Shown: one piece after another, positions 1-64,000 of the stretch
Position numbering within the stretch: the first letter of the stretch is position 1
Layout: each line of letters starts with the position of its first letter
Assembly (NCBI GenBank): GCA_025966315.1
Contig: JAOPUZ010000051.1
Location: 62,001-126,000 of the forward strand
Length of the DNA: 64,000 nt
Source of the DNA: Frankiales bacterium
GTDB lineage: Bacteria; Actinomycetota; Actinomycetes; Mycobacteriales; Jatrophihabitantaceae
Direction of reading: 5' to 3'
The notes under the pieces: generated by a model
What the model was told of the DNA's origin: nothing
Databases searched by the model: none
The model's input: only the letters and a program-made list of their open reading frames with translations
Made by a program: the position numbers and the translations under genes

Positions 1-1025
1 TTGGTGAGCTGCGAACGCAGCGCGTCGTCGTCGGCAAGTCTTAGGATGGCCGCGCTCAGACCCATGACGTCACCGACATCGCAGAGCAGGGCCGATTCAC
101 CATCCACGGCAAAGTCGTCAACGCCACCGTTTCGAGTGCTGACCAGTGCGGCGCCGCAGGCCATGGCCTCGATGGACGGGAAGCCAAATCCCTCGCTCCG
201 GCTCGCGCAGAGGAAGATACTGGCTCCGTTGTAGAGGTCGGCCACCTGAGCACCGATTGGCTTGCGAACGTAGTCGATGAACTTTGGCAGCACGGCCGGA
301 CGAGCAGCGCCGCCGAAAGCCACCAGTTCGATGTCAGGACGCTGCTCATGCACAATCCGCAACGTCTCGATGGATTCCTTTAGACCCTTGACGGGTGCCT
401 CGTGGGACAGGAAGGCAACGCGCGGCGGCCGCGACGCGATCGGACGCTTGACGCGAAAGGTGTCATGGTCGATGCCGTTCGCTGCGATATGCAACCGATC
501 GGGCGACACGCCGAGCTGCAACCCGCGCTGGTAAAGGGACTCCGACACCACGACGGTGTCGATGGGCAGCCGCCAGGTGGCATCGACCCGATCCGCCGGC
601 CCGGCCCACACTTCATAGGCCTGAATTAGCTGCAGATGCGCCGCACCATCGGGGGGGCGATTCGCCAGGAATTCATTCGTCAGCCAATACGTACCGATTC
701 TGAGATCGGCCGCTGGCAGCGTCGTCCGCTCATCGAAATTGGCGACGAATTGCATACGAACCCGAGGGTCGATAGGCATCCAGGACACCCGACGGGTGAG
801 ATTGCCGGCACGCAGGTCGCGAACCTTCGCCCGGGCCAGACCCTCGAGGCGACCGGCGACACCGGGTCGGCAGCTAAGCGAATGAACGACGGAGACCAGA
901 TATCCCCGTGCGGCAAGGGCATTGGCATGTTCGTAGTACGTTCGTGCCCCACCACCCGGAAGGCGGGCCAGCGTGGGCGCGAGGATCGAGATACGTTCGG
1001 TTGCTGACGATGTCGACTGCGTCAT
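1..1025 (-). CDS. Glycosyltransferase family 4, GT-B fold (C-terminus cut by window edge)
   Basis: Translation from the ATG at 1025 stays open for 341 codons to the left edge, so the C-terminus is missing. The N-terminus has the Rossmann-like entry of GT-B enzymes (a beta strand, then LPGGGARTYYEHANAL). The donor-site EX7E motif is present as EGFGFPSIE at residues 277-285, followed by EAMACGAALVSTRNGG, typical of GT4 enzymes using nucleotide sugars. No membrane segment is seen, so it is probably cytosolic or peripheral. It is the outermost gene of the exopolysaccharide locus visible here. Donor and acceptor cannot be predicted. No clear Shine-Dalgarno precedes the ATG. Confidence 0.85.
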   Translation of the reverse strand, partial: MTQSTSSATERISILAPTLARLPGGGARTYYEHANALAARGYLVSVVHSLSCRPGVAGRLEGLARAKVRDLRAGNLTRRVSWMPIDPRVRMQFVANFDERTTLPAADLRIGTYWLTNEFLANRPPDGAAHLQLIQAYEVWAGPADRVDATWRLPIDTVVVSESLYQRGLQLGVSPDRLHIAANGIDHDTFRVKRPIASRPPRVAFLSHEAPVKGLKESIETLRIVHEQRPDIELVAFGGAARPAVLPKFIDYVRKPIGAQVADLYNGASIFLCASRSEGFGFPSIEAMACGAALVSTRNGGVDDFAVDGESALLCDVGDVMGLSAAILRLADDDALRSQLT

Positions 1026-1104
1026 AGCGACCGTGAACAGGCGGCGGTAATGCGGACTCCCCGGTAAGCGGAAACGCTGCTAGCGCGAGACTACTTTGCT
1101 TTGC

Positions 1105-1506
1105 CTACTCGGTTGCCGTGGACTCGTCGTCGCGCTTGGCGCGCATCTTCGAGGCCGCGATCGCTCCGGCACCGAGCACGGTCGCCGCAATGCCCGCGGC
1201 GGTGACGATCGAAACGTCGGATCCGGTGCTGGCCAGACCGCCAGCGTTCGTGCCCGACGCGGGTGCAGCGGCTACCTGCTGGCTCGCGGCATCGACGCCG
1301 ATGTTCGGACCTCTGGTACCTGAATTCGATGATGCCGGCGGGGCACTGGGCGACTCGGCGTGCGCCGGCGTCATCGAGAGCACCGAAACGAGGGGGACGG
1401 TCCATGCGACGGCGGCACCGGCAACGGCACCCCGCTTGAGCAGCGTCCGCCGGCTCAGGCCGTCGATGGCTTGCACTTCCTCGGTCTCTCGCGGTTCGTT
1501 ACCCAT
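1105..1506 (-). CDS. Small Tat-exported surface protein with LASTG sorting-like tail
   Basis: This 133-residue protein has a twin-arginine signal: SRRTLLKRG with RR at 19-20, a hydrophobic stretch, and an AHA cleavage site at about residue 50. The mature part (51-90) is low-complexity Ala/Ser/Pro/Gly. It is followed by LASTG at 91-95, a hydrophobic segment (about 97-118) and a basic tail KMRAKRDDE. That layout resembles LAxTG substrates of class E sortases in actinobacteria; no sortase gene lies in the window. A GGGGA Shine-Dalgarno precedes the ATG. It is divergent from the PqqD-like gene. The function is unknown. It could be a cell-wall-anchored peptide scaffold or simply a short wall protein. 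Confidence 0.7.
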   Translation of the reverse strand: MGNEPRETEEVQAIDGLSRRTLLKRGAVAGAAVAWTVPLVSVLSMTPAHAESPSAPPASSNSGTRGPNIGVDAASQQVAAAPASGTNAGGLASTGSDVSIVTAAGIAATVLGAGAIAASKMRAKRDDESTATE

Positions 1507-1666
1507 GTTTTCCCCAAAGTATTGGCGCCAGATCGTCCTACCAGGACGTGTTGTTGGTGTTAGCTTAGGCGTCGATCACAGATCACGCCATCCTTACATG
1601 CAAACTTTTCCGAAATAGTCCTCACGTCCGGGCATGCAGCCAGATCCCGGGCGATGCTCAGTTCCG

Positions 1667-1672
1667 TATACT
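1667..1672 (+). promoter_or_regulatory. -10 hexamer TATACT for a leaderless start
   Basis: TATACT ends exactly 6 bases before the ATG at 1679 and no Shine-Dalgarno is present, so transcription probably starts at or next to the A of the ATG. This favours the 1679 start over the in-frame ATG at 1634. Confidence 0.6.
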
Positions 1673-1678
1673 CCGCTT

Positions 1679-1963
1679 ATGAGCGACCGATATGCGGCCC
1701 AGCCGGGCATCCGGAGCGAACCGCTCGAGGACGGCATCTGCCTCTACAACGTGCGTGACGAACAGGTACTCGTACTGAACCGGACCGCGAGCGATGTGTG
1801 GTCACTGATCGCCGATCAGCGCGATGTGGACTTTGTCTGCTCGACGCTGGCCCAGCGGTACCAGGCCGATCTCGAGGATGTGCGCCGCGACGTCCTCGGC
1901 GTTCTGAGCGAGCTGGCCGACGTGGGTTACCTGCGGATGGTCGATGACTCCGCACCATCCTGA
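1679..1963 (+). CDS. PqqD family peptide-binding chaperone-like protein
   Basis: This is a 94-residue PqqD-like protein. The motifs are the strand GICLYNVRDEQVLVLNRTAS, the helix DVWSLI, and the C-terminal pair DVLGVLSELADVGYL. PqqD-type domains are the RiPP recognition elements that hold a leader peptide for a modifying enzyme, and they also occur beside HPr-kinase-like proteins in polysaccharide and lasso-peptide loci. The start is set at ATG 1679 by a -10 hexamer 6 bases upstream; an earlier ATG at 1634 would place the promoter inside the gene. The kinase-like gene follows after 12 bases, so the two are co-transcribed. No radical SAM, B2 protease or lasso cyclase gene is visible nearby. 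Confidence 0.85.
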   Translation: MSDRYAAQPGIRSEPLEDGICLYNVRDEQVLVLNRTASDVWSLIADQRDVDFVCSTLAQRYQADLEDVRRDVLGVLSELADVGYLRMVDDSAPS

Positions 1964-1975
1964 TCTGGGCGCTGC

Positions 1976-2752
1976 ATGACGGTGGTCCGGCCTTTGTCAT
2001 TCAGCCTGCTCGGCGTCCACGTCACCATCACCGGTCGTGCGGACCAGCTGGATCGCCTCGCCGGTAACTTCGCAGATCTGGTCGGTGGCGACCTCGTGCC
2101 CCCGACCGCGCAGGTCGAGATCGAATTGTCGGACACTGACGAGGCGTCGCAAGCGCTGTCCGAGCTGACGCGGGCTCTGGTGCAGAACTCGCCGCTGCTG
2201 TGTATCCACGCCGCGGTGGTTGCTCACCCACGGGGCGTGGTCACGATCCCGGGGCACAGCGGATTGGGCAAAACCACGCTTGCAGGGGCGCTCACGCTGG
2301 CTGGCTTCAGTTACCTGTCCGACGAAGCCTTGGCCCTAGATCGTCATTCACTCGCGGTCGCCGCTTTCCCCCGTCCTCTCTCGCTGGCCCCCGATGTCTG
2401 GCCGCTGCTGGGCCTAGCGGCGACACCGGCGCCCGGTGAAATCGAACGCCAGTTTGCCCCACGTCTTTTCGGCTCGGTTGCCGAGTCCCGAGACTGGCCG
2501 ATGGCCGCGCCGCGCGTTACCGATGTCCTGCTCGCCCGGCGCACGGGTGGTGCTGCCGCCATTGTCGCCGGCGAGCAGTCCGTCGCGGTGACGGCCTTGC
2601 TGTCAATGAGCTTCAATCATTACCGGGATCCGTCGAGCAGCCTGCAGACCGTGCTGGATGTGGTTCGGTCCGCCCGCATCTGGCGAGCGACGTACTCCGA
2701 CGCACTCGAACTTGCGCGACTGGTTCGGGAGCACTTCAGCCAGCTGGCGTAG
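1976..2752 (+). CDS. HPr kinase/phosphorylase-like P-loop protein
   Basis: This 258-residue protein has an HprK C-terminal-type fold: LLCIHAAVVA, then Walker A GHSGLGKT at residues 93-100, then the strand YLSDEALAL corresponding to the second acidic motif. It lacks the N-terminal DRTGG-like domain of true HPr kinases, and no HPr or PTS gene is nearby, so classic carbon-catabolite control is unlikely. Relatives co-occur with PqqD-like proteins and family-5 nucleotidyltransferases. In some lasso-peptide clusters a kinase of this kind phosphorylates the peptide. By analogy it may phosphorylate a peptide or a sugar; the substrate is unknown. It ends 14 bases before the convergent nucleotidyltransferase gene. 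Confidence 0.8.
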   Translation: MTVVRPLSFSLLGVHVTITGRADQLDRLAGNFADLVGGDLVPPTAQVEIELSDTDEASQALSELTRALVQNSPLLCIHAAVVAHPRGVVTIPGHSGLGKTTLAGALTLAGFSYLSDEALALDRHSLAVAAFPRPLSLAPDVWPLLGLAATPAPGEIERQFAPRLFGSVAESRDWPMAAPRVTDVLLARRTGGAAAIVAGEQSVAVTALLSMSFNHYRDPSSSLQTVLDVVRSARIWRATYSDALELARLVREHFSQLA

Positions 2753-2766
2753 CGACAATCCGTCGC

Positions 2767-3969
2767 TCAACCGGACTCTGCGGTGGCCACCTCCGCCTGG
2801 TATCGCCGACGAGCGTGGTCATCCGGCACCGGGTGCAGCGGGCTCCGAACGTCGTTCGGGTCCTGCAGCGGTGAGGACACCCGCGTCTGTGGCGCACCAG
2901 ATCTAACGAAGGCAGAGGCGTGGCGCGCAAATTCGACCATGGAGCGCGACACTGACGGCCGGGTCGACCTCGCGAAAGAACGCGCGAGCGCCGGTTGGTC
3001 CGGGTATTCGGACAGTGGACTGAGCCGGTCGATCAACTGGGCCGACAATTGCCAGCCGACACCGACCCCCATGGCGCGATAACCGCTCCGGCCGGCCGGC
3101 GTGGCCAGCCATCGGTGCGCGCGCGACAGGACCAGCGCCAGCGGCAGCCCGGCGCGGGCCGCCGCCGCCCGCTCGGCCACGCCCGTCCAGTCGCTGACGA
3201 CGGACGCCGCGAGACCTACGTCGAGCAACCACCCCAGCCTGCAGGCACCTGACAGCGCTGCATGCACGGCAAGGTGGACCAATTGATCGTCAGCGCTGAG
3301 CACGGGCAATCCTGATGGCAGCTGCCGACGCCGCTTGAGCAGTACGTCACTGGGCATCGGAAAGCTGCGGCGCAAGACGGGGTTGTTCATCAGGTGCCAA
3401 TGCACGTCGAACAGGCCCCCGGTGGGCGAACGAAAGCGAAGCTCGCCGGGCATGGTAGCGGCGGCGAGTGGCCAATTGACGTCAATCAGCTGCCACCGCC
3501 GAGCCTCCAATGCCGCGGTCAGTTCAGCGAACCGGCTCGGCGCCACCAACACATCGATGTCGACACCGAAGCGCCACGCCGGGCTCGGATACAGACTCTC
3601 CGCGACCGCCTGGCCCTTGACGGCGCACCACGGCACGGCCAACTCGTCGGCGACGCTCCCGAATGCCTCTAGTTCGGCCCGTGCCTTCGCCCCAGTGGCC
3701 ACGAACTTGACCCGCTGCAGGGCGGCCGACGACCACACGTCTTGCTTCGGGGCAACGGCGGCGATCCACGGTTCGACGCCATGCCGACGACTGAGTTCGA
3801 TAAAGGGCTGCACGTCTGAATCCGGCAGCTGCCTCAGCTGATCGACGGCCCGTGTCGGGTCCACGAGCCCGTCGGCGAGTACAGCGGCGAGGCGGTGGAG
3901 GCTCGCCTTGGCCGGAACCGAACGTCCGGCCCCGACGCTTCGCCGCTGAACCGAACCAATCTGGTTCAT
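2767..3969 (-). CDS. Nucleotidyltransferase family protein (NTP_transf_5 type)
   Basis: This 400-residue protein has the family-5 nucleotidyltransferase signature: WCAVKGQAVAESLYP, the metal-binding pair in RFGVDIDVLV, and the later FDVHWHL strand. These proteins (PF14907-like) are common in exopolysaccharide and some RiPP loci, typically with PqqD and HprK-like partners, and their reaction is poorly defined. The ATG overlaps the stop of the upstream glycosyltransferase in an ATGA, so the two are translationally coupled. The C-terminal 60 residues are basic and probably disordered. It may add a nucleotidyl or sugar-phosphate group to a peptide or glycan; that is inference from family context only. 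Confidence 0.8.
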   Translation of the reverse strand: MNQIGSVQRRSVGAGRSVPAKASLHRLAAVLADGLVDPTRAVDQLRQLPDSDVQPFIELSRRHGVEPWIAAVAPKQDVWSSAALQRVKFVATGAKARAELEAFGSVADELAVPWCAVKGQAVAESLYPSPAWRFGVDIDVLVAPSRFAELTAALEARRWQLIDVNWPLAAATMPGELRFRSPTGGLFDVHWHLMNNPVLRRSFPMPSDVLLKRRRQLPSGLPVLSADDQLVHLAVHAALSGACRLGWLLDVGLAASVVSDWTGVAERAAAARAGLPLALVLSRAHRWLATPAGRSGYRAMGVGVGWQLSAQLIDRLSPLSEYPDQPALARSFARSTRPSVSRSMVEFARHASAFVRSGAPQTRVSSPLQDPNDVRSPLHPVPDDHARRRYQAEVATAESG

Positions 3970-5294
3970 CCCACCGGAGTCCGGGTTCTGATGAAGGCAG
4001 AAAGGGCCGCGTCGTCGTCCAGATCGATGTAGTCGTTACCGCGGGCATCGCGTTTCGCGGCCGAGTTGTCCGTGTGCGTGCCGATGAGATCGCGATCCAG
4101 CAGCGCGCCGAAGACCATCAGGTAGCTGCGTGCTTGCGGCGCCCAGTCCAACTCGGCGCTGACACGGTCCCGTGCCAGCCTGCCGCGACGCTCCCTGTCA
4201 TCGGGATCGGCGAGGAGCTCCGCCCAGGCGTCGGCGAACCCGGCGAGATCGCCGTCGGGCACGTAGATCGCAGCATCGCCACCGGACACCCGGGTCTCGA
4301 CCAAATCGAAACTGACGACGGGAAGGCAGTACGCCATGTACTCCATCGTCTTGTTCATGGTGGACACGTCATTCAGCGGACTTTTGGGATCGGGACACAA
4401 GCCGACATCGGCGCTCGACAAATATTCACCGATCTTGTCCGGTCCGACGCGGCCGGTGAAGGTCACGTAGTCGCCCAACGACAGCTCCAGGACGAGTTCT
4501 TGCAGTTCCGCCAAACAATCGCCGAACCCGAGCAAGGCAAAATGGCAATCGGTGTAACCGCGTTCGTGAACCAGGATCGACATCGCTCGCAACGCCTGAT
4601 CGACACCATCCTGCGGACCCATGATGCCGAGATATACGGCCAGGTGGGCCCGGCCCTGACGGAGCTCAGGGTTGGGCTGGATCGGGCGCATCACCGAGGT
4701 GTCCGGGCCGCTACGAACTACGGTCACGTCTTCGGGTCGGCGGTTTCCGCGGCTGAGGGCGATAGACCGATAGGACTCGTTCGTCGAGATGACCCGGTCA
4801 GCCATCGCGAAAGTGCGGCGTTCCAGCCAGCGGATCACAGCCAGCTGCGCTCGCCCAGCGAGGCCTGTTGGCGTGCCGAACCGCGAAAGGAAGACTTCGG
4901 GATTCAGATCGTGCTGGTCATACACGAACTTCTTGCCGAACGGACGCCACAGCGCGGCGAGCGCCCAGTAGGTGTCCGGCGGATTACAGGCCTGCAGGAC
5001 CGCAAAACCGTCCCGGACGGCAACGAGAATGGACAGCAGCGCGGTGACGATCCAGCAATAGCCGAATTCGATGGCGTAACCGAGCAGGCCGCGGGCCGCG
5101 GGTGGCGGCGGGTACTTGTAGATTCGGACGCCTTCGAGTTCCAGATAGAAGGAGTCGCCCGGTCCCTTCGGGCAGATCACCGAAACGCCCACGCCGGCCG
5201 AGCGCAACGCCAGGCACTCCATCCACACACGGCGGTCGAGCGGCACCGGCAGGTTCTGCACCACGATCAAAACTCGACGTCTGGCCGCGGACAA
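3966..5294 (-). CDS. Glycosyltransferase family 4
   Basis: This 442-residue GT-B protein has the N-terminal motif QNLPVPLDRRVWMECLALRS, typical of bacterial WcaL-like enzymes. It also has DQHDLNPEVFLSRFG, the inter-domain VVRSGPD segment, and a donor-site region with STMNKTMEYMAYCLPVV in place of the usual EGF motif. A hydrophobic segment near residues 75-95 may associate it with the membrane. It transfers an unidentified sugar to a lipid-linked repeat unit. It is followed by the coupled nucleotidyltransferase gene. The last 30 residues are acidic and low in conservation signals. Confidence 0.85.
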   Translation of the reverse strand: MSAARRRVLIVVQNLPVPLDRRVWMECLALRSAGVGVSVICPKGPGDSFYLELEGVRIYKYPPPPAARGLLGYAIEFGYCWIVTALLSILVAVRDGFAVLQACNPPDTYWALAALWRPFGKKFVYDQHDLNPEVFLSRFGTPTGLAGRAQLAVIRWLERRTFAMADRVISTNESYRSIALSRGNRRPEDVTVVRSGPDTSVMRPIQPNPELRQGRAHLAVYLGIMGPQDGVDQALRAMSILVHERGYTDCHFALLGFGDCLAELQELVLELSLGDYVTFTGRVGPDKIGEYLSSADVGLCPDPKSPLNDVSTMNKTMEYMAYCLPVVSFDLVETRVSGGDAAIYVPDGDLAGFADAWAELLADPDDRERRGRLARDRVSAELDWAPQARSYLMVFGALLDRDLIGTHTDNSAAKRDARGNDYIDLDDDAALSAFIRTRTPVG

Positions 5295-5399
5295 GTTTGT
5301 CTCCTATTCAACCAATACAGGCTAATCCGATTACCGATGAGTGTTCCAGGCCGACGATCAGCGGCTGATCATTCGGCGGCCCGACACACCTACCTGTCG

Positions 5400-6140
5400 T
5401 TATGCGGTGGCGAGCGGGCGAACCTCAGCGGCAGCGTGCCCGGGTGTGCTTTCCGTCGGAGACCAGCGCCTGGTGAGACGGGTCGCCGCAAACGTGATGC
5501 CCAATCCCAGAATCAGCGTGATCAACCCGGCCCGCTTGGCACTGCCCTTCTGGTAGTAGATCGGCAGTGGTGCCGGCGGGCTGAGCGATGTCGTGATCAG
5601 AAAACGGTGGGGAACGGTCGAGCCGTTCTGGAGGGTCAGCAGGTCTTGATTGATTTCGGATACCAGGCGGCTTGTGCGCGCATTGACCTCGTCCTGAGTC
5701 GGTGCGACGACCTGGACGTCCAGGTACGGATCGATGAACTGGTTGGCCCATTGGCCACCGGTGTTCGGCAGCTGAACCGAATAGCCGTTGCGAACTCCCT
5801 CACCGACGAGGGTTGCTTCAGCGGTGGCGAGGCGAGGTTGCGGGTCTGGATCGATCATTTTCCCCACCGCACCGGCGACCACGATCATCGAGGCCGGCAC
5901 GTATTGCAGACCGTTCGATTTGTCCAGCTGCGGTGAAACGAATCTGACCTGCACCCTCGTCCAGAAGACGCCGGGCGTCTTCGCCATCCGATAGCTCATG
6001 GCGAAGGTGGCAACCAGCCCGGCAAGGAGGACGACCGCCGTGACCCCGTTCAACTTTCTCCGACGGCGGCCGATCGTAGTATTGCGCGGTTCCGAAGCGG
6101 TAGGAGAGGCATGTGGATGCTCCATCCAGCACCTCTCCAT
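5400..6140 (-). CDS. Wzz-like chain-length determinant membrane protein, no kinase domain
   Basis: This 246-residue protein has two membrane segments, near residues 31-50 (GVTAVVLLAGLVATFAMSY) and near 205-222, around an extracytoplasmic domain. This is the layout of Wzz/polysaccharide co-polymerase proteins, but sequence similarity is weak. No Walker motifs follow the second membrane segment, so it is not a fused BY-kinase. It probably influences polymer length or export with the adjacent Wzz-like and ligase-like proteins. It is divergent from the second Wzz-like gene; the 105-base gap must hold both promoters. The start could be the ATG at 6140 (GGAG 3 bases upstream) or the ATG five codons later. 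Confidence 0.6.
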   Translation of the reverse strand: MERCWMEHPHASPTASEPRNTTIGRRRRKLNGVTAVVLLAGLVATFAMSYRMAKTPGVFWTRVQVRFVSPQLDKSNGLQYVPASMIVVAGAVGKMIDPDPQPRLATAEATLVGEGVRNGYSVQLPNTGGQWANQFIDPYLDVQVVAPTQDEVNARTSRLVSEINQDLLTLQNGSTVPHRFLITTSLSPPAPLPIYYQKGSAKRAGLITLILGLGITFAATRLTRRWSPTESTPGHAAAEVRPLATA

Positions 6141-6245
6141 TCGCTCCGTAGCTTACTCTGGCTTAGCATAGAGCCTACATGCGCCAAGGACACCCCGAGT
6201 TCCACAGCGGGGGGTGGCAAGTTCTGATGTCGGGAGAAGTCGTAC

Positions 6246-6995
6246 ATGTCGTTGTCCAGCATCTGGCGCATCATGCTTCGCCGGTGGTACGTGACCCTGT
6301 TTGGTCTCGTCTTCACTGCCGCCCTGACAGTCGGTGCCGGCATTCTCTCGCCGCCCACTTACGAAGCGGACGCCTCGGTGTTGCTGATCCCGCCGAAAAC
6401 CGCCCAGAGCGTGAACCCGTTCATGGGCCTCGGCGGGTTGCAGGAGGTCGCCGACGTGGTGTCCCGCGCGGCGTCGGATGCCAAGACGACCGACGCGCTG
6501 CTGGCCGCCGGCGGCACCGCGCAATACGCCGTCGGCCGGGACACCAGTTCGACCGGCCCGATCATTCTGATCACCGCGACTGCCGATTCGGCTCAGCAGG
6601 CGCTGCTGTCTGTGAAGTTCCTGGTCGACCGACTCGGCCCCTCGCTGGAGGCCCTGCAGTCCGCTAAGGACGTGCCCCTCGAATCCTTCATCACCCAGTA
6701 CGACCTGTCGTCGGATCAGACCGCCAAAGTCCAGCGCAAAGCACAGTTGCGGTCCTGTATCACCGCTGCAGCGCTCGGGATCCTGTTCACCGTACTGCTG
6801 GTGGCCTTTGCCGAGAAGATTCTCAGACGGCGGGGCGCAGGCAACGAGTCGACCGGCGGCGATCCCTCGACGGCCGACCCGCACGAGAGTCGCTACTCGA
6901 CGACGACCTACCCGGGCAGCGGTGGCGGTAGCCGGAGTCGAGTGGCATCGCGACGCAATCGTCGTGCGACAACTCGTCGTCCTGATCGTGTGTGA
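6246..6995 (+). CDS. Wzz/polysaccharide co-polymerase-like membrane protein
   Basis: This 249-residue protein begins SLSSIWRIMLRRWYVTLFG, the cytoplasmic lead and first membrane segment typical of Wzz domains. It continues with PPTYEADASVLLIPP (the conserved post-membrane strand), a periplasmic-type region with coiled-coil potential, and a second membrane segment at about 170-190. The C-terminal 55 residues are basic and Ser/Arg/Gly-rich, without ATPase motifs. A GGGAGAAG ribosome-binding site precedes the ATG. The stop overlaps the ligase-like gene in TGATG. It probably sets chain length of the polymer built by the neighbouring Wzy-like protein. Confidence 0.78.
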   Translation: MSLSSIWRIMLRRWYVTLFGLVFTAALTVGAGILSPPTYEADASVLLIPPKTAQSVNPFMGLGGLQEVADVVSRAASDAKTTDALLAAGGTAQYAVGRDTSSTGPIILITATADSAQQALLSVKFLVDRLGPSLEALQSAKDVPLESFITQYDLSSDQTAKVQRKAQLRSCITAAALGILFTVLLVAFAEKILRRRGAGNESTGGDPSTADPHESRYSTTTYPGSGGGSRSRVASRRNRRATTRRPDRV

Positions 6996-8413
6996 TGGTG
7001 TCCTCGGGGAGGCGTAGCACCCAGCTCGGTCGCGTGAGGCAGCGCTCGATCATCTCGACGCGCGCACAGACAACGCAAGTCCGCGAAGATGCGTCGCGGA
7101 TACGGATGACCCCAGCTGAGAAGGTCGGTTGGAGCAGCCCAGAGGTTCGCCTGCTGACGTTGTTGATCGTGCTGCTCATCGGCATTCCGTCGCGCCTCAT
7201 ATTCTCCCCACTGGGCAGCGCGGGCACCCCGGCGTTGGTGCTTGGCATGGTCATGTTGGTGCTCTGGCTCGCCGCTCTGATCACCGGTTACATCCGGTAC
7301 GACCATCAGCCGTTGCGCGTGGTCACCTGGCTGTTTCTCGGTGCGGTCATGATCAGCTATGTGGCTGCGACCACACGTCCGATCGACGCGGTCGAGATTC
7401 GCGCGGCCGACCGCGGTCTGATCAGTGTCTTGGGCTGGGTGGGGATCCTGCTGTTCGCCTTGGACGGGCCGCGCAGCCGTGCCGATCTCGATCTCCTGCT
7501 TCGCCGGTTGTGCTGGGCGGGTGGGTTGCAGGGCGTGTTCGGCATCGTGCAGTTCGCTACCGGTCTGCCGCTGACGAACTATCTGGTCATACCCGGTCTC
7601 ACGGTGAACAGCGATCTCGGCAGCGTCATTGGCCGTGATGGGCTGACGCGGCCTGCCGGCACGACGATCCATCCGATCGAGTTCGGGGCCGTTCTCACCA
7701 TGATCCTGCCGATCGCCCTGCACTACGCGCTGCATGATCGGCACCGCAAGCAGGCAGCGCGTTGGTTCCCGGTTGTCGCCATTGCGGCGGCGGTCCCGAT
7801 CTCGATCTCTCGATCGGCGATTCTCAGTGCTGCAGTCGTCCTGCTAATCCTGCTGCCGACCTGGGCGCGGCCGCTGCGCCGACGAGCGTACGCATTCATC
7901 GTGGCGCTCGGGCTGGTGCTCTACGTGACGGTGCCGGGCCTCATCGGCACGCTTACCAGCCTCTTCACCGGAATATCGCAGGACAGCAGCGCCACGTCCA
8001 GAACCGACAGCTACCAACTGGCCACGGAGTTCATTGCTCGGGCCCCGATTTTCGGTCGCGGTTTTCGTACATTTCTGCCGACCTACCGGATCCTCGACAA
8101 CCAGTACCTGGGCTTGGCCATCGAACTCGGCCTCGTAGGTGTCTCGATTTTTCTGATCTTCTTGCTGACGGCCACGTTTGGAAGCATGGCGGTTCGGCGC
8201 GGCAACACCGACCAGTCGACGCGCAGTTTGGGTCAGGCTTTCGCTGCATCGGTCGGTGCCGCCGGCCTGAGCTTCGCTGTGTACGACGCTTTCTCATTCC
8301 CGATGGCAGCGAGCCTGCTCTTTCTCATCGTGGGCTGCTCCGGCGCGCTGCGACGACTCAGTCCCCCGCAGCAACGGCTCCACACCGAGCAACGGTCGAA
8401 GCGCGGCCGCTAA
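6995..8413 (+). CDS. O-antigen ligase / Wzy-type polymerase family membrane protein
   Basis: This roughly 472-residue polytopic protein has 10-12 predicted membrane segments. The Wzy_C-type core is VPISISRSAILSAAVVLL, followed by a large outer loop with RTDSYQLATEFIARAPIFGRGFRTFL and the DNQYLGLAIELGLVG helix, which is characteristic of the O-antigen ligase/polymerase family. It polymerises lipid-linked repeat units or transfers the chain to an acceptor at the outer face of the membrane. I chose ATG 6995, which overlaps the upstream stop (TGATG); a GTG at 6992 is the alternative. The N-terminal 45 residues are basic and cytoplasmic. Confidence 0.85.
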   Translation: MVSSGRRSTQLGRVRQRSIISTRAQTTQVREDASRIRMTPAEKVGWSSPEVRLLTLLIVLLIGIPSRLIFSPLGSAGTPALVLGMVMLVLWLAALITGYIRYDHQPLRVVTWLFLGAVMISYVAATTRPIDAVEIRAADRGLISVLGWVGILLFALDGPRSRADLDLLLRRLCWAGGLQGVFGIVQFATGLPLTNYLVIPGLTVNSDLGSVIGRDGLTRPAGTTIHPIEFGAVLTMILPIALHYALHDRHRKQAARWFPVVAIAAAVPISISRSAILSAAVVLLILLPTWARPLRRRAYAFIVALGLVLYVTVPGLIGTLTSLFTGISQDSSATSRTDSYQLATEFIARAPIFGRGFRTFLPTYRILDNQYLGLAIELGLVGVSIFLIFLLTATFGSMAVRRGNTDQSTRSLGQAFAASVGAAGLSFAVYDAFSFPMAASLLFLIVGCSGALRRLSPPQQRLHTEQRSKRGR

Positions 8414-8423
8414 GCGGACCGCT

Positions 8424-8990
8424 TCAGGCGCCGAGCCGATCGGGTCCGAGTTCTCGCACCTTCTTTGCCGGCACACCCGCGTACAGCGTGCGCGGCTCGC
8501 AGTTTTTCGCGACCACCGCCCCGGCCGCGACGATGGCGCCATCCCCGATGGTGACGCCCGGCAGAATAAGCGCGCCGGCACCGATCCAGCATCGATTGCC
8601 GATATGCACGCCACGGCCGACGGGATTCGGATCCATCAGGCCGTCTGCGCCCAGCTCGTGGGTGGAGGTCGTGATCGTCACGTGCATCGCGATCGCGCAG
8701 TCCTCGCCGACATGGATGGGACCGAACGCGTCGAAGGTGCAATCGACGTTGACGAACGTGCCGCGGCCGACACGGATGCCGCCATTGCCGGTGAACCGGC
8801 ATCGTTCGGAGACGTTGTGCGTCCTGATGTCCAGCGCCGCACTGCGATAGATCAGATTGCGCAGTAGCCGAGGAGTGACCGGCGAGCCGCCGATCGCATT
8901 CACCCATAAAGTGCGGGGCATCCAGCTGAAGTCCTGCTGGGTGATCCGGACCGCTCGCGCCAAGGCGGGGCGTCGCGCCAACAGTCCCAC
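8424..8990 (-). CDS. Hexapeptide-repeat O-acetyltransferase (WcaF/maltose acetyltransferase-like)
   Basis: This 188-residue protein is built of left-handed beta-helix hexapeptide repeats, for example IHVGEDCAIAMHVTI, VHIGNRCWIGAGALILPGV and TIGDGAIVAAGAVV. The catalytic-type His is in TSTHELG, and the end AGVPAKKVRELG is typical. It transfers an acetyl group from acetyl-CoA to a hydroxyl of a sugar, here presumably an exopolysaccharide residue. It starts with GTG, and no strong ribosome-binding site is seen. It is convergent with the ligase-like gene, with a 10-base gap. Confidence 0.85.
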   Translation of the reverse strand: MGLLARRPALARAVRITQQDFSWMPRTLWVNAIGGSPVTPRLLRNLIYRSAALDIRTHNVSERCRFTGNGGIRVGRGTFVNVDCTFDAFGPIHVGEDCAIAMHVTITTSTHELGADGLMDPNPVGRGVHIGNRCWIGAGALILPGVTIGDGAIVAAGAVVAKNCEPRTLYAGVPAKKVRELGPDRLGA

Positions 8991-9043
8991 TGACGACCAC
9001 CAATCACTCGACCAGGGGCAGCAATGACCGCGAGCTGCGACAG

Positions 9044-9997
9044 CTATTTTGAGGGCGGCCCGGTGGGTGCGCCGTCGGTGTATTTGTTAGATCCTAGCGT
9101 CGTCTCGGGGGGCGCGGTAATGGCCTCGACCTGCCAACCGCGCGAGAAGGTATTGCCGGTGATTGCCACCGGCGCGCTCACACCCTCACCGTAGATACAG
9201 ACTCCGTACGAGGTCTGCTCCTGGTTGCGATTGCCGCTGACGAACAGGTTGTCGATGACCTGATACGAACTGATCTTGGGCTGCCCGGCGAGCCACTGTA
9301 CGAACACATTGCAGTTGTTGCCCGTCTCGATGCGGTTGTGCGAAATCAGCACGTTCGCCCCGCCGGTGGTCTGTATGCCGTCCGAGTGGGCCAGCGGAAT
9401 GTCGCCCATCGACAGATCGTGCACCCACGAATCCTCGAGGACAGTGCCGCCGTCTAGCCGCAAACCATCGCTGGTGTTGTGAATATTCAGTCGCTTCAGG
9501 ACGTTCTTCGCGTCCGAGCCGGCGGACAACACACCCGTAGCCTTGCCGAACGTCTTGCCGTCGGCCTGACCGCCGATCTCGGTGTCGGTCACGGTGGTCG
9601 AGCTGGCGATGGCCAGGCACCAATCGTTCTCGCCGGTGCATCGGATGCGGGTGTTCTTGACCTGCAGGCCCGGAAATTTGCTTTGCAAGCTACCGTTGAT
9701 GTCAAGGCCGTCGATTACCGCGTTCGGCGCCGTTATCTGAACCCACCCGTACTTATTCCAGCCCCAACCGGGGCCACTGCTCACATCCTGCGGAACCCGC
9801 TCCAGCGAAACACCAGCTGGTACGCCGGTGTTCGCTGAAGCGGGAAACGTACTAACCGCAGTTTGTTTCTGCTCGGTCTGCTTCTGCTCGGTCGCGGCGC
9901 GGTGGGTATTGCGCCAAATCACCGAGCCCACGATGACCGCGATGCCGATGGCAACTATCGCAGCACCCAATTGGTACTTTCGGAAGCCGCGGCGCAC
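9044..9997 (-). CDS. Membrane-anchored right-handed beta-helix protein (paralogue 1)
   Basis: This 317-residue protein has an N-terminal membrane anchor (residues 11-27, AAIVAIGIAVIVGSVIW) and a TEQKQTEQKQT linker. A domain of short beta-helix rungs follows: AVIDGLDING, LQVKNTRIRC, NVLKRLNIHNTSDGLRLDGG, VLEDSWVHDLSMGDIP, HSDGIQTTGGANVLISHNRI. Such folds occur in polysaccharide lyases, C5-epimerases and phage-like binding proteins; the catalytic type is not evident. Conserved Cys pairs suggest an extracytoplasmic disulfide. It shares most rungs with the gene at 10048-11241. GTG 9997 is the start because TAAGAT lies 6 bases upstream. It probably binds or trims the exported polysaccharide. Confidence 0.75.
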   Translation of the reverse strand: MRRGFRKYQLGAAIVAIGIAVIVGSVIWRNTHRAATEQKQTEQKQTAVSTFPASANTGVPAGVSLERVPQDVSSGPGWGWNKYGWVQITAPNAVIDGLDINGSLQSKFPGLQVKNTRIRCTGENDWCLAIASSTTVTDTEIGGQADGKTFGKATGVLSAGSDAKNVLKRLNIHNTSDGLRLDGGTVLEDSWVHDLSMGDIPLAHSDGIQTTGGANVLISHNRIETGNNCNVFVQWLAGQPKISSYQVIDNLFVSGNRNQEQTSYGVCIYGEGVSAPVAITGNTFSRGWQVEAITAPPETTLGSNKYTDGAPTGPPSK

Positions 9998-10003
9998 CCG
10001 ATC

Positions 10004-10009
10004 ATCTTA
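10004..10009 (-). promoter_or_regulatory. -10 hexamer TAAGAT for a leaderless start
   Basis: On the minus strand TAAGAT is followed by six bases (GATCGG) and then the GTG at 9997. No Shine-Dalgarno is present. Confidence 0.55.
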
Positions 10010-10047
10010 GCGGCGCGATCAGCGTCCGGTTACCGGATTGGCTGGTG

Positions 10048-11241
10048 TCAGTTGCTCATGACCGCAATCGCCGTTCCATCGGTGTAAACATCGCCCGATA
10101 CCTTTGAGCCAGCCGGCAGGGTCGCCGGACCTACCTGGTATCCGCGTACGAACTTGTTGTTCGTCAGGGTTACGCCCGCGACGTTGGGCGAGTAGGCACA
10201 GACGCCGTACGAGGTCTGCTCACCGTTGCGGTTACCGGGTGTGAAGGTGTTCCCGCTGATGACGTAGTTGCTGATGGCTGCGTTGCCACTCAGCCACTGC
10301 AGGAACACGTTGCAGTTGTTGCCACTTTCAAAGCGGTTGTTGGACACTGTCACGTTGGCGCCACCGGTGGACTGGATCCCGTCCGAGTGTGCTCCGGGGA
10401 TTTCACCCATGCTCAGGTTGTGAATGTAGGAGTTCGTCAGAGTCGTGCCACCATCGATCCGCAGACCATCGCTGGTGTTGTGGATGTCGACGGAGTCCAA
10501 GACGTTGCCGGCCGTCGAACCACCGGACCAGACGCCGATCGCGGACACGAACGCGGTGCCACTGGCACCGCCGCCGATCTCGGTGTGCGAGAGCTTCGAA
10601 TGGCTACCGAGGCTGATGCACCATTGGGTTTCACCAGTGCAACGGATTCGCGTGTTGACGACGGTCAAACCAGTCGGCGAGCCCTGTACCGGACCGTTGA
10701 TGTCCAGACCACTCAAGGTCACGTTCGTACCGGTGACCGCTAGTGCGCTACCCGTCCAGGTCCAGCCGGGGCCCGATTTGGCCTGACCAGGAACGCTGGT
10801 CAGAGGCGTACCCGCGGTCACACCAGCCGTTCCGGTCGGCGCGGTTGGGGCCGGGGTGGTCTTGGTTGGCGTTGGCGCCGGGGTGGTCTTGGTTGGCGTT
10901 GGCGCCGGAGTGGTCTTGGTCGGCTGAGGGGTTGAAGTCGTCTGTGACGGCTTCGGCGCGACGGTCGTTGTGCTCACCGACGGTGTCGCAGAGGGGGAAT
11001 GTGACCACGTTCCCCAGTGACGGTGCCGGCGGGTTGATGAGGATGCCGTCGCAGTTGGGCTCGCCGACACACTTACCAGCTGCGCGGATTGGGGCGAGTC
11101 ATGGTTGGTTGTTGCGGAGGATTGCCCCGAGAAGGCAACGACTCCGACGCCGCAGGCCAAAGCCGACGTCGCCACGGCGATCATGATGGACGGCAGCCGC
11201 ATTTTCGGATGTTTCACGATCTCAAGTAGTCGATGTGCCAT
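10048..11241 (-). CDS. Secreted right-handed beta-helix protein with Pro/Thr linker (paralogue 2)
   Basis: This 397-residue protein has a signal or anchor segment at about 17-36. A Ser/Thr/Pro-rich region with three KTTPAPTPT units comes next, then a beta-helix domain closely matching the neighbouring paralogue: NTRIRCTGETQWCISLGS, VDIHNTSDGLRIDGGTTL, HSDGIQSTGGANVTVSNN, SGNNCNVFLQWLSG. The Pro/Thr linker is a likely O-mannosylation target; a Pmt enzyme is encoded at 53040-54770. AGGAGAG precedes the ATG. The two paralogues are 50 bases apart, which suggests tandem duplication. The substrate is unknown; polysaccharide binding or processing is the best guess. Confidence 0.75.
   Translation of the reverse strand: MAHRLLEIVKHPKMRLPSIMIAVATSALACGVGVVAFSGQSSATTNHDSPQSAQLVSVSASPTATASSSTRRHRHWGTWSHSPSATPSVSTTTVAPKPSQTTSTPQPTKTTPAPTPTKTTPAPTPTKTTPAPTAPTGTAGVTAGTPLTSVPGQAKSGPGWTWTGSALAVTGTNVTLSGLDINGPVQGSPTGLTVVNTRIRCTGETQWCISLGSHSKLSHTEIGGGASGTAFVSAIGVWSGGSTAGNVLDSVDIHNTSDGLRIDGGTTLTNSYIHNLSMGEIPGAHSDGIQSTGGANVTVSNNRFESGNNCNVFLQWLSGNAAISNYVISGNTFTPGNRNGEQTSYGVCAYSPNVAGVTLTNNKFVRGYQVGPATLPAGSKVSGDVYTDGTAIAVMSN
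10845..10922. repeat. In-frame 27-bp tandem repeat (KTTPAPTPT)
   Basis: About three near-identical 27-base units encode the Pro/Thr linker of the second beta-helix protein. Units differ by single bases. Length change would alter only linker length. Confidence 0.75.
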
Positions 11242-11513
11242 GTAAGAAAACTCTCCTCATGTTGCGCAGCCCGTACGGAGCTTGTGAGCACCGCGAATAA
11301 TTAACGGAATGCAAACGGAATGTTGTTCGGCGGGGATCTTCAGTTGACGAGGGGCCATCACGGGGTCCGTGAATTAACGGGTTAGCGGCAACTTGGAATC
11401 CCGCCAGAGATTAGCCGACCAACTGCCCTACCGAAGAATTGACTTCGGCCGCAGTAAAACTATTGATAAGATAACGGTTAAATAAACGTGAGGGCGTTCG
11501 AATTCACGTCTCC

Positions 11514-11535
11514 TTTGACCGAATCGTCGGTCAAA
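11514..11535. promoter_or_regulatory. Perfect palindrome TTTGACCGA-N4-TCGGTCAAA
   Basis: Nine-base arms match perfectly with a 4-base centre (ATCG). It lies 19 bases upstream of the CRP-like site, in the promoter region of the flippase operon. It is a candidate operator for an unidentified dimeric regulator. Confidence 0.5.
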
Positions 11536-11554
11536 ACGGTGGGCCTGCCGACCC

Positions 11555-11578
11555 AAACTGTGATCTAGCTCACAGTTT
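11555..11578. promoter_or_regulatory. CRP/GlxR-like operator TGTGA-N6-TCACA
   Basis: The core TGTGATCTAGCTCACA (11559-11574) matches the TGTGA-N6-TCACA consensus of CRP/GlxR cAMP-receptor regulators. The symmetry extends to 9-base arms (AAACTGTGA / TCACAGTTT). It lies about 230 bases upstream of the flippase start and 314 bases upstream of the divergent beta-helix gene, so it could control either. Confidence 0.65.
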
Positions 11579-11803
11579 GACGGGGATCACTTCATCGAAC
11601 CCGGCTTCAACCTCGGCGGGCGAGCCGGACAAGTCGCGCAATTTGCCTCTCAGATTCGCCAGATCTGCCCTAACAGCCCAGATTTTGCGGCCAAAGGTGC
11701 TCAGTTCCTCACCTGACCGTACGATAAGCAAACATGAAGCGCCCCCGCAGTCGCGGGGCGCACCGAGCCGCAGTGGGAGCCTGACCGCCATGCCCGTCGC
11801 GCG

Positions 11804-13450
11804 ATGATTAACGCACGGCGTCGGCGACAGCGCGCACAGGCCCGACACAGCGCGGATCAGGCTCCGGAGGCTGGCCTCTCGCATCGCGTACGACGGGGCG
11901 CAATGTGGAGCGCGGCCAGCACGCTAACGATGCGGTTAGCCAACATCTCGATCATGGCCGTCGTTGCTCGTACCCTTTCGCCGCGCGATTTCGGCGTTTT
12001 TGCGGTAGCTTTGACCGTTCACGCCATCGTCTCGAGCATCGCCGAACTGGGCGTGGCGTCCTGCTTGATGCGCGCGGATGTCGATCCGGACGAGGTGGCA
12101 CCAACCGTCGCGGCCGTTTCCTTGATCAGCAGCTCGATTTTGGCGGCCGGGATGTTTATCTTCGCGCGTCCACTGTCGGCGGCGCTGGGCAGCGTGGATG
12201 CGGCCGGCCCAATGCGAGTGATGTCGCTCGTCGTCCTTTTGGTCGGCATATTCGCCGTACCTGGCGCAGAGCTTGCGCGCGAGTTTCGCCAAGACAAACA
12301 ATTCGCGGCGAATCTGCTGGGCTTCGCCGTGGCAAATACCCTGTTACTGGTATTGGCGACGCACGGCGGCGGCGCGATGTCATTCGCTTGGTCGCGTGTT
12401 GCGGGTCAGTTCGTTATTGGCACCGTAATGACGTTAATGGTCGATAAACTTTATGTTCCGCGGATCAATCGTAAACAGCTGAAGTTCGTGCTGTCTTTTG
12501 GCCTGCCGTTGGCGGGCGCCAATCTGCTCAACTACGCGTTAATGAACACGGACTACGTCTTCATCGGAAATCTGCTCGGCCCGGTCCAGCTCGGCATCTA
12601 CATGTTGGCCTTCAACATTTCGAGCTGGTCGAGCTCCATGATGTCGACCATGCTCAACTCGATCGCCATGCCGGCCTTCTCACGAGTGAAGCAGGACGCG
12701 GCTCAGCTGGAGCGGGCCCTGGCCAGGGGGACAGTCGCGCTCGCCTTTGTGGCCGTACCGATCTGCACGCTCACCTCGACGCTGGCCAAACCCCTGGTCC
12801 GTACGGTCTACGGCGGTCAATGGGAAGCAGCGGCATCGGTACTGGCCATCCTCTCCACGTACGGCGCGATCTCGGTGTTCTGCCTGCTACTGGCCAATGC
12901 ACTGTCCGGCATGGGCAAAACCAACCTGCTCCTGATCACCCAGCTGCCGTGGATCGGGTGCCTAATCCCGGCCATGGCTATCGGGATCAGGATAAACGGA
13001 ATCGTCGGCGCAGCCTGGGCTCACATCCTGATCGTTTGCCTCGTGGCATTACCGGTGTACCTGGTCATGTTGAAACGCGCAGCTACGCTGCGACTGTTGT
13101 TGGTGGTGCGCGCGGTGCTCCCCTTGTTGTTCGCGGGATTGTTGGCCGGGGTCGCCGCCTATGCGGTGTCGCACTCCGTTCACGGTTCACTGCTGCAACT
13201 GCTTGCAGGCGGTTTCACCGGTTCCGCCGTCTATCTTGTCTTTGCCGCGCCCCTGGCCCAGGACGCTATAGGCAGCTCTCGACGCTTACCCGGCAGGCTA
13301 GCCGCGCCGCTGAACTCCTACAGCCGGCGATTGCGCATTCTCGGACTCGGGTTACCGGTGTCCGTGCCCGACCCATCGACCCTGCCGGTCGATGGCACCG
13401 AGATCACTCTCATGAACCATTCGCTGGTTGATCTGGAAGGGCGTCTGTGA
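11804..13450 (+). CDS. Wzx-type polysaccharide flippase (MOP superfamily)
   Basis: This 548-residue polytopic protein has 12-14 membrane segments. The entry motif of oligosaccharide flippases is present: RRGAMWSAASTLTMRLANI, then ARTLSPRDFGVFAVALT. The middle segment INYALMNTDYVFIGNLLGPVQLG-type is seen in parts (NTDYVFIGNLLG), and SSMMSTMLNSIAMPAFSRVK is typical of the family. It moves undecaprenyl-linked repeat units across the membrane. The last 50 residues are soluble. The stop overlaps the next gene as GTGA, giving a three-gene flippase-glycosyltransferase operon. No Shine-Dalgarno is obvious at ATG 11804. Confidence 0.88.
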   Translation: MINARRRRQRAQARHSADQAPEAGLSHRVRRGAMWSAASTLTMRLANISIMAVVARTLSPRDFGVFAVALTVHAIVSSIAELGVASCLMRADVDPDEVAPTVAAVSLISSSILAAGMFIFARPLSAALGSVDAAGPMRVMSLVVLLVGIFAVPGAELAREFRQDKQFAANLLGFAVANTLLLVLATHGGGAMSFAWSRVAGQFVIGTVMTLMVDKLYVPRINRKQLKFVLSFGLPLAGANLLNYALMNTDYVFIGNLLGPVQLGIYMLAFNISSWSSSMMSTMLNSIAMPAFSRVKQDAAQLERALARGTVALAFVAVPICTLTSTLAKPLVRTVYGGQWEAAASVLAILSTYGAISVFCLLLANALSGMGKTNLLLITQLPWIGCLIPAMAIGIRINGIVGAAWAHILIVCLVALPVYLVMLKRAATLRLLLVVRAVLPLLFAGLLAGVAAYAVSHSVHGSLLQLLAGGFTGSAVYLVFAAPLAQDAIGSSRRLPGRLAAPLNSYSRRLRILGLGLPVSVPDPSTLPVDGTEITLMNHSLVDLEGRL

Positions 13451-14541
13451 CCGTTCAACTCACGTCTCGCCGGAAGGTGCAGGCCATGCCGACCGGGCGC
13501 CGGCCGGTGGTAAGCGTGGTCGTACCCTGCTACAACTACGGCCACTACCTGCCGGAGTGTATCGCCAGCATCGTGGAGCAGCCGGACGTCGACACCGACG
13601 TGCTCATCATCGACGACGCCTCCCCCGACGGCAGCGGAAAGGTCGCTCAGTCACTCGCTGAACAGCACCCGAATGTTCGTGCGCTCGTCCACGAGCAGAA
13701 CATGGGACACATCGCAACGTACAACGAGGGCTTGCCGACGATGACCGGCGACTACCTGGTCCTGCTGTCAGCCGACGACCTGCTTGCCCCCGGATCGTTG
13801 GGCCGGGCCACTGCTCTCATGGAATCGCATCCGTCCGTCGGTTTGGTTTACGGAAACCCGCTGACTTTCGACGACGTGCTCCCGCCCGCCTCAACCACCG
13901 TCCGCAGCTGGTCCCTGTGGTCGGGGCACGACTGGGCCCGAAGGCAGTTCTCGCGCGGCATGAGCATCGTCTACTCGCCTGAGGCCGTCGTTCGGACGAA
14001 GGTGCACGCCGAGGTCGGCTACTACAAACCGGAACTTCCCCACTCGGGCGACTTGGAGCTGTGGTTACGAATCGCGTCGGTAGCCGATGTCGGACGGGTG
14101 AACGGGCCGGACCAAGCCTACCGTCGCGAGCACGCGAACAGCATGATGCACACGACGTACGGCACCGTTCTCATCGATCTGAAAACCCGGGACGAGGCGT
14201 ACGCGGAGTTCCTGGCCACCGCGGGCCGCGGGTTGCCCGACGCGGAGAAACTCCGCGCGCTGTCGCACCGCCGAATGGCCGACGAGGCGCTGGACTGGAC
14301 TTGTCTCTTGCTCACCAAGCCCGAATGCACCGATGCCGATCGGGCCGAGATCGCAGAATGCGTGGCGTTTGCCCGAACCATCGACGCGGGCTACGCGTCG
14401 TTGCGATCTTGGCATGAGTATCAACTGCTCTCCACGCCGCACTCATCCACGCTGGCGCCGGCGCTGCGCGCTGGGCACCGCCTGCGCCGCGACGTCAAAG
14501 GCCGATTAAAATGGCAACGCTGGCATCGGATGGGCCTGTGA
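13447..14541 (+). CDS. Glycosyltransferase family 2 (GT-A fold)
   Basis: This 364-residue protein has the GT2 N-terminus SVVVPCYNYGHYLPECIASI at about residues 22-41. The nucleotide-binding IIDDASPDGSG follows, then the acidic LLSADDLLAPGSL (DXD-like) and the acceptor-side HSGDLELWLRIA. It is an inverting enzyme using a nucleotide sugar at the cytoplasmic face. GTG 13447 overlaps the flippase stop (GTGA), so it is translationally coupled. Its C-terminal 120 residues are helical and unclassified. Confidence 0.88.
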   Translation: MTVQLTSRRKVQAMPTGRRPVVSVVVPCYNYGHYLPECIASIVEQPDVDTDVLIIDDASPDGSGKVAQSLAEQHPNVRALVHEQNMGHIATYNEGLPTMTGDYLVLLSADDLLAPGSLGRATALMESHPSVGLVYGNPLTFDDVLPPASTTVRSWSLWSGHDWARRQFSRGMSIVYSPEAVVRTKVHAEVGYYKPELPHSGDLELWLRIASVADVGRVNGPDQAYRREHANSMMHTTYGTVLIDLKTRDEAYAEFLATAGRGLPDAEKLRALSHRRMADEALDWTCLLLTKPECTDADRAEIAECVAFARTIDAGYASLRSWHEYQLLSTPHSSTLAPALRAGHRLRRDVKGRLKWQRWHRMGL

Positions 14542-15695
14542 CCCGGGTCGGCCTGCTCTACCCGTATCCGAATCCCGTTTCGCCCCAGAGTTGGTCTGGC
14601 ACGCCGGCGGGGCTGGCCGCTGGCCTCGTGGACAACGGCTTCGAGCTCGTCCCGATCGGGGCCGTTCTCCCGGTGGGTATCCGACAGACGATCGCCGGAC
14701 TGTCACGCGTCACTGGCCGGCGCGGACCGATCGCCAACCGCGGCCCGTTAGCCAGCAAAGCGCGGACACTCGAGGTGGCACGACAGATTCGTAAGGCCGG
14801 CCACCTCGACGCGCTGATCGCCATGGACACCGAGGCGTACCGCCTGGACCAGGTTCTGCCGGAACACCTCCCGGTGGCCACCTACGACGACGGCACCTTC
14901 GCGCTCTTCGCGCAGCATCCCGACTCGGACATACGCCGGGACGGGATCCCGCAGGCCGAGCTAGACCGTTGGATCGCGCGGCAAGGCATCGGCTGCCGTA
15001 CGGCGACCGTGTGCTGTCTCAGTACCGGTTGGGCCGCCCGTTCGGTCGTGGCGGACTACCACGTGCCGGCCGACCGGGTTCGAGTTGTGGGCATGGGTCA
15101 CCGGCCGCGGATTGGCGCCAACGGACGACGAGGCGAGCGAGATTTCAGCGCTCCCCGCTTCCTCTTCGTCGGCGTCGAATGGGGCCGCAAAAACGGTGAC
15201 GCCGTGCTGCGAGCGTTCACCGAGCTACATAGGACTCATCCGTCAGCTCGCCTAGACCTGGTCGGAGATCATCCCCTCGTTGTCCAAGAGGGCGTGCACG
15301 ACCACGGGTTGCTTCGTCGCGACGATCCGGCGGCGCAGGCATTGCTGGATGATCTCTTCGCCCAGGCGACCGCGTTCGTCCTGCCGAGTCGGTTCGACCC
15401 GTCACCGATCGCGTACCTCGAGGCTGCCTCGGCCGGCCTACCCGTGATCGCCACGACCGAAGGCGGCGCTGGCGAGCTGCTCGGCGATGGCGCGCTCACC
15501 GTTTCCCCTGATGACGACGGGGCAATCTTAGCCGCCATGCAACGATTGACCGATCCAGCCGTTGCCGCTCGCCTGGGCGCGGAGGCGGCCGGCCGCGCGG
15601 CCGAGTCAACGTGGGCGAACGTGTCCCGCCGAATCGTCGACGCCCTGACCAGGGGACAGCCTAAGACCAACGGTGGCGCTAGCCACAGTCGTTGA
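14511..15695 (+). CDS. Glycosyltransferase family 4-like
   Basis: This is a GT-B enzyme of up to 394 residues. The N-terminal strand RVGLLYPYPNP begins a Rossmann domain. The C-terminal donor domain contains FLFVGVEWGRKNGDAVLRAF, LDLVGDHPLV, and PSRFDPSPIAYLEAASAGLPVIATTEGGAGELL, where the conserved Glu of the donor motif is in YLEAASAG. Two starts are plausible: ATG 14511 (AAAGG upstream, 31-base overlap with the previous gene) and GTG 14538, which overlaps the upstream stop as GTGA. The GTG would give the shorter N-terminus usual for the family and repeats the coupling seen at 13447. Confidence 0.82.
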   Translation: MATLASDGPVTRVGLLYPYPNPVSPQSWSGTPAGLAAGLVDNGFELVPIGAVLPVGIRQTIAGLSRVTGRRGPIANRGPLASKARTLEVARQIRKAGHLDALIAMDTEAYRLDQVLPEHLPVATYDDGTFALFAQHPDSDIRRDGIPQAELDRWIARQGIGCRTATVCCLSTGWAARSVVADYHVPADRVRVVGMGHRPRIGANGRRGERDFSAPRFLFVGVEWGRKNGDAVLRAFTELHRTHPSARLDLVGDHPLVVQEGVHDHGLLRRDDPAAQALLDDLFAQATAFVLPSRFDPSPIAYLEAASAGLPVIATTEGGAGELLGDGALTVSPDDDGAILAAMQRLTDPAVAARLGAEAAGRAAESTWANVSRRIVDALTRGQPKTNGGASHSR

Positions 15696-15729
15696 TCCTG
15701 ACCAGCTTGTTGATGCTGGCGAGGATCAA
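15692..15729. terminator. Bidirectional terminator-like hairpin
   Basis: A two-tier stem, TTGATCCT/AGGATCAA outside and CCAGC/GCTGG inside, lies between convergent genes and overlaps the stop codon of the upstream glycosyltransferase. No long T tract follows, as is common in actinobacteria. Confidence 0.55.
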
Positions 15730-15745
15730 ACAACCTTGTCCCGTG

Positions 15746-16849
15746 CTAGCCCTTGAGGGCCGTCACCAGCTCGTGCACCACACGCTCTTGCTGGGCGTTC
15801 GTGATGCCGGGGAAGATTGGCAGAGACAGGATCTCGCCGGCCAGCGACTCCGAGATCGGGAAGCTACCCGCACCGTAACCGAGGTGCGCGAAGGCCGGCA
15901 GCTGGTGGACCGGCGCGGGGTAGTGAATGCCCGCGCCGATGCCGGCCGCGTTGAGCGAGGACAGGACGGCGTCGCGCCGGGGCACGCGCACCACGTAGAG
16001 GTGCCACACGTGCTCGTTCCCGGGGACTTCCTGAGGCAATCTCACGTCGTCGTTGGCGCCGATCAGTTCCGCATAGTTGGCCGCAGCTGCTCGGCGCTCG
16101 GCGTTCCAGTCATCCAGGACCTTGAGCTTGGCCGCCAATACGACGCCCTGCAATCCGTCCAGCCGCGAGTTGACGCCGACCTCGAGGTGCTCGTACTTGC
16201 GGATGCCGCCGTGATTGCGCAGCCGCAGCAGCCGCTCGTGGATGTGATCGTCGCTGGTCGTTACCCCGCCGGCATCGCCGTAGGCGCCGAGGTTCTTACC
16301 CGGGTAGAAACTGGTCGCGGCAACCAGGCCGAGCGAACCGGAACGGGCGCCGCCCTGCTTTGCCCCCTGTGACTGGGCGGCATCCTCGATGATCACCGTG
16401 TCCGGAGCGGCCGCCCGAACAGCGGCGACCGGTGCGAGCTGGCCGTACAGGTGCACCGGGACGATCGCCTTGGTCCGCGCTGTGATCGCGGCACCGATCT
16501 GGTTGGCGTCGATCAGAAAGTTCTCGTCGCAGTCGACCAGCTTAAGTGTTGCGCCGGTGCGGGCGATGGCTCCTGCCGTGGCGACGAACGTGTTGGCCGG
16601 GGCAATGACCTCATCGCCGGGGCCGATGTCGCAGGCACGCAGCGCCAGTTCGATTGCGTCGGTGCCGTTGCCGACACCGACACAATGGGCGACCCCACAA
16701 TATTCGGCGTAGGCCCGCTCGAACGTCTCGGCCTCGGGGCCGAGGATGAAGGACGTGTTCGCCAGCACTCGGTCGAAGCCCTCGCGGACCTCGTCCGCGA
16801 CGCGTCGATGCTGCAGGCCCAGATCGACCAGTGGGATGTTCTCGGTCAT
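15746..16849 (-). CDS. DegT/DnrJ/EryC1/StrS aminotransferase (WbpE/WlbC-like)
   Basis: This 367-residue PLP-dependent sugar aminotransferase has FILGPEAETFE, VGVGNGTDAIELAL, ANTFVATAGAI, VIIEDAAQSQGA, and the Schiff-base Lys185 in SFYPGKNLGAYGDAGG. The SFYPGKNLGAYGD form resembles WbpE/WlbC enzymes that aminate the 3-keto group of UDP-GlcNAc-type sugars. With the Gfo/Idh dehydrogenase and the WbpD-like acetyltransferase it could make a 3-acetamido sugar. ATG 16849 is preferred, with AAGGAT 7 bases upstream; a TTG precedes it. It is downstream of the PglD-like gene on the same strand, with a 23-base gap. Confidence 0.88.
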   Translation of the reverse strand: MTENIPLVDLGLQHRRVADEVREGFDRVLANTSFILGPEAETFERAYAEYCGVAHCVGVGNGTDAIELALRACDIGPGDEVIAPANTFVATAGAIARTGATLKLVDCDENFLIDANQIGAAITARTKAIVPVHLYGQLAPVAAVRAAAPDTVIIEDAAQSQGAKQGGARSGSLGLVAATSFYPGKNLGAYGDAGGVTTSDDHIHERLLRLRNHGGIRKYEHLEVGVNSRLDGLQGVVLAAKLKVLDDWNAERRAAAANYAELIGANDDVRLPQEVPGNEHVWHLYVVRVPRRDAVLSSLNAAGIGAGIHYPAPVHQLPAFAHLGYGAGSFPISESLAGEILSLPIFPGITNAQQERVVHELVTALKG

Positions 16850-16872
16850 CAATGATCCTTCTTAGTAACCGG

Positions 16873-17520
16873 TTATCGGATTGTTGAGCGGGACAGGATC
16901 TTCGCGGGATTGCCCACTACGGTGCTGCCGGACGGTACGTCGTTCAGAACGACCGCCCCCATACCTATCGTCACATCGTCGCCGAGGATGACCTTTTCGC
17001 GTACCGAGGCGTTCATGCCCACGTAGCTGTATTGCCCAATCTGTGTCCAACCACCCAGGGAGACGCCTGCCGCGACAGTCACACAGTCGGCGAGCACATT
17101 GTCGTGGGTCAGCGTCACGTTCGGCATCACGACACAATGCCGACCGATCGACACCGCGGTCGTCAGAACAACCTTGCTCAGAATGATCGAGCCTGCGCCG
17201 ACGACACACGTGGCCGGCACCTCAGCACTCGGATGGACAATCGTGGCGTACCTCTGCTCGTCGAAGCCTGACTTCGCCAACCGCCGCGCAATCGCGGCGC
17301 GAGTACGGCCCTTGCCGGTGCACAGCACGACCGCGGCGTCCGGATGCCGTTCGATCTGGTCCAGACCCCCGAGAATCGGAACGGATTCGCGGGTCGAACC
17401 CCACTGGTTGGCGTCATCGTCGACGAAGCCGAGTACGTCGTATGTCCCCTGGGCCAGTGCGGCAGCGACGGTTTCTCGAGCTAGGCCGCTGGCCGACACA
17501 AGGATCAGCGGTCGTCCCAT
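16873..17520 (-). CDS. Sugar O/N-acyltransferase, PglD/NeuD family
   Basis: This 215-residue protein has an N-terminal Rossmann-like half (PLILVSASGLARETVAAAL, VLGFVDDD). The C-terminal half is hexapeptide repeats (VVGAGSIILSKVVLTTAVSIG, NVTLTHDNVLADCVTVAAGVSLGG) and ends VVGNPAKIL. The catalytic-type His is in TLTHDN. It acetylates an amino sugar or a hydroxyl during nucleotide-sugar synthesis. It sits between two aminotransferase genes and is presumably paired with one of them, like PglD with PglE. It is co-directional with both. Confidence 0.85.
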   Translation of the reverse strand: MGRPLILVSASGLARETVAAALAQGTYDVLGFVDDDANQWGSTRESVPILGGLDQIERHPDAAVVLCTGKGRTRAAIARRLAKSGFDEQRYATIVHPSAEVPATCVVGAGSIILSKVVLTTAVSIGRHCVVMPNVTLTHDNVLADCVTVAAGVSLGGWTQIGQYSYVGMNASVREKVILGDDVTIGMGAVVLNDVPSGSTVVGNPAKILSRSTIR

Positions 17521-17534
17521 GATGTGAGCCGCTA

Positions 17535-18650
17535 CTACAACGACTTGATCAGCGCTGCGACTACGTCGTCCTGCTCACTGTCAGTCAGGCCGACGAACAT
17601 CGGCAACAGGATCGCGTGCTTGGCCGCCGACATCGTCTCGGGCAACTCCGGAGCCTCGCCGAGATCTGCGAACGCAGGCTGGTCGTGGATCGCGAAAATA
17701 CGCCTGGTCGCGACACCCAGGTCCATCATCGCGTGCATGACGTCTTCCTGGGTCCGCTCGGTGTGCAGCCGAACGGCGTAGGACTGGTAGACGTGCTGAA
17801 AGCCTACCGGCTCAAAGGGGATCTCGATGCGGTCGTCACCAGCGAACAGCTGGGCGTAACGCGCGGCAAGCCGGCGACGCTCAGCGACTATCTCGGCGAT
17901 CTTGCCCATCTGCACAACGCCGATGGCGCCCTGGATGTCGGTGATCTTGTAGTTGAAGCCGACCTCGGGGTAGGTCTCGAGAACGATCTTGTTCGCCCGA
18001 TCGCGGTCGGCCGTCGATACCGACGCTGCGTGCGCGCGAAGAAGGCGCATCCGGGTAGCGGCCTCGGGGTCATCGGTGGTGATCATGCCGCCCTCACCGG
18101 TGGTGAGGATCTTGCGGGCGTCAAAAGAAAAGACCGTGAAGTCGGAGATGCTGCCGACCCGCCTGCCGTCGATGGCGGACCCGAGGGAGGGGGCCGCGTC
18201 CTCGACAACCTTCAGCCCGTGGCGGGCAGCGATGTCCGTAATCGGCATCAGATCAGCAGGCAGGCCGATTTGACTGACCGGCATGATCGCTGTGGTCCGC
18301 TCGGTGACTGCGGCCTCGATCTGCGCGACGTCGATGTTGTACGTACGCGGGTCGATGTCGACAAACACGGGGACCGCACCGATGTAACGGATCGAGTTGG
18401 CCGTGGCGATGAAGCTGAACGACGGGCAAATAACCTCGTCGCCGGCTTTCACCCCGGCACCGAGCAGGGCGAGGTGCAGTCCGGTGGTGGCGCTACTGAC
18501 CGCAATAGCGTGCTTGGCGCCAACGTATTCGGCGACGAGCTTTTCGAACTTCTCGGTCTGCGGGCCGTTCATCAGCCAGCCAGAGCGCACCACAGCTGCC
18601 GCGGCTTCGGCCTCGGCGTCGCCAAGGGCCAATCGGGTGATGGGAATCAT
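17535..18650 (-). CDS. DegT/DnrJ/EryC1/StrS aminotransferase (PglE-like)
   Basis: This 371-residue PLP enzyme has WLMNGPQTEKFEKLVAEY, SSATTGLHLALL, PSFSFIATANSI, LKVVEDAAPSLG, and Schiff-base Lys180 in SFDARKILTTGEGGM. That last motif is the classic one for 4-amino sugar transaminases. It would aminate a keto-sugar nucleotide using glutamate. AGGAGA lies just upstream of the ATG. It is the second aminotransferase in the cluster, so the polymer may carry two different amino sugars, or this one works with the adjacent PglD-like acyltransferase. Confidence 0.88.
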   Translation of the reverse strand: MIPITRLALGDAEAEAAAAVVRSGWLMNGPQTEKFEKLVAEYVGAKHAIAVSSATTGLHLALLGAGVKAGDEVICPSFSFIATANSIRYIGAVPVFVDIDPRTYNIDVAQIEAAVTERTTAIMPVSQIGLPADLMPITDIAARHGLKVVEDAAPSLGSAIDGRRVGSISDFTVFSFDARKILTTGEGGMITTDDPEAATRMRLLRAHAASVSTADRDRANKIVLETYPEVGFNYKITDIQGAIGVVQMGKIAEIVAERRRLAARYAQLFAGDDRIEIPFEPVGFQHVYQSYAVRLHTERTQEDVMHAMMDLGVATRRIFAIHDQPAFADLGEAPELPETMSAAKHAILLPMFVGLTDSEQDDVVAALIKSL

Positions 18651-18679
18651 GGCTGTCTCCTAGTGATCGTTGCGCTGCG

Positions 18680-19255
18680 TTACGCGTCCCAGCCAGCGGG
18701 AAAATCCGCGTTGGCCAGGTAGTTCTTGAAGCTGGGCGCCGCCCCGTCTTTCGCGGACGTCACCGGAGCGCCGTTCAGGGGCCATTCGATGGCCAGGTCG
18801 GGATCGTTGTAGGCGAGCGCCCGCTCGGCAGCGGCGTTGTGCAGCGCACTGCACTTGTACTGCACCTCAGCGACGTCAGACAGCACCGCGAAACCATGGG
18901 CGTACGCCGGCGGAATCAGCAATTGACGCTTGTTGTCAGCCGACAGGCGATAGCCTCGCCATTGTCCCAGGGTCGGCGATCCGATCTGCAGGTCGACGAT
19001 GACGTCGAAGATCTCGCCCACCGTGCACCTGACCAGTCGCCACTGCGCCCCGGCCGGCCCCTGATAGTGCAGGCCGCGAACCACGTTGGCGTTGGAGCGG
19101 GAGTGATTGTCCTGCACGAAGACCAGGTCGATGCCATGCTCGGCCAGCCGACGTGAGCTGTAGTTCTCGTAGAAAAAACCGCGGTCGTCGTTGAACGTCT
19201 CGAGATCGAGCAGTTTGACGCCGGGCAGATCTTCTTCGGTGACCGTCACCTTCAT
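18680..19255 (-). CDS. rmlC: dTDP-4-dehydrorhamnose 3,5-epimerase-like (RmlC family)
   Basis: This 191-residue cupin has RmlC motifs: DDRGFFYENY, catalytic His63 in VVRGLHYQ, the Asp pair in IFDVIVDL, and catalytic Tyr133 in AEVQYKCS, followed by NDPDLAIEWP. The length fits RmlC. It epimerises the 4-keto-6-deoxy sugar nucleotide at C3 and C5. No rmlA, rmlB or rmlD is in the window, so the substrate could be supplied from elsewhere. The ATG overlaps the epimerase stop as ATGA. Confidence 0.85.
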   Translation of the reverse strand: MKVTVTEEDLPGVKLLDLETFNDDRGFFYENYSSRRLAEHGIDLVFVQDNHSRSNANVVRGLHYQGPAGAQWRLVRCTVGEIFDVIVDLQIGSPTLGQWRGYRLSADNKRQLLIPPAYAHGFAVLSDVAEVQYKCSALHNAAAERALAYNDPDLAIEWPLNGAPVTSAKDGAAPSFKNYLANADFPAGWDA

Positions 19256-20238
19256 GAGGCGGAGCCCTGCAGTACGTCAGCCCGCTCCACCTGCCACCAG
19301 GCGACCAACTTGCGCAGGCCGTCTTCGAGTCCAACCTCGGTCTTGAAGCCAAGATCGTTCAGTGCGGCACTGGTGTCGGCGAGACGCCGGGTGACGCCGT
19401 TGACAGCGCGCTCGGGACCGAACTCCACCGACAGATCGGAGTCGGTGGCCTTCAGCATCGATTCGGCCAAACCCAGCAGGCTGGTTTCGACGCCACTGGC
19501 AATGTTGTAGTGGCCGTCGATCACGTTGCTCTGCGCGGCGAGGACATTCGCCCGCGCAATGTCGTCGGTGAACACGAAGTCCATCGTCTGCTTGCCGTCA
19601 CCGAAGATGAGCGGCGGCTTGCCCTCGGCGATCCGTTCCATCCAGCGGACGAGCACCTCGGTGTACACACCGTGTACGTCCATCCGTGGGCCGTAGACGT
19701 TGAAATAACGCAAGGCGACGTAGTTCAAGCCGTACATCGCCTTGAAGCTGCGGACCATTCCCTCGTTGAACGACTTGGCCGCACCGTAGAAGGTGTCGTT
19801 GTTGTGGTGGTGGTGACGCTCGGTCGTCGGGAATTCCTCCGCGAGTCCGTAGACGGACGCGCTTGATGCAGTCACCAGCTTGTCGACCTTGTGGGTGACC
19901 GCCGCTTCGAGCACGTTGAACGTGCCATCCACCAGAACTTCGAGGGCCAGGCGTGGTTCCTCGGCACATTGCGTGATCCGGATGGCGGCCTGGTGGAAGA
20001 CGACGTCCTTGCCGGCGGTCAGGTCGTTGACGAGGTCGCGATCCCGCAAGTCCCCCTCGACCAGCGTGACCTTGCCGGACGGCAGGGCCGTGCTGAGGTT
20101 CGCGCGCCGGCCGCGGACCAGGTTGTCCAGGATGTCGACGTGGGCCACGCCGGCATCGAGCAGTTGGTCGACCAGAGTCGAACCGATGGTTCCGGCCCCA
20201 CCGGTCACCAGGACCCGAGCACCTTCAAGTTTGGTCAC
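19252..20238 (-). CDS. NAD-dependent epimerase/dehydratase (extended SDR)
   Basis: This 328-residue extended short-chain dehydrogenase has the nucleotide motif GGAGTIGS at 13-20. Catalytic Ser/Tyr/Lys lie in SSASVYG and Y151-GAA-K155, and the RYFNVYGPRMD loop shapes the sugar-nucleotide pocket. Four histidines precede the active Tyr (RHHHHNNDTFYG). It resembles UDP-glucose 4-epimerases and related dehydratases; the exact reaction is not determined. GTG 20238 has AAGGA upstream and overlaps the dehydrogenase stop as GTGA. It is coupled on both sides. Confidence 0.85.
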   Translation of the reverse strand: MTKLEGARVLVTGGAGTIGSTLVDQLLDAGVAHVDILDNLVRGRRANLSTALPSGKVTLVEGDLRDRDLVNDLTAGKDVVFHQAAIRITQCAEEPRLALEVLVDGTFNVLEAAVTHKVDKLVTASSASVYGLAEEFPTTERHHHHNNDTFYGAAKSFNEGMVRSFKAMYGLNYVALRYFNVYGPRMDVHGVYTEVLVRWMERIAEGKPPLIFGDGKQTMDFVFTDDIARANVLAAQSNVIDGHYNIASGVETSLLGLAESMLKATDSDLSVEFGPERAVNGVTRRLADTSAALNDLGFKTEVGLEDGLRKLVAWWQVERADVLQGSAS

Positions 20239-21269
20239 GACGTTCCTTCCAGAGATATCAACGAACCGTTAGTTTCCAAGCTTCGGCTGGCTGCGTGCAG
20301 GGTCTGCACGACGCGTAGCCCTGCGCGGCCATCAGTCAGCGGAGCACGCTTGTCGCGAATTGATTCTGCGAACTCGGTCACCATGTTGCCCAGCGCCTCG
20401 CGCTCGGTCAGAGCTGGAGCGACCATTTCACCGAGCCGGTAGGAGATCAAGGTCGCCGATCGCTGCTCGCGGTCCATGGCCGCTGAGAGGTCAACGCCCT
20501 TGTCGTACAGGCTGATCCGCTGCGTGGTGGACATGTCATCCCACACGATCATCTTGCGCGAACCGCCGATGACCATCGTGCGGATCTTTACCGGCGAGAG
20601 CCAGTTGACGTGCGTGTGTGCGATGCCGCCGCCGGCCAGCGGCAGGTTTAGGTAGGCAACGCAAGCACGACCGGCGCCGACCGGGTCCACCCCGAAAGCC
20701 GAGACGGCTGACGGGCGGTTGTCCGCAGGCAGGATCGCATCGAGGATGGACAGGTCGTGTGGGGCCAGATCCCAGATCACGTCGATGTCGGGCTGGATCA
20801 ACCCGAGGTTGATCCGCACGCTGTCGATGTACTGGATGTCGCCCAGCTCGCCACTCTGGATCAGCTCGCGGATTTTTTGCACGGCAGGCGTGTAACAGAA
20901 GGTGTGATCGCACATCAGCGTGAGGCCGTTTGCGTCGGCGATGTCGACCAGCTTCTCGGCCTCGGCCACCGTGGCGGCGATCGGCTTTTCGATCAGGACG
21001 TGTTTGCCGGCCTCCAGCGCGCTGCGCGCCAGGTCGAAGTGTGTACCTGCCGGGGTGGCGATGGCGACCGCGTCGACCGCGTCGTCATCGAGTATTTCTT
21101 CGAACGATTGGACTGCCCGCACGGTGCTGTATTTGCCGATAACCCCTTCGGCCCGCTCCACGTTGGCGTCGCACACAGCGCGCAGATGCCAGTCATCGGA
21201 CTTCATGAAGTTGCGGATGAGGTTTGGTCCCCAGTAGCCCGCACCGACAACGACAACTCCTAGCGACAT
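20235..21269 (-). CDS. Gfo/Idh/MocA family sugar-nucleotide dehydrogenase
   Basis: This 344-residue oxidoreductase has N-terminal VVVVGAGYWGPNLIRNF (GxGxxG), the family motif EKPIAATVAEAEKL with catalytic-type Lys, and the active-site helix WDLAPHDLSILDAIL. It resembles WbpB/WlbA-like enzymes that oxidise the C3 hydroxyl of a UDP-GlcNAc-derived sugar; that assignment rests on the nearby WbpE-like and WbpD-like genes. It is the first gene of a four-gene run (dehydrogenase, SDR, RmlC, aminotransferase) and has AGGAGA before its ATG. Confidence 0.85.
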   Translation of the reverse strand: MSLGVVVVGAGYWGPNLIRNFMKSDDWHLRAVCDANVERAEGVIGKYSTVRAVQSFEEILDDDAVDAVAIATPAGTHFDLARSALEAGKHVLIEKPIAATVAEAEKLVDIADANGLTLMCDHTFCYTPAVQKIRELIQSGELGDIQYIDSVRINLGLIQPDIDVIWDLAPHDLSILDAILPADNRPSAVSAFGVDPVGAGRACVAYLNLPLAGGGIAHTHVNWLSPVKIRTMVIGGSRKMIVWDDMSTTQRISLYDKGVDLSAAMDREQRSATLISYRLGEMVAPALTEREALGNMVTEFAESIRDKRAPLTDGRAGLRVVQTLHAASRSLETNGSLISLEGTS

Positions 21270-21405
21270 CTGAATCTCCTAATTCCCCCGGGACGGCCGT
21301 ACGCCGCCCCCTTTCAATTCGGCCAGTATAACGTCGACTTAACAGTCGACGGTCAGTTCCCGCAAAACGCTCTAAAGAATTGCCCTGCTTCGGCTACAGA
21401 AGACC

Positions 21406-24400
21406 TCAAATCGCGAAGGCTGCCGTCACCGAACGCAGAGTCGGGGTGATGTTCGTTCCGGTGCCGCGCGTGAAGGTGACTTGGTACTGCAAGTAGCGCG
21501 ACGAGCGACCGACGGAACCGCCAGAAGCAGCCACTGTGGCGTACGCGCTCCAGGTGCCGTCGGGCACCAGGGTGTTGCCGGTGCGGACCTTCACCACGAT
21601 GCTCGAACCGGTTGGGGCCGTGACATCCCAGCTCAGGGCACCCCAGGCCACGCTCGCGGAGGCATCGAAGACCCGCGACGTGAAGGTGCCGGTGGTGGCG
21701 AACGGCGCCCGACGCATCCAGTCGACTGCCAGTGCCACGTTGTCGGCGGTAGAGGTGTCCGAGAACAACGGCCGGTAGGTCGTGCTGTACCACGTCGTGA
21801 ACGCGTTGGTGAAGACCTGCGTCCCGTCCACGAAGAAGGTGGCCGCGCTCGAGGTGAAGTCGACCCGGTAGACATGGCTCACGCCCACCCAGCTACCGGT
21901 CAAGACGCCGGACTTGCTGTTGAAGACGCCGTCGTTCACGGTGAAGGCCAGTTGATTCGAAGCGTTGATCGAGAAGCTCATCTTCACGTTCGAGTTCGAG
22001 CTGGTCACCAGGCCGAAGCTCTGGTTCTTGTTCATCGTGAGCTGCGCCTGGTACGACGTGCCGTTTCCGGCGGTGGCCGTGGTGGTCAGGTTGGCACCGG
22101 ATACCTTCGCGATCCCGTCGGCGTAGGTGGTCGCGCCGCCAGTGACCGTCGGCGTGCTCGACCAACCGGCGGGCAACGTGGTGCCGGTGAACTCCTGCAC
22201 CGACGTCGGCGTCAGGATGACCTCGCCGTCACCGTTGGCCGCCACGTAAGTGCTGGCGGCGGTACCGAGGTTGAAGCTGGCGCTCGTCGAATCGCTGATC
22301 GGAGCTGTGGCCGGCGCGTAACTCGCCGCCGCCGCCGAGGTTGCCGGCGAGGTGGTCGAGTTGCTCGCCGCGTCCGCACTCACGACGCGGTAGTAGTACC
22401 GCGTGTTGGCCGTGAGGCCGTTCAACGCGACAGTGTGCGCGGCGCTGAGCCCTGAGGTGGTGGCCGTCAGGTCAAGCGCGGTCGCACTGACGCCGTACAG
22501 CACCGTGCTCGTGGCCGCCTCGTCGGTGGTCCAAGTGACGGACGCTGTCGTGCCGGCACCGGTGGCCGTCACGCCGGTGACGGTCGGGGCGGTGGTGTCA
22601 GCCGGCGGGGTGGGCGTCGGGGTCGGGGTCGGGGTCGGCGTCACGGTCGGGGTGGGCGTCAGGGTCGGCGTCGGCGTCACGGTCGGCGTGGGAGTCGGCG
22701 TCACGGTGGGAGTAGGCGTCGGCGTCACCGATCCGGTGTCGGAGAACACCGGGTCGACCCAGTAGTTCGAGTTCGAACCGTTGCTCGGGACGACGCCACC
22801 CGCGCTGTAGAGGTACACGCCCGGGTGAGCGGCCATGTGCAACGGCGAGTTGTCGAGGCCGACGCTGGCGAAGGTGCCCCCGTACGTCTCGGAGTAGAAG
22901 CCGACCGGCGCGAAGTAGGACACGGTGTAGGTCGTGTTCGCGGTGACCGCGACCGGGGTGGCGAAGTTGACCGACTGCCAACCGGATGCCGATTCAGCCG
23001 TGAAGGTCGCGGTGGCCAGCAGTCCGCCGGTCGAACTCCAGAGTGAGCCGGTGTGCGTACCAGTGTTCTTGGCTCCCTTGAAGAACTGAACGCCAGAGAT
23101 GTAACCGGCGCGGTCCGCGCTGAACTGCACGCCGACCTCGACTGCATGTCCGTCGTTGACGGAATCAGTCTCAGGCAGGGCGCTGCTGTCCCACATGCTG
23201 CACGGGCAGCTGGTGGGCGTCCCGCCACCAGCGGGAATCGTGGTGAAGGACCAGGTATTCGCGACGGCCATCGCGTTGCCGATCACATCCGAGGCTCTGA
23301 CACTCGCGGTGTACATGGCGCCCTGCGTCAGCGCAGCCGTCGGCGTGAACGTCGCCGTCTGCGACGCCGCGTCGTAGGTGGCCGCACCGGCGACCGTGTT
23401 GTTCGACGCGTCCTTGAGGGTGAACACCAGGCTGGTGGCGTTGATCGGCTCAGAGAACACAGCGGTCGGAGCGACCGTCGTAGCCACGCTGATCGCGGTG
23501 TTCAACGGGCTGACCGAGGTCACGCTCGGAGCCGTGGTGTCGCCCGGAGGCGCTGCGGTCGTCGAGAAGATCGGGTCGACCCAGTAGTTCGAGTTCGACG
23601 CGCCCGTCGGGAAGCCGGACCCGTACAGGTAGTAGGACGCATGAGCCGGCACGTGCAACGGCGGGCTGTCGACGCCGACACTGGCGAAACTACCGCCGTA
23701 GGTCTCGGAGTAGTAGCCGACGTTCGAGTGGTAGGACACCAGGTACGTTGTGTTCGCCGTGACCGTCACCGGAGTGGAGAAAGTGACCGACTGCCAGCCG
23801 GTGGCTGACTCGGTGCCGAATGTTGCGGTGGCGAGCAGGGTGCCGCTGCCACTCCACAACGAACCCGTGTGTACACCGGTGTTCTGCGGACCCTTGTAGA
23901 AGCGGATGCCGAGAATGTCCCCGGCTACGTCAGCCGTGAACTTCACGCCCAACTCGACCGAGTGCGGGTCGTTGATCGTCACCGAGTCCGGCGTCGAACT
24001 GTCGTTCCAGATGCCGCAGGGGCAGACCCCGGCAGCTGGCGTGGGCTGGGCCGTGGTGAAGGACCAGGTGTAAGGCGCACTGGAGCTGGTGCCGCCCGTG
24101 TCCGTGGCCGAGATGCTCGCCGTGTACTTGACCCCACGGGTCAGTGCGGACGCCGGCGTGAAGGTTGCCGTGAGCGTCGGGGCGTCATACGAGGTCGTAC
24201 CCGCGACAGTCGCGTTTGCCGCGTCCTTCAGGGTGAACACCAAGCTGCTCGCGACGATCGCTTCCGTCATTACCGCACTCGGCGCGACCGACACCGAAAC
24301 GCTGGTGGCCGTGTTGAGCGGCGTCACCGAGGCGGCGGTCGGACCACTGATCTGACCAGCCGAGACGGTACTGAACGACCAGGTGTACGGGGCCGACATC

Positions 24401-27400
24401 GCTGCCCCGGTCGCATCGCTGGCCGATACCGTAGCGGTGTAGGTGAGTCCTGCTGAGAGCGGGGAGGTCGGGTTGAAGGTGGCCGTCAGGGTTGTCGGGT
24501 TGTACGACGTGGTGCCGACCGCCTGGCTGCCCGTGGTGTCTTGCACCGTGAAGGACATCGTCGAGGGGTTGATCGTGCCGGCGAACGTTGCGGTCGGGGA
24601 CACCGACGTCGCGATGTCCGTCGATCCGGAAGCCGGGGTCACCGAGGCAACGCTGGGACCGGACGCCCCCGCAGCCGCGGTGGTGAAGGACCAGGTGAAC
24701 GGTGCCGCCATGGCCACACCGGTGCTGTCGGATCCGTTCACCGTGGCGGTGTAACTGGTGTTGTTGGCCAGCGCTGCGCTCGGCGTGAAGGTCACGACCT
24801 TGGTCGTGGCGTTGTACGCGGTGCTTCCGGCAATGGCGTTGCCGGCGGCGTCCTTCAGGGCGAAGGTGACGGTCGTGCTGTTCATCGCCTTGGAGAACGT
24901 TGCGGTGGGAGCTGTCGAGACCAGCACGTTGTTCGCGCCGGTGGCCGGCGTGGTCGAGCTCACGGACGGACCGGTCACTGTGGCACCCGGGACGAAGTTC
25001 ACGTCGACGTAGTAGTTGTCACCCTGGTCGGAGTACGGCGTGAACTTGTCGCCGCCGTAGTTGTAGACGCCGTTCATCTTGGTGACGTCATTCGGGGTGG
25101 TGGACTCGGCGTTCAGTGGCGCGGCCTTGTAGTCCCGGTAGTAGAAGTAGTTGATGTCCTTGGAGTAGTGGCCGTTGGGGGCGTAGTAACTGGCCACGTA
25201 CGTCGTGCCGGCGGTGATGGCGACCGGCGCCGAGAAGGTCAGCGTCTGCCAGCCGGTGGCGGTCTCGTTCGTGAACGTGCCCTTGGCGAGCTGAGCACCG
25301 GACGCGGTCCATAGCGTGCCGGTGTGGGTGCCGGTGTTGGCCGCGCTCTTGTAGAAGCGGACGCCGGTGATCGAGCCGTCGACATCGGCCGTGAAGCGCA
25401 GGCCGAGCGAGAACGCGAACGAATCACCGAAGTCGGCCTTGGTTGGCACGGTCTGGCCGAATAGCGAGCACGGGCAGGACGGATTCACGGAGACGGTGGT
25501 GGCGCCGGAAGACGTGTTGGCGCTGTCGTCGGTTGCCCGGACCTTGATGCTGGTGGCCGAGTTGCCGTGAATCGCGGTCTGGTAGGTCCAGTTGCTGGTG
25601 CCGGTGGCCGGGTGCCAGCTGGTGCCGCCATCTGTGGAGACCTCGACGCCCGCAACCACGCCACCGACATCGGAGGCGGTGCCAGCCACGGTCAATATCG
25701 TGCCGTTGGCTACCGCTGCGCCGTTCGTCGGGCTGGTGATCGTGACGGTGGGAGCCGTGGTGTCAGTGGACGGGCTCGCGGCAACGAGGTCACTCGCCAG
25801 CGTCGAGGGCAGGGTATGCATGTCGGCCAGCATGTTGACCGTGGCCTGCCGGATCCGGACGTCCGATCCGCCAGAGGTGTCGCCGTCGTGGTTGACGTCC
25901 AGACCCCAACCCCACTGGATGGTGCCGGCGCTGAACACGAGCGCACCGCTGGGCGCCTTGTAGAGGGTCAAGTGATGCGTGGTGGTGCCGGGCGCAACAA
26001 CGTTGCCGAAGTCCTGGAGTTCCTGCGGGGTGGACCCGACGGTGGTCGACAGATCGACCAGGCCGGTCGGGCGGAAGCCATTGTCGACGTCCTCGTCGGA
26101 CTCGTACCCGACGGTGTGCTGAGCCAGCGCGGTGGATGCGCCGGACATACTCGGCAGCGCGGTACCCCGCCACAGGCGGGTCTTGCCCTGCGCGCTGGTG
26201 ACGGTGATGGGCAGGTCATCGCTGTTGGACATGTACATCGTGCCGGTCACGTTGTTTTCGGGCACGTTCGGCGCGGTGGACGAGGTGAAGCGCGGATCTC
26301 GCCAGGTGGAGGTGTTCTCGCCGGTGGGGTCGGTATTCGCGTTGTCCCACGTCGTCTTGTAACAGACCAGGGTTCTGTATGCGGTATTGCTGCCGTCGAT
26401 GCTCGGCTCGAACCGCGTGTGCCAATACATCTCGTTGCCTGACAGGAACATCAGGTTCACGCCAGCGTCGCGGGCACTCATCACATTGTTGCGCTGAGCC
26501 TGCGACCAGTACTCGTCGTGGCCGACAGACAGATAGGTCTTGTGGTTCTTGATCTTGGCGCCCGCTCGATCGGCGTCCACACCGGCGATGTACGTGACGT
26601 CGTAACCGCTCTGCTCGAGGAAGCGGATGGTCGGGACCTCGTTGCTGAAGAGAAAGTCACGGCCCGACGAGTCGTCGCGGGTGGCGAACGGACGGTTATA
26701 GCTGACCTTGCGCGCCCGTGACTTCGAGTCCCACATGTCCACCGTCGAACCGGTGTAAAAGTCCGAGCCGCCGTAGCGGTTGTACGCCTGCCAGGTCTCG
26801 TCGGAAGTCTGGTAGACGACATCGGCCGTGCTCGCATCATTGCGCACGATGAAGGTGATGTGGCTGGCTCCGCCAGTCGACGTCTTGGTCAACTTGGCGA
26901 TGTATACGCCCGACACCGCCGCTGCCGGCACAGTCCACGTCGCTGACACGGACCAGTTACCGCAGTCGAACAGGCCGGTCGAGGCGTCGCTCAGGCAGGC
27001 CGGCTGGGTTACCGGCGCCACGTGAGTCAGGTTGCTCTGCTTGAGGGAGGCACCGTCGCCGCCGTAGTAGCCGAGGCGGTAGATGTCCATCGTGTACTGG
27101 GCGTCGGTCTTTATCTTGAAGCTGATCGCGGCGCCGGCGTTCACGCTGATATCGGTGGCGTAGCCCTGGATCGTAGAGTCACCGGCCCCGTCGATGTCCC
27201 ACACCGACTCGGGTGTGCCGGGCTGGCGGTTCTCACACGTCACCGGGTTAATCGTGGCGCCACACGCCGAGCCCGCGCTCGCCGCCTGCGCCTTGGGTGC
27301 CGCGACGAACACCGACATGAAGGCGACGAACAATGTCGTCGCCAACAAAATGGCCAGCTGGCGTCGACCGACGGGAACCCGTGCGCGCGTCGCAGTAGTG

Positions 27401-27411
27401 CCATTAACCAT
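21406..27411 (-). CDS. Giant secreted protein: DMFase-beta-like domain, three DUF4082 modules, Ig-like repeats
   Basis: This is a 2001-residue protein. A signal peptide (cleavage near AQA, residue 43) is followed by an N,N-dimethylformamidase large-subunit-like region at about 45-540 with LSVGHDEYWS and LSGNEMYWHTRFE. DUF4082 modules lie at about 647-807, 1128-1282 and 1400-1557, each opening with a CPC motif and ending YYVDVNF or YWVDPxF. Ig-like Big_5-type repeats sit between them. Then come a Thr/Pro linker (about 1559-1600), an FN3-like domain (about 1604-1694) and C-terminal lectin/LamG-like beta domains. GGGAG precedes the ATG. The context suggests action on or binding to the exopolysaccharide. 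No dimethylformamidase alpha gene is seen, so amide hydrolysis is not assured. Confidence 0.85.
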   Translation of the reverse strand: MVNGTTATRARVPVGRRQLAILLATTLFVAFMSVFVAAPKAQAASAGSACGATINPVTCENRQPGTPESVWDIDGAGDSTIQGYATDISVNAGAAISFKIKTDAQYTMDIYRLGYYGGDGASLKQSNLTHVAPVTQPACLSDASTGLFDCGNWSVSATWTVPAAAVSGVYIAKLTKTSTGGASHITFIVRNDASTADVVYQTSDETWQAYNRYGGSDFYTGSTVDMWDSKSRARKVSYNRPFATRDDSSGRDFLFSNEVPTIRFLEQSGYDVTYIAGVDADRAGAKIKNHKTYLSVGHDEYWSQAQRNNVMSARDAGVNLMFLSGNEMYWHTRFEPSIDGSNTAYRTLVCYKTTWDNANTDPTGENTSTWRDPRFTSSTAPNVPENNVTGTMYMSNSDDLPITVTSAQGKTRLWRGTALPSMSGASTALAQHTVGYESDEDVDNGFRPTGLVDLSTTVGSTPQELQDFGNVVAPGTTTHHLTLYKAPSGALVFSAGTIQWGWGLDVNHDGDTSGGSDVRIRQATVNMLADMHTLPSTLASDLVAASPSTDTTAPTVTITSPTNGAAVANGTILTVAGTASDVGGVVAGVEVSTDGGTSWHPATGTSNWTYQTAIHGNSATSIKVRATDDSANTSSGATTVSVNPSCPCSLFGQTVPTKADFGDSFAFSLGLRFTADVDGSITGVRFYKSAANTGTHTGTLWTASGAQLAKGTFTNETATGWQTLTFSAPVAITAGTTYVASYYAPNGHYSKDINYFYYRDYKAAPLNAESTTPNDVTKMNGVYNYGGDKFTPYSDQGDNYYVDVNFVPGATVTGPSVSSTTPATGANNVLVSTAPTATFSKAMNSTTVTFALKDAAGNAIAGSTAYNATTKVVTFTPSAALANNTSYTATVNGSDSTGVAMAAPFTWSFTTAAAGASGPSVASVTPASGSTDIATSVSPTATFAGTINPSTMSFTVQDTTGSQAVGTTSYNPTTLTATFNPTSPLSAGLTYTATVSASDATGAAMSAPYTWSFSTVSAGQISGPTAASVTPLNTATSVSVSVAPSAVMTEAIVASSLVFTLKDAANATVAGTTSYDAPTLTATFTPASALTRGVKYTASISATDTGGTSSSAPYTWSFTTAQPTPAAGVCPCGIWNDSSTPDSVTINDPHSVELGVKFTADVAGDILGIRFYKGPQNTGVHTGSLWSGSGTLLATATFGTESATGWQSVTFSTPVTVTANTTYLVSYHSNVGYYSETYGGSFASVGVDSPPLHVPAHASYYLYGSGFPTGASNSNYWVDPIFSTTAAPPGDTTAPSVTSVSPLNTAISVATTVAPTAVFSEPINATSLVFTLKDASNNTVAGAATYDAASQTATFTPTAALTQGAMYTASVRASDVIGNAMAVANTWSFTTIPAGGGTPTSCPCSMWDSSALPETDSVNDGHAVEVGVQFSADRAGYISGVQFFKGAKNTGTHTGSLWSSTGGLLATATFTAESASGWQSVNFATPVAVTANTTYTVSYFAPVGFYSETYGGTFASVGLDNSPLHMAAHPGVYLYSAGGVVPSNGSNSNYWVDPVFSDTGSVTPTPTPTVTPTPTPTVTPTPTLTPTPTVTPTPTPTPTPTPPADTTAPTVTGVTATGAGTTASVTWTTDEAATSTVLYGVSATALDLTATTSGLSAAHTVALNGLTANTRYYYRVVSADAASNSTTSPATSAAAASYAPATAPISDSTSASFNLGTAASTYVAANGDGEVILTPTSVQEFTGTTLPAGWSSTPTVTGGATTYADGIAKVSGANLTTTATAGNGTSYQAQLTMNKNQSFGLVTSSNSNVKMSFSINASNQLAFTVNDGVFNSKSGVLTGSWVGVSHVYRVDFTSSAATFFVDGTQVFTNAFTTWYSTTYRPLFSDTSTADNVALAVDWMRRAPFATTGTFTSRVFDASASVAWGALSWDVTAPTGSSIVVKVRTGNTLVPDGTWSAYATVAASGGSVGRSSRYLQYQVTFTRGTGTNITPTLRSVTAAFAI
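22613..22735. repeat. Thr-Pro linker microsatellite
   Basis: Degenerate 6-bp and 12-bp units encode about 40 residues of TPTPTVTP-type sequence in the giant secreted protein. It separates the third DUF4082 module from the FN3-like domain and is a likely O-mannosylation segment. Confidence 0.7.
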
Positions 27412-27530
27412 GACAGTGCTCCCCCGTGAATACCCCAGCCCGCATGAAGCGGAATGTCAAAAGCTTAACGTGGATTGAACGCCGCGCCAAGTGGCCTCGT
27501 CGCCCGCTTGTGATCGAGTTTCCCGTTATG

Positions 27531-27550
27531 GAATGCGATGAATCACATTC
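27531..27550. promoter_or_regulatory. Inverted repeat GAATGCGAT-N2-ATCACATTC
   Basis: Nine-base arms carry one mismatch, in the 229-base gap between the divergent giant-protein gene and the acetyltransferase gene. Its spacing does not fit TGTGA-N6-TCACA. It is a candidate operator for either promoter. Confidence 0.4.
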
Positions 27551-27640
27551 TCGACATAGCGTGACAGCCGTGCGACGCTGCGTAGCAGGGTGCCGGTGGC
27601 AGGTGCCAATAGGATCGACCAGACACCCGGAGGCTGACCG

Positions 27641-28234
27641 ATGCGCGAACCGAACGACGCTCACACCAGCACGGAGATCTACCCCGCCGCCCAGATACAT
27701 CCGAGCGCCGAGATCGAGGACGGTGCGACGATCGGTGCCGGCACTCGCATCTGGCGCCGCGCTCACGTCCGCACCGGCGCAGTGATCGGCACCGACTGCC
27801 AGCTCGGAGCGAACGTCTTCGTCGACGCTCACGTCCAGATCGGCAATCGGGTCAAGATCCAGAACAACGTCTCCGTCTACGAGGGTGTGCTGCTCGAAGA
27901 CGAAGCCTTCGTCGGCCCGGCGGCTGTGTTCACCAATGATCTCAACCCGCGAGCCACCGGTGATTGGATCCTGACTCCGACCTTCGTCAGGAGCGGCGCG
28001 TCGATCGGCGCTAACGCCACGATTATCTGTGGAAACGAGCTCGGCGAGCATTGCCTGGTCGCGGCAGGTGCCGTGGTCACCAAGCCGGTCGAGCCGCACC
28101 AACTCGTCGTGGGTAATCCCGCACGACCGATCGGCTGGGTCTGTCGCTGCGGCGCGGTGGTATCCCGATCGCCGCAACGACCGGCCGACCTCGAGTGTGG
28201 TACCTGCCCGCATGGCGAGACCGGCGGTCATTGA
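27641..28234 (+). CDS. WbpD/WlbB-like UDP-sugar N-acetyltransferase
   Basis: This 197-residue hexapeptide-repeat acyltransferase has the family-defining segments QNNVSVYEGVLLEDEAFVGP and VFTNDLNPRA, then IGANATIICGNELG and LVVGNPARPIGWVCRCG. Its C-terminus has a CRCG...CGTC zinc-ribbon-like pattern seen in many relatives. WbpD enzymes acetylate the 3-amino group of UDP-GlcNAc(3NH2)A. A WbpE-like aminotransferase and Gfo/Idh dehydrogenase are in the same locus, supporting a 2,3-diacetamido sugar; the UDP-GlcNAc 6-dehydrogenase is not in the window. GGAGG precedes the ATG. Confidence 0.87.
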   Translation: MREPNDAHTSTEIYPAAQIHPSAEIEDGATIGAGTRIWRRAHVRTGAVIGTDCQLGANVFVDAHVQIGNRVKIQNNVSVYEGVLLEDEAFVGPAAVFTNDLNPRATGDWILTPTFVRSGASIGANATIICGNELGEHCLVAAGAVVTKPVEPHQLVVGNPARPIGWVCRCGAVVSRSPQRPADLECGTCPHGETGGH

Positions 28235-28282
28235 CCGCCGGTTCGTCATGCGGATAATTGCCACTGCCTCTGTGGCCATTCC

Positions 28283-29968
28283 TCAGTAGGCGCCGGTGCC
28301 CTTAACCACAGTGAAGACCGTCTTCCAGAGAATCAGCAGGTCCCCGGCTATCGACCAGTTCTCTACGTAGCGAAGGTCAAGGCGTACCGACTCGTCCCAC
28401 GCCAGGTCACTGCGGCCGGAGATCTGCCATAGGCCGGTGAGGCCCGGCTTGACCAGCAGGCGCCGGTGCACGTGGTCCTCATAACGCGCCACCTCGCGGG
28501 GCAGCGGCGGACGGGGGCCGACCAGCGACATCGAACCGCGCACCACGTTGATCAGCTGCGGAAGTTCGTCGAGGGAGAACTTGCGCAGCAGCGCACCGAC
28601 CTTGGTGATCCGCGGGTCGTTGCGCATCTTGAACAGGACGCCTTCGCCGTGCTGGTTCTCACCGACCAGTGCAGTCAGGTGATCTTCGGCGTCGACGTGC
28701 ATCGAGCGGAACTTGAGCATGGTGAACGCTTCGCCGTTTCGGCCGACGCGTTGCTGCCGGAAGAACGCCGGCCCTTTGCTGTCCATCCGCACTGCAACTA
28801 CCAGCGCGAGTACCACCGGCGAGAAGATGAACAGCGCCGCGGCGGCCACCGTTCGGTCGAAGGCACTTTTGAGGATCCGTCGGAAGCCGGAGAACTCTGG
28901 CTCCTCGACGTGCAGCAAGGGCAGGCCGGCGACCGGCTGGATGTGCAAGCGCGGTCCGGCAACCTCGGTGAGGCCCGGCGACACGACCAGGTCGGTGTCG
29001 TTTCCCTCGAGTTGCCAGGAGATCCAGCGCAGCTTCTCCGGACCGATGAGGCCGGACGAAACCACGGCAACCGTGTCGGTACCACTCAGGTTCACCGCGC
29101 TGAGCACGGAGTCGACGTCGCCGAGCAACGGCACGTCCAACTGATCGAGCACGTGCACCGTGTGGCTGTCGACGACGAATTCGGACGGCACGCAGGCGCC
29201 CACGACGCGCATACCGGCGTAGCGATCACGCCGCAGCAGCGTGGTGAAGTCGGCGATGGCGTCGGCTTCGCCCACCACCAGTACCGATGTCATGGCCCGG
29301 CCACTGGCGCGCTGGTTGTGCAGCCACTTTCGAGCCGCGAAGCGAGCGAGCAGGTCGAAGACGAGGGCCAATGGCAATGCCAGCAGTACGAAACCACGGG
29401 CCAACTCGGCCTTGGTCACGAAGGAGGCGAAAGACAGCAACGCGGTCAGATGCAGGAATGCCGTGAAGATGCGCTGGAATTCAGTGGCACCGACCCCGAC
29501 GAAGCGTCCTTCGTACGCCCGGTTCAGCGCAACGAGCGCGACCCAGACGAGCGGCAGGGCAACGATCATCAGGCTGTCCAGCCCGACGCTGTAATGGGTC
29601 ATGCCGAAGCGCGCTACGAAGGACACCATCACGGCCAGGGACGCGGCCAGCGCGTCGATCAGCACGAGACCCGTCTGATATTGGCGCAGCCAGGTCGAGC
29701 GACGAGTCGTCGATTTGTTGCCTGCGCGTCGGCCACGGCCGGTGGTCAGCAGCGGAAGTTCCTTGCCGGCCACCGAGGTCGAGTCGAAGTGTGCGCGTTC
29801 GGCAACAGCCACATCCAACTCGCCTGTGACTACGTCTGAATTCATCAAGCCATCGCTTACGTTCTGGGAGAGGGCCAAAGATGGTGGAGTCACGATGCGG
29901 GCCGAAAGCGACCCGTTCATTTCACCGAACTCGCCACCTGAAGCAGCCTCAAGGCCACTGGTGAACAT
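28283..29968 (-). CDS. Polyprenyl-phosphate sugar-1-phosphate transferase (WbaP-type, priming enzyme)
   Basis: This roughly 561-residue integral membrane protein has four N-terminal membrane segments and a central CoA-binding-like domain (VLVVGEADAIADFTTLL). The C-terminal bacterial sugar transferase domain contains FDRTVAAAALFIFSPVV, FFRQQRVGRNGEAFTMLKFR, FSLDELPQLINVVRGSMSLV, GPRPPLPREV, and KPGLTGLWQISGRSDL. It loads the first sugar-phosphate on undecaprenyl phosphate and starts repeat-unit synthesis. The start is uncertain: ATG 29968 has GGGGGA upstream, the frame is open to a TTG at 30139, and an internal ATG at 29845 is also possible. It is the only priming enzyme in the window. Confidence 0.85.
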   Translation of the reverse strand: MFTSGLEAASGGEFGEMNGSLSARIVTPPSLALSQNVSDGLMNSDVVTGELDVAVAERAHFDSTSVAGKELPLLTTGRGRRAGNKSTTRRSTWLRQYQTGLVLIDALAASLAVMVSFVARFGMTHYSVGLDSLMIVALPLVWVALVALNRAYEGRFVGVGATEFQRIFTAFLHLTALLSFASFVTKAELARGFVLLALPLALVFDLLARFAARKWLHNQRASGRAMTSVLVVGEADAIADFTTLLRRDRYAGMRVVGACVPSEFVVDSHTVHVLDQLDVPLLGDVDSVLSAVNLSGTDTVAVVSSGLIGPEKLRWISWQLEGNDTDLVVSPGLTEVAGPRLHIQPVAGLPLLHVEEPEFSGFRRILKSAFDRTVAAAALFIFSPVVLALVVAVRMDSKGPAFFRQQRVGRNGEAFTMLKFRSMHVDAEDHLTALVGENQHGEGVLFKMRNDPRITKVGALLRKFSLDELPQLINVVRGSMSLVGPRPPLPREVARYEDHVHRRLLVKPGLTGLWQISGRSDLAWDESVRLDLRYVENWSIAGDLLILWKTVFTVVKGTGAY

Positions 29969-30238
29969 GCTTCCCCCATCTATGCCGTCCGAGCCAAGGC
30001 CCAGGAAGGCCAATCCCCCGTGATGCGCGATCTCGGACTCTGGCCGTCTCCCCCATGTCGACGGTCCCGCAATCGCTGCACATCTCGTACTGCAAGAGTC
30101 GTGGCGTCCCGTTTCGATACCGCCGCCCGGGGTCTTCAACCAGTGACATGACGTTTATAGCGGGTGAAGTACTTGTTTGGGAAGCGCTAAGTCAGCGAGT
30201 TAACGACCAAATTCCATAACCGAAGCTGAACCTCTGCG

Positions 30239-30244
30239 TACGGT
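30239..30244 (+). promoter_or_regulatory. -10 hexamer TACGGT for leaderless ppc
   Basis: TACGGT ends 6 bases before ATG 30251, with no Shine-Dalgarno between. This supports the long N-terminus of Ppc. Confidence 0.55.
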
Positions 30245-30250
30245 AAGCAT

Positions 30251-33151
30251 ATGGTCGCAGAGGGTCACGATCATCCTGAGAATATGACTAAAGCGACCGA
30301 TGGTTCTCACTCTGTGCGCATACGGGAAGATGGGCTCGTGACCACCAACACAGACGCCGGTGAAACTGCTATCGAGACGGCGACAGCATTCAATCCGGCC
30401 GACGACGACACTCCGTTACGTCGTGATGTACGCAGGGTAGGCGATTTGCTCGGACAGACGTTGGTGCGGCAACACGGCCAACGCTTACTCGATCTGGTGG
30501 AGCAGGTCAGAGCATTGACCAAGCGAAGTAAGGACGATGACGATGCCGCCAATCGTGATCGGGCGCGCGACGAGGTGCGGGCGCTGCTGGCCGGCCTCGA
30601 CATCGCCACCGTGACGGCGCTGGTCCGCGCGTTTTCGGCCTACTTCCACCTGGCCAACGTGGCCGAACAGGTGCACCGCGTCCGAAGCCTGCGCGAACGC
30701 CCCGCTGATCAAGGCTGGTTGGCCACCGCCGTGGCTGAGGTCGCGGCCGCGTCCGGGCCAGACGCGCTCTCCCGCGCGGTACACGATCTCGCGGTACGGC
30801 CGGTGTTCACGGCGCACCCCACCGAGGCCAGCCGCCGTTCGGTGCTGACCAAACTGGCCACGCTGGCCGACGTGCTGTCGGTGTCCACGGACGCCGGCAC
30901 GGTGGCCCGGGAACGTCAGGATCGAGCGTTGGCTGAGACGATCGAGATGATCTGGCAGACCGACGAATTACGCCAACACCGTCCCACGCCATTGGACGAG
31001 GCGAGAAACGCCTTTTATTACCTGCAAGAACTGCTCACCAGCACCCTGCCCGGACTGACCACCGATCTGGCCGCCGAGCTGCACCGCCGCGGCGCCGAAC
31101 TGGCCACCGATGCGCGGCCGCTCACCTTCGGCAGCTGGATCGGCGGCGATCGGGACGGCAACCCGAACGTGACCGCGGCCATCACGCGAGAGGTGCTGCG
31201 CCAGCAACATCACGTGGCCGTACGCAGCTGTCTAACGCTGGTGGACGAACTGATTGCCGCGCTCTCCTCGTCGACCTCGGTGGTCGGGGTATCCCAGCCA
31301 TTGCTGGATTCGGTAGCCGAAGACCTGGAGCAGCTGCCGGAGCTGGATGCCCGGCTGCGAACGATCAACGCCACCGAGCCGTACCGGCTGAAGCTTTCCT
31401 GCGTCAGGCAGAAGCTGCTCAACACCCGCGACCGCGTTGATGCCGCAACGCCGCACCAGCACGGGCGTGACTACCTTGGCCGTGACGATCTGCTCGCCGA
31501 ATTCGACCTGCTCGCCGAATCACTTCGCGCCAACGCCGGACGGCTGATCGCGGACGGCCTGGTGGCTCGTACGCAACGCACCGTTTCGGTCTTTGGCCTG
31601 CACCTGGCCACCCTGGACATCCGCGAGCACGCCGAGGCACACCACTATGCGGTGGGCCAATTGGTGGACCGCTTGTCCGAGGAGTCCTGGCTGTACGCCG
31701 ACCTTCCGCGTGACTACCGCCAGCGACTGCTGTCCAAAGAGATCGCGTCCCGGCGTCCGCTGGCCCCCAACCCGCCACCGTTGGACTCCGAAGGCGCCAA
31801 GACCTTCGCGGTGTTCACCGAGATCCGCCGAGCCCTGGAGACGTTCGGTCCGGACGCGGTCGAGAGTTACATCATCTCGATGACGATGGGGGCCGACGAC
31901 GTGCTGGCCGCCGTGGTGCTGGCCCGCGAAGCCGGCTTGGTCGACGTCCACGGCACCAGCGGCACCCCGATGGCCAAGATCGGCTTCGTGCCGCTCCTGG
32001 AGACGGTCGATGAGCTGCGCAAGAGCGGCGACGTGCTGGACGAGATGCTGTCCGATCCGACCTATCGGCTCATCGTGCGACTCCGCGGTGACGTCCAAGA
32101 GGTCATGCTCGGGTATTCCGACTCGAACAAGGATGCCGGCATCACCACGTCCCAGTGGGAAATTCACCTCACCCAGCGCAAGCTGCGTGACGTTGCCGCC
32201 CGGCACGGCGTGCGGCTGCGGCTGTTCCACGGCCGGGGCGGCACCGTGGGCCGCGGCGGCGGTCCCACCTACGACTCGATTCTGGCCCAGCCCTGGGGCG
32301 TGCTGGCCGGTGAAATCAAATTCACCGAACAGGGCGAGGTGATCAGTGACAAGTACGCCCTGCCTGATCTGGCCCGCGAGAATCTGGAGCTGACCGTCGC
32401 GGCCGTCCTGACCGCATCGAGTTTGCACCTGGCGCCCCGGCAGGGCCCGGACCAGCTGGCCGGCTGGGATCGCACGATGTCCATGATCAGCAACGCGGCC
32501 TTCGGGGCGTACCGCAATTTTGTCGACGACCCGGGGCTGCCTGAATACTTCCTGGCCTCCACACCGGTCGAGCAACTCGGCTCGCTGAATATCGGATCCC
32601 GCCCGTCGCGGCGACCTGATTCGGGCAGCGGCATCTCTGGACTACGCGCTATTCCTTGGGTGTTCGGCTGGACGCAGTCGCGCCAGATCGTGCCGGGCTG
32701 GTTCGGCGTCGGGTCCGGCCTCAAAGCCGCCCGCGATGCCGGTCAGGAGCAAACGCTGGCCGACATGCACGCCGAGTGGCATTTCTTCCGGACCTTCATC
32801 TCCAACGTCGAGATGACGCTGGCCAAGACCGATCTCGACGTCGCCGCGTACTACGTGTCCAGCCTCGTGCCGGAGCACCTGCGCCGGCTGTTCGACGTGG
32901 TCCGGGCCGAGCACGAATTGACCTGCGCCGAGATCTCCAGAATCACCGGCACCGCTCAGCTGCTCGACAATCAGCCTTCGCTGCAAAGGACTTTGAGTGT
33001 CCGGGACGCTTACCTCGACCCGATTTCCTACGCTCAGGTGGACCTGCTATCGCGCGTTCGCTCGAATCCTGACGAGACGCCGGACGAGTTGCGCCGGGCA
33101 TTGTTGTTGACCATGAACGGAGTCGCGGCCGGCCTGCGAAACACCGGCTGA
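30251..33151 (+). CDS. ppc: Phosphoenolpyruvate carboxylase
   Basis: This 966-residue enzyme makes oxaloacetate from PEP and bicarbonate, replenishing the TCA cycle. All family motifs are present: [12 protein letters not shown] with the catalytic His, [55 protein letters not shown], and the conserved C-terminal NTG. The N-terminus is about 50 residues longer than usual and acidic; a GTG at 30338 would give 937 residues. The -10 hexamer 6 bases before ATG 30251 argues for the longer form. It is divergent from the sugar transferase, and nothing nearby shares its pathway. Confidence 0.96.
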
Positions 33152-33165
33152 TCACGGCGTCCGGG

Positions 33166-34185
33166 CTAGCGAACGGTGACCAGCTTGCAGCCCAGTTGCG
33201 GGTTCTGCGCCCCGGCCCCGATGTTGATGGCGAAGGTGCAGACCCGATGCCGGCCGGGGGTCAGCGTCATCACGGCCTGATATCCCTGCTTCGGCCCGGC
33301 ATGAATCACCCGCGCGACATCGGGACGCGCCACCCCGGTCGTCGTGGCGCGCACGACCCGGCCATCGGCGTACAGGTGGACCCGCACTACCGCCGAACGA
33401 TTGTCCGGGTCAACGGCCCACCCGTTGACGGTGACGCGACGGGCACCAGTAGCCACCGCGAAATCCAACGTGCCGATGGGATTGTGCTTCGCGACCGCCG
33501 CATTGTTCTTGGCGATGATCGACTTCGCCGCGGCCCCCACCCCGATGCTGATCACCGGGTGCAGCGCCGGATTGAGCCACCGCATGATGGTGTTCAACTG
33601 GCTGCCGAGGATGGCGACACAGCCCGCGGTCGGCTGCCCGTTGGTGACGTGCAAGAAGAACGCCGAGCCCGCGCCTTTGACCACCGGTGACATGTTGTAG
33701 TCGATGACCACCGCGTGGGCGTACACCGCACCGGCGTCGTACAGGTTTTCACTGTTCGGTCCCGGCGAGCGGGCCTGGTGAACATGGGTGTTGTAGGCCG
33801 GTGACGACGTCTCGCCGTTCCACCAATCCGACCGGGAGGCCTTGAAGTAAGGCAGTCTGGTGCCGTTCGTGGGCTGGTTGCCGAAGGCGTGGGTCAGACC
33901 GAACACACCGGCGGGGGTCCGGGCGATGTTGTCCGCGGTCTTGCCGACGCCGAGTTCGCCCACGTAGGCCCGCACCGAGACCCATTGATGCCGGTACACA
34001 CCGTCGGAGCCCATCTGCCAGAGGTCCAGCGTCCCCGTCGTGGAACGGGCCGACGGGACCTGGACCGTGATCACCTGCCGATGCACTACCGCCGGAGCCG
34101 CGAGCGCCGGGGCGCCGGAGGAGACCAGGTTCACGACGGCAAGTCCGAGGACAAGGGCAAGGAAGGCGGCTAACCGGGTGCGCAT
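33166..34185 (-). CDS. Secreted L,D-transpeptidase (YkuD)-like protein
   Basis: This is 339 residues from ATG 34185, which has GAGGAG 7 bases upstream. A signal peptide (LAAFLALVLGLAVVNLV, cleavage near ALA) leads into a YkuD-like catalytic domain with the His/Cys motif HVTNGQPTAGCVAI, Cys at about residue 189. That Cys would attack tetrapeptide stems to form 3-3 cross-links or attach proteins to peptidoglycan. The C-terminal 100 residues form an extra beta domain (RRVTVNGWAVDPD...VHLYADG) found in other actinobacterial wall proteins. The frame is open upstream to 34287 but has no signal sequence there. Confidence 0.8.
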   Translation of the reverse strand: MRTRLAAFLALVLGLAVVNLVSSGAPALAAPAVVHRQVITVQVPSARSTTGTLDLWQMGSDGVYRHQWVSVRAYVGELGVGKTADNIARTPAGVFGLTHAFGNQPTNGTRLPYFKASRSDWWNGETSSPAYNTHVHQARSPGPNSENLYDAGAVYAHAVVIDYNMSPVVKGAGSAFFLHVTNGQPTAGCVAILGSQLNTIMRWLNPALHPVISIGVGAAAKSIIAKNNAAVAKHNPIGTLDFAVATGARRVTVNGWAVDPDNRSAVVRVHLYADGRVVRATTTGVARPDVARVIHAGPKQGYQAVMTLTPGRHRVCTFAINIGAGAQNPQLGCKLVTVR

Positions 34186-34358
34186 CTGCGGCTCCTCTAG
34201 AGACTGTGTCGGACCAGCAGTCAACGCAGTAAACGCGACGGCGATCCAGAATCGAAGTTCAGAGTCCCACAGGTATACCCCTGTCACACCTGTACCGCAT
34301 CTTCAACCGCATCGGCTCCGTGCCGAAAACGGGGCCAGGTCGACGCTTAGCGGAAGGG

Positions 34359-34943
34359 TCAGGTGGAGTTGTACCGATTCTGCGCGACGTCCAGCCCGTC
34401 GGTGAGCAACAGCTCGATGGCGTCGGCGGCACGGTCGATGAGAAAACCGAGCTCCCCCCGCTCGGCCGCGGCGAAGTCACGCAGTACGAAGTCGGCTGGG
34501 TCCTGCCGGCCCGGCGGCCGCCCGATTCCGAACCGGATGCGGGCGTAGTCCTTCGAGCCTAGGGTCGTGGTCAGCGATCGCAGCCCGTTGTGCCCACCTT
34601 CGCCGCCACCCCGCTTGAGCCGCAAGGTGCCGTACGGCAGGTCGAGCTCGTCGTGCACGGCGATGACCCGCTCGACCGGGATGTGAAAGAACCGGGCAAT
34701 GGCCGCGGTCGGGCCGCCCGAGGTGTTCATGAACGACATGGGCTTGACCAGTACGACCGGGTGGCCGGCCAGCCGGCCTTCTACGGTTTCGGCCGGACCG
34801 CCCTGAGATTTCGTGACTTTGAACTTGCCGCCCACCCGGGCGGCAAGCTCGTCGGCGACGAGGAAACCGACGTTGTGCCGGTTGCCCGCATATTTGGCGC
34901 CCGGATTACCGAGCCCGGCCACCAGGTACCGCTCGTCCGCCAT
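34359..34943 (-). CDS. pth: Peptidyl-tRNA hydrolase
   Basis: This 194-residue esterase recycles peptidyl-tRNAs released from stalled ribosomes. The catalytic set is present: Asn13 and His23 in [18 protein letters not shown], Asp98 in HDELDLPYG, and Asn119 in GGHNGLRS, with KPMSFMN in the substrate groove. It lies 27 bases downstream of rplY on the same strand, the usual actinobacterial pairing. No Shine-Dalgarno is evident at the ATG, so it probably depends on rplY translation or readthrough. Confidence 0.96.
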
Positions 34944-34970
34944 AGTCGGGACCAGAACCGCCCGCAGGGA

Positions 34971-35600
34971 TTATTCGGTCGCGCTTTCGGCCGGCTTGTC
35001 TTCGACGATGCCCAGCTCACTGGCCGCCTCAGCCGTCTCGGCTTCCATCGACTCGGCCGACGGGGACTCCGACACGCGAAGCAGCAGGGTGTCCGGCTCC
35101 GCGAGCATCGTGACACCGTCGGGCAGCACCAGATCCCCGGCGGTGATGTGGGCACCGACCTCGAGACCTTCGATCGACACCTCGATCTCGGTGGGCAGGT
35201 GCGTTGCTTCGGCTTCGACGCTGACGCTGGTGTATTCCTGAGCAAGCAGCCCGCCGGGCGCGACCTCGCCGACGAGAAGCAGCGGCACCTCGATGGTGAC
35301 CTTCTCACCGCGGCGCACCGACAGCAGGTCGACGTGCTCGTACACGCCCTTGATGGGATCGCGCTGGATCGCCTTCGGGATGGCCAACTCGTCCTTGCCG
35401 TCGACGTCCAGGGTGAGCAGCACGTTCGCGCCGCCGTTCTTCATGGCGCGGCCGAATTCGTGGGCCGGCAACGAGACGTGGCGCGGGTCGGCACCATGGC
35501 CGTAGATGACGGCGGGGATCTTGCCGGCGCGGCGGGTACGGCGGGCGCCACCCTTGCCAAATTCGGTGCGGATCTCGGCGGCGAGGCGGACTTCGGACAC
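34971..35600 (-). CDS. rplY: 50S ribosomal protein L25 / general stress protein Ctc
   Basis: This 209-residue long-form L25 (CTC type) has the N-terminal 5S rRNA-binding domain (AEIRTEFGKGGARRTRRAGKIPAVIYGHG, here seen in parts, with HEFGRAM). A beta-rich TL5-type C-terminal domain follows (VEAEATHLPTEIEVSIEGL), then an acidic Glu/Ser/Ala tail of about 40 residues. It binds 5S rRNA in the large subunit. GTG 35600 has AGGAG 7 bases upstream. It is transcribed with pth. Confidence 0.95.
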   Translation of the reverse strand: MSEVRLAAEIRTEFGKGGARRTRRAGKIPAVIYGHGADPRHVSLPAHEFGRAMKNGGANVLLTLDVDGKDELAIPKAIQRDPIKGVYEHVDLLSVRRGEKVTIEVPLLLVGEVAPGGLLAQEYTSVSVEAEATHLPTEIEVSIEGLEVGAHITAGDLVLPDGVTMLAEPDTLLLRVSESPSAESMEAETAEAASELGIVEDKPAESATE

Positions 35601-35917
35601 GGCGGCACTCCTGAGAATTGCGAACGGGGCGGAACGGTCTGGACGACTACGTTGCGGGCCGGATTACTGGACCGCGTGATGCTGCCGCGACTGAAGGACG
35701 CATAGTTCGACCCAGCGCTTCACAGCACCGCGTCGATCACAGACCTTCGCGATGCTGGTTGATGACACCGATACAGATCGGAGGCATCTCAAGCGCCATG
35801 CGAAGTCCCTCGCCGAGGCAACCCTGCAAGCCTACAAGCCTTGGTGGCCGCTGCGAAATCGGGTCTATTGCGTTCGACGGCCGCGAGCGAATCTCGGCGA
35901 GGCACTACCATCGCGGC
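35601..35917. other. 317-base gap between divergent rplY and ispE
   Basis: It contains the rplY ribosome-binding site at its left end. I see no convincing gene, hairpin or -10 hexamer at the standard leaderless distance from the ispE GTG. Open frames that cross it are upstream extensions of ispE without family similarity. Confidence 0.5.
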
Positions 35918-36940
35918 GTGCTGCACAATGGATCCACGGTGACGGTACGGGTCCCGGCAAAGATCAACATCGGGCTGCGGGTGGGCCCTCGGCGGCTCGA
36001 CGGGTATCACGGCCTGAGCACCGTCTATCACGCCGTCTCGCTGTACGACACGGTCAGCGTAAAGGCGGCCGACGCGATGCGCCTCACCCTTACCGGCCCG
36101 GAGTCGACCGGCCTGGCGGCCGACGACACCAACTTGGCCTGGCAGGCCGCGCGGTTGCTGGCCGAGCACCTTGCGGTTCCGAAGCCCGGCGCAATTTCGA
36201 AGCCCGGTGCAATTTCGAAGCCCGGATTCGACCTGCACATCGACAAGCAAATACCGGTCGCCGCCGGTCTGGCCGGTGGATCGGCCGACGCCGCAGGAGC
36301 GTTGCTGGCGTGTCACGAGCTGTGGGGCTTGGATTTGGATGCGATCGAACTATCCGGGCTGGCCGCGCAGCTCGGCAGCGACGTGCCGTTCGCCGTGCAC
36401 GGCGGAACCATGCTCGGGTCCGGCCGGGGCGAGACCGTCCGGCCAATAGCGGTCGGCGGCAGCTGGACCTGGGTGCTGGCGCTGGCCGCGGGATCGCTGT
36501 CCACGCCAGCCGTTTACGCCGAGCTGGATCGGCAACGCGCGTCGGCGCAGACCGCTTCGGCGACCGGCTCACCCAGCGCCGAGCCGGCCGCGGAGTCCGA
36601 CGCGCCGGCGCCAGAATCCGACGCGACGGTGCTGGCCGCGCTCGCCCGGGGCGACACCGACGGCCTCAGCGCGGCGGCGGGCGCCATGAACGATCTGCAG
36701 GCCGCCGCCGTGGCACTCGCCCCGTACCTCGAAGACACCTTGCGAGCTGGACGCGAGGCCGGGGCGCGCTTGGCCATGGTCTCCGGTTCCGGGCCGACCT
36801 GCGTATTTCTGGCCGAGGCCGGCACCGCCGAGCAGATCGCCGACCGGCTGCGTGCGCTGCCGCGGTGCCGCGCCGCCCTTGTGGTGACCGGCAACGCGCC
36901 GGTGCTGCCCGCTTGGCCGGCTGAACCCGGGCCGAGCTGA
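35918..36940 (+). CDS. ispE: 4-diphosphocytidyl-2-C-methyl-D-erythritol kinase
   Basis: This GHMP-family kinase of the MEP isoprenoid pathway phosphorylates CDP-ME at the 2-hydroxyl. Motifs: TVRVPAKINIGLRVG (catalytic Lys region), DGYHGLSTVYHAVSLYD, ATP loop PVAAGLAGGSADAAGALL, SDVPFAVHGGTMLGSGRGE, and C-terminal MVSGSGPTCVFL. The length is 340 residues from GTG 35918, the start matching the short N-terminus of mycobacterial IspE. Two low-complexity insertions are odd: a triplicated SKPGAI-type repeat, and a Ser/Ala/Glu/Pro stretch after the ELDRQR helix. The stop overlaps the ABC-F start (TGATG). Confidence 0.93.
   Translation: MLHNGSTVTVRVPAKINIGLRVGPRRLDGYHGLSTVYHAVSLYDTVSVKAADAMRLTLTGPESTGLAADDTNLAWQAARLLAEHLAVPKPGAISKPGAISKPGFDLHIDKQIPVAAGLAGGSADAAGALLACHELWGLDLDAIELSGLAAQLGSDVPFAVHGGTMLGSGRGETVRPIAVGGSWTWVLALAAGSLSTPAVYAELDRQRASAQTASATGSPSAEPAAESDAPAPESDATVLAALARGDTDGLSAAAGAMNDLQAAAVALAPYLEDTLRAGREAGARLAMVSGSGPTCVFLAEAGTAEQIADRLRALPRCRAALVVTGNAPVLPAWPAEPGPS
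36181..36229. repeat. 18-bp in-frame tandem repeat inside ispE
   Basis: The unit GAAGCCCGGYGCAATTTC occurs twice in full plus a 13-base partial third copy. It encodes KPGAIS units just before the substrate-binding strand FDLHIDKQIPV. Confidence 0.85.
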
Positions 36941-38745
36941 TGGCGAACCTGGTCAATCTGGAGAACGTCGGCAAGTCCTACGGCACGACGACCGTTCTGG
37001 AACAGGTCTCGCTCGGCATCGACGATTCCGACCAGATCGGCGTCGTCGGCCGTAACGGTGGCGGCAAATCCACGCTGCTGAACCTGATCACCGGCGCCGA
37101 GACGCCCGACACCGGACGGGTGACCCGTACCGGCGGCATCCGGATTGCCGCCGTCGACCAGCAGGGCCGGCTGCCGGCCGGGGCGACGGTGCGCGACATC
37201 GTCGTTGGCGACGCGGCCGAGCACGAGTGGGCCGGCGATGCCGCCGTTCGGCAGGTGCTCACCGGTCTGGGGCTGGCCGAACTGGGATTCGACACCGGTG
37301 TCGACCGGCTGTCCGGGGGCGAGCGACGCCGGGTCTCACTGGCCAGCGCCCTGGTGCAGGACGCCGAGTTGCTGATCCTCGATGAGCCCACCAACCACCT
37401 CGATGTCGAGGGTGTGACCTGGCTCGCCGACTACCTGACCAAGCGTCGCGGCGCACTGCTGGCGGTAACCCACGATCGCTGGTTCTTAGACGCTGTGTGC
37501 CGCCGGACCTGGGAGGTCACCGACGGCGGCGTCCGCGGCTTCGACGGCGGATACGCCGCCTACGTACTGGCCCGGGCCGAGCGTGAACGCCAGGCCGCCG
37601 CGAGCGAATCGCGCCGACTCAATCTGATGCGCAAGGAGCTGGCTTGGCTGCGCCGGGGGCCGCCCGCCCGGACGTCCAAGCCGCGGTTCCGGATCGACGC
37701 GGCCGAGGCCCTCATCGCCGACGTGCCCGAGGTCCGCAGCAAGACCACGCTGCAGGCGCTGTCCGCGCGACGGCTGGGGCGAAGCGTGTACGACGTCGAG
37801 AACGTCGACCTCTCGGTCGGCGGGGACGGCGAACGCAAGCAGCTGTTGCACGATGCGACCTGGCACGTCGGTCCGGGCGATCGGATCGGCATCATCGGCG
37901 TGAACGGATCCGGCAAGACCCACTTGCTGCGCCTGCTCACCGGCGAGTTGCAGCCGGACGCCGGGCGGGTCGGCATCGGCCAGACCGTGCGGGTCGGTTA
38001 CCTGTCCCAGAACGTCACCGAACTGCCGAGCACACTGCGAGTGATCGAGGCCGTGACCGAGGTGCGAACCACGGCGGAGCTGGGCGGGGTCGAGCTGTCG
38101 GCCGGGCAGTTGGCCGAGCGATTCGGCTTCGAAGGTCAACGCCAATGGACACCGGTTTCGGATCTGTCCGGCGGCGAGCGACGCCGGTTGCAGCTGTTGC
38201 GGTTACTGCTGGCCCAGCCGAACGTGCTGTTGCTGGACGAGCCGACCAACGATCTGGACACCGACACGCTGACCGCCCTGGAGGACCTGCTCGATTCGTG
38301 GGCCGGCACCCTGGTCGTCGTCAGCCACGACCGGTATTTCATCGAGCGGGTATGTGACTCGACCGTGGCGTTGCTCGGTGACGGCTCCATCGCGGCACTG
38401 CCCGGCGGCATCGAGGAATACCTGCAGCGCCGCGCGGCGCGGCCGGCCTCGTCGGCGACACTGACGCCGTCGGCACCGTCGGCGTCCGGGTCCAGCGAGA
38501 CCGCGGCTGAGGGCGAGGCGAGCCGCCAACCCCGGGGCGATCCACGCGCCGCCCGCAAAGAGATAAACCGGCTCGAGCGCGAGATCGCCCGGCTCGACAA
38601 ACGAGAAACGGCACTGCACGAGTCGATGGCCGACCATTCGACCGACTACGCACGGATCAGTGAGCTCGACGCCGAGTTGCGCGAAGTCCTACGAGCCAAG
38701 GACGAGGCCGAGTCGGCCTGGCTCGAACTCGCCACCGACGACTGA
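36940..38745 (+). CDS. ABC-F family ATPase
   Basis: This 601-residue soluble protein has two ABC cassettes and no membrane domain. Cassette 1 has Walker A GRNGGGKST, signature LSGGERRRVSLA and LILDEPTNHLD; cassette 2 has GVNGSGKTH, LSGGERRRLQLL and LLLDEPTNDLD. The linker carries the ABC-F arm, and the C-terminus is a charged coiled coil (RLEREIARLDKRETAL). ABC-F proteins act at the ribosomal E site in translation rescue or antibiotic protection; the close link to ispE suggests the housekeeping type. ATG 36940 overlaps the ispE stop. Confidence 0.93.
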   Translation: MANLVNLENVGKSYGTTTVLEQVSLGIDDSDQIGVVGRNGGGKSTLLNLITGAETPDTGRVTRTGGIRIAAVDQQGRLPAGATVRDIVVGDAAEHEWAGDAAVRQVLTGLGLAELGFDTGVDRLSGGERRRVSLASALVQDAELLILDEPTNHLDVEGVTWLADYLTKRRGALLAVTHDRWFLDAVCRRTWEVTDGGVRGFDGGYAAYVLARAERERQAAASESRRLNLMRKELAWLRRGPPARTSKPRFRIDAAEALIADVPEVRSKTTLQALSARRLGRSVYDVENVDLSVGGDGERKQLLHDATWHVGPGDRIGIIGVNGSGKTHLLRLLTGELQPDAGRVGIGQTVRVGYLSQNVTELPSTLRVIEAVTEVRTTAELGGVELSAGQLAERFGFEGQRQWTPVSDLSGGERRRLQLLRLLLAQPNVLLLDEPTNDLDTDTLTALEDLLDSWAGTLVVVSHDRYFIERVCDSTVALLGDGSIAALPGGIEEYLQRRAARPASSATLTPSAPSASGSSETAAEGEASRQPRGDPRAARKEINRLEREIARLDKRETALHESMADHSTDYARISELDAELREVLRAKDEAESAWLELATDD

Positions 38746-38773
38746 GCGTCGACGGGCCCGACCGGCCGCGGCG

Positions 38774-38817
38774 CTATTTTTCGCTATTCGTCAACGCCAC
38801 TATTTCGCTATTTCGTC
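38774..38817. repeat. AT-rich imperfect direct repeat between convergent genes
   Basis: Two copies of a CTATTT(TT)CGCTATT(T)CGTC unit lie between the ABC-F gene and the TetR gene; the second reaches into the last codons of the TetR gene. It stands out from the high-GC surroundings. Confidence 0.45.
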
Positions 38818-39437
38818 TGGCCTAGTTTCGGGTTGGCCTCGAGCCCTTTGAGGCCGTTCCAGCCTAGGTTTACCAGGTGCGCGGCCACTTCTTCGCGATC
38901 GGGCTTGCGCACCTCGAGCCACCATTGTCCGGTTAGCGCGACCATGCCGACCAGCATTTGGGCGTACATACCCGCCAGCTTGGGGTTCAGCTCGCGTTCG
39001 CCGAACTCACGAACGAGGATGTATTCGACCTGGCTGGCAATGTCATTGAGTAGCGTCGAGAACGTCCCGGTACTGGTAGCCACCGGTGAGTCGCGGACCA
39101 GGATACGGAAGCCGTCCGTTTCTTCTTCGATGTACGTCAGTAGCGCCAGCGCAGCCTGCTCGACCAGTGCGCGTGGATTATCGCCCGTCAGCGCCGAGGT
39201 GATCCGGTTCATCAGGCTGCGCATCTCGCGGTCGACCACTACCGCGTAGACGCCTTCCTTGCCGCCGAAGTGTTCGTAGACCACCGGCTTGGACACCCCG
39301 GCGCGAGCGGCAATCTCCTCCGTCGAGGTGGCCTCGAAACCCTTCTCGGCGAACAGCGCGCGGCCGACATCCAGCAATTGTTCGCGGCGCTGAGTGCCGG
39401 TCATCCGCACTCGGGGTCTGGGTTCGTCGGCTGCCAC
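38808..39437 (-). CDS. TetR family transcriptional regulator
   Basis: This 209-residue regulator has the TetR helix-turn-helix near residues 30-60: RREQLLDVGRALFAEKGFEA, then EEIAARAGVSKPVVYEHFGGKEGVY. The C-terminal ligand domain is helical with several Trp residues. GTG 39437 is preferred, with AGGA 7 bases upstream; the frame runs on to 39494. A TetR gene sits next to glmU in mycobacteria (Rv1019) and this one may be its counterpart. Possible targets include the nearby desaturase or itself; no operator was identified at its own start. It is divergent from kynA. Confidence 0.9.
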   Translation of the reverse strand: MAADEPRPRVRMTGTQRREQLLDVGRALFAEKGFEATSTEEIAARAGVSKPVVYEHFGGKEGVYAVVVDREMRSLMNRITSALTGDNPRALVEQAALALLTYIEEETDGFRILVRDSPVATSTGTFSTLLNDIASQVEYILVREFGERELNPKLAGMYAQMLVGMVALTGQWWLEVRKPDREEVAAHLVNLGWNGLKGLEANPKLGQTK

Positions 39438-39526
39438 CGTGCCATCCTGCACTACCCGCTCACAAAGCACCGGTTCGGCGCCGAGATCAGCCACCCCGCG
39501 ACCGGCCGCGGGAGCATCATGGCGCT

Positions 39527-40402
39527 ATGGACATTCCCGCGGTCAGCGACGACCCGCTCGCCACCCCGGCCGCCCCGGCCGCCCCGACGTTGGAGTACGC
39601 CGGGCGTACGCCGTACGTGTCCTACACCGATGCCGACGTGCTGGCCGGGTTGATTCATCCGCAGACGGCAGAGCCCCTCGAAGTGACGTTCATCGTGGCG
39701 ACCCAGATCATGGAGCTGCATTTTCAGCTGCTCATTCACGAGTGGCGGCGATGCGTCGATCGCCTCGCCGCCGGCGACGTGACCGAGGCCCGAGCCGGGT
39801 TGCGGCGCTCGGCAGTGGTGCAGGATTCGTTGATTTCGTCCTGGCAGTTGCTCGAACCGATGTCAGTCGTCCAGTACAACCGGTTCCGGCGCTCACTCGG
39901 TAAGGCCTCGGGCTTCCAGTCCTTCGCGTACCGGCAGGTCGAGTTCCTACTCGGCGCCAAGAACGCGCACATGCTGCACCCCCACGTTGGCATGCCTGAG
40001 ATCCACGCCGCCGTGCAGCAGAGTTTCGAGTCCCCGTCCGTTTACGACGCCGCGGTCGAACTGCTGGCCCGGCGAGGTTTGCCGGTACCGGCATCGGTGC
40101 TCAACCGGGACCACGGCGTCGAGCATGATTCGCCCGACCCGGGCCTGGTGGAGTGCTGGCGGTTGGTCTACACGGCCACTGCCGACGGCGAGGCCGGCGC
40201 GACTGAACTCAGCGGCTTGGCCGACGAGCTGACCGCGGTCGCCGAGCGTCACTCGACCTGGCGATTCGTGCACTACACGGCCGTCCGCCGGATTCTCGGC
40301 GCTAAACCAGGCACCGGCGGTTCCGCTGGCCTGGCGTGGCTCAAACGGGCCGTCGACACACCGATCTTCGCCGAGCTGTGGCAGGTCCGCGATGTCCTCT
40401 GA
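39527..40402 (+). CDS. kynA: Tryptophan 2,3-dioxygenase
   Basis: This 291-residue heme enzyme opens the indole ring of L-Trp to N-formylkynurenine. Motifs: MELHFQLLIHEW with the active-site His, FRRSLGKASGFQSFAYRQVEFLLG, the heme-axial His in WRFVHYTAVRRILGAKPGTGG, and the C-terminal FAELWQVR. The N-terminal 20 residues are Ala/Pro-rich and variable. It overlaps kynU by 11 bases, forming a two-gene operon. No kynurenine formamidase gene is beside them, so that step must be encoded elsewhere or done by a promiscuous hydrolase. Confidence 0.93.
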   Translation: MDIPAVSDDPLATPAAPAAPTLEYAGRTPYVSYTDADVLAGLIHPQTAEPLEVTFIVATQIMELHFQLLIHEWRRCVDRLAAGDVTEARAGLRRSAVVQDSLISSWQLLEPMSVVQYNRFRRSLGKASGFQSFAYRQVEFLLGAKNAHMLHPHVGMPEIHAAVQQSFESPSVYDAAVELLARRGLPVPASVLNRDHGVEHDSPDPGLVECWRLVYTATADGEAGATELSGLADELTAVAERHSTWRFVHYTAVRRILGAKPGTGGSAGLAWLKRAVDTPIFAELWQVRDVL

Positions 40403-41642
40403 CCACACCCGATTCGCACCGCTGCGAGCGGCGGCCGTGGTCGCGGACGCTGACGATCCGCTGGCTGGCTGCCGGGCGAGGTTCGCCTTGCCGGACAACG
40501 TGATCTACCTCGACGGCAACTCGCTCGGCGCGATGCACCGGGACGTGCCGGACGCGCTGGCCGACGGGCTCGGCCGGCAGTGGTCGCGTGACCTGATCGG
40601 TTCCTGGAACAGCAATGGCTGGTGGCGGCTGCCAGCCGTCCTGGGCGACCGGATCGGCACCCTGATCGGCGCCGCATCGGGCCAGGTGATCTGTGGCGAC
40701 TCCACGTCGGTCCAGGCGTTCCAGGCGTTGCTGGGCGCGGCCCGGCTTCGTCCCGACCGTCGCCTGCTCGTGATCGACCGAGGCTTTCCGACCGATCAGT
40801 ATCTGGCCGACAGCGTGGCCCGCCTGCTCGGTCTCGACGTCATCCGGATCGAGCCGGACGGGCTCACCGATGAGCTGGCGCGCCGGGCCGCCGTGGTGTC
40901 CTTCAGCCTGGTCGACTACCGCAGCGGCGAGTTGTTCGACGCCGCCGCGATCACCAACCGAGTGCACCGCGGTGGCGCGTTGATGCTCTGGGATCTCAGC
41001 CACGCCGCCGGTGCGCTGCCGGTGGAACTGGACGCGATCGAGGCCGATCTGGCCATCGGCTGTACGTACAAATATCTCAACGGCGGCCCGGGCGCGCCGG
41101 CGTATCTCTACGTCGCCCGCCGGCTGATCGGCCAACTGGACCTGCCGTTGACGGGCTGGCACGGGCATCAGCAGCCGTTCGGATTGACCGAATCGTACGA
41201 ACCGGCCGCCTCGATCGAACGGGGACGGATCGGCACTCCCCCGATCCTGTCGATGCTCGCGCTGCAGGCCGGGTTGCGCGGCTTCGACGAGGCATCGATC
41301 AGCCAGCTCCGTCGAAAATCGTTGGCCCTGACCGCGCGGGTGATCGAGTTCGCCGATGAATGGCTGACCGACTTCGGAGTCGAAGTGGCCACGCCACGGC
41401 AACCGGAGCGTCGTGGATCGCAGATTGCGCTGCGCAGCCCGCATGCCTATCCGATCAGCCAGGCGCTAATCGCCCGAGGCGTCATCGGGGACTTCCGCGA
41501 GCCCGATCTGCTCCGGCTGGGATTCGCGCCGCTGTACCTGAGCCATTCCGATGTGGTGCAGGCCATGACCGAGCTGTGGCAGGTGCTCGATTCACAGGAC
41601 TATCTCGACGAACGGTTCCAGCATCGACTGGCGGTGACCTGA
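40392..41642 (+). CDS. kynU: Kynureninase
   Basis: This 416-residue PLP enzyme cleaves kynurenine to anthranilate and alanine. Family motifs are IYLDGNSLGAMH, ICGDSTSVQAFQALL, MLWDLSHAAGALPVEL, and the Schiff-base Lys227 in GCTYKYLNGGPGAPA, followed by GWHGHQQPFG. Its start overlaps kynA by 11 bases. With kynA it gives the front part of tryptophan catabolism; no anthranilate-degrading or NAD-synthesis genes are adjacent. A strong palindrome begins 6 bases after the stop. Confidence 0.95.
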   Translation: MSSDHTRFAPLRAAAVVADADDPLAGCRARFALPDNVIYLDGNSLGAMHRDVPDALADGLGRQWSRDLIGSWNSNGWWRLPAVLGDRIGTLIGAASGQVICGDSTSVQAFQALLGAARLRPDRRLLVIDRGFPTDQYLADSVARLLGLDVIRIEPDGLTDELARRAAVVSFSLVDYRSGELFDAAAITNRVHRGGALMLWDLSHAAGALPVELDAIEADLAIGCTYKYLNGGPGAPAYLYVARRLIGQLDLPLTGWHGHQQPFGLTESYEPAASIERGRIGTPPILSMLALQAGLRGFDEASISQLRRKSLALTARVIEFADEWLTDFGVEVATPRQPERRGSQIALRSPHAYPISQALIARGVIGDFREPDLLRLGFAPLYLSHSDVVQAMTELWQVLDSQDYLDERFQHRLAVT

Positions 41643-41647
41643 AACCG

Positions 41648-41695
41648 GAAAGTCCTACTGTCACGGCCCTATGGCGCCGTGACAGTAGGACTTTC
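41648..41695. terminator. Perfect 20-bp hairpin, copy A of a dispersed palindrome
   Basis: The arms GAAAGTCCTACTGTCACGGC and its exact reverse complement flank the 8-base loop CCTATGGC, between convergent kynU and desaturase genes. The same element recurs at 46680-46727. No T tract follows. It may be a bidirectional terminator or a mobile REP-like palindrome. Confidence 0.7.
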
Positions 41696-41710
41696 GGTGC
41701 CGTGGCGAAG

Positions 41711-42718
41711 TTAACGGCTCAGTTCGGTGGCTCGCTTGGCGGCGAGCTTGTCGAAGCGATCCCGCTTGGGCCAGCGCACGTCCGTGGCCCAGCCCAGCTT
41801 CTCGAACAACCTGATCATGCGAGCCGAAATGTCGATCTGACCGCGATCCACGCCGTGCCGAGCGCAGGTCGGGTCCGCGTGGTGGCTGTTGTGCCAGGAT
41901 TCGCCGAAGCTCAGGATGGCCAGCGGCCAGAAGTTGGCCGACTTGTCACGCGAGGAGTACGGCCGGTCGCCGATCATGTGGCAGATCGAGTTGATGGACC
42001 AGGTCACGTGGTGCAAGACGCACAACCGCACGAGCGAGGCCCAGAAGAACGCGCTGAGGGCGCCGGCCCAAGACCAGGTGATCAGTCCGCCGAGTACGGG
42101 TGGGGCGAGCAGGGTGAAGGCAACCAGCGTGGGGAAATGCTTCTCGACTCGGACCAGGTCCGGATCGGCTAACAGATCCGGCGTGTACTTGGCCCGGTTG
42201 GTGTGTTCCAGATCGAACAGCCAGCCGACGTGGGCGAACCAGAAACCCTTGATCAGCCCGGACAGCGATTCGCCGAAGCGCCACGGCGAGTGCGGGTCGC
42301 CTTCGCGATCGGAGAACGCATGATGGCGGCGATGGTCGGCGACCCAGCGGATGACCGGTCCCTCGATCGCCAGCGTGCCGGCCATCGCGAGGTAGATCTT
42401 GAGCGCCCGGTTCGCCTTGAACGAGCCGTGCGTGAAGTAACGGTGGAACCCGACCGTGATGCCGGTGCCCGATATCACGTAGAAAACAAGGGTCAAGACG
42501 ATGTCGGTCCATCCGATGCCCCAGCCCCAGGCCAGCGGGATCGCGGCGATCAGCGCGATGAACGGCACCACGACGAACAGGTACAAAGCGAACTGCTCGG
42601 CGTAGCCTTTGCGTCCGTCGATCATCGGCTTCGTGTTCGGCTCAGCCTGACGCAAGGCCTCGTCACGGTCGGCAATGTCGCGGTCAGCGGCATTGCCGCT
42701 CGGGTCGAGGAGGGTCAT
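41711..42718 (-). CDS. Acyl-CoA (stearoyl-CoA) delta-9 desaturase
   Basis: This 335-residue membrane di-iron enzyme introduces a cis double bond into acyl-CoA. The three histidine boxes are HRYFTH, HRRHH and HNSHH, with four hydrophobic segments between and around them (YLFVVVPFIALIAAIPLAW and others). ATG 42718 has AGGAAGA 8 bases upstream; the frame is open to 42772 without further similarity. Direct repeats 70-100 bases upstream may be an operator. It sets membrane fluidity together with an electron donor encoded elsewhere. Confidence 0.92.
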   Translation of the reverse strand: MTLLDPSGNAADRDIADRDEALRQAEPNTKPMIDGRKGYAEQFALYLFVVVPFIALIAAIPLAWGWGIGWTDIVLTLVFYVISGTGITVGFHRYFTHGSFKANRALKIYLAMAGTLAIEGPVIRWVADHRRHHAFSDREGDPHSPWRFGESLSGLIKGFWFAHVGWLFDLEHTNRAKYTPDLLADPDLVRVEKHFPTLVAFTLLAPPVLGGLITWSWAGALSAFFWASLVRLCVLHHVTWSINSICHMIGDRPYSSRDKSANFWPLAILSFGESWHNSHHADPTCARHGVDRGQIDISARMIRLFEKLGWATDVRWPKRDRFDKLAAKRATELSR

Positions 42719-42790
42719 CAGCGGTGTCTTCCTGTCGCTTAAGGCGGGCACGACCGCCGGTGTAGCCAACAATCGTTGTTTAGGTTGGAC

Positions 42791-42815
42791 TTACCTACGG
42801 TAGCGTAACCTACGG
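42791..42815. promoter_or_regulatory. Direct repeats upstream of the desaturase
   Basis: TTACCTACGG (42791-42800) and TAACCTACGG (42806-42815) are spaced 15 bases apart, start to start, bounded by TTAC and GTAA half-sites. It is a candidate binding site for a lipid-responsive regulator of the desaturase. Confidence 0.4.
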
Positions 42816-42928
42816 ATAAGTAACTTTGGCAGTCCTCGCCGCGAAATTCTGACGGCTCGAGAGTGGGTAGTCTGTCCGTGCTCGATCGGCACGGCACCAG
42901 CCAGCCACGACTCCGTGGTCCGATCCAG

Positions 42929-43001
42929 TGGGGGATGGGGTAATCGGCAGCCCGCCGGCCTTTGGAGCCGTGCAGTCTCGGTTCGAGTCCGAGTCCCCCA
43001 G
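42929..43001 (+). tRNA. tRNA-Gln (anticodon TTG)
   Basis: The 73-base cloverleaf has acceptor TGGGGGA pairing with TCCCCCA, D-arm GGG/CCC, anticodon loop CTTTGGA with TTG at 42962-42964, T-arm CTCGG-TTCGAGT-CCGAG, and discriminator G43001. The following CA suggests that CCA is not fully encoded. It decodes CAA. It lies 37 bases upstream of glmU. Confidence 0.93.
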
Positions 43002-43026
43002 CAGTGCCTATCTCGTCCGCGCGGGA

Positions 43027-43032
43027 TAGGCT
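43027..43032 (+). promoter_or_regulatory. -10 hexamer TAGGCT for leaderless glmU
   Basis: TAGGCT is followed by six bases (CCCGGC) and GTG 43039. It lies 25 bases after the tRNA-Gln 3' end, so glmU-prs can have its own promoter separate from the tRNA. Confidence 0.6.
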
Positions 43033-43038
43033 CCCGGC

Positions 43039-44568
43039 GTGACTGAGTCGCATACGGTGCAGGCGACGACGACGCCGACGCCGCTGCATGTGATAGTGCT
43101 GGCCGCGGGTGAAGGTACCCGCATGAAATCCCACGCTTTGCCGAAGGTTCTGCACGGGTTTGCCGGTCGGACCTTGCTGGGTCACGTGGTGGCCGCCCTG
43201 GAGCCGCTGGCCGCGGACGCGACCCTGGTCGTCGTCGGCCATCGCCGGGGCGAGGTCAGCGATCATCTGGCCGAGATCGCACCGGCCAGCATCCCGGTCG
43301 TCCAAGAAGAGCAATTGGGTACCGGCCACGCGGTCGCGCTGGCGTTGGACTATCTGCCCGCGACCGGCAACGGCACCGTACTGGTACTGCCCGGCGACGC
43401 TCCGCTGATCCGCACCGAGACGCTGACCGCGCTACTGCAACGTCATCAGGCGTCCGGGGCCGCCGTCACCCTGCTCACCAGCAATGCCCCCGACCCCACC
43501 GGCTACGGCCGGGTCCTGCGGGTGGGCGGCACTGCCGACGCAGTCGCCCGGGTGGTCGAACATGCCGACGCCACCGATGCCGAGCGGGCAATCACCGAGG
43601 TGTCCGCGCTGGTGTACGCCTTCGACGAAACGCTGTTGCGTGACGCCGTCGCCAAACTGTCCAACGACAACGCCCAGGGCGAGCACTACCTGCCCGACGT
43701 AGTCCGCATCCTGGTCACGGCCGGCCAGCCGGCCATCGCGGTGCTGGCGCCCGCGTCGGAGACGGCCGGCGTGAACGACCGAGTACAGCTCGCCGCCGCG
43801 CACCGGGTCTACAACGACCGCCTGGTCGAGATGCACATGCGCAACGGGGTGAGCATCGTCGATCCCGCGACCGCCTGGTTCGACGTCGGAGTCAAGCTGG
43901 CCGCGGACGTGACGATCGAGCCCAACGTCCAGCTCAAAGGGGTCACCTCCGTCGGGCGCGGTTCGGTCATCGGGCCGGACGTCACGCTGACCGACACCTC
44001 GGTCGGACAGGGCACCACTCTGGACCGGGTCGTGGCGCGATCGTCCGTGATCGGCAACGACGTGACCGCCGGACCGTTTGCGTATCTGCGGCCAGACACC
44101 GTCCTCAGGGACGGCGTGCACATCGGGACGTACGTCGAGCTGAAGAACTCCGAGGTCGGCGTCGGATCGAAGGTCCCGCACCTGACCTACGTCGGCGACG
44201 CCACCATCGGCGAGCAGAGCAACATCGGAGCCGCCACCGTCTTCGTCAATTACGACGGCGTGCACAAGCACCGTTCGGTCATCGGCAATCACGCTCGGAC
44301 CGGTGCCGACAACATGTTCGTAGCACCGGTAACCGTCGGCGACGGCGCGTACACCGCGGCCGGGTCGGTCATCACGGAAGACGTGCCCGCGGGTGCGATG
44401 GCGGTCGGCCGGGCGCGGCAACGCAATATCGCCGGTTGGGTGCTGCGCCGCCGCGCCGGCACCAAAGCGGCCGACGCGGCGCTGGCGGCCGGTGCCCGCG
44501 AGGATGACACGGCAGCTGCGCAATCCGATCCGACGACGAGTTCACCAGGTAGCGAGGGGCGCGGATGA
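43039..44568 (+). CDS. glmU: Bifunctional GlcNAc-1-P uridyltransferase / GlcN-1-P acetyltransferase
   Basis: This 509-residue enzyme makes UDP-GlcNAc, the precursor of peptidoglycan and of the amino sugars of the polysaccharide locus. The N-terminal uridyltransferase has LAAGEGTRMKSHALPKVLH (seen from residue about 19) and GTGHAVALAL. The C-terminal left-handed beta-helix has KNSEVGVGSKVPHLTYVGDA, then IGAATVFVNYDGVHKHRS. The last 40 residues are Ala/Asp/Ser-rich. The stop overlaps prs as ATGA. The start is GTG 43039 from the leaderless promoter signal. Confidence 0.96.
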   Translation: MTESHTVQATTTPTPLHVIVLAAGEGTRMKSHALPKVLHGFAGRTLLGHVVAALEPLAADATLVVVGHRRGEVSDHLAEIAPASIPVVQEEQLGTGHAVALALDYLPATGNGTVLVLPGDAPLIRTETLTALLQRHQASGAAVTLLTSNAPDPTGYGRVLRVGGTADAVARVVEHADATDAERAITEVSALVYAFDETLLRDAVAKLSNDNAQGEHYLPDVVRILVTAGQPAIAVLAPASETAGVNDRVQLAAAHRVYNDRLVEMHMRNGVSIVDPATAWFDVGVKLAADVTIEPNVQLKGVTSVGRGSVIGPDVTLTDTSVGQGTTLDRVVARSSVIGNDVTAGPFAYLRPDTVLRDGVHIGTYVELKNSEVGVGSKVPHLTYVGDATIGEQSNIGAATVFVNYDGVHKHRSVIGNHARTGADNMFVAPVTVGDGAYTAAGSVITEDVPAGAMAVGRARQRNIAGWVLRRRAGTKAADAALAAGAREDDTAAAQSDPTTSSPGSEGRG

Positions 44569-45545
44569 GCACGCTTGAGGTCGCGGGTCGAAAGAGCTTG
44601 ATGCTCTTTTCCGGCCGGGCATTTCCCGAACTGGCCGCCGAGATCGCCGGTCAACTCGGGGTGACCGTCACTCCGATGACCGCCCGCGACTTTGCCAACG
44701 GCGAGATCTTCGTCCGTCCGGAAGAGTCGGTACGGGGCTCTGATGCTTTCGTCATCCAGTCGCACACCGTGCCCATCAATCACTGGGTCATGGAGACGCT
44801 GATCCTGGTCGATGCATTGAAGCGCGCCTCGGCGAAACGGATCACCGTGGTGGCCCCGTTCTACCCGTACTCCCGGCAGGACAAGAAACACCGCGGCCGC
44901 GAGCCGATCTCAGCCCGTCTGATGGCCGACCTGCTCAAGACGGCCGGTGCCCACCGGATCATGTCGATCGATTTGCACACCGCGCAGATCCAGGGCTTCT
45001 TCGACGGCCCGGTCGACCACTTGTTCGCGTTGCCGCTGCTCTCGGACTACGTCAAGCGCACGTACGCCAATGAGCCGATCACCGTGGTATCGCCCGACAC
45101 CGGCCGGGTTCGCGCCGCTGAGCAATTTGCAGATCGGCTCGGCGGTGTGCCGATCGCTTTCATCCACAAGACCCGCGACATCAACGTGGCCAACGAGGTC
45201 GTGGCCAACCGGGTCGTCGGCGACGTGGCCGGCCGGCTGTGCCTGCTGGCCGACGACATGATCGACACCGCCGGTAGCGTCGTCAAGGCGGCCGACCTGC
45301 TGTACGAGGAGGGCGCCGCGGACGTGATCATGGCCGCGACGCACGGCATCTTCTCCGAACCGGCAGCAGACCGGTTGAAGAATTCCAGGGTGCGCGAAGT
45401 CATCATCACCAACACGCTTCCGATCCGTCCCGAGCAGCAGTTCGACAAACTGACCGTGCTCTCGATCGCACCGATGATCGCGCGCGCGATCAACGAGGTG
45501 TTCACCGACGGATCGGTCACCAGTCTGTTCGACGGTCGCAGTTAG
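44565..45545 (+). CDS. prs: Ribose-phosphate pyrophosphokinase
   Basis: This 326-residue class I PRPP synthetase has LMLFSGRAFPELAAEIA, ANGEIFVRPEESVRG, PYSRQDKKHRGREPISARL (flexible loop and ATP site, seen in parts), MSIDLHTAQIQGFFDGPVD, VVSPDTGRVRAAEQFAD, and the PRPP loop LADDMIDTAGS. It makes PRPP for purines, pyrimidines, His, Trp and, in actinobacteria, arabinan precursors. ATG 44565 overlaps the glmU stop. It is convergent with rsmA. Confidence 0.96.
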   Translation: MSTLEVAGRKSLMLFSGRAFPELAAEIAGQLGVTVTPMTARDFANGEIFVRPEESVRGSDAFVIQSHTVPINHWVMETLILVDALKRASAKRITVVAPFYPYSRQDKKHRGREPISARLMADLLKTAGAHRIMSIDLHTAQIQGFFDGPVDHLFALPLLSDYVKRTYANEPITVVSPDTGRVRAAEQFADRLGGVPIAFIHKTRDINVANEVVANRVVGDVAGRLCLLADDMIDTAGSVVKAADLLYEEGAADVIMAATHGIFSEPAADRLKNSRVREVIITNTLPIRPEQQFDKLTVLSIAPMIARAINEVFTDGSVTSLFDGRS

Positions 45546-45575
45546 CCGTCCCCGGCGGTTGAGCGGCTTAGCGCG

Positions 45576-46646
45576 CTAGTTCCTGGATCGCTCGGGTCCA
45601 GCGCGATCCTGGCCACCCACTCGTCCAGCGCCGCCTCGGTTCGGACTGAGCGCCCGCCGAGCCGCGGCAATCGCCCGGAACCCGGTCACGTCGATCGTCT
45701 CGCCCCGGGCCTGCGGGTCGACGCCGGCCGCGCGCAGTACCGTCTCGGCCGCGGCGGCGGATCCGGCCCAGCCCGCCAGCGCGGAGCGAAGGGTCTTACG
45801 CCGCTGGGCAAAGGCCGCGTCGATGACCGCGAACAGCTCATGCCGCTGTTCGCCCGGCTCGCCGGGGCTGGCGCTGTCGCGCTGGAAGCGGACCAGTCCT
45901 GACTCCACGTTCGGCACCGGCCAGAACACGTTGCGCGGCACCACCCCGACCCGCCGAGCCGGGCCGTAATAAGCCAGCTTCACGCTCGGGATTCCGTACA
46001 CCTTCGAGCCGGGCGCTGCGGCCAGCCGGTCGGCAACTTCGAGCTGGACGAGCACCAGGCCCCGCTGGATCGACGGAAAGGCGGCGAGCAGGCTCAGCAG
46101 TACCGGCACCGAGATGTTGTACGGCAGGTTCGCCACCAGCGCCGTCGGGACGCGGGGCAAGTCAGTCACGGTCAGCGCGTCGGCGGTGACCACCTCGAGG
46201 TGGCCGGCCAGAGCAGGTGCCAGCGACGCCACGGTCACCGGCAACTCGGTGGCCAGCCGGGGATCGATCTCGACCGCGACGACGCGATGGCCGGCCCCGA
46301 GCAGGCCCAGCGTCAGCGATCCGAGGCCTGGCCCAACCTCGAGCACTACGTCGTCCGGCGCCAACTGTGCTTCGCGCACAATGCGCCGGATCGTGTTCGG
46401 ATCATGTACAAAGTTCTGACCGAGCGTCTTGGTCGGGCGAATCTCCAACCGGGCCGCCAGTTCACGAACCTCGACCGGCCCGAGCAACCGGCTCGCTTCC
46501 GGTGCCACCGGCTGAGCGGGGCCGAGCGGCATGGCCGGCTGAGCGGGGCCGAGCGGCACGGCCGGCTGAGCGGGGCCGAGCGGCATGGCCGGCTGAGCGG
46601 GGTCGAGCGGCATGGCCGGCTGAGCGGGGTCGAGCGGCACGGTCAC
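45576..46646 (-). CDS. rsmA: 16S rRNA (adenine1518/1519-N6)-dimethyltransferase
   Basis: This SAM-dependent enzyme dimethylates two adjacent adenines in the 3' hairpin of 16S rRNA. Motifs: [48 protein letters not shown], and [14 protein letters not shown] with the catalytic NLPY. The full frame of 356 residues starts with five PLxPAQPAM-type repeats encoded by a 27-bp tandem repeat; homologues usually begin near [14 protein letters not shown] 46487 (GGAAGCGAG upstream) or GTG 46508 would remove the repeats. It is downstream of no close co-directional gene except the Rpf block, 100 bases after. Confidence 0.93.
46510..46645. repeat. 27-bp VNTR-like tandem array at the rsmA 5' end
   Basis: Five copies of a GGCTGAGCGGGGYCGAGCGG-containing unit differ by C/T changes. 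It either encodes a Pro/Ala-rich N-terminal tail of RsmA or lies in its leader. Confidence 0.85.
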
Positions 46647-46679
46647 CGGGCAAGTGTCGCAGCTCGCGCCGCCAGCCCG

Positions 46680-46727
46680 GAAAGTCCTACCGTCACGCGG
46701 TCATAGCACCGTGACGGTAGGACTTTC
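46680..46727. terminator. 18-bp hairpin, copy B of the dispersed palindrome
   Basis: The arms GAAAGTCCTACCGTCACG and the exact complement flank a 12-base loop. Compared with copy A there is one change per arm (T:A to C:G) that keeps pairing. It lies 20 bases after the stop of the Rpf-like gene and upstream of rsmA on the minus strand. Confidence 0.7.
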
Positions 46728-46747
46728 GGGGGGGTGGGACCGGTTGC

Positions 46748-48004
46748 TCAGTACCAGTTGGTGGCTTGGGAGTGTCCCCAGGCCGCGCAGGGGGTGCCGT
46801 AGACGCCGGAAATGTAGTTCAGGCCCCAGGTGATCTGGGTGGCCGGATTGGTCTGCCAGTCAGCACCGGCCGTAGACATCTTGTCGCCGGGCAGCGCCTG
46901 CGGGATGCCGTACGCCCCGGAGGGATTGGCCGCGTCGGTGCGCCAGCCACTCTCCTTGTTCCAGAGGCTGACCAGGCACGAGAACTGCTCGCCGTCCCAG
47001 CCACGGGACGCCACCATCGCGGCCGCGATCTTCTGCGCCGAGCCGGCCGGCACGCTGGCGACGAACGCCGGCACATCCTTCGTACCCACGCCCTTGACCT
47101 CGGGTACCGGCTTGACCAGTACCGAGGTCCGCTGCGGGACCTGGCCGGAGTATTTGCCGTCGACGTAGATCAGCTGGTACGTGACCCGGTTGCTGCCGGC
47201 CTCGCCCGGTGTGATCACCCGGTCGGTGCCGCGGTAGACGGTGCCATCCGGTCGGCTGATGACTGGGAACGGCACGCTGACCTTGGCGACCTTCTGCCCG
47301 AACGTCACGCGCTGGATGCGAATGACCTGATTGTTACGCACGGTCCCGGTGGCCGAGAGCTTATCCGCGGGCCCGACGTAGAGGCCGGCGTCGGCTATTG
47401 CGTCATACACCGTCGGACCAGCAGTCAGCACCGCGGTCTTCTTCTTGCCGATCACGAAGGTGACCTTCTTCGGCGCATCCAGGGTCACGTTGGTCGTCCC
47501 GGAATCGAGTCGTTGCGAACGGGATACCGAGACCACGCTGCGGGTGTCATAACCGAGCTGGTCGAGTGCGTCGGACACCGAACTGGCGTTGACCCATACG
47601 TCGCGCACCTTGCCGTCAGCGTCCAGGTGCAGCAGATGACCTCGGTTGACCACGATGCTGGCGCCCTGGTCGACATGGGCGGACAGATCCGGGGCGACCA
47701 GGTCGTGCGGGCCGACCTGGACGTTGGCGGCCGCGAGCACGCCTTTGACGCTGGAGGCCGAGGTGTGGACTTGCTGCTGGACACCGTCCACGCGCAGTTC
47801 GACCGTGTGCTTGGCGGTGGCCCAGGCTGCCGTACCGCCGATGAGTCCGGCTAGCAGCACGGCGTAGAGCGCGTACCGGGTACCTCGCCGGGCCAGTCGG
47901 ATCCCCCGGAGCTGGGGCTGCAGATGCCGGCCCCGACCAGAGAATTCCGAATCGCCCTCGATGGGCTCGTCCGCTGAACGCAGTGCCGTCTGGTCCTTGC
48001 TCAT
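46748..48004 (-). CDS. RpfB-like wall protein with DUF348/G5 and an SLT-like C-terminal domain
   Basis: This is 418 residues from ATG 48004. A membrane anchor (ALYAVLLAGLIGGTAAWA) is followed by three DUF348-type repeats (VELRVDGVQQQVHT...), a G5 domain (IYVDGKYSGQVPQRTSVLVKPV), and a C-terminal lysozyme-fold domain. That domain is not the Rpf type: it has WNKESGW with Glu351 and AYGIPQALPGDKMSTAGADW, like transglycosylase or aggregation-promoting-factor domains. It probably cleaves peptidoglycan. It is a tandem paralogue of rpfB with a swapped catalytic end. The frame is open to 48067, which would overlap rpfB by 41 bases. Confidence 0.85.
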   Translation of the reverse strand: MSKDQTALRSADEPIEGDSEFSGRGRHLQPQLRGIRLARRGTRYALYAVLLAGLIGGTAAWATAKHTVELRVDGVQQQVHTSASSVKGVLAAANVQVGPHDLVAPDLSAHVDQGASIVVNRGHLLHLDADGKVRDVWVNASSVSDALDQLGYDTRSVVSVSRSQRLDSGTTNVTLDAPKKVTFVIGKKKTAVLTAGPTVYDAIADAGLYVGPADKLSATGTVRNNQVIRIQRVTFGQKVAKVSVPFPVISRPDGTVYRGTDRVITPGEAGSNRVTYQLIYVDGKYSGQVPQRTSVLVKPVPEVKGVGTKDVPAFVASVPAGSAQKIAAAMVASRGWDGEQFSCLVSLWNKESGWRTDAANPSGAYGIPQALPGDKMSTAGADWQTNPATQITWGLNYISGVYGTPCAAWGHSQATNWY

Positions 48005-48026
48005 GCCGTCGATGCGTTGGTTGGGA

Positions 48027-49208
<1,182 letters not shown>

Positions 49209-49316
49209 TCAAGCAGCCCGGTGGGCGGACCGGCTCGATCTGGTTGGTCACAGCACCGTAACGGCCAGATGGACAGAAGGCCAAACCCGATCTTGGTCCG
49301 GACCGGGACATACCTC

Positions 49317-50180
49317 TCAGTTAATGCCGAAAGAGCGGCGTCCAGTGGCCGAAATCGTGGCGCAGACCACGGATTCGGGGACGTTTTTGAGCTCGGCTAG
49401 CAGCCGAACGACGTGCGGCACCAGGTACGGGGCGTTCGGCCGGCCCCGGTAGGGGTGCGCGGTCAGGAACGGCGCGTCCGTCTCGACCAGGATCTGTTCG
49501 AGCGGGGCCACCCGCGCGGCCGCCCTGAGCTCCGGCGCGTTGGCGAAGGTCAGGACGCCAGGAAATGACATTAAGTAGCCCGCTTCGGCACATTCCGCCG
49601 CCATGGCCGCATTGCCGGAGAAGGCATGGAAGATCACGCCGGCCGGTGGCGCCCCCTCGTGGGCCAGGATCGCGAGCACGTCGGCATGCGCATCGCGATC
49701 GTGGATCATCAGCGGCTTGGCGACCCGCTTGGCCAGCTCAATTTGTCGCCGAAAATGCTCCTGCTGCTCGGCCGCCGACACGTTGTCCCAGTAGTAGTCC
49801 AGTCCGGTCTCACCGACCGCGACCACCTTCGGATGCTTCAGCAACCGTTCGAGTTCGTCGTAGTCGGCATCGGTCAGCCCCGCGACCTCGGTCGGATGGA
49901 CGGCCAGCGCACCGAAAACGTAGGGGTTTTCCAACGAGGCAATGGTCGATTCCCACTCCCCCACCGCGCAGCCGACGTTGATCATCTGCGTCACCCCGAC
50001 CGTCCGAGCCTGCGTCACGGCCTGGTCGATGAAACTCATCGGGGCCGGTTCGCCTCGGCGGGTCAAGCCCAGTCGCTGCGCCATCGAATCGAGATGGCAG
50101 TGCGCATCGAAGACCGAGCCGTCCAACGGCTCGGGCAGCGGCGGTGGCACATTCCGGTCGGCGGATCTGCTTTTCGCCAT
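49317..50180 (-). CDS. tatD: TatD family metal-dependent deoxyribonuclease
   Basis: This 287-residue TIM-barrel hydrolase has metal ligands in FDAHCHLD, GETGLDYYWD, MIHDRDAHAD, FHAFSGNAAMA and VETDAPFLTAHPYRG. It has 3'-5' exonuclease activity in known members and a role in DNA repair or turnover. ATG 50180 starts 4 bases after the metG stop with no ribosome-binding site, so it is likely translated by reinitiation. Longer frames into metG lack similarity. Confidence 0.94.
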   Translation of the reverse strand: MAKSRSADRNVPPPLPEPLDGSVFDAHCHLDSMAQRLGLTRRGEPAPMSFIDQAVTQARTVGVTQMINVGCAVGEWESTIASLENPYVFGALAVHPTEVAGLTDADYDELERLLKHPKVVAVGETGLDYYWDNVSAAEQQEHFRRQIELAKRVAKPLMIHDRDAHADVLAILAHEGAPPAGVIFHAFSGNAAMAAECAEAGYLMSFPGVLTFANAPELRAAARVAPLEQILVETDAPFLTAHPYRGRPNAPYLVPHVVRLLAELKNVPESVVCATISATGRRSFGIN

Positions 50181-50184
50181 AAGG

Positions 50185-52008
50185 CTATTCAGCCGCGGCC
50201 GCGGCTTCGGCCAGTCGGGCCAGCTCTTCGTCCACCACCGACACGTCGAGCTTGGTGAAGACCGGCGTCGGTGCTGCCAGCTCCCGACCAACCGGGATCG
50301 GACTGGACTCCCACTTTGCTTGCGTCTGGTAGTCACCGGTCAGGACCGAGTAGCTCGGTGAGCCAACGGCCGTCGGCTCGTCCACCTGGACGAGTTCCGG
50401 CATGGCGGCCCAGATCCCGCTACCGCCGAGTGCGTCGAAGACCCGTTGTGAGCTGCCCGGTAAGAACGGCGTCATCAGGGTCTTGACGTCGTCGACCACC
50501 TGCAACGTGGTGTGCAGCACCGACGCCATCCGGGCCGGGTCGTCGTTCTTCAGCTTCCAGGGCGCGGTGTCGGACAGGTACTTGTTGGCCTCGCCGACGA
50601 GTTTCATCACCTCACCGAGAGCAGCCTTCTGCCGGTTGCGGCCGATCAGCTCACCAACGGTGTCGAACGCGGTAACCGACGAGGTCAACAGGGACCGGTC
50701 GGCGTCGGTCAGCTCGCCCGGTCCCGGGATGGTGCCGAGGTTCTTGGCCGTCATCGCGATGGTTCGGTTGACGAGGTTTCCCCAACCGGCGACGAGCTCA
50801 TCGTTGTTGCGTCGGACGAACTCCGACCAGGTGAAGTCGGTGTCCTGGTTCTCCGGACCCGCGCTGGTGAGGTAATAGCGCAGCGCGTCCGCGTCGTAGC
50901 GGGAGAGCATGTCCCCGACGTAGATGACGACGTTGCGAGAGGACGAGAACTTCTTGCCCTCCATCGTCAGGAACTCGCTGGACACCACCTCGAACGGACG
51001 CTCCAGTTCGCCGTACGGGCCGGGCTGGCCACCCTGGGTGCCGATACCGGAATACCCGAACAACATCGCGGGCCAGATCTCGGCGTGGAAGACGATGTTG
51101 TCCTTGCCCATGAAGTAATAGCCCTGCGGCTTGGTGCCGTCCGGGCCCGGTTGCCAGAACTTGCGCCAGGCCTGCGGGTCGCCGGAGCGTGCGGCCCATT
51201 CGATCGAAGCCGACAGGTAGCCGATCACCGCGTCGAACCAGACGTAGATGCGCTTGTCGTTGCGATCGCGCCAGCCGTCCAGCGGCACCGGGACGCCCCA
51301 GTCGAGGTCCCGGGTGATCGCGCGCGGCTTGAGGTCATCGAGCAGGTTCATCGCGAACTTCTGCACGTTGGGCCGCCAGTGCCGCTGCCGACCCAACCAG
51401 TCACCGAGCACCTCGGTGAACGCCGGCAGGTCGAGGAAGAACTGTTCGGTCTCGACGAATTTCGGCGTCTCTCCGTTGATCTTGGACCGCGGATTGATCA
51501 GGTCGATCGGATCAAGCTGGTTACCGCAGTTGTCACATTGATCGCCCCGGGCGCTTTCGTACCCGCAGATCGGGCAGGTGCCCTCGATGTAGCGGTCGGG
51601 CAACGTGCGTCCGGTCGACGGACTGATCGCGCCGAGTTCGGTGCGCGGAAAGATGTAGCCGTTGTCCAGCAGGGTCAGGAACATCTGCTGAACGACGTCG
51701 TAGTGATTGCGGGTCGTCGTGCGGGTGAACAGGTCGTAGGACAGGCCCAGCCGTTGCAAGTCCTCGGCGATGACCCGGTTGTAGCGGTCGGCCAGTTCGC
51801 GCGCTGTGACGCCCTCTTTTTCGGCCTGCACCTGGATCGGCGTGCCGTGCTCGTCGGTGCCCGAGACCATCAGCACCTCGTTGCCTGCCATCCGCTGGTA
51901 ACGGCTGAACACGTCGGAGGGAACCCCGAAGCCGGCCACGTGTCCGATGTGCCGTGGACCGTTGGCGTATGGCCAGGCCACGGCGGTCAAAATCTTGGAT
52001 GAAGGCAT
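50185..52008 (-). CDS. metG: Methionyl-tRNA synthetase
   Basis: This 607-residue class I aminoacyl-tRNA synthetase has the HIGH motif as HIGH at 20-23 within [16 protein letters not shown] zinc knuckle ([18 protein letters not shown]) marks the long MetG type. The KMSKS equivalent is KFSSSRN, and the anticodon-binding helical domain follows. ATG 52008 (MPSSKIL) is chosen because a TAGGCT -10 hexamer lies 7 bases upstream, making the transcript leaderless; ATG 52014 is two codons earlier. The stop is followed after 4 bases by tatD. Confidence 0.95.
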
Positions 52009-52015
52009 ACCCATC

Positions 52016-52021
52016 AGCCTA
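52016..52021 (-). promoter_or_regulatory. -10 hexamer TAGGCT for leaderless metG
   Basis: On the minus strand TAGGCT is followed by seven bases and ATG 52008. It decides between two closely spaced ATGs. Confidence 0.5.
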
Positions 52022-52067
52022 GTGAGCCCCGTCCACTCGCTTGGCCGGGCTGCGCCGGGGCTGCATA

Positions 52068-52119
52068 GTGCGGCCCCTCTTCCCGGTTGCCGCGATCGAA
52101 CCGGGAACTCGGGCCGCAC
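52068..52119. terminator. Two-tier hairpin between rsmI and metG
   Basis: The outer stem GTGCGGCCC/GGGCCGCAC (9 bp), a symmetric 4-base internal loop, and the inner stem TCCCGGTT/AACCGGGA (8 bp) close a 10-base loop. It lies between the rsmI stop (52152) and the metG start. It is probably an rsmI terminator without a U tract. It lies upstream of the predicted leaderless metG start, so it is not in that mRNA. Confidence 0.6.
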
Positions 52120-52151
52120 GCATACGGGCGGGTGGGTGGCGGGTTAGTGGG

Positions 52152-53015
52152 TTAGTGGGGTTTGTTGGTTACTACAGCGTCGAAGACGGTTCGTTTGGGT
52201 ACGCCGGCGTTGTTGGCGACCTCGGCGATCGCGTCCTTTCGCGACTGGCCGGCAAGCTCGCGCTCGGCGACCAGCGCGGCCAGCTCGACCGGTTCCAGCC
52301 CGGCGGCCCCGGCTGGTAGACCGGCCACGACCAGGGTGATCTCGCCGCGTACCTCGCCCGCGGACCAGGCAAGCAGCTCGGCCAGGGTCCCGCGGACGAC
52401 CTCCTCGTAGGTCTTGGTCAGCTCACGGCACACGACCGCACGGCGCTCCGGGCCGAACACCGCAGCCAGGTCGCCGAGCGAATCGGCCAACCGGTGCGGG
52501 GACTCGAAGAAGACCATGGTCCGCTTCTCGGCGACGAGCTCGGTCAACACCCGGCGCCGGCCGGCCCCCTTGCGCGGCAGGAAGCCCTCGAAGCAGAACC
52601 GGTCCACGGGCAGCCCGGACACCGCGAGCGCCGCGGTTACCGCAGACGGACCGGGCAGCACCCGGACGCCGATCTGCTCGGCGACGGCGGCCGCGACCAA
52701 CCGGTAGCCGGGATCGGAGACCGAGGGCATTCCGGCGTCGGTCACCACCAGCACGTCCACGCCGTTTCGCAAGTGCTCCAGCAGCATCGGTAGCCGGGCC
52801 TGTTCGTTCCCCTCGAAGAACGACACCAGCCGTCCTTCGATGCTCACCCCGAGGTCAGCCGCCAGCCGGCGAGCGCGGCGGGTGTCCTCGGCGGCCACGA
52901 TCGGGGTGTGGGCCAGCGCCGCCGCCAGGCCCGTCGATGCGTCGCTGACCCGGCCGAGTGGGGTGCCCGCGAGCACCACTTGCCCGGTCTTCTGGCCATT
53001 CTCCGGACTGGTCAC
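52152..53015 (-). CDS. rsmI: 16S rRNA (cytidine1402-2'-O)-methyltransferase
   Basis: This 287-residue SAM-dependent tetrapyrrole-methylase-fold enzyme 2'-O-methylates C1402 in the decoding centre. Motifs: VVLAGTPLGRVSDAS, VAAEDTRRARRLAADLG, DAGMPSVSDPGYRLV, PGPSAVTAALAVSGLP, and FFESPHRLADSL. GTG 53015 gives the usual family length; the frame is open to 53393 over the divergent pmt gene and is spurious there. It is divergent from pmt with a 24-base gap, as in mycobacteria (Rv1003/Rv1002c). Confidence 0.94.
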   Translation of the reverse strand: MTSPENGQKTGQVVLAGTPLGRVSDASTGLAAALAHTPIVAAEDTRRARRLAADLGVSIEGRLVSFFEGNEQARLPMLLEHLRNGVDVLVVTDAGMPSVSDPGYRLVAAAVAEQIGVRVLPGPSAVTAALAVSGLPVDRFCFEGFLPRKGAGRRRVLTELVAEKRTMVFFESPHRLADSLGDLAAVFGPERRAVVCRELTKTYEEVVRGTLAELLAWSAGEVRGEITLVVAGLPAGAAGLEPVELAALVAERELAGQSRKDAIAEVANNAGVPKRTVFDAVVTNKPH

Positions 53016-53023
53016 AGTCGCAG

Positions 53024-53033
53024 ACCTTACGAT
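53024..53033. promoter_or_regulatory. Overlapping divergent -10 hexamers for rsmI and pmt
   Basis: On the plus strand TACGAT (53028-53033) ends 6 bases before the pmt GTG at 53040. On the minus strand TAAGGT (53029-53024) ends 8 bases before the rsmI GTG at 53015. The two hexamers share bases, so the promoters should exclude each other. Confidence 0.5.
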
Positions 53034-53039
53034 CGCTGC

Positions 53040-54770
53040 GTGCCGACCGCGACGCTGGACGAAGAACGACGCGTCGAACCCACTCCGATCCAGGTCCGGG
53101 AAGTGCCGGCGGCGCTGTCGAGCTGGCGGCCGGCCTCGCCGCGGCAGAGCTGGATGTGGACGCTGCTGATCGCGCTGCTGGCCGCGGTGACCAGGTTCTG
53201 GGCGCTCGGGTTCCCGACGAGCAAGAGCTTCGACGAGATCTACTACGCCACCGAGGCCCAGGAGCTGCTGCGCTACGGCTACGAGGACAACCGCGATTAC
53301 ATGTTCATCGTGCACCCGCCGTTGGGTAAATGGTGCATCGCGCTGACCTCGTGGATCTTCGCCCCCAGCGCGCCCGGCGGCCGATTCCTGCACAGTCTGG
53401 GCGTCAACGTCACCGACTCACTCAGCTGGCGAATCGCGCCCGCCGTGGCCGGCGTGGTCAGTGTCGTCATCCTGACCCGGCTCGCCCAGCGCATGCTGCG
53501 GTCCGTGGTACTCGGGGCGCTGGCTGGCGTCCTGCTCAGCCTCGACGGCATCTCAGTCGTGATGTCACGGGTCGCCCTGCTCGACATCTTCCTGCAGGTG
53601 TTCATCCTGGCTGGTTTCGCGGCCCTGGTGATCGATCGCGACCAGGTGCGCACCCGGCTGGGGACGCTGTACGCCGCCGGCGTCGACATGCGCCTGGGCG
53701 CACCTTCGCTCGGACCGCGGCCGTGGCGGCTGGCTGGCGGGATATTGCTGGGCCTGGCCTGCGGCGTGAAGTGGAGCGCGCTGTCGTTCTGGCTCGGCTT
53801 CGCCCTGTTGTCCGTGGTCTGGGACCGGGGCGCGCTCAAGGCGGCCGGCGTCGACGCGCCGTGGTTCAACGCGATGCGGCGCTCCTGGCCCGGCGCCTTC
53901 GGCTCGCTGGGGCTGTCCGCAATCGGTGCGTACCTGCTCTGCTGGACCGGCTGGTTCGTCGGCGAGAACTCCTGGAACCGGCATTGGGCCGACAGCCATC
54001 CCGCGCACGGCCTCGCTCGGCTGCTGCCCGGCTCGATCCGCTCGCTGCTGGACTATCACGCTGACGCGTACCAGTTCCACAGTCATCTGTACGACCCGCA
54101 TGCCTACAAGGCCAACCCCTGGTCCTGGCTGGTGCTGGGTCGTCCCATCTCGTTCTACTACCCGTCCGAGCCCAGTGGTTGCGGTGCGGCCAGTTGCTCC
54201 CGCGAGATCCTGCTGATCGGGACTCCCTTGCTGTACTGGGCGATCCTGCCCGCGCTGGGCTGGCTCGCCTGGCACTGGATCACCACCCGCGACTGGCGCG
54301 CCGGGGCCATCGGGATGGCCTTCATCGTGGGCTGGGGCGTCTGGCTGCACGACATCCGGCGCACCGCCTTCCTTTTTTACATGACCCCGTTGATGCCGTT
54401 CCTGATGCTCGGCGTGACGATGGCCGTGGCCGCCATGCTGGCCCGCGCGCCGGATGAACCCGGCCCGATCGACGCCGACGCCGACTCGGGCTCCGGGTCC
54501 GTGACGGACGGGACGGACGGGACGGACGGGACGGACGGGACGGAAGGGGCAGACGGGACGGACGGGGCGGATACCGTCCGCGTCGTCGGCTTGCGCGAGT
54601 GGTTCGAGATCCGCGGCATGTCCACCGCCCGGTTGCTGCGGACCTTGGCCGTCGCGGTCTGGCTCGGTGCGGTGGTTGCCGACTTTATCTGGATGTGGCC
54701 GCTTTACACCGGCGGCCTGCTGACCCACGACCAGTGGCAGGCCCGGATGTGGTTCACCAGCTGGATCTGA
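53040..54770 (+). CDS. pmt: Polyprenyl-phosphate-mannose protein O-mannosyltransferase
   Basis: This 576-residue polytopic GT-C enzyme O-mannosylates Ser/Thr of Sec-exported proteins. The catalytic acidic pair is in SFDEIYYATEAQELL in the first outer loop, followed by HPPLGKWCIALTSWIF. About 9-11 membrane segments are present, and the end DHDQWQARMWFTSW-type (HDQWQARMWF) is conserved. GTG 53040 lies 6 bases after a TACGAT hexamer. A run of DGT repeats (9-bp units) sits in a loop before the last segments. The Thr/Pro-rich linkers of the secreted locus proteins are plausible substrates. Confidence 0.92.
   Translation: MPTATLDEERRVEPTPIQVREVPAALSSWRPASPRQSWMWTLLIALLAAVTRFWALGFPTSKSFDEIYYATEAQELLRYGYEDNRDYMFIVHPPLGKWCIALTSWIFAPSAPGGRFLHSLGVNVTDSLSWRIAPAVAGVVSVVILTRLAQRMLRSVVLGALAGVLLSLDGISVVMSRVALLDIFLQVFILAGFAALVIDRDQVRTRLGTLYAAGVDMRLGAPSLGPRPWRLAGGILLGLACGVKWSALSFWLGFALLSVVWDRGALKAAGVDAPWFNAMRRSWPGAFGSLGLSAIGAYLLCWTGWFVGENSWNRHWADSHPAHGLARLLPGSIRSLLDYHADAYQFHSHLYDPHAYKANPWSWLVLGRPISFYYPSEPSGCGAASCSREILLIGTPLLYWAILPALGWLAWHWITTRDWRAGAIGMAFIVGWGVWLHDIRRTAFLFYMTPLMPFLMLGVTMAVAAMLARAPDEPGPIDADADSGSGSVTDGTDGTDGTDGTEGADGTDGADTVRVVGLREWFEIRGMSTARLLRTLAVAVWLGAVVADFIWMWPLYTGGLLTHDQWQARMWFTSWI
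54503..54573. repeat. 9-bp GACGGGACG tandem repeat in pmt
   Basis: About eight units encode a DGT-rich acidic loop. Slippage in whole 9-bp units keeps the frame, while other slippage would truncate the enzyme before its last membrane segment. Confidence 0.8.
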
Positions 54771-54859
54771 GCGGGAACGCAGGCCCCAGCGGGAACGAAG
54801 TAGGGGTGCTCGCTCGTTCAATAAAGAGCAACCGCCAGCACCAGCCCCGAGGTGGACAA

Positions 54860-55348
54860 ATGGCACTCAGCTCGCAGGTCCCACGTCCTGGCCTGGACCT
54901 GGAATATCCCATGTCGCTGGGCGTGTACGACGACTACAACCAGGCCCAGCGGGTCGTCGACTACCTGTCCGACAATGCGTTCGAGGTTCAGAACGTGGTC
55001 ATCGTCGGCACCGAACTGCGCAGCGTCGAGCGCGTCACGGGGCGCATCACGCGGAGCAAGGTCGCGGCCGCCAGCACCCTGTCCGGAGCCTGGATGGGAC
55101 TGTTCATCGGCCTGGCTTTTGCCCTGTTCGGTGACGGTAACCGCTGGGGCTTCGTGATCACCACGGTGATCTTCGGGGCGATCTTCGGGTTGGTGTGGAG
55201 CCAGATCGGATTCAGCGCCGTCACCCGCGGCGGCTCGCGAGACTTCTCTTCCGTCTCACAGGTGGTCGCCACCAAGTACGAGGTCCTCGTCGAACACCGC
55301 CTGGCTGAACGGGCGCGCGAACTCCTCCAAGCCATGCCCGTGGCATAG
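54860..55348 (+). CDS. General stress protein (17M-like) with central glycine-rich membrane hairpin
   Basis: This 162-residue protein has an N-terminal general-stress-17M domain (SLGVYDDYNQAQRVVDYLSDNAFEVQ in parts, then VVIVGTELRSVERVTGRI). A hydrophobic pair lies at about 75-115 (GAWMGLFIGLAFALFG and WGFVITTVIFGAIFGLVW), and a C-terminal strand includes YEVLVE. Such proteins are common in actinobacteria near stress loci; the biochemical role is unknown. GAGGTGG lies 5 bases before ATG 54860. Its last 128 bases overlap the antisense tail of the MFS gene. A hairpin with a T-rich tail follows at 55405. Confidence 0.88.
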   Translation: MALSSQVPRPGLDLEYPMSLGVYDDYNQAQRVVDYLSDNAFEVQNVVIVGTELRSVERVTGRITRSKVAAASTLSGAWMGLFIGLAFALFGDGNRWGFVITTVIFGAIFGLVWSQIGFSAVTRGGSRDFSSVSQVVATKYEVLVEHRLAERARELLQAMPVA

Positions 55349-56918
55349 CCTGGAGTTGGACGGGTGCCGGCGTGTTTCCCCCGACACGTGGCATGCCGTC
55401 GAGGAGTGCTCGAGCAGTCAGTCCGTCTGCTCGAGCACTTCTCTTTTTCTCGGCCACCTCGGTTGGAAACACCCGCGGTCCGCGAGCGATCGAGGCAACC
55501 ATGCCGACGAGACAGGCCGCCCCGAGCACCAGCAGCGCGCTCCGGTAGCCGTTGGTGAACGTGCCGAGCAGGTGCGGTGACAGCGCGGACAAAGTGCCGG
55601 CGTAGGCCGCTTTCTTCTCCAGCAACGGCAGCCCCATGGTCACGATCGCCAATGACAGTGCGGTGCTGGTGACATAGCCGGCGTTCTGCGCGCCCTGTCG
55701 CATCCCGTTGGCCATTCCGCGCTGGTTGGCGGCGACGGACTCCATGATGGAACTGGTGTTCGGCGTCATGAACAGCCCGGTGCCGACACCAACGGCAAGC
55801 AGGCAGGCCGACACCGCCACAGAGTCGATGCCGGGCGCGATGATCATGCTCAGCGCGAACAGGCCGGCCGCGGTCACGCCCATGCCGGTGCTGGACAGCA
55901 GTCGGGCGCTGTAACGACGGGTAAGCCGACCGGCGATCGGTGAGGTGATGGCCATCCCCAGGGCCACCGGGATGACCTGCATGCCGGCGTGAAAGGCGGA
56001 TTTTCCGCTGGCCGCCTGCAGGTACAGCGCGACCAGCATGACCACCGCGAACCGGGCCAAGGCCATCAGGAACAACGACAGGTAGGCCAGCGAACGAGCC
56101 CGCTCGGCGAACAAAGCCAGGTCCAGCATGGCGAAACTACGCCGCCGCTCGACCCGCAGAAACAACGGTGCGCCGATGACGAGCAGGACCAGCCCGATCA
56201 GCACGGGTCGACTCGACCAGCCCAGGGCACCGCCCTCGGACAGGGCCAGCACCAAACCGCCCAGCGCCATCGCGGACAACACGCCGCCGAGCAGATCGAA
56301 CCGTTCGCGGTCAAGCCGGCTCGCCTCGCGGCGCAAGCTGTATCGCGCCCAGAGCAATCCCGCGGCACCGATCGGGACGTTGAACCAGAAGACCGATCGC
56401 CAGCCGAAGCCGGCCACCAGGGCGCCCCCGAGGACCGGGCCGAGAACCTGCGCCGCCGCCGCAATGCTGACGTTGATGCCGAGCGCGGTGGACAGCAGTC
56501 GGCGCGGGAACGCATCGGTGATAAGCGCGGTGATATTGCACAGCAAGGCTGCAGCACCTACGGCCTGCAGCACCCGGAAACCGATCAACCAGTTGGCGTT
56601 CGGCGCCAGCCCGCACAACAGGCTCGCGAGCGTGAGCGTGCCAAGCCCCATCAGGTAGAGCTTGCGGCGCCCGACCAGGTCGGCCACCCGTCCGAAGATC
56701 AGGATCAGCGCGGTGTTGGCCAGCATGAAGGAGAGCAACGTCCAGGAGGCCTGCGTGGCGGAGGCGTTGAAGTGGCGGCTGACCACCGGCAACGCCACGT
56801 CCATCGTGGAGGTGTTCACCCCGCACAGGATCGCGCCGACCGCGGAGACGGTGAGCACCCGCCAGGCGTAGCGCGTCTGCGCCGCATCCTCGGGACCGTC
56901 TTCGGGAACAGCCGTCAT
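55221..56918 (-). CDS. MFS multidrug exporter, DHA2 (14-segment) type
   Basis: This protein of up to 565 residues has 14 predicted membrane segments. It contains the MFS motif GRVADLVGRRKLYLMG in loop 2-3, the antiporter motif region VLGPVLGGALVAGFGWRSVFW (seen in parts), and FNVPIGAAGLLWA. It probably exports a drug or metabolite by proton antiport. ATG 56918 has GGATAG 6 bases upstream; GTG 56924 is an alternative. It is divergent from a MarR regulator with a shared operator. The last 90 residues are low-complexity, pass through a terminator hairpin, and run antisense into the stress-protein gene. The true stop may have been lost. Confidence 0.88.
   Translation of the reverse strand: MTAVPEDGPEDAAQTRYAWRVLTVSAVGAILCGVNTSTMDVALPVVSRHFNASATQASWTLLSFMLANTALILIFGRVADLVGRRKLYLMGLGTLTLASLLCGLAPNANWLIGFRVLQAVGAAALLCNITALITDAFPRRLLSTALGINVSIAAAAQVLGPVLGGALVAGFGWRSVFWFNVPIGAAGLLWARYSLRREASRLDRERFDLLGGVLSAMALGGLVLALSEGGALGWSSRPVLIGLVLLVIGAPLFLRVERRRSFAMLDLALFAERARSLAYLSLFLMALARFAVVMLVALYLQAASGKSAFHAGMQVIPVALGMAITSPIAGRLTRRYSARLLSSTGMGVTAAGLFALSMIIAPGIDSVAVSACLLAVGVGTGLFMTPNTSSIMESVAANQRGMANGMRQGAQNAGYVTSTALSLAIVTMGLPLLEKKAAYAGTLSALSPHLLGTFTNGYRSALLVLGAACLVGMVASIARGPRVFPTEVAEKKRSARADGLTARALLDGMPRVGGNTPAPVQLQAMPRAWLGGVRAPVQPGGVRRGPRTWWRPPVRRKRSLASRRG
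55405..55450 (+). terminator. Intrinsic terminator with T-rich tail
   Basis: The perfect 13-bp stem AGTGCTCGAGCAG / CTGCTCGAGCACT has a 9-base loop and is followed by TCTCTTTTTCT. It terminates the stress-protein transcript. It lies inside the antisense MFS reading frame. Confidence 0.8.
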
Positions 56919-56929
56919 AGTCACTATCC

Positions 56930-56960
56930 ATCAGGTTGCCTGTTAATCAGTTAACCTGAT
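56930..56960. promoter_or_regulatory. MarR-type operator in the MFS/marR divergent promoter
   Basis: Nested palindromes fill the 45-base gap: ATCAGGTT (56930-56937) with AACCTGAT (56953-56960), and GTTAA-N4-TTAAC (56942-56955). The putative -10 of marR (TAACCT, 56952-56957), 6 bases from its ATG, lies inside the right arm, so bound MarR would block its own promoter. Confidence 0.7.
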
Positions 56961-56963
56961 GAT

Positions 56964-57443
56964 ATGCCTGTGGTAATCCGTCCCGCCAGTAACCCCGTTT
57001 CGGCCGGTGCCCCGACCGCGGCCGAAATCCGAGCCGCTGCGGGTCGGTTGCGCGACCTGATGGGCCGATTGCGGCGACGGATGAACTCACAGCTGCCCGA
57101 CGGCGCACCGAGCTTGTCCGAGATCGCCGTGCTCGGCTACCTGCACCGGCTCGGGCCGGCCTCGCAGGTCCAGCTCGCGGCACTGCACAACGTCCGCCCG
57201 CAATCGATGGGTGCCACCGTCAACGAGATGGCCGAGGCCGGGCTCGTCACCCGCGAGGTCGACGCCGCCGATCGCCGAAAGTCCGTGATCAGCCTGTCGC
57301 CCGAAGGCCAACGGCAGATCAACCGACTGCTGCGTTCGCGCCAGGATTGGTTGGCCCAAGCGATGGCTTCTCAGCTCGATGGCGTCGACCAGCGAACCCT
57401 GGTCGACGCCATCGAGCTCTTGGAACGACTACTGGACAGCTGA
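56964..57443 (+). CDS. MarR family transcriptional regulator
   Basis: This 159-residue winged-helix repressor has the recognition region LAALHNVRPQSMGATVNEMAEAGLVTREV and the wing DAADRRKSVISLSPEG. Flanking helices form the dimer, and the N-terminal 18 residues are extended. It is divergent from the MFS exporter, the classic repressor/efflux pair, with palindromes in the shared gap. A TAACCT hexamer 6 bases upstream of ATG 56964 and the absence of a ribosome-binding site suggest a leaderless, autoregulated gene. The inducer is presumably the exported compound. Confidence 0.92.
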   Translation: MPVVIRPASNPVSAGAPTAAEIRAAAGRLRDLMGRLRRRMNSQLPDGAPSLSEIAVLGYLHRLGPASQVQLAALHNVRPQSMGATVNEMAEAGLVTREVDAADRRKSVISLSPEGQRQINRLLRSRQDWLAQAMASQLDGVDQRTLVDAIELLERLLDS

Positions 57444-57468
57444 GCGGCCCAGTCGAGCCGACGCCGCG

Positions 57469-58563
57469 TCACGGTCCGGACCAGGCCTCGACGACATCCA
57501 GCACGGATACGACCTCGGCCGGCGCGGCCGACGATGAAGGCGTGCTGGTGCTGGTGCTGGTGCGGGAAAATCGTGGAGCCGGTGCGGCCTCGGCGCCGTC
57601 CGGGCCGGCCACCAGCGTGGCCCGCGCGGCCAGGTGGGGATCGCCGGCGGCTTCGGCGAAGGTGAGAACTGGGGTCACACAGGCGTCCGTGCCGGCAAAC
57701 CTGGCCAGCCAGTCGGCCCGGGTACGCGATCGGAATACAGCGGCAATGGCATCGGCAATGTCGGGCCACTGGGCACGGTCATTCTGATCCAGAATCGATA
57801 TCGCCGACAGTTCAAGCCCCGCCAGCAGCTGCGCATAGAACTGCGGCTCGATCGCGCCGACGGCGACGAATTCCCCGTCGCTGCAGGGATAGGTTCGGTA
57901 GTAGGGGGCCGCGCCATCGAGCACATTGTTCGCCCGCTGGTCATTCCAGCGCCCGCGCGCCCGCAGCTCGAGAACCGGCTGCAGCAGCGTCGATACGCCG
58001 TCGACCATGGCCACATCCAGCACCTGTCCGAGGCCCGAACGCTCCCGCTCGTACAACGCGGCCAGGATCCCCGTCATCAGCAACATTGATCCGCCGCCGT
58101 AGTCACCAACGAGATTGAGTGGTGGCACCGGCCCGGATGCGGGCCCGATCGCATGCAGCGCGCCGGTCAACGACAGGTAGTTGATGTCATGACCGGCCAG
58201 CTGCGCTCGCGGACCGTACTGCCCCCAACCGGTCATCCGGGCATAGATCAGCCGCGGATTACGGAGCAGCGATTCCTGCGGCCCCACCCCGAGCCGCTCG
58301 GTGACCCCGGGCCGGAAGCCCTCGATCAACACATCAGCCCGGTCGAGGAGGGACCGGACGGCCGACTGCTGCTCAGCCGCTTTCAGGTCGGCCCGCACGA
58401 TGCGCCGGCCACGCATGGTGAAAGTGCCGCCCGGCACCTCGTCGTCAGGTCGCACGATCCGTACCACGTCGGCACCCAGGTCGGCCAGCATCATGCCCGC
58501 GTGCGGGCCCGGACCGATACTGGCCAGTTCCACGACTCGCACTCCGACCAGCGGACCAGCCAT
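57469..58563 (-). CDS. CaiB/BaiF family CoA transferase (alpha-methylacyl-CoA racemase-like)
   Basis: This 364-residue family III CoA-transferase-fold protein has [29 protein letters not shown] (in parts), [14 protein letters not shown], His125-Asp126 in LAGHDINYL, Asp154 in GDYGGGSM, and Glu239 in GAIEPQFY. This His/Asp/Glu set matches the catalytic residues of alpha-methylacyl-CoA racemases. It inverts the 2-methyl centre of branched acyl-CoAs in lipid or sterol side-chain degradation. ATG 58563 overlaps the upstream phosphotransferase stop (TGATG). A Ser/Thr run near the C-terminus ([12 protein letters not shown]) is unusual. Confidence 0.9.
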
Positions 58564-59636
58564 CAGTCGTACCTCATGGTTCCCGGCCGGCCCAGGCTCG
58601 CCGAGCCGTGTAGATCGGAGGAGGCCTTGTCCAGCAGGAAGATCACCATCGCGCCGACGTCGTCGAAGCCGGCCCCGACCGTGTCCCCGGCAACGTAGCG
58701 GGCGTGCATCTGCTCGAGAATGATGGCCAGTTTGAACTGGGCGAAGACCAGATACCAATCGATGTCGGCCACCTGCTGCCCGCGCCGGGACAGATACCGT
58801 TCGATCACGTCGGCAGCGCTGGAAAAGCCGGCGAATGCGGTGAGTCCGGCCGTGATCGGGTTCCAGGGTTTGCCGATCTCGTCCCAGAACATCACCAGCG
58901 TGGCCAGGTCGGCCAGCGGATCGCCGAGGGTGGCCAACTCCCAGTCCAGGACGCCTGCGATGGTGGCGCTGGCCTGACCGGTGTGCTGATCGCGACGCAG
59001 GATCACGTTGTCGATCCGGTAGTCGCCGTGCACGATGGCCGGCCGGGGGCTACGCGGCATCGCCGATTGCAGCGCGCTCACGATCTCATCGACGTGGTCC
59101 AGTTCCCGGATCTTGACCTTCTGGTATTGCCGCACCCAACGATCCAACTGCCGCTGCAGGTAGCCCTCAGGCCGGCCGAGATCGCCGAGGCCGACCGCGG
59201 TGTAGTCGACATCGTGCAGGTCGGCCAAGGTGTCCACCAGCTGATGGCTGAGCTGGCGGCGGACCGGTTCTTCGACGCCGGATACCAGCTCGCGGCTGCG
59301 GAGCACCACGCCGTCGATGCGATCCATCAGGTAGAACGGCAAACCCAGTACCTCAGGGTCGAGGCACAGCGCCGTCATCGACGGCACCGGCACGCTCGAT
59401 CCGGCCAGCGCCGCCATGATCCGGTATTCGCGGGCCACGTCATGCGCGCCGGGCAGAATCTGGCCCAACGGCGGCCGGCGCAGCACCCAGGCGCGCTGGC
59501 CGTCGGTCACGGTGTACGTCAGGTTGGAGCGGCCGCCGCTGATCAGCTCAGCGCTGAGCGGTCCACTTGTCGCTATCCCGACCCGATCGAGATAGCCCTG
59601 TAACGCAAGGAGATCCAGTCCGGGCGGCGATGTCAT
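58563..59636 (-). CDS. APH-like phosphotransferase family protein (ACAD10/11 kinase-domain type)
   Basis: This 357-residue protein-kinase-like fold has the N-lobe [13 protein letters not shown] and WVLRRPP with the ATP-site Lys replaced in context by Arg. The catalytic loop is [12 protein letters not shown], and the metal motif is [17 protein letters not shown]. This subgroup pairs with acyl-CoA genes and, in ACAD10/11, phosphorylates 4-hydroxyacyl-CoAs before dehydration; the same role here is inference from neighbours. ATG 59636 is chosen; the upstream extension is spurious. It is coupled to the CoA transferase by TGATG. Confidence 0.88.
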
Positions 59637-59697
59637 CGCACCCCAGCTAGCCGGACGGACGGGCCAAGCAGGACAGCGCGGCCAAGCGGTCCAGCCA

Positions 59698-60876
59698 TCA
59701 CAGTCGCTCGATGATCGTGGCGTTGGCCATGCCGCCGCCTTCGCACATGGTCTGCAAGCCGTAGCGCCCACCGGTCGCCTCGAGGTGATTGAGCAGGGTG
59801 GCCAGCAATCTCGTTCCTGAGGCGCCGAGTGGATGACCGAGCGCGATGGCGCCGCCGCGCGGGTTGAGCCGGTCTTCGTCCGCGCCGAACTCGCGGGCCC
59901 AGGCCAGCGGAACGGACGCGAACGCCTCGTTCACTTCGTAGGCGTCGAGCTCGGCCAGGCCCAGCCCGGATCGGGCCAGGATCCGCTGGGTGGCGGGGAT
60001 GACGCCGGTGAGCATCAACAGCGGATCGCTGCCCACGACCGAGAACGAGTGGAACCGGGCCCGCGGAGTCAGCCCCAGCTCGCGCGCGATCGCCTCGCTC
60101 ATGATCAGGGCCGCTGAGGCACCGTCGGTGAGCGGGGACGAATTCCCCGGCGTGATCTGCCAGTCGACGTCCGGGAAGCGGCCGCCGAGTTCGGCCGAGT
60201 AGAAGGACGGCTTCAGTCCGGCCAGGCCATCAGCCGTCGTGCCGGGACGCACGGTCTCGTCGACTCGATGGGTCTGTCCCGGGCCGACCTCGATGTCGAT
60301 GATCTCGCGGTCGAAGTGCCCGCTCGTCGCGGCGACGGCGGCCCGGGCGTGCGAGCGAGCCGCGTAGTCGTCCAGCTCGGAGCGTGACAGCTTCCAGTTC
60401 GCGGCGACCAGCTCAGCCGAGACGCCCTGATTGACCAACCCGTCGGGGTAGCGCCGGGCCAGCGGAGCCTGCGGGTCGCCACCCTGCGCGCTGGAGCCCA
60501 TCGGCACCCGGCTCATGCTTTCGACGCCGCCGGCGATGACGATGTCGTAGGCGCCGGCGCGAACTCCCTGCGCCGCGAACGCCGCGGCCTGCTGGCTGGA
60601 ACCGCACTGCCGATCAACCGTCGTCGCGGGCACCGACTCTGGCAGGCCGGCCACCAATGCGGCCGTGCGGGCGATGTTCATGGTCTGGTCGCCGGCCTGG
60701 CTGACGCAGCCGGCGATCACGTCGTCGATGAGCATCGGGTCCAGTTGATTGCGTACGAGCAGCGCTCTGATGGTGTCGGCCAGCAGGTCGGCCGGGTGCA
60801 CCCCGGACAGCGCCCCGCCTGGTTTCCCGCGGCCCGACGCGGTCCGGACGACATCGACGATCACGGCCTCGATCAT
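59698..60876 (-). CDS. Acetyl-CoA acyltransferase (thiolase II)
   Basis: This 392-residue thiolase has nucleophilic Cys91 in TVDRQCGSSQQA, His348 in GHPLGASG, and Cys378 in CEGGGMANA. The substrate loop and the NEAF motif (YEVNEAFASVPLAWARE) are present. It cleaves 3-ketoacyl-CoA with CoA, or condenses two acyl-CoAs. It lies in a same-strand block with an enoyl-CoA hydratase upstream and the phosphotransferase downstream, suggesting fatty-acid or sterol-derived beta-oxidation. GGAG lies 7 bases before the ATG. Confidence 0.93.
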   Translation of the reverse strand: MIEAVIVDVVRTASGRGKPGGALSGVHPADLLADTIRALLVRNQLDPMLIDDVIAGCVSQAGDQTMNIARTAALVAGLPESVPATTVDRQCGSSQQAAAFAAQGVRAGAYDIVIAGGVESMSRVPMGSSAQGGDPQAPLARRYPDGLVNQGVSAELVAANWKLSRSELDDYAARSHARAAVAATSGHFDREIIDIEVGPGQTHRVDETVRPGTTADGLAGLKPSFYSAELGGRFPDVDWQITPGNSSPLTDGASAALIMSEAIARELGLTPRARFHSFSVVGSDPLLMLTGVIPATQRILARSGLGLAELDAYEVNEAFASVPLAWAREFGADEDRLNPRGGAIALGHPLGASGTRLLATLLNHLEATGGRYGLQTMCEGGGMANATIIERL

Positions 60877-60898
60877 GACGACTCCATTCGATGGTGGG

Positions 60899-61699
60899 TT
60901 ATCGCCCGACGAACTTCGGGGCCCGTTTCTCGCGAAAGGCTTGCAGTGCCTCGGTCATGTCCTCCGTACGGGTGGCCAGCACCTGGTTACGGTCCTCGAG
61001 GGCCAGGGCCGCGTCAAGGGACGGCGCGTCGACGTTGAGCTGGAGCACCTGCTTGGTCAGCGCGATGCCGACCGGGCTGTTGCCACAGATCAGCTCGGCC
61101 GTCGCGAGCGCCCGGGCCAGCAATTCGTCCGGCGCGCTGAGCTCGGTGACCAGCCCGATCGCCAGGGCTTCGGCGGCCGGCACGAACCGGCCGGTCAGCA
61201 AGATCTCGTTGGCCCGACCGAACCCGACGATCCGCGGTAGCAGCCAGGACGTGCCACAGTCCCCGCCGGACAGGCCGATCTTGACAAAGGCTGCGTTGAA
61301 CCTCGCATCCGTCGCGGCGATGCGAATGTCCGCGGCTAGGGCCAAGGACATTCCGGCGCCGGCCGCCGCGCCGTTGACGGCGGCGATGACCGGCTTGCTG
61401 AGTCGCCGGAAGCCGGCAATCGAGTGGCTCCAGGATTCCTGCCCGGCCAGCATCTCACTCGCCGACATCCCCGGCAGGGAAGCCGCCTGGTCAAGATCGA
61501 GGCCAGCGCAGAACCCGGCGCCGCGGCCCGTGACGATCAGCACCCGCGCGTCCGGATCGGCCTCGACCTCGGATTGCAGCGCGACGAATTCGGCGAACAT
61601 CTCGAAGGTGATCGCATTGCGGCGTTCAGGCCGGTTCAGGTACGCCACGACCACGCCGGGCTGCGGACGTTCGACTTCGAGGGTTCGGTAGGAAGCCAT
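60899..61699 (-). CDS. Enoyl-CoA hydratase/isomerase family protein
   Basis: This 266-residue crotonase-fold protein has VVVAYLNRPERRNAI, the oxyanion segment GRGAGFCAGLDLDQ, and VNGAAAGAGMSLALAADIRIA, then GLSGGDCGTSWLLPRIVG. Gly-Gly-Asp occupies the usual Glu-x-Gly catalytic area, so the exact activity (hydratase or isomerase) is uncertain. The start is the second of two ATGs, 61699, because a TAGAGT hexamer lies 6 bases upstream; 61702 would leave only 3. It is the first gene of the acyl-CoA block. Confidence 0.88.
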   Translation of the reverse strand: MASYRTLEVERPQPGVVVAYLNRPERRNAITFEMFAEFVALQSEVEADPDARVLIVTGRGAGFCAGLDLDQAASLPGMSASEMLAGQESWSHSIAGFRRLSKPVIAAVNGAAAGAGMSLALAADIRIAATDARFNAAFVKIGLSGGDCGTSWLLPRIVGFGRANEILLTGRFVPAAEALAIGLVTELSAPDELLARALATAELICGNSPVGIALTKQVLQLNVDAPSLDAALALEDRNQVLATRTEDMTEALQAFREKRAPKFVGR

Positions 61700-61705
61700 C
61701 ATTCG

Positions 61706-61711
61706 ACTCTA
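61706..61711 (-). promoter_or_regulatory. -10 hexamer TAGAGT for the leaderless enoyl-CoA hydratase
   Basis: On the minus strand TAGAGT is followed by CGAATG and then ATG 61699. It selects the second ATG of the pair. Confidence 0.5.
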
Positions 61712-61834
61712 AGCCAACGAATCGCGGACCGGACCGACCTGCACATCTGGACCGCCCAGTGAACATCACCAGAACCGCGACGATGATTGCCACGACGGTC
61801 GAGTACACCGCTGGACGTTCCCTAGCCTTGGCGA

Positions 61835-62421
61835 TCAGCTGGCATAGCGCGGCGGGACTTGATCCGGCGAGGCGCACACGACATCCGCGTCGGTTCGAGT
61901 GGTCAGCGACTCGATCACCCTCGCGCGTGCCCCGATACCGGCCCAATGGGGGTCGACGTCGCTCACGAAGCACCATTGGCGGTCCGCTGGCCACGCAAAC
62001 GCCGGCGGCGGGCACGGTTCGCCGCCGCCGAACTGCTCTTCCCAATGCTCGATGTCGCCTAGACCGCCAGCGAATAACACGTACTGCCGATGCGGGAGCG
62101 CCACCAGGGGGCCACGAATCAGCTCCGGGTCGAGCCAGGACCCGACCCAGCCATCCCATACGCAGCAGTAGATGCATTCCCTGGCGGTGTCGGTGAGCTC
62201 GGTCAGTGCCCGCAGCACGATCCGGGCCTGCTCGATGTCGGACGGGTGGTCCTCGGGCATCGCTACGTCGCACTCGAACGATTCCGGCTCGTCCGGGTCT
62301 GGCACGTACCGCAACCTGCCGTACGCCTCGAATGAGCCGGCCCGAACGTGACCAGGCGCGACGGATCGGCAGTCGTGCTGGCAAGCCAGTCCGCCGCCGA
62401 CAGGTCCTCCATGCGGTGCAC
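61835..62421 (-). pseudogene. Frameshifted conserved hypothetical protein
   Basis: A strong start (AAGGAG 7-8 bases before GTG 62421) begins VHRMEDLSAADWLASTTADP...LVTFGPA. The open frame that carries the rest, SFEAYGRLRYVPDPDEPESFE to the stop at 61835, is in another phase. One base is missing near 62333-62334, where GPA should run into FEAY. The downstream part has CCVWDGWVGSWLDP and FAWPADRQWCFVSDVDPHW, resembling uncharacterised actinobacterial proteins from memory. It could be a real pseudogene, a recent mutation or a sequencing error. The function is unknown. Confidence 0.7.
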
Positions 62422-62559
62422 GGCGATCTCCTTCCGACGCTAGTTCACGACGCAGGCGACGCTGGCCTGATTGTCGCATTCGGCTCACCACGCCCTCCGA
62501 AGTTCGATACGCTGCCCGATCGCGATCGAAGCTGAAACGATCATCGCTGAGCGGATCAA

Positions 62560-64000
62560 TCAACGACGGGCAGCCGCCACCAGCCTCATCTCCAGCTGGT
62601 CACCTTCGGCGTCGAGGGACACCCGGGCGTTGCCGAGCCACAGATTGTCGATTCCGATGGCACCCCAGCGGGCGGGCAGTTGCGGTGCGACCGAGATCTC
62701 GCCGCCCGGGAACCGAGGTTCGAAGCGCAATAGGCTGCGCAGCAGCTGAATCGGCGCGGCGGCCGACCAGGCTTGCGGCGAGCACGATGTCGGATACGGA
62801 ATGGGTTGCTCGTATTCGGTTCGGTCAAAACCGCAGAAAAGTTCCGGCAGCCGGCCGTCGAAGTGTTCGGCCGCCTCGATCAATGCCGTCGCCACCCGCT
62901 GGGCCGCCTCAATGAAGCCGTATCTGACCAGTCCCGCGACGATCAAGGCGTTGTCGTGCGGCCAGACCGATCCGTTGTGATAGCTCTCCGGGTTGTAAGC
63001 GCCCATATTCGCTGCGAGCGTGCGAATTCCCCAACCGCTGAACATCTCTTTCGACATCAAGTGTTCGACAACTCGCTCGGCCTTGTCGGGATCGACAATG
63101 CCCGACATCAAACAATGTCCCATGTTGGATGCACAAGCTTCGACCGCACGTTTGTCTCCGTCGAGGGCGATCGCGAAATATCCCCGATCGGCCAGCCAGA
63201 ATCGGTCGTTGAATTCTTGCCGCAAATTCTCGGCCCGCGCCCGCCAGCTGCGCGCTTGGGCGGCATGGCCGGGCGACTCGGCCAGTGACGCCCGCCCCAG
63301 GTAGGCCGAATAGACGTAACCCTGCACTTCGCACAGGGCAATCGGCGTCTCGGCGACGCTGCCGTCGAGGTGATTGACGCCGTCCCAGGAATCCTTCCAG
63401 CCTTGATTGAGCAGGCCGCGGTCGTTCGCGCGTTCGTATTCGACGAACCCGTCGCCGTCCCGGTCGCCGTGGTCGGTTATCCACGTCAGGGCCCGGTCGG
63501 CGTGCGGTAGCAGGGCGTCGATCTCGCGCCTGGGCAGGCCCCATTTCTGCAACTCCGCGAGCAGCACCACGAACAGCGGGGTGGCATCGACGGTTCCGTA
63601 GTAGGCGTTCTCGCCGTCCAGCGCCGCGGCTGCGTCCAGGCCGAACCGCAGCTCGTGCAGGATGCGCCCGGGCTGCTCCTCGGTGAGCGCGTTGACTTTC
63701 CTCCCCTGGTAATGAGCCAGCGTCTGCAGCGTGCCGAGCGCCAATTGGGGATCTAATGGCAGGGCCATCAATGAGGTCAGCAGCGAATCGCGACCGAACA
63801 AGGCCATGAACCACGGGGCTCCGGCCGCGACAAAGATACGCTCGGGATGCTCGGGCTCCATGATCCGCAGCGCGCCGATGTCCGCGACGCTGCGCCGCAG
63901 CGCCTGCGTCAGCGCGCTCTGGCCACGGGTACCGAAAACGCTCAGTTGCCACTGTCGTAGCCGCTGCTCGGGCTCGGACTCATTCGTCGATGGATCGAGC
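62560..64000 (-). CDS. Glycogen debranching-type amylo-alpha-1,6-glucosidase family protein (N-terminus cut)
   Basis: The frame is open from the right edge to the stop at 62560 (about 480 codons). It contains (alpha/alpha)6-barrel glucosidase segments: GAPWFMALFGRDSLLTSLM, LGTLQTLAHYQGRKVN, GTVDATPLFVVLLAEL, GWKDSWDGVNHLDG (acidic catalytic region), ESYHNGSVWPHDNALI, and PTSCSPQAWSAAAPIQLL. It is related to GDE/amylo-alpha-1,6-glucosidase proteins that trim limit dextrins or glycosidic bonds; the N-terminal GDE_N-type domain would lie outside the window. It follows no linked sugar genes here. Confidence 0.9.
   Translation of the reverse strand, partial: LDPSTNESEPEQRLRQWQLSVFGTRGQSALTQALRRSVADIGALRIMEPEHPERIFVAAGAPWFMALFGRDSLLTSLMALPLDPQLALGTLQTLAHYQGRKVNALTEEQPGRILHELRFGLDAAAALDGENAYYGTVDATPLFVVLLAELQKWGLPRREIDALLPHADRALTWITDHGDRDGDGFVEYERANDRGLLNQGWKDSWDGVNHLDGSVAETPIALCEVQGYVYSAYLGRASLAESPGHAAQARSWRARAENLRQEFNDRFWLADRGYFAIALDGDKRAVEACASNMGHCLMSGIVDPDKAERVVEHLMSKEMFSGWGIRTLAANMGAYNPESYHNGSVWPHDNALIVAGLVRYGFIEAAQRVATALIEAAEHFDGRLPELFCGFDRTEYEQPIPYPTSCSPQAWSAAAPIQLLRSLLRFEPRFPGGEISVAPQLPARWGAIGIDNLWLGNARVSLDAEGDQLEMRLVAAARR

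Follow-up and report, generated by a model that had tools for sequence, protein, structure and literature searches.

In a polysaccharide locus of an actinobacterial genome, we identified four genes that, on balance, we read as a Tat-coupled peptide-modification module in which a Tat protein is the precursor and would be modified before export. The window (the whole 64,000-nucleotide stretch of DNA that was analyzed) comes from a genome of 4.56 Mb in 77 contigs. The quartet lies entirely within window positions 1105 to 3969 and encodes a 133-amino-acid (aa) Tat/LASTG protein, a PqqD protein, a kinase of the HprK fold, and an NTP_transf_5 protein (NT5). The initial annotation had described these four adjacent genes, and all were found in place, with profile matches to TIGR01409, PF05402, TIGR04352, and PF14907. 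The Tat gene is divergent from the PqqD and kinase genes, which are 12 bases apart, and the NT5 gene is convergent with that pair. The features of the locus are as follows.

1105..1506, minus strand: Tat-signal, LASTG-tailed 133-aa protein, the proposed precursor or client (TIGR01409 Tat signal, 18.4 bits; cut-off, 16.7)
1222..1236, minus strand: LASTG codons (residues 91 to 95), an LAxTG-type sorting motif, read from the sequence
1387..1404, minus strand: WTVPLV codons (residues 35 to 40), an RRE-type WxxPx[VI] motif in the Tat signal, with function assigned by comparison with PMC13381572
1447..1452, minus strand: twin arginine codons (residues 19 and 20) of the Tat signal
1679..1963, plus strand: PqqD family peptide-binding protein (RRE) (PF05402, 49.7 bits; cut-off, 23.4), with a possible upstream start at 1634
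1976..2752, plus strand: HprK/PEPCK-fold kinase with P-loop GHSGLGKT at residues 93 to 100 (TIGR04352 HprK_rel_A, 57.2 bits)
2767..3969, minus strand: NTP_transf_5 nucleotidyltransferase, NT5 (PF14907, 93 bits; cut-off, 31.2)
3966..5294, minus strand: GT4 glycosyltransferase, overlapping the NT5 gene by 4 bases; a GT4 gene also adjoins NT5 in locus L058
5400..6140, minus strand: small membrane protein, exopolysaccharide context
6246..6995, plus strand: Wzz-like protein, exopolysaccharide context, with a homologue near the quartet in L058
6992..8413, plus strand: Wzy_C polymerase, exopolysaccharide context, with a homologue near the quartet in L058

PqqD, the kinase, and NT5 each had one match in the genome, and all three matches were in the quartet cluster. 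A profile of the Tat leader likewise had a single match in the genome at E ≤ 0.01, the Tat/LASTG gene of the cluster. The same polysaccharide locus also contains a gene for a 2001-aa protein with a signal-like N terminus (window positions 21406 to 27411, minus strand).

The kinase and NT5 have the expected folds and catalytic residues. The solved structures nearest to the PqqD profile are the lasso RREs TbiB1 and TfuB1. The predicted model of the kinase (mean pLDDT, 84) matches PEPCK and HprK structures and has the P-loop fold. The initial annotation had pointed to a Walker A sequence without the HprK N-terminal domain; GHSGLGKT was indeed present, and we detected no match to the HPrK N-domain in this protein. 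Of the families HprK_rel_A and HprK_rel_B (TIGR04352 and TIGR04355), the kinase matches TIGR04352 in the region around its P-loop, but far below the curated cut-off of 200 bits; none of the 396 genomes in our phylum sample had a match above it. His78, the P-loop, and Asp116 are conserved in relatives. Together, His78, P-loop residues 93 to 100, and Asp116-Glu117 match the H-K-D-D catalytic set of lasso kinases (PMC9266682, PMC10368454), with Glu117 replacing the second Asp. NT5 qualifies as an NTP_transf_5 protein by its score above the gathering threshold, its nucleotidyltransferase fold, and its Asp pair, D137/D139. The folds nearest to its predicted model (mean pLDDT, 85) are MenT1, LnuA, and ANT(2''). 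Across 16 aligned NT5 sequences, K118, R133, D137, D139, and H190 are invariant, and D188 is found in at least 90%.

The initial annotation had reported that no precursor-like peptide was visible. This was incorrect, as the Tat protein itself carries an RRE-type motif. Its WTVPLV sequence, like the general form WxxPx[VI], equals the [Y/W]xxPx[L/V/I/F/A] motif that is bound by the RREs of lasso peptides and linear polyphosphorylated peptides (LPP), as determined by pull-down, NMR, and structures; W in the aromatic position is typical of paeninodins (PMC13381572). W35 is at position -16 relative to a predicted cleavage site after AHA (assigned by reading AxA, without a signal predictor). The linked leaders have W in 17 of 18 cases; all 18 have P and, at +5, an aliphatic residue. 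Ser or Thr is enriched at W+16/+17 (19 of 28 leaders), an observation made post hoc; this distance approximates that between the aromatic residue and Ser3 in LPP and Bsf. The linked Tat proteins have unrelated C-terminal parts, and hence no common modified core is visible. A search of small open reading frames (ORFs) in window positions 1 to 9000 found no other RRE-type motif. Kinase loci are not the only ones with WxxP in a Tat signal: the Tat signals of two ~500-residue proteins, probably phospholipases (L117 and L127), read WAAPV/IIEKAY and have no known PqqD neighbor, and WxxP alone is therefore no proof of RRE binding. We conclude that the Tat signal is probably the leader of a precursor; that PqqD binds it is an inference.

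LAxTG is the motif of class E sortases. In the window protein, LASTG is followed by a hydrophobic stretch and then a K/R tail. The genome encodes TatC and four sortases, three of which exceed their cut-offs (one in class E and two in class F); the class E sortase (L039) scored 254 bits against a cut-off of 160. The Tat/LASTG protein thus fits a class E sortase substrate, having the LAxTG motif, the hydrophobic stretch, and the basic tail in a genome that encodes a class E sortase. Anchoring itself is inferred. We also considered LASTG as a feature shared among the linked proteins and rejected it, since, on iteration, a profile strayed to sortase-tailed or secreted proteins of any kind, and the linked Tat proteins are mostly without LASTG. 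The initial annotation needs correcting in this respect: the conserved part is the Tat signal, RR...WxxPx[VI]xxL, and not LASTG.

We determined whether Tat leaders of this type accompany the kinase in other genomes. Kinase loci were collected by a phylum search with TIGR04352 and were chosen irrespective of Tat. In a genome of the same order (L058), the order Tat/LAYTG-PqqD-kinase-NT5-GT4 is kept, with Wzz and Wzy genes nearby. Tat proteins adjoin the kinase in L058, L062 to L064, L066, L068 to L070, L072 to L074, and L089. Across the kinase-picked loci and the window, 11 of 12 ORFs with a strict RR...WxxPx[VILM] Tat signal lie less than 2 kb from the kinase (binomial P = 3e-5; the count includes the window itself, and the 2-kb zone makes up about one third of the sequence). 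Hence, the quartet is more than a chance arrangement. We then searched 396 genomes with a leader profile, A1, built from 17 RR...WxxP leaders, and its strong matches were mostly beside kinases or in kinase-bearing genomes. A1 was built mostly from kinase-linked loci, and unseen loci and genomes are therefore useful tests. Two loci found by the leader profile alone (L131 and L133) have PqqD-PqqD-kinase next door. A locus picked by NT5 only (L137) has the order NT5, 62-aa Tat-WxxP peptide, PqqD, kinase. Three strong leader matches were obtained in 28 previously unused genomes; two, in G455 and G477, are 372 and 465 bp from a kinase, and the third is at a contig end. Over 66 genomes, 7 of 10 with the kinase had the leader, versus 2 of the 56 without it (P = 5e-6; based in part on training data). 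For the 28 unseen genomes alone, P = 0.045.

Eight sampled congeners lack the kinase, which is also rare in the family. In two loci of the same family, L059 and L060, we saw no Tat-WxxP gene; both contigs end close by. An alignment of 13 kinase sequences, intended for a genome scan, had no conserved stretch, and the scan was run with NT5, which yielded 16 loci. A plasmid search with NT5 gave no match. PqqD and the kinase are fused in L067 and L073. The L067 fusion (9356 to 11316) adjoins NT5 and a secreted protein with an LPRTG tail but no WxxP, possibly another type of client. L073 and L130, which are on one contig (C32 of G350), have two kinases, and two Gly-rich Tat-WxxP proteins lie ~35 kb apart.

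The initial annotation had proposed that an exopolysaccharide locus contains a system for modifying a peptide or surface protein, possibly the Tat/LASTG protein, and had named two outcomes that would refute this: a client unlinked in relatives and a trio always found with a lasso cyclase. Neither outcome was observed. Tat proteins with differing C termini adjoin the kinase across Actinomycetota, including genomes outside the profile, and the Tat-linked loci other than L063 have no cyclase. Neighborhood conservation and the lasso-type RRE motif support the proposal, although the chemistry on the client is inferred.

PqqD, HprK-like kinase, and NTP transferase genes are those of paeninodin-type clusters (PMC9266682, PMC10368454), and the locus could be a decayed or partial cluster of this type that has lost its precursor, B2 protease, and cyclase. 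The window shares with paeninodin- and pseudomycoidin-type clusters the PqqD protein (B1), the two enzymes, the kinase residues H, K, D, and D, and, with paeninodins, a WxxP leader. It differs in that no cyclase, B2, or lasso core is nearby, and the lasso-linked kinases lie on the opposite side of the kinase tree. As the initial annotation had noted for B2 and cyclase, we found no match to B2, cyclase, or an ABC exporter in the interval between 10 kb before and 30 kb after the window start, whereas the same B2 and cyclase queries do detect these genes in lasso loci. A YxxP precursor was also not found near the window, and with cyclase, B2, and precursor all missing there, the reading as a lasso cluster was rejected. 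B2 and cyclase are absent from the other Tat-linked loci as well, except L063, which has both a lasso cluster (7518 to 19866; YAAPTITEWG precursor, cyclase, B2, and ABC) and a Tat-WxxP module, with separate kinases. The L063 kinase adjoining the Tat gene is on the Tat-linked side of the kinase tree, and the one at 19207 is on the lasso side. In this tree, built from longer rows with Tat and lasso labels assigned by hand, one branch (98/92) splits Tat-linked from lasso-linked kinases and is present in 200 of 200 bootstrap trees; the labels need one change, and 0 of 500 shuffles were as low. The window kinase groups with the Tat-linked kinases of L058 and L137 (99/97). An earlier tree from shorter rows, from which a length filter had removed the window row, gave no clear split, and the clean split therefore rests on the second build. 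The kept catalytic residues also speak against decay. We regard decay from a lasso cluster as very improbable and, for this neighborhood, as largely refuted.

The Tat/LASTG protein could instead be a mere neighboring surface protein of the polysaccharide locus, with the trio modifying an unlinked peptide or an exopolysaccharide intermediate. Sorted surface proteins are frequent in such loci, LASTG-like tails are not a conserved feature of the linked proteins, and in some kinase loci (L059, L060, and L077) no Tat protein is visible. Against this, the observed linkage of Tat protein and kinase spans many families and extends to unseen genomes, small ORFs in window positions 1 to 9000 offer no further RRE-type motif, and the sole leader match in the genome is the Tat/LASTG gene. 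We consider this explanation unlikely, while leaving it some weight. A slightly slimmer chance attaches to WxxP being a feature of Tat signal peptides, related to the translocon or to cleavage and unconnected to PqqD, with linkage reflecting only co-regulation. The WAAPV/IIEKAY signals of L117 and L127 fit such a feature, but most weak, generic Tat matches lack W..P. Few strong leader matches are on a contig that lacks a kinase, and most of these have a kinase elsewhere in the genome or are at contig ends. Moreover, a Y version of the motif is present in precursors of the lasso type encoded next to related kinases (L063, L076, L093, and L138, and also NT5 loci L141 and L143).

The nearest known system is that of the LPP of Bacilli (PMC13381572, 2026). 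Both combine a discrete RRE with an HprK-like kinase and an NTP transferase in a polysaccharide locus, with no need for a cyclase. A further shared feature is a precursor of 35 to 200 aa that combines a conserved N terminus and a variable C terminus with an aromatic-xxP motif. The Y of LppA, like the W of the window protein, is at -16, compared with W-15 in the paeninodin type. The LPP leader is removed by a signal-peptidase-type enzyme, and the leader of the window protein is a signal peptide. However, the LPP leader consensus is YxxPxVLxHQxIxFETxxS (PMC13381572); the window leader instead has W and a Tat signal, and some clients end in LAxTG. LPP loci, which are reported to be restricted to Bacillota, encode an archaeal-type signal peptidase of their own as well as an MsbA-like transporter (PMC13381572). 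Neither gene is in the cluster: the two matches to archaeal-type signal peptidase I (TIGR02228) are on contigs C20 and C29 and not C54, and no ABC exporter occurs in the interval searched. Although the module would work like LPP, we do not count it as LPP, because these two core genes are missing from the cluster. Among the papers listed by our literature search, none combined Tat signal peptides with RiPPs, and none dealt with the HprK-related kinase or HPr-rel-A.

For the Tat-coupled module that we favor, we propose the following pathway, inferred without biochemistry. The signal peptide would have two jobs, with RR serving the Tat translocon and W35-T-V-P-L-V serving PqqD. PqqD would hold the precursor in the cytoplasm and present it to the kinase, which would phosphorylate a Ser or Thr early in the mature chain; the best candidate is Ser52 in AHA|ESPSAPP. 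NT5, perhaps with the coupled GT4, could then add a nucleotidyl or sugar group onto the phosphate. The roles of kinase and NT5 are proposed by analogy to pseudomycoidin, where Ser is phosphorylated by PsmK and the presence of hexose on this phosphate requires PsmN (PMC9266682). The modified protein would be exported by Tat and its signal cut after AHA, and a Ser/Pro/Ala-rich peptide of ~40 residues may be attached through LASTG to the wall by a sortase, serving the exopolysaccharide. Tat proofreading chaperones of the TorD/DmsD type bind Tat signals and delay export until maturation ends, as PqqD would in our reading. PqqD differs in fold, being an RRE, and a proofreading-like function for it is inferred. 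It is conceivable, if doubtful, that the Tat signal peptide doubles as a RiPP leader, that PqqD, as an RRE-based chaperone for Tat proofreading, holds back a sortase-anchored peptide while the kinase and NT5 add a phospho-sugar, and that the peptide then tethers exopolysaccharide to the cell wall.

The modification trio has been known until now from lasso and linear phosphopeptide pathways, and here the export signal of a small surface peptide appears to carry its docking motif. If our reading is correct, RRE/kinase/NTP-transferase pathways would extend from secreted small peptides to Tat-exported, partly wall-anchored proteins, and one leader would serve two recognition systems, PqqD and Tat. 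PqqD/kinase/NTP-transferase trios in polysaccharide loci, unexplained so far, gain a concrete, testable client, and RR...WxxPx[VI] beside an HprK-type kinase provides a search motif for more cases. The question of what phosphopeptides do in capsule loci, raised by LPP and paeninodins, could become addressable here, as the client is predicted to be at the cell surface. The module would be a route to decorate a cell-surface peptide ahead of export, inside a polysaccharide gene cluster.

Follow-up and report, generated by a model that had tools for sequence, protein, structure and literature searches.

The closest described counterparts of the element reported here are the GlxR operators of C. 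glutamicum, the CRP (Rv3676) sites of M. tuberculosis and the Rex operators (ROP) of Streptomyces. The consensus binding sequence of GlxR is TGTGANNTANNTCACA in the available part of its source (PMC4254451), and it is matched fully, central TA included, by a predicted site in the 64,000-nucleotide stretch of actinobacterial DNA analysed here (the window). This site shares with the C. glutamicum operators the core, the 6-base spacer and the central TA, and the two regulators are orthologous; unlike those operators, it has longer symmetric arms, a polysaccharide cluster as its target and the standing of a prediction. The M. tuberculosis sites are palindromes of the same type and are known to occur between divergent genes (PMC4117774, as far as its text was available), although their target genes differ from those in the window and the gap in the window is known from predicted starts. 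The Streptomyces Rex operators have TGTGA...TCACA arms at the same spacing, but read TGTGAA...TTCACA where the window site reads TGTGAT...CTCACA. In the portion of the literature that was covered, CRP/GlxR sites were not reported from a gap of the kind described below.

The element is a predicted CRP/GlxR-type operator with the sequence CAAACTGTGA-TCTAGC-TCACAGTTTG, located at window positions 11554-11579 and given no strand. Its core, TGTGATCTAGCTCACA (11559-11574), is an exact TGTGA-N6-TCACA. A preliminary description of this DNA had reported the palindrome at 11555-11578 with arms of 9 bp; the motif was confirmed as exact and the coordinates were correct to within one base per side, while the arms proved to extend one base farther out at either end and to be 10 bp long (11554-11563, CAAACTGTGA, and 11570-11579, TCACAGTTTG). 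With the spacer counted, 12 of 13 pairs are complementary across the dyad, and this is the most symmetric 26-mer in the 64 kb; the window contains no second 26-mer with 12 pairs, and 60 Markov-random windows contained a mean of 0.1. The bare TGTGA-N6-TCACA motif is less rare: Markov windows averaged 0.07 exact matches each, and when up to one mismatch was allowed the motif was found once in the window against 1.30 expected. None of 5000 dinucleotide shuffles of the 562-bp gap that holds the site produced the exact core. The palindrome is real as a DNA feature.

That gap (11242..11803, no strand) was delimited from the ORF table, in which start codons are predicted only, and is a divergent intergenic control region, so that the palindrome lies between divergent ORFs and upstream of both. 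On the plus strand is a gene for a Wzx/MOP-type flippase (11804..13450; PF13440, E 2.8e-62, and PF01943), whose NCBIfam match to the MOP flippase family was below the cut-off and whose start is uncertain, being either the ATG at 11804 or the GTG at 11905. On the minus strand is a beta-helix protein gene (10048..11241), identified from PF13229 (E 8.8e-9) and its translation; a hydrophobic N-terminus and a Thr/Pro-rich linker, judged by eye, suggest that the product is probably secreted. The flippase gene is followed to the right by glycosyltransferases and, farther on, by sugar-nucleotide genes, a bacterial sugar transferase and PEP carboxylase, while the left-hand side encodes two beta-helix proteins on the minus strand, with Wzy- and Wzz-like genes beyond. 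Directly ahead of the flippase there is also a short ORF (11734-11784, ATG to TGA, 16 codons by eye), preceded by a TACGAT hexamer at 11720, which is a possible leader peptide. Elsewhere in the window an ORF of 2001 aa (21406-27411) contains repeats matching the N-terminal portions of beta-helix proteins from the relatives, and a comparison with NCBIfam gave no clear family for it.

The cNMP-binding domain has three matches in the genome (4.56 Mb in 77 contigs, about 96% complete). One of these is the genome's single CRP/GlxR orthologue, a protein of 224 aa encoded outside the window (L003:1159-1833, minus strand) that is identical to M. tuberculosis CRP at 157 of 224 residues and throughout a 15-residue stretch across the DNA-reading (recognition) helix; by score, GlxR is almost as close. 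Longer ORFs contain the other two matches, and by eye these ORFs resemble a thioredoxin-reductase-like protein and a sensor kinase. The preliminary description had held that its assignment would fail in a genome without a CRP/FNR regulator of such specificity, and a CRP orthologue with a matching DNA-reading helix is present. The assignment of the palindrome to the CRP/GlxR type is supported both by this orthologue, with its identical recognition segment, and by CRP-type sites in two related clusters, described below. We put at roughly three in four the probability that the palindrome would function as a high-affinity operator for this one regulator, acting on the flanking transcription. It is most likely a genuine CRP/GlxR operator, an element of an ordinary type at a target that has so far been unstudied. 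A CRP dimer with cAMP would bind the TGTGA-N6-TCACA in the gap that separates the flippase operon from the divergent beta-helix gene, and the bound CRP-cAMP would alter transcription of the operon, of the beta-helix gene or of both. We infer the binding by CRP, its dependence on cAMP, the promoter affected, the activation or repression that follows and the link to carbon status.

Among 397 genomes of the order, the best relatives of the flippase were found in G017 (52%) and G018 (48%), two members of one other genus in the family that may amount to a single event. Both clusters share synteny with that of the window (Wzz, Wzy, beta-helix, glycosyltransferase, epimerase, sugar transferase and PEP carboxylase), and a site is kept in both genomes of that one genus. 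In G017 the flippase and a beta-helix gene are divergent, as they are in the window, and the gap contains CGTGATTCGTATCACA, which has one mismatch and is separated by 86 bp from the longest flippase ORF; when that gap was shuffled 5000 times, 76 of the shuffles gave a site of at most one mismatch. The flippase of G018 has another place in its cluster, and the gene opposite the beta-helix gene looks transporter-like by eye; the site in this gap, TGTGATTTGACTCACA, is exact, lies 124 bp from the transporter ORF and does not adjoin the flippase. The beta-helix gene thus adjoins the gap in all three clusters, and in two of them the gene across the gap is the flippase. The gaps of G017 and G018 align with each other with the two sites in register, core arms kept and spacer changed, and the outer arms of the window's palindrome, CAAAC/GTTTG, are changed in both. 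Alignment of the window's whole gap with those of G017 and G018 gave nothing convincing.

The search was extended beyond the gap. The window and eight relative stretches together contained 5 places with the N6 spacing and up to one mismatch, compared with 8 over seven wrong spacings combined. Two of the N6 places lie outside the gap and are the same CRP-type sequence with one mismatch, TGTGATGCAGATCACT, upstream of PEP carboxylase in both G018 (L113:15491-15506) and G017 (L117:2906-2921); the PEP carboxylase region of the window (30050-30300) contains no N6 place with up to three mismatches. In 28 of 29 flippase relatives, the 1.5 kb upstream of the flippase lacks any N6 place at one mismatch or fewer. 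Two more distant clusters (G171 and G118) are without the site, and neither of the window's beta-helix queries matched there. A Streptosporangiaceae MAG stretch (L111), which was found with a two-sequence alignment where the single sequence gave no relative, was free of N6 sites at one mismatch or fewer over 13.5 kb. Within the genus itself, matches were found in four of nine genomes, the window's own included, and none beyond the query gene exceeded 30% identity, so no footprint within the genus was possible.

The genome-wide motif scan that the preliminary description had called for found two exact copies of TGTGA-N6-TCACA. The near-matches are without excess, with 23 places of up to one mismatch at N6 against 29 at the wrong spacing N9. 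By a codon-position test, 15 of the 23 N6 places were intergenic compared with 5 of the 15 N9 places that made up the N9 set (15 of the 29; Fisher p 0.096). Taken alone, these counts from the organism's own genome are weak support for a CRP operator. The missing excess of near-matches would also be in keeping with an operator of another regulator or a chance palindrome, as would arms of 10 bp, which exceed what CRP needs, and the change of the outer CAAAC/GTTTG in the relatives; we nevertheless give this explanation very little credence in view of the rarity of the palindrome and the matching sites in relatives.

The second exact copy, TGTGAACGCGTTCACA (L001:1501-1516), lies upstream of a rex-like gene. 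The gene downstream of it has two Pfam domains of Rex, a pair that we take to define Rex. The copy matches the published Rex operator (PMC5355995, in the part available) and is a predicted Rex operator that a CRP motif scan would miscount. Rex, the redox-sensing repressor, could in principle claim the window site too, and export would then be tied to NADH/NAD+. Rex sites share TGTGA...TCACA, the genome has a rex-like gene with the sole other exact motif match upstream of it, and S. avermitilis Rex motifs with three mismatches are given as putative targets in the accessible portion of PMC5355995. We find a Rex operator at this position highly improbable, however, as none of the window, G017 and G018 sites has the A and T that Rex sites carry just inside the arms. 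The window site has T and C there, and against the Rex sequence TTGTGAANNNNTTCACAA (PMC5355995, same portion) it has 4 mismatches in the 18-mer, with 4 for G018 and 5 for G017, counted by eye and at fixed positions.

At the level of the order, sites were classified in 29 of 150 genomes. These 29 have 76 N6 matches, and 75 of them were divided by the presence of A and T inside the arms into 21 of Rex type and 54 not. Based on 52 matches at four wrong spacings, 13 per spacing were expected in the same 29 genomes. The non-Rex N6 form is over-represented in the order, though relatives share sites by descent, which keeps the Poisson value from being a true probability. Within the family, 20 genomes gave 28 exact N6 matches, compared with 38 at four wrong spacings combined (conditional binomial 2.8e-5, Rex operators included in the count). 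We considered this enrichment and discounted it as support for CRP because of those Rex operators and because the family's sites were mostly not classified. Scans for TGTGA-N6-TCACA in actinobacteria should split CRP from Rex sites before counting.

The gap yielded neither a sigma-70-like promoter nor a promoter at the classical CRP spacing. TANNNT hexamers placed the site tentatively at +87.5 and -165.5 on the plus strand and at -105.5, -116.5, -165.5, +142.5 and +147.5 on the minus strand, and none of these makes a convincing CRP promoter. With all starts uncertain, the distance from the site to the right-hand gene is 229 bp in the window (core to the flippase ATG), 86 bp in G017 and 124 bp in G018, and that to the beta-helix gene is 317 bp (core to the predicted start), 513 bp and 465 bp, respectively. 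In each of the three clusters the right-hand gene is thus the nearer one to the site, which mildly favours the right-hand (flippase) operon as the likelier target. Only a subset of the 191 M. tuberculosis CRP sites acts as classical regulatory sites, according to the available text of PMC4117774, and this, like the lack of a promoter at classical spacing in the window's gap, would suit a CRP-bound site that is one of many silent or architectural ones, with neither neighbour regulated. Such a site and a CRP operator would be the same as regards binding and different as regards effect. We consider a silent site unlikely, given that the recurrence of a site in the matching gap of three clusters, from two genera, suggests selection for function.

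Were the CRP operator to work, it would add a surface-polymer target to the CRP/GlxR regulon and offer a way into the regulation of an actinobacterial polysaccharide cluster that is so far unstudied. The suggestion in the preliminary description that exopolysaccharide export responds to carbon status may be right, but the gap is shared with the gene for the probably secreted beta-helix protein, and no promoter was found that would assign the site to one gene or give the sign of its effect; cAMP is not always a reporter of carbon status in actinobacteria. It is tempting to speculate, and we do so tentatively, that in this family one divergent switch point might place a Wzx/Wzy-type cluster with secreted beta-helix surface proteins under conserved control by CRP/cAMP, and that in the sister genus the same regulator might also mark the PEP carboxylase gene next to the cluster. 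One signal would then govern polymer export, surface decoration and anaplerotic carbon flow.

A second perfect palindrome, TTTGACCGA-ATCG-TCGGTCAAA (11514..11535, no strand), lies 18 bp from the CRP-type site and may be part of the same control region. It is a single copy in the genome within three mismatches, and is possibly the operator of another regulator. The two perfect stems stand side by side, and the segment 11500-11600 folds better than its shuffles (z -4.03), as might be seen if both palindromes formed RNA stem-loops in a leader transcript and the CRP-type site were not a DNA operator. This seems to us quite improbable: a terminator-like T run is absent, the palindrome at 11514-11535 has no counterpart in the scanned G017 upstream stretch, and the core, but not the outer stem, is kept in G017 and G018. 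Retention of the core with changed flanks in the relatives argues for a putative DNA operator and not an RNA hairpin. Other palindromes were seen elsewhere in the window. Two similar long ones, GAAAGTCCTAC...GTAGGACTTTC, with arms of 20 and 18 bp, are located about 5 kb apart at 41648-41695 and 46680-46727, and a further one, AGCTCGATGGCGTCGACCAG...CTGGTCGACGCCATCGAGCT (57373-57418), has perfect 20-bp arms around a 6-base loop.
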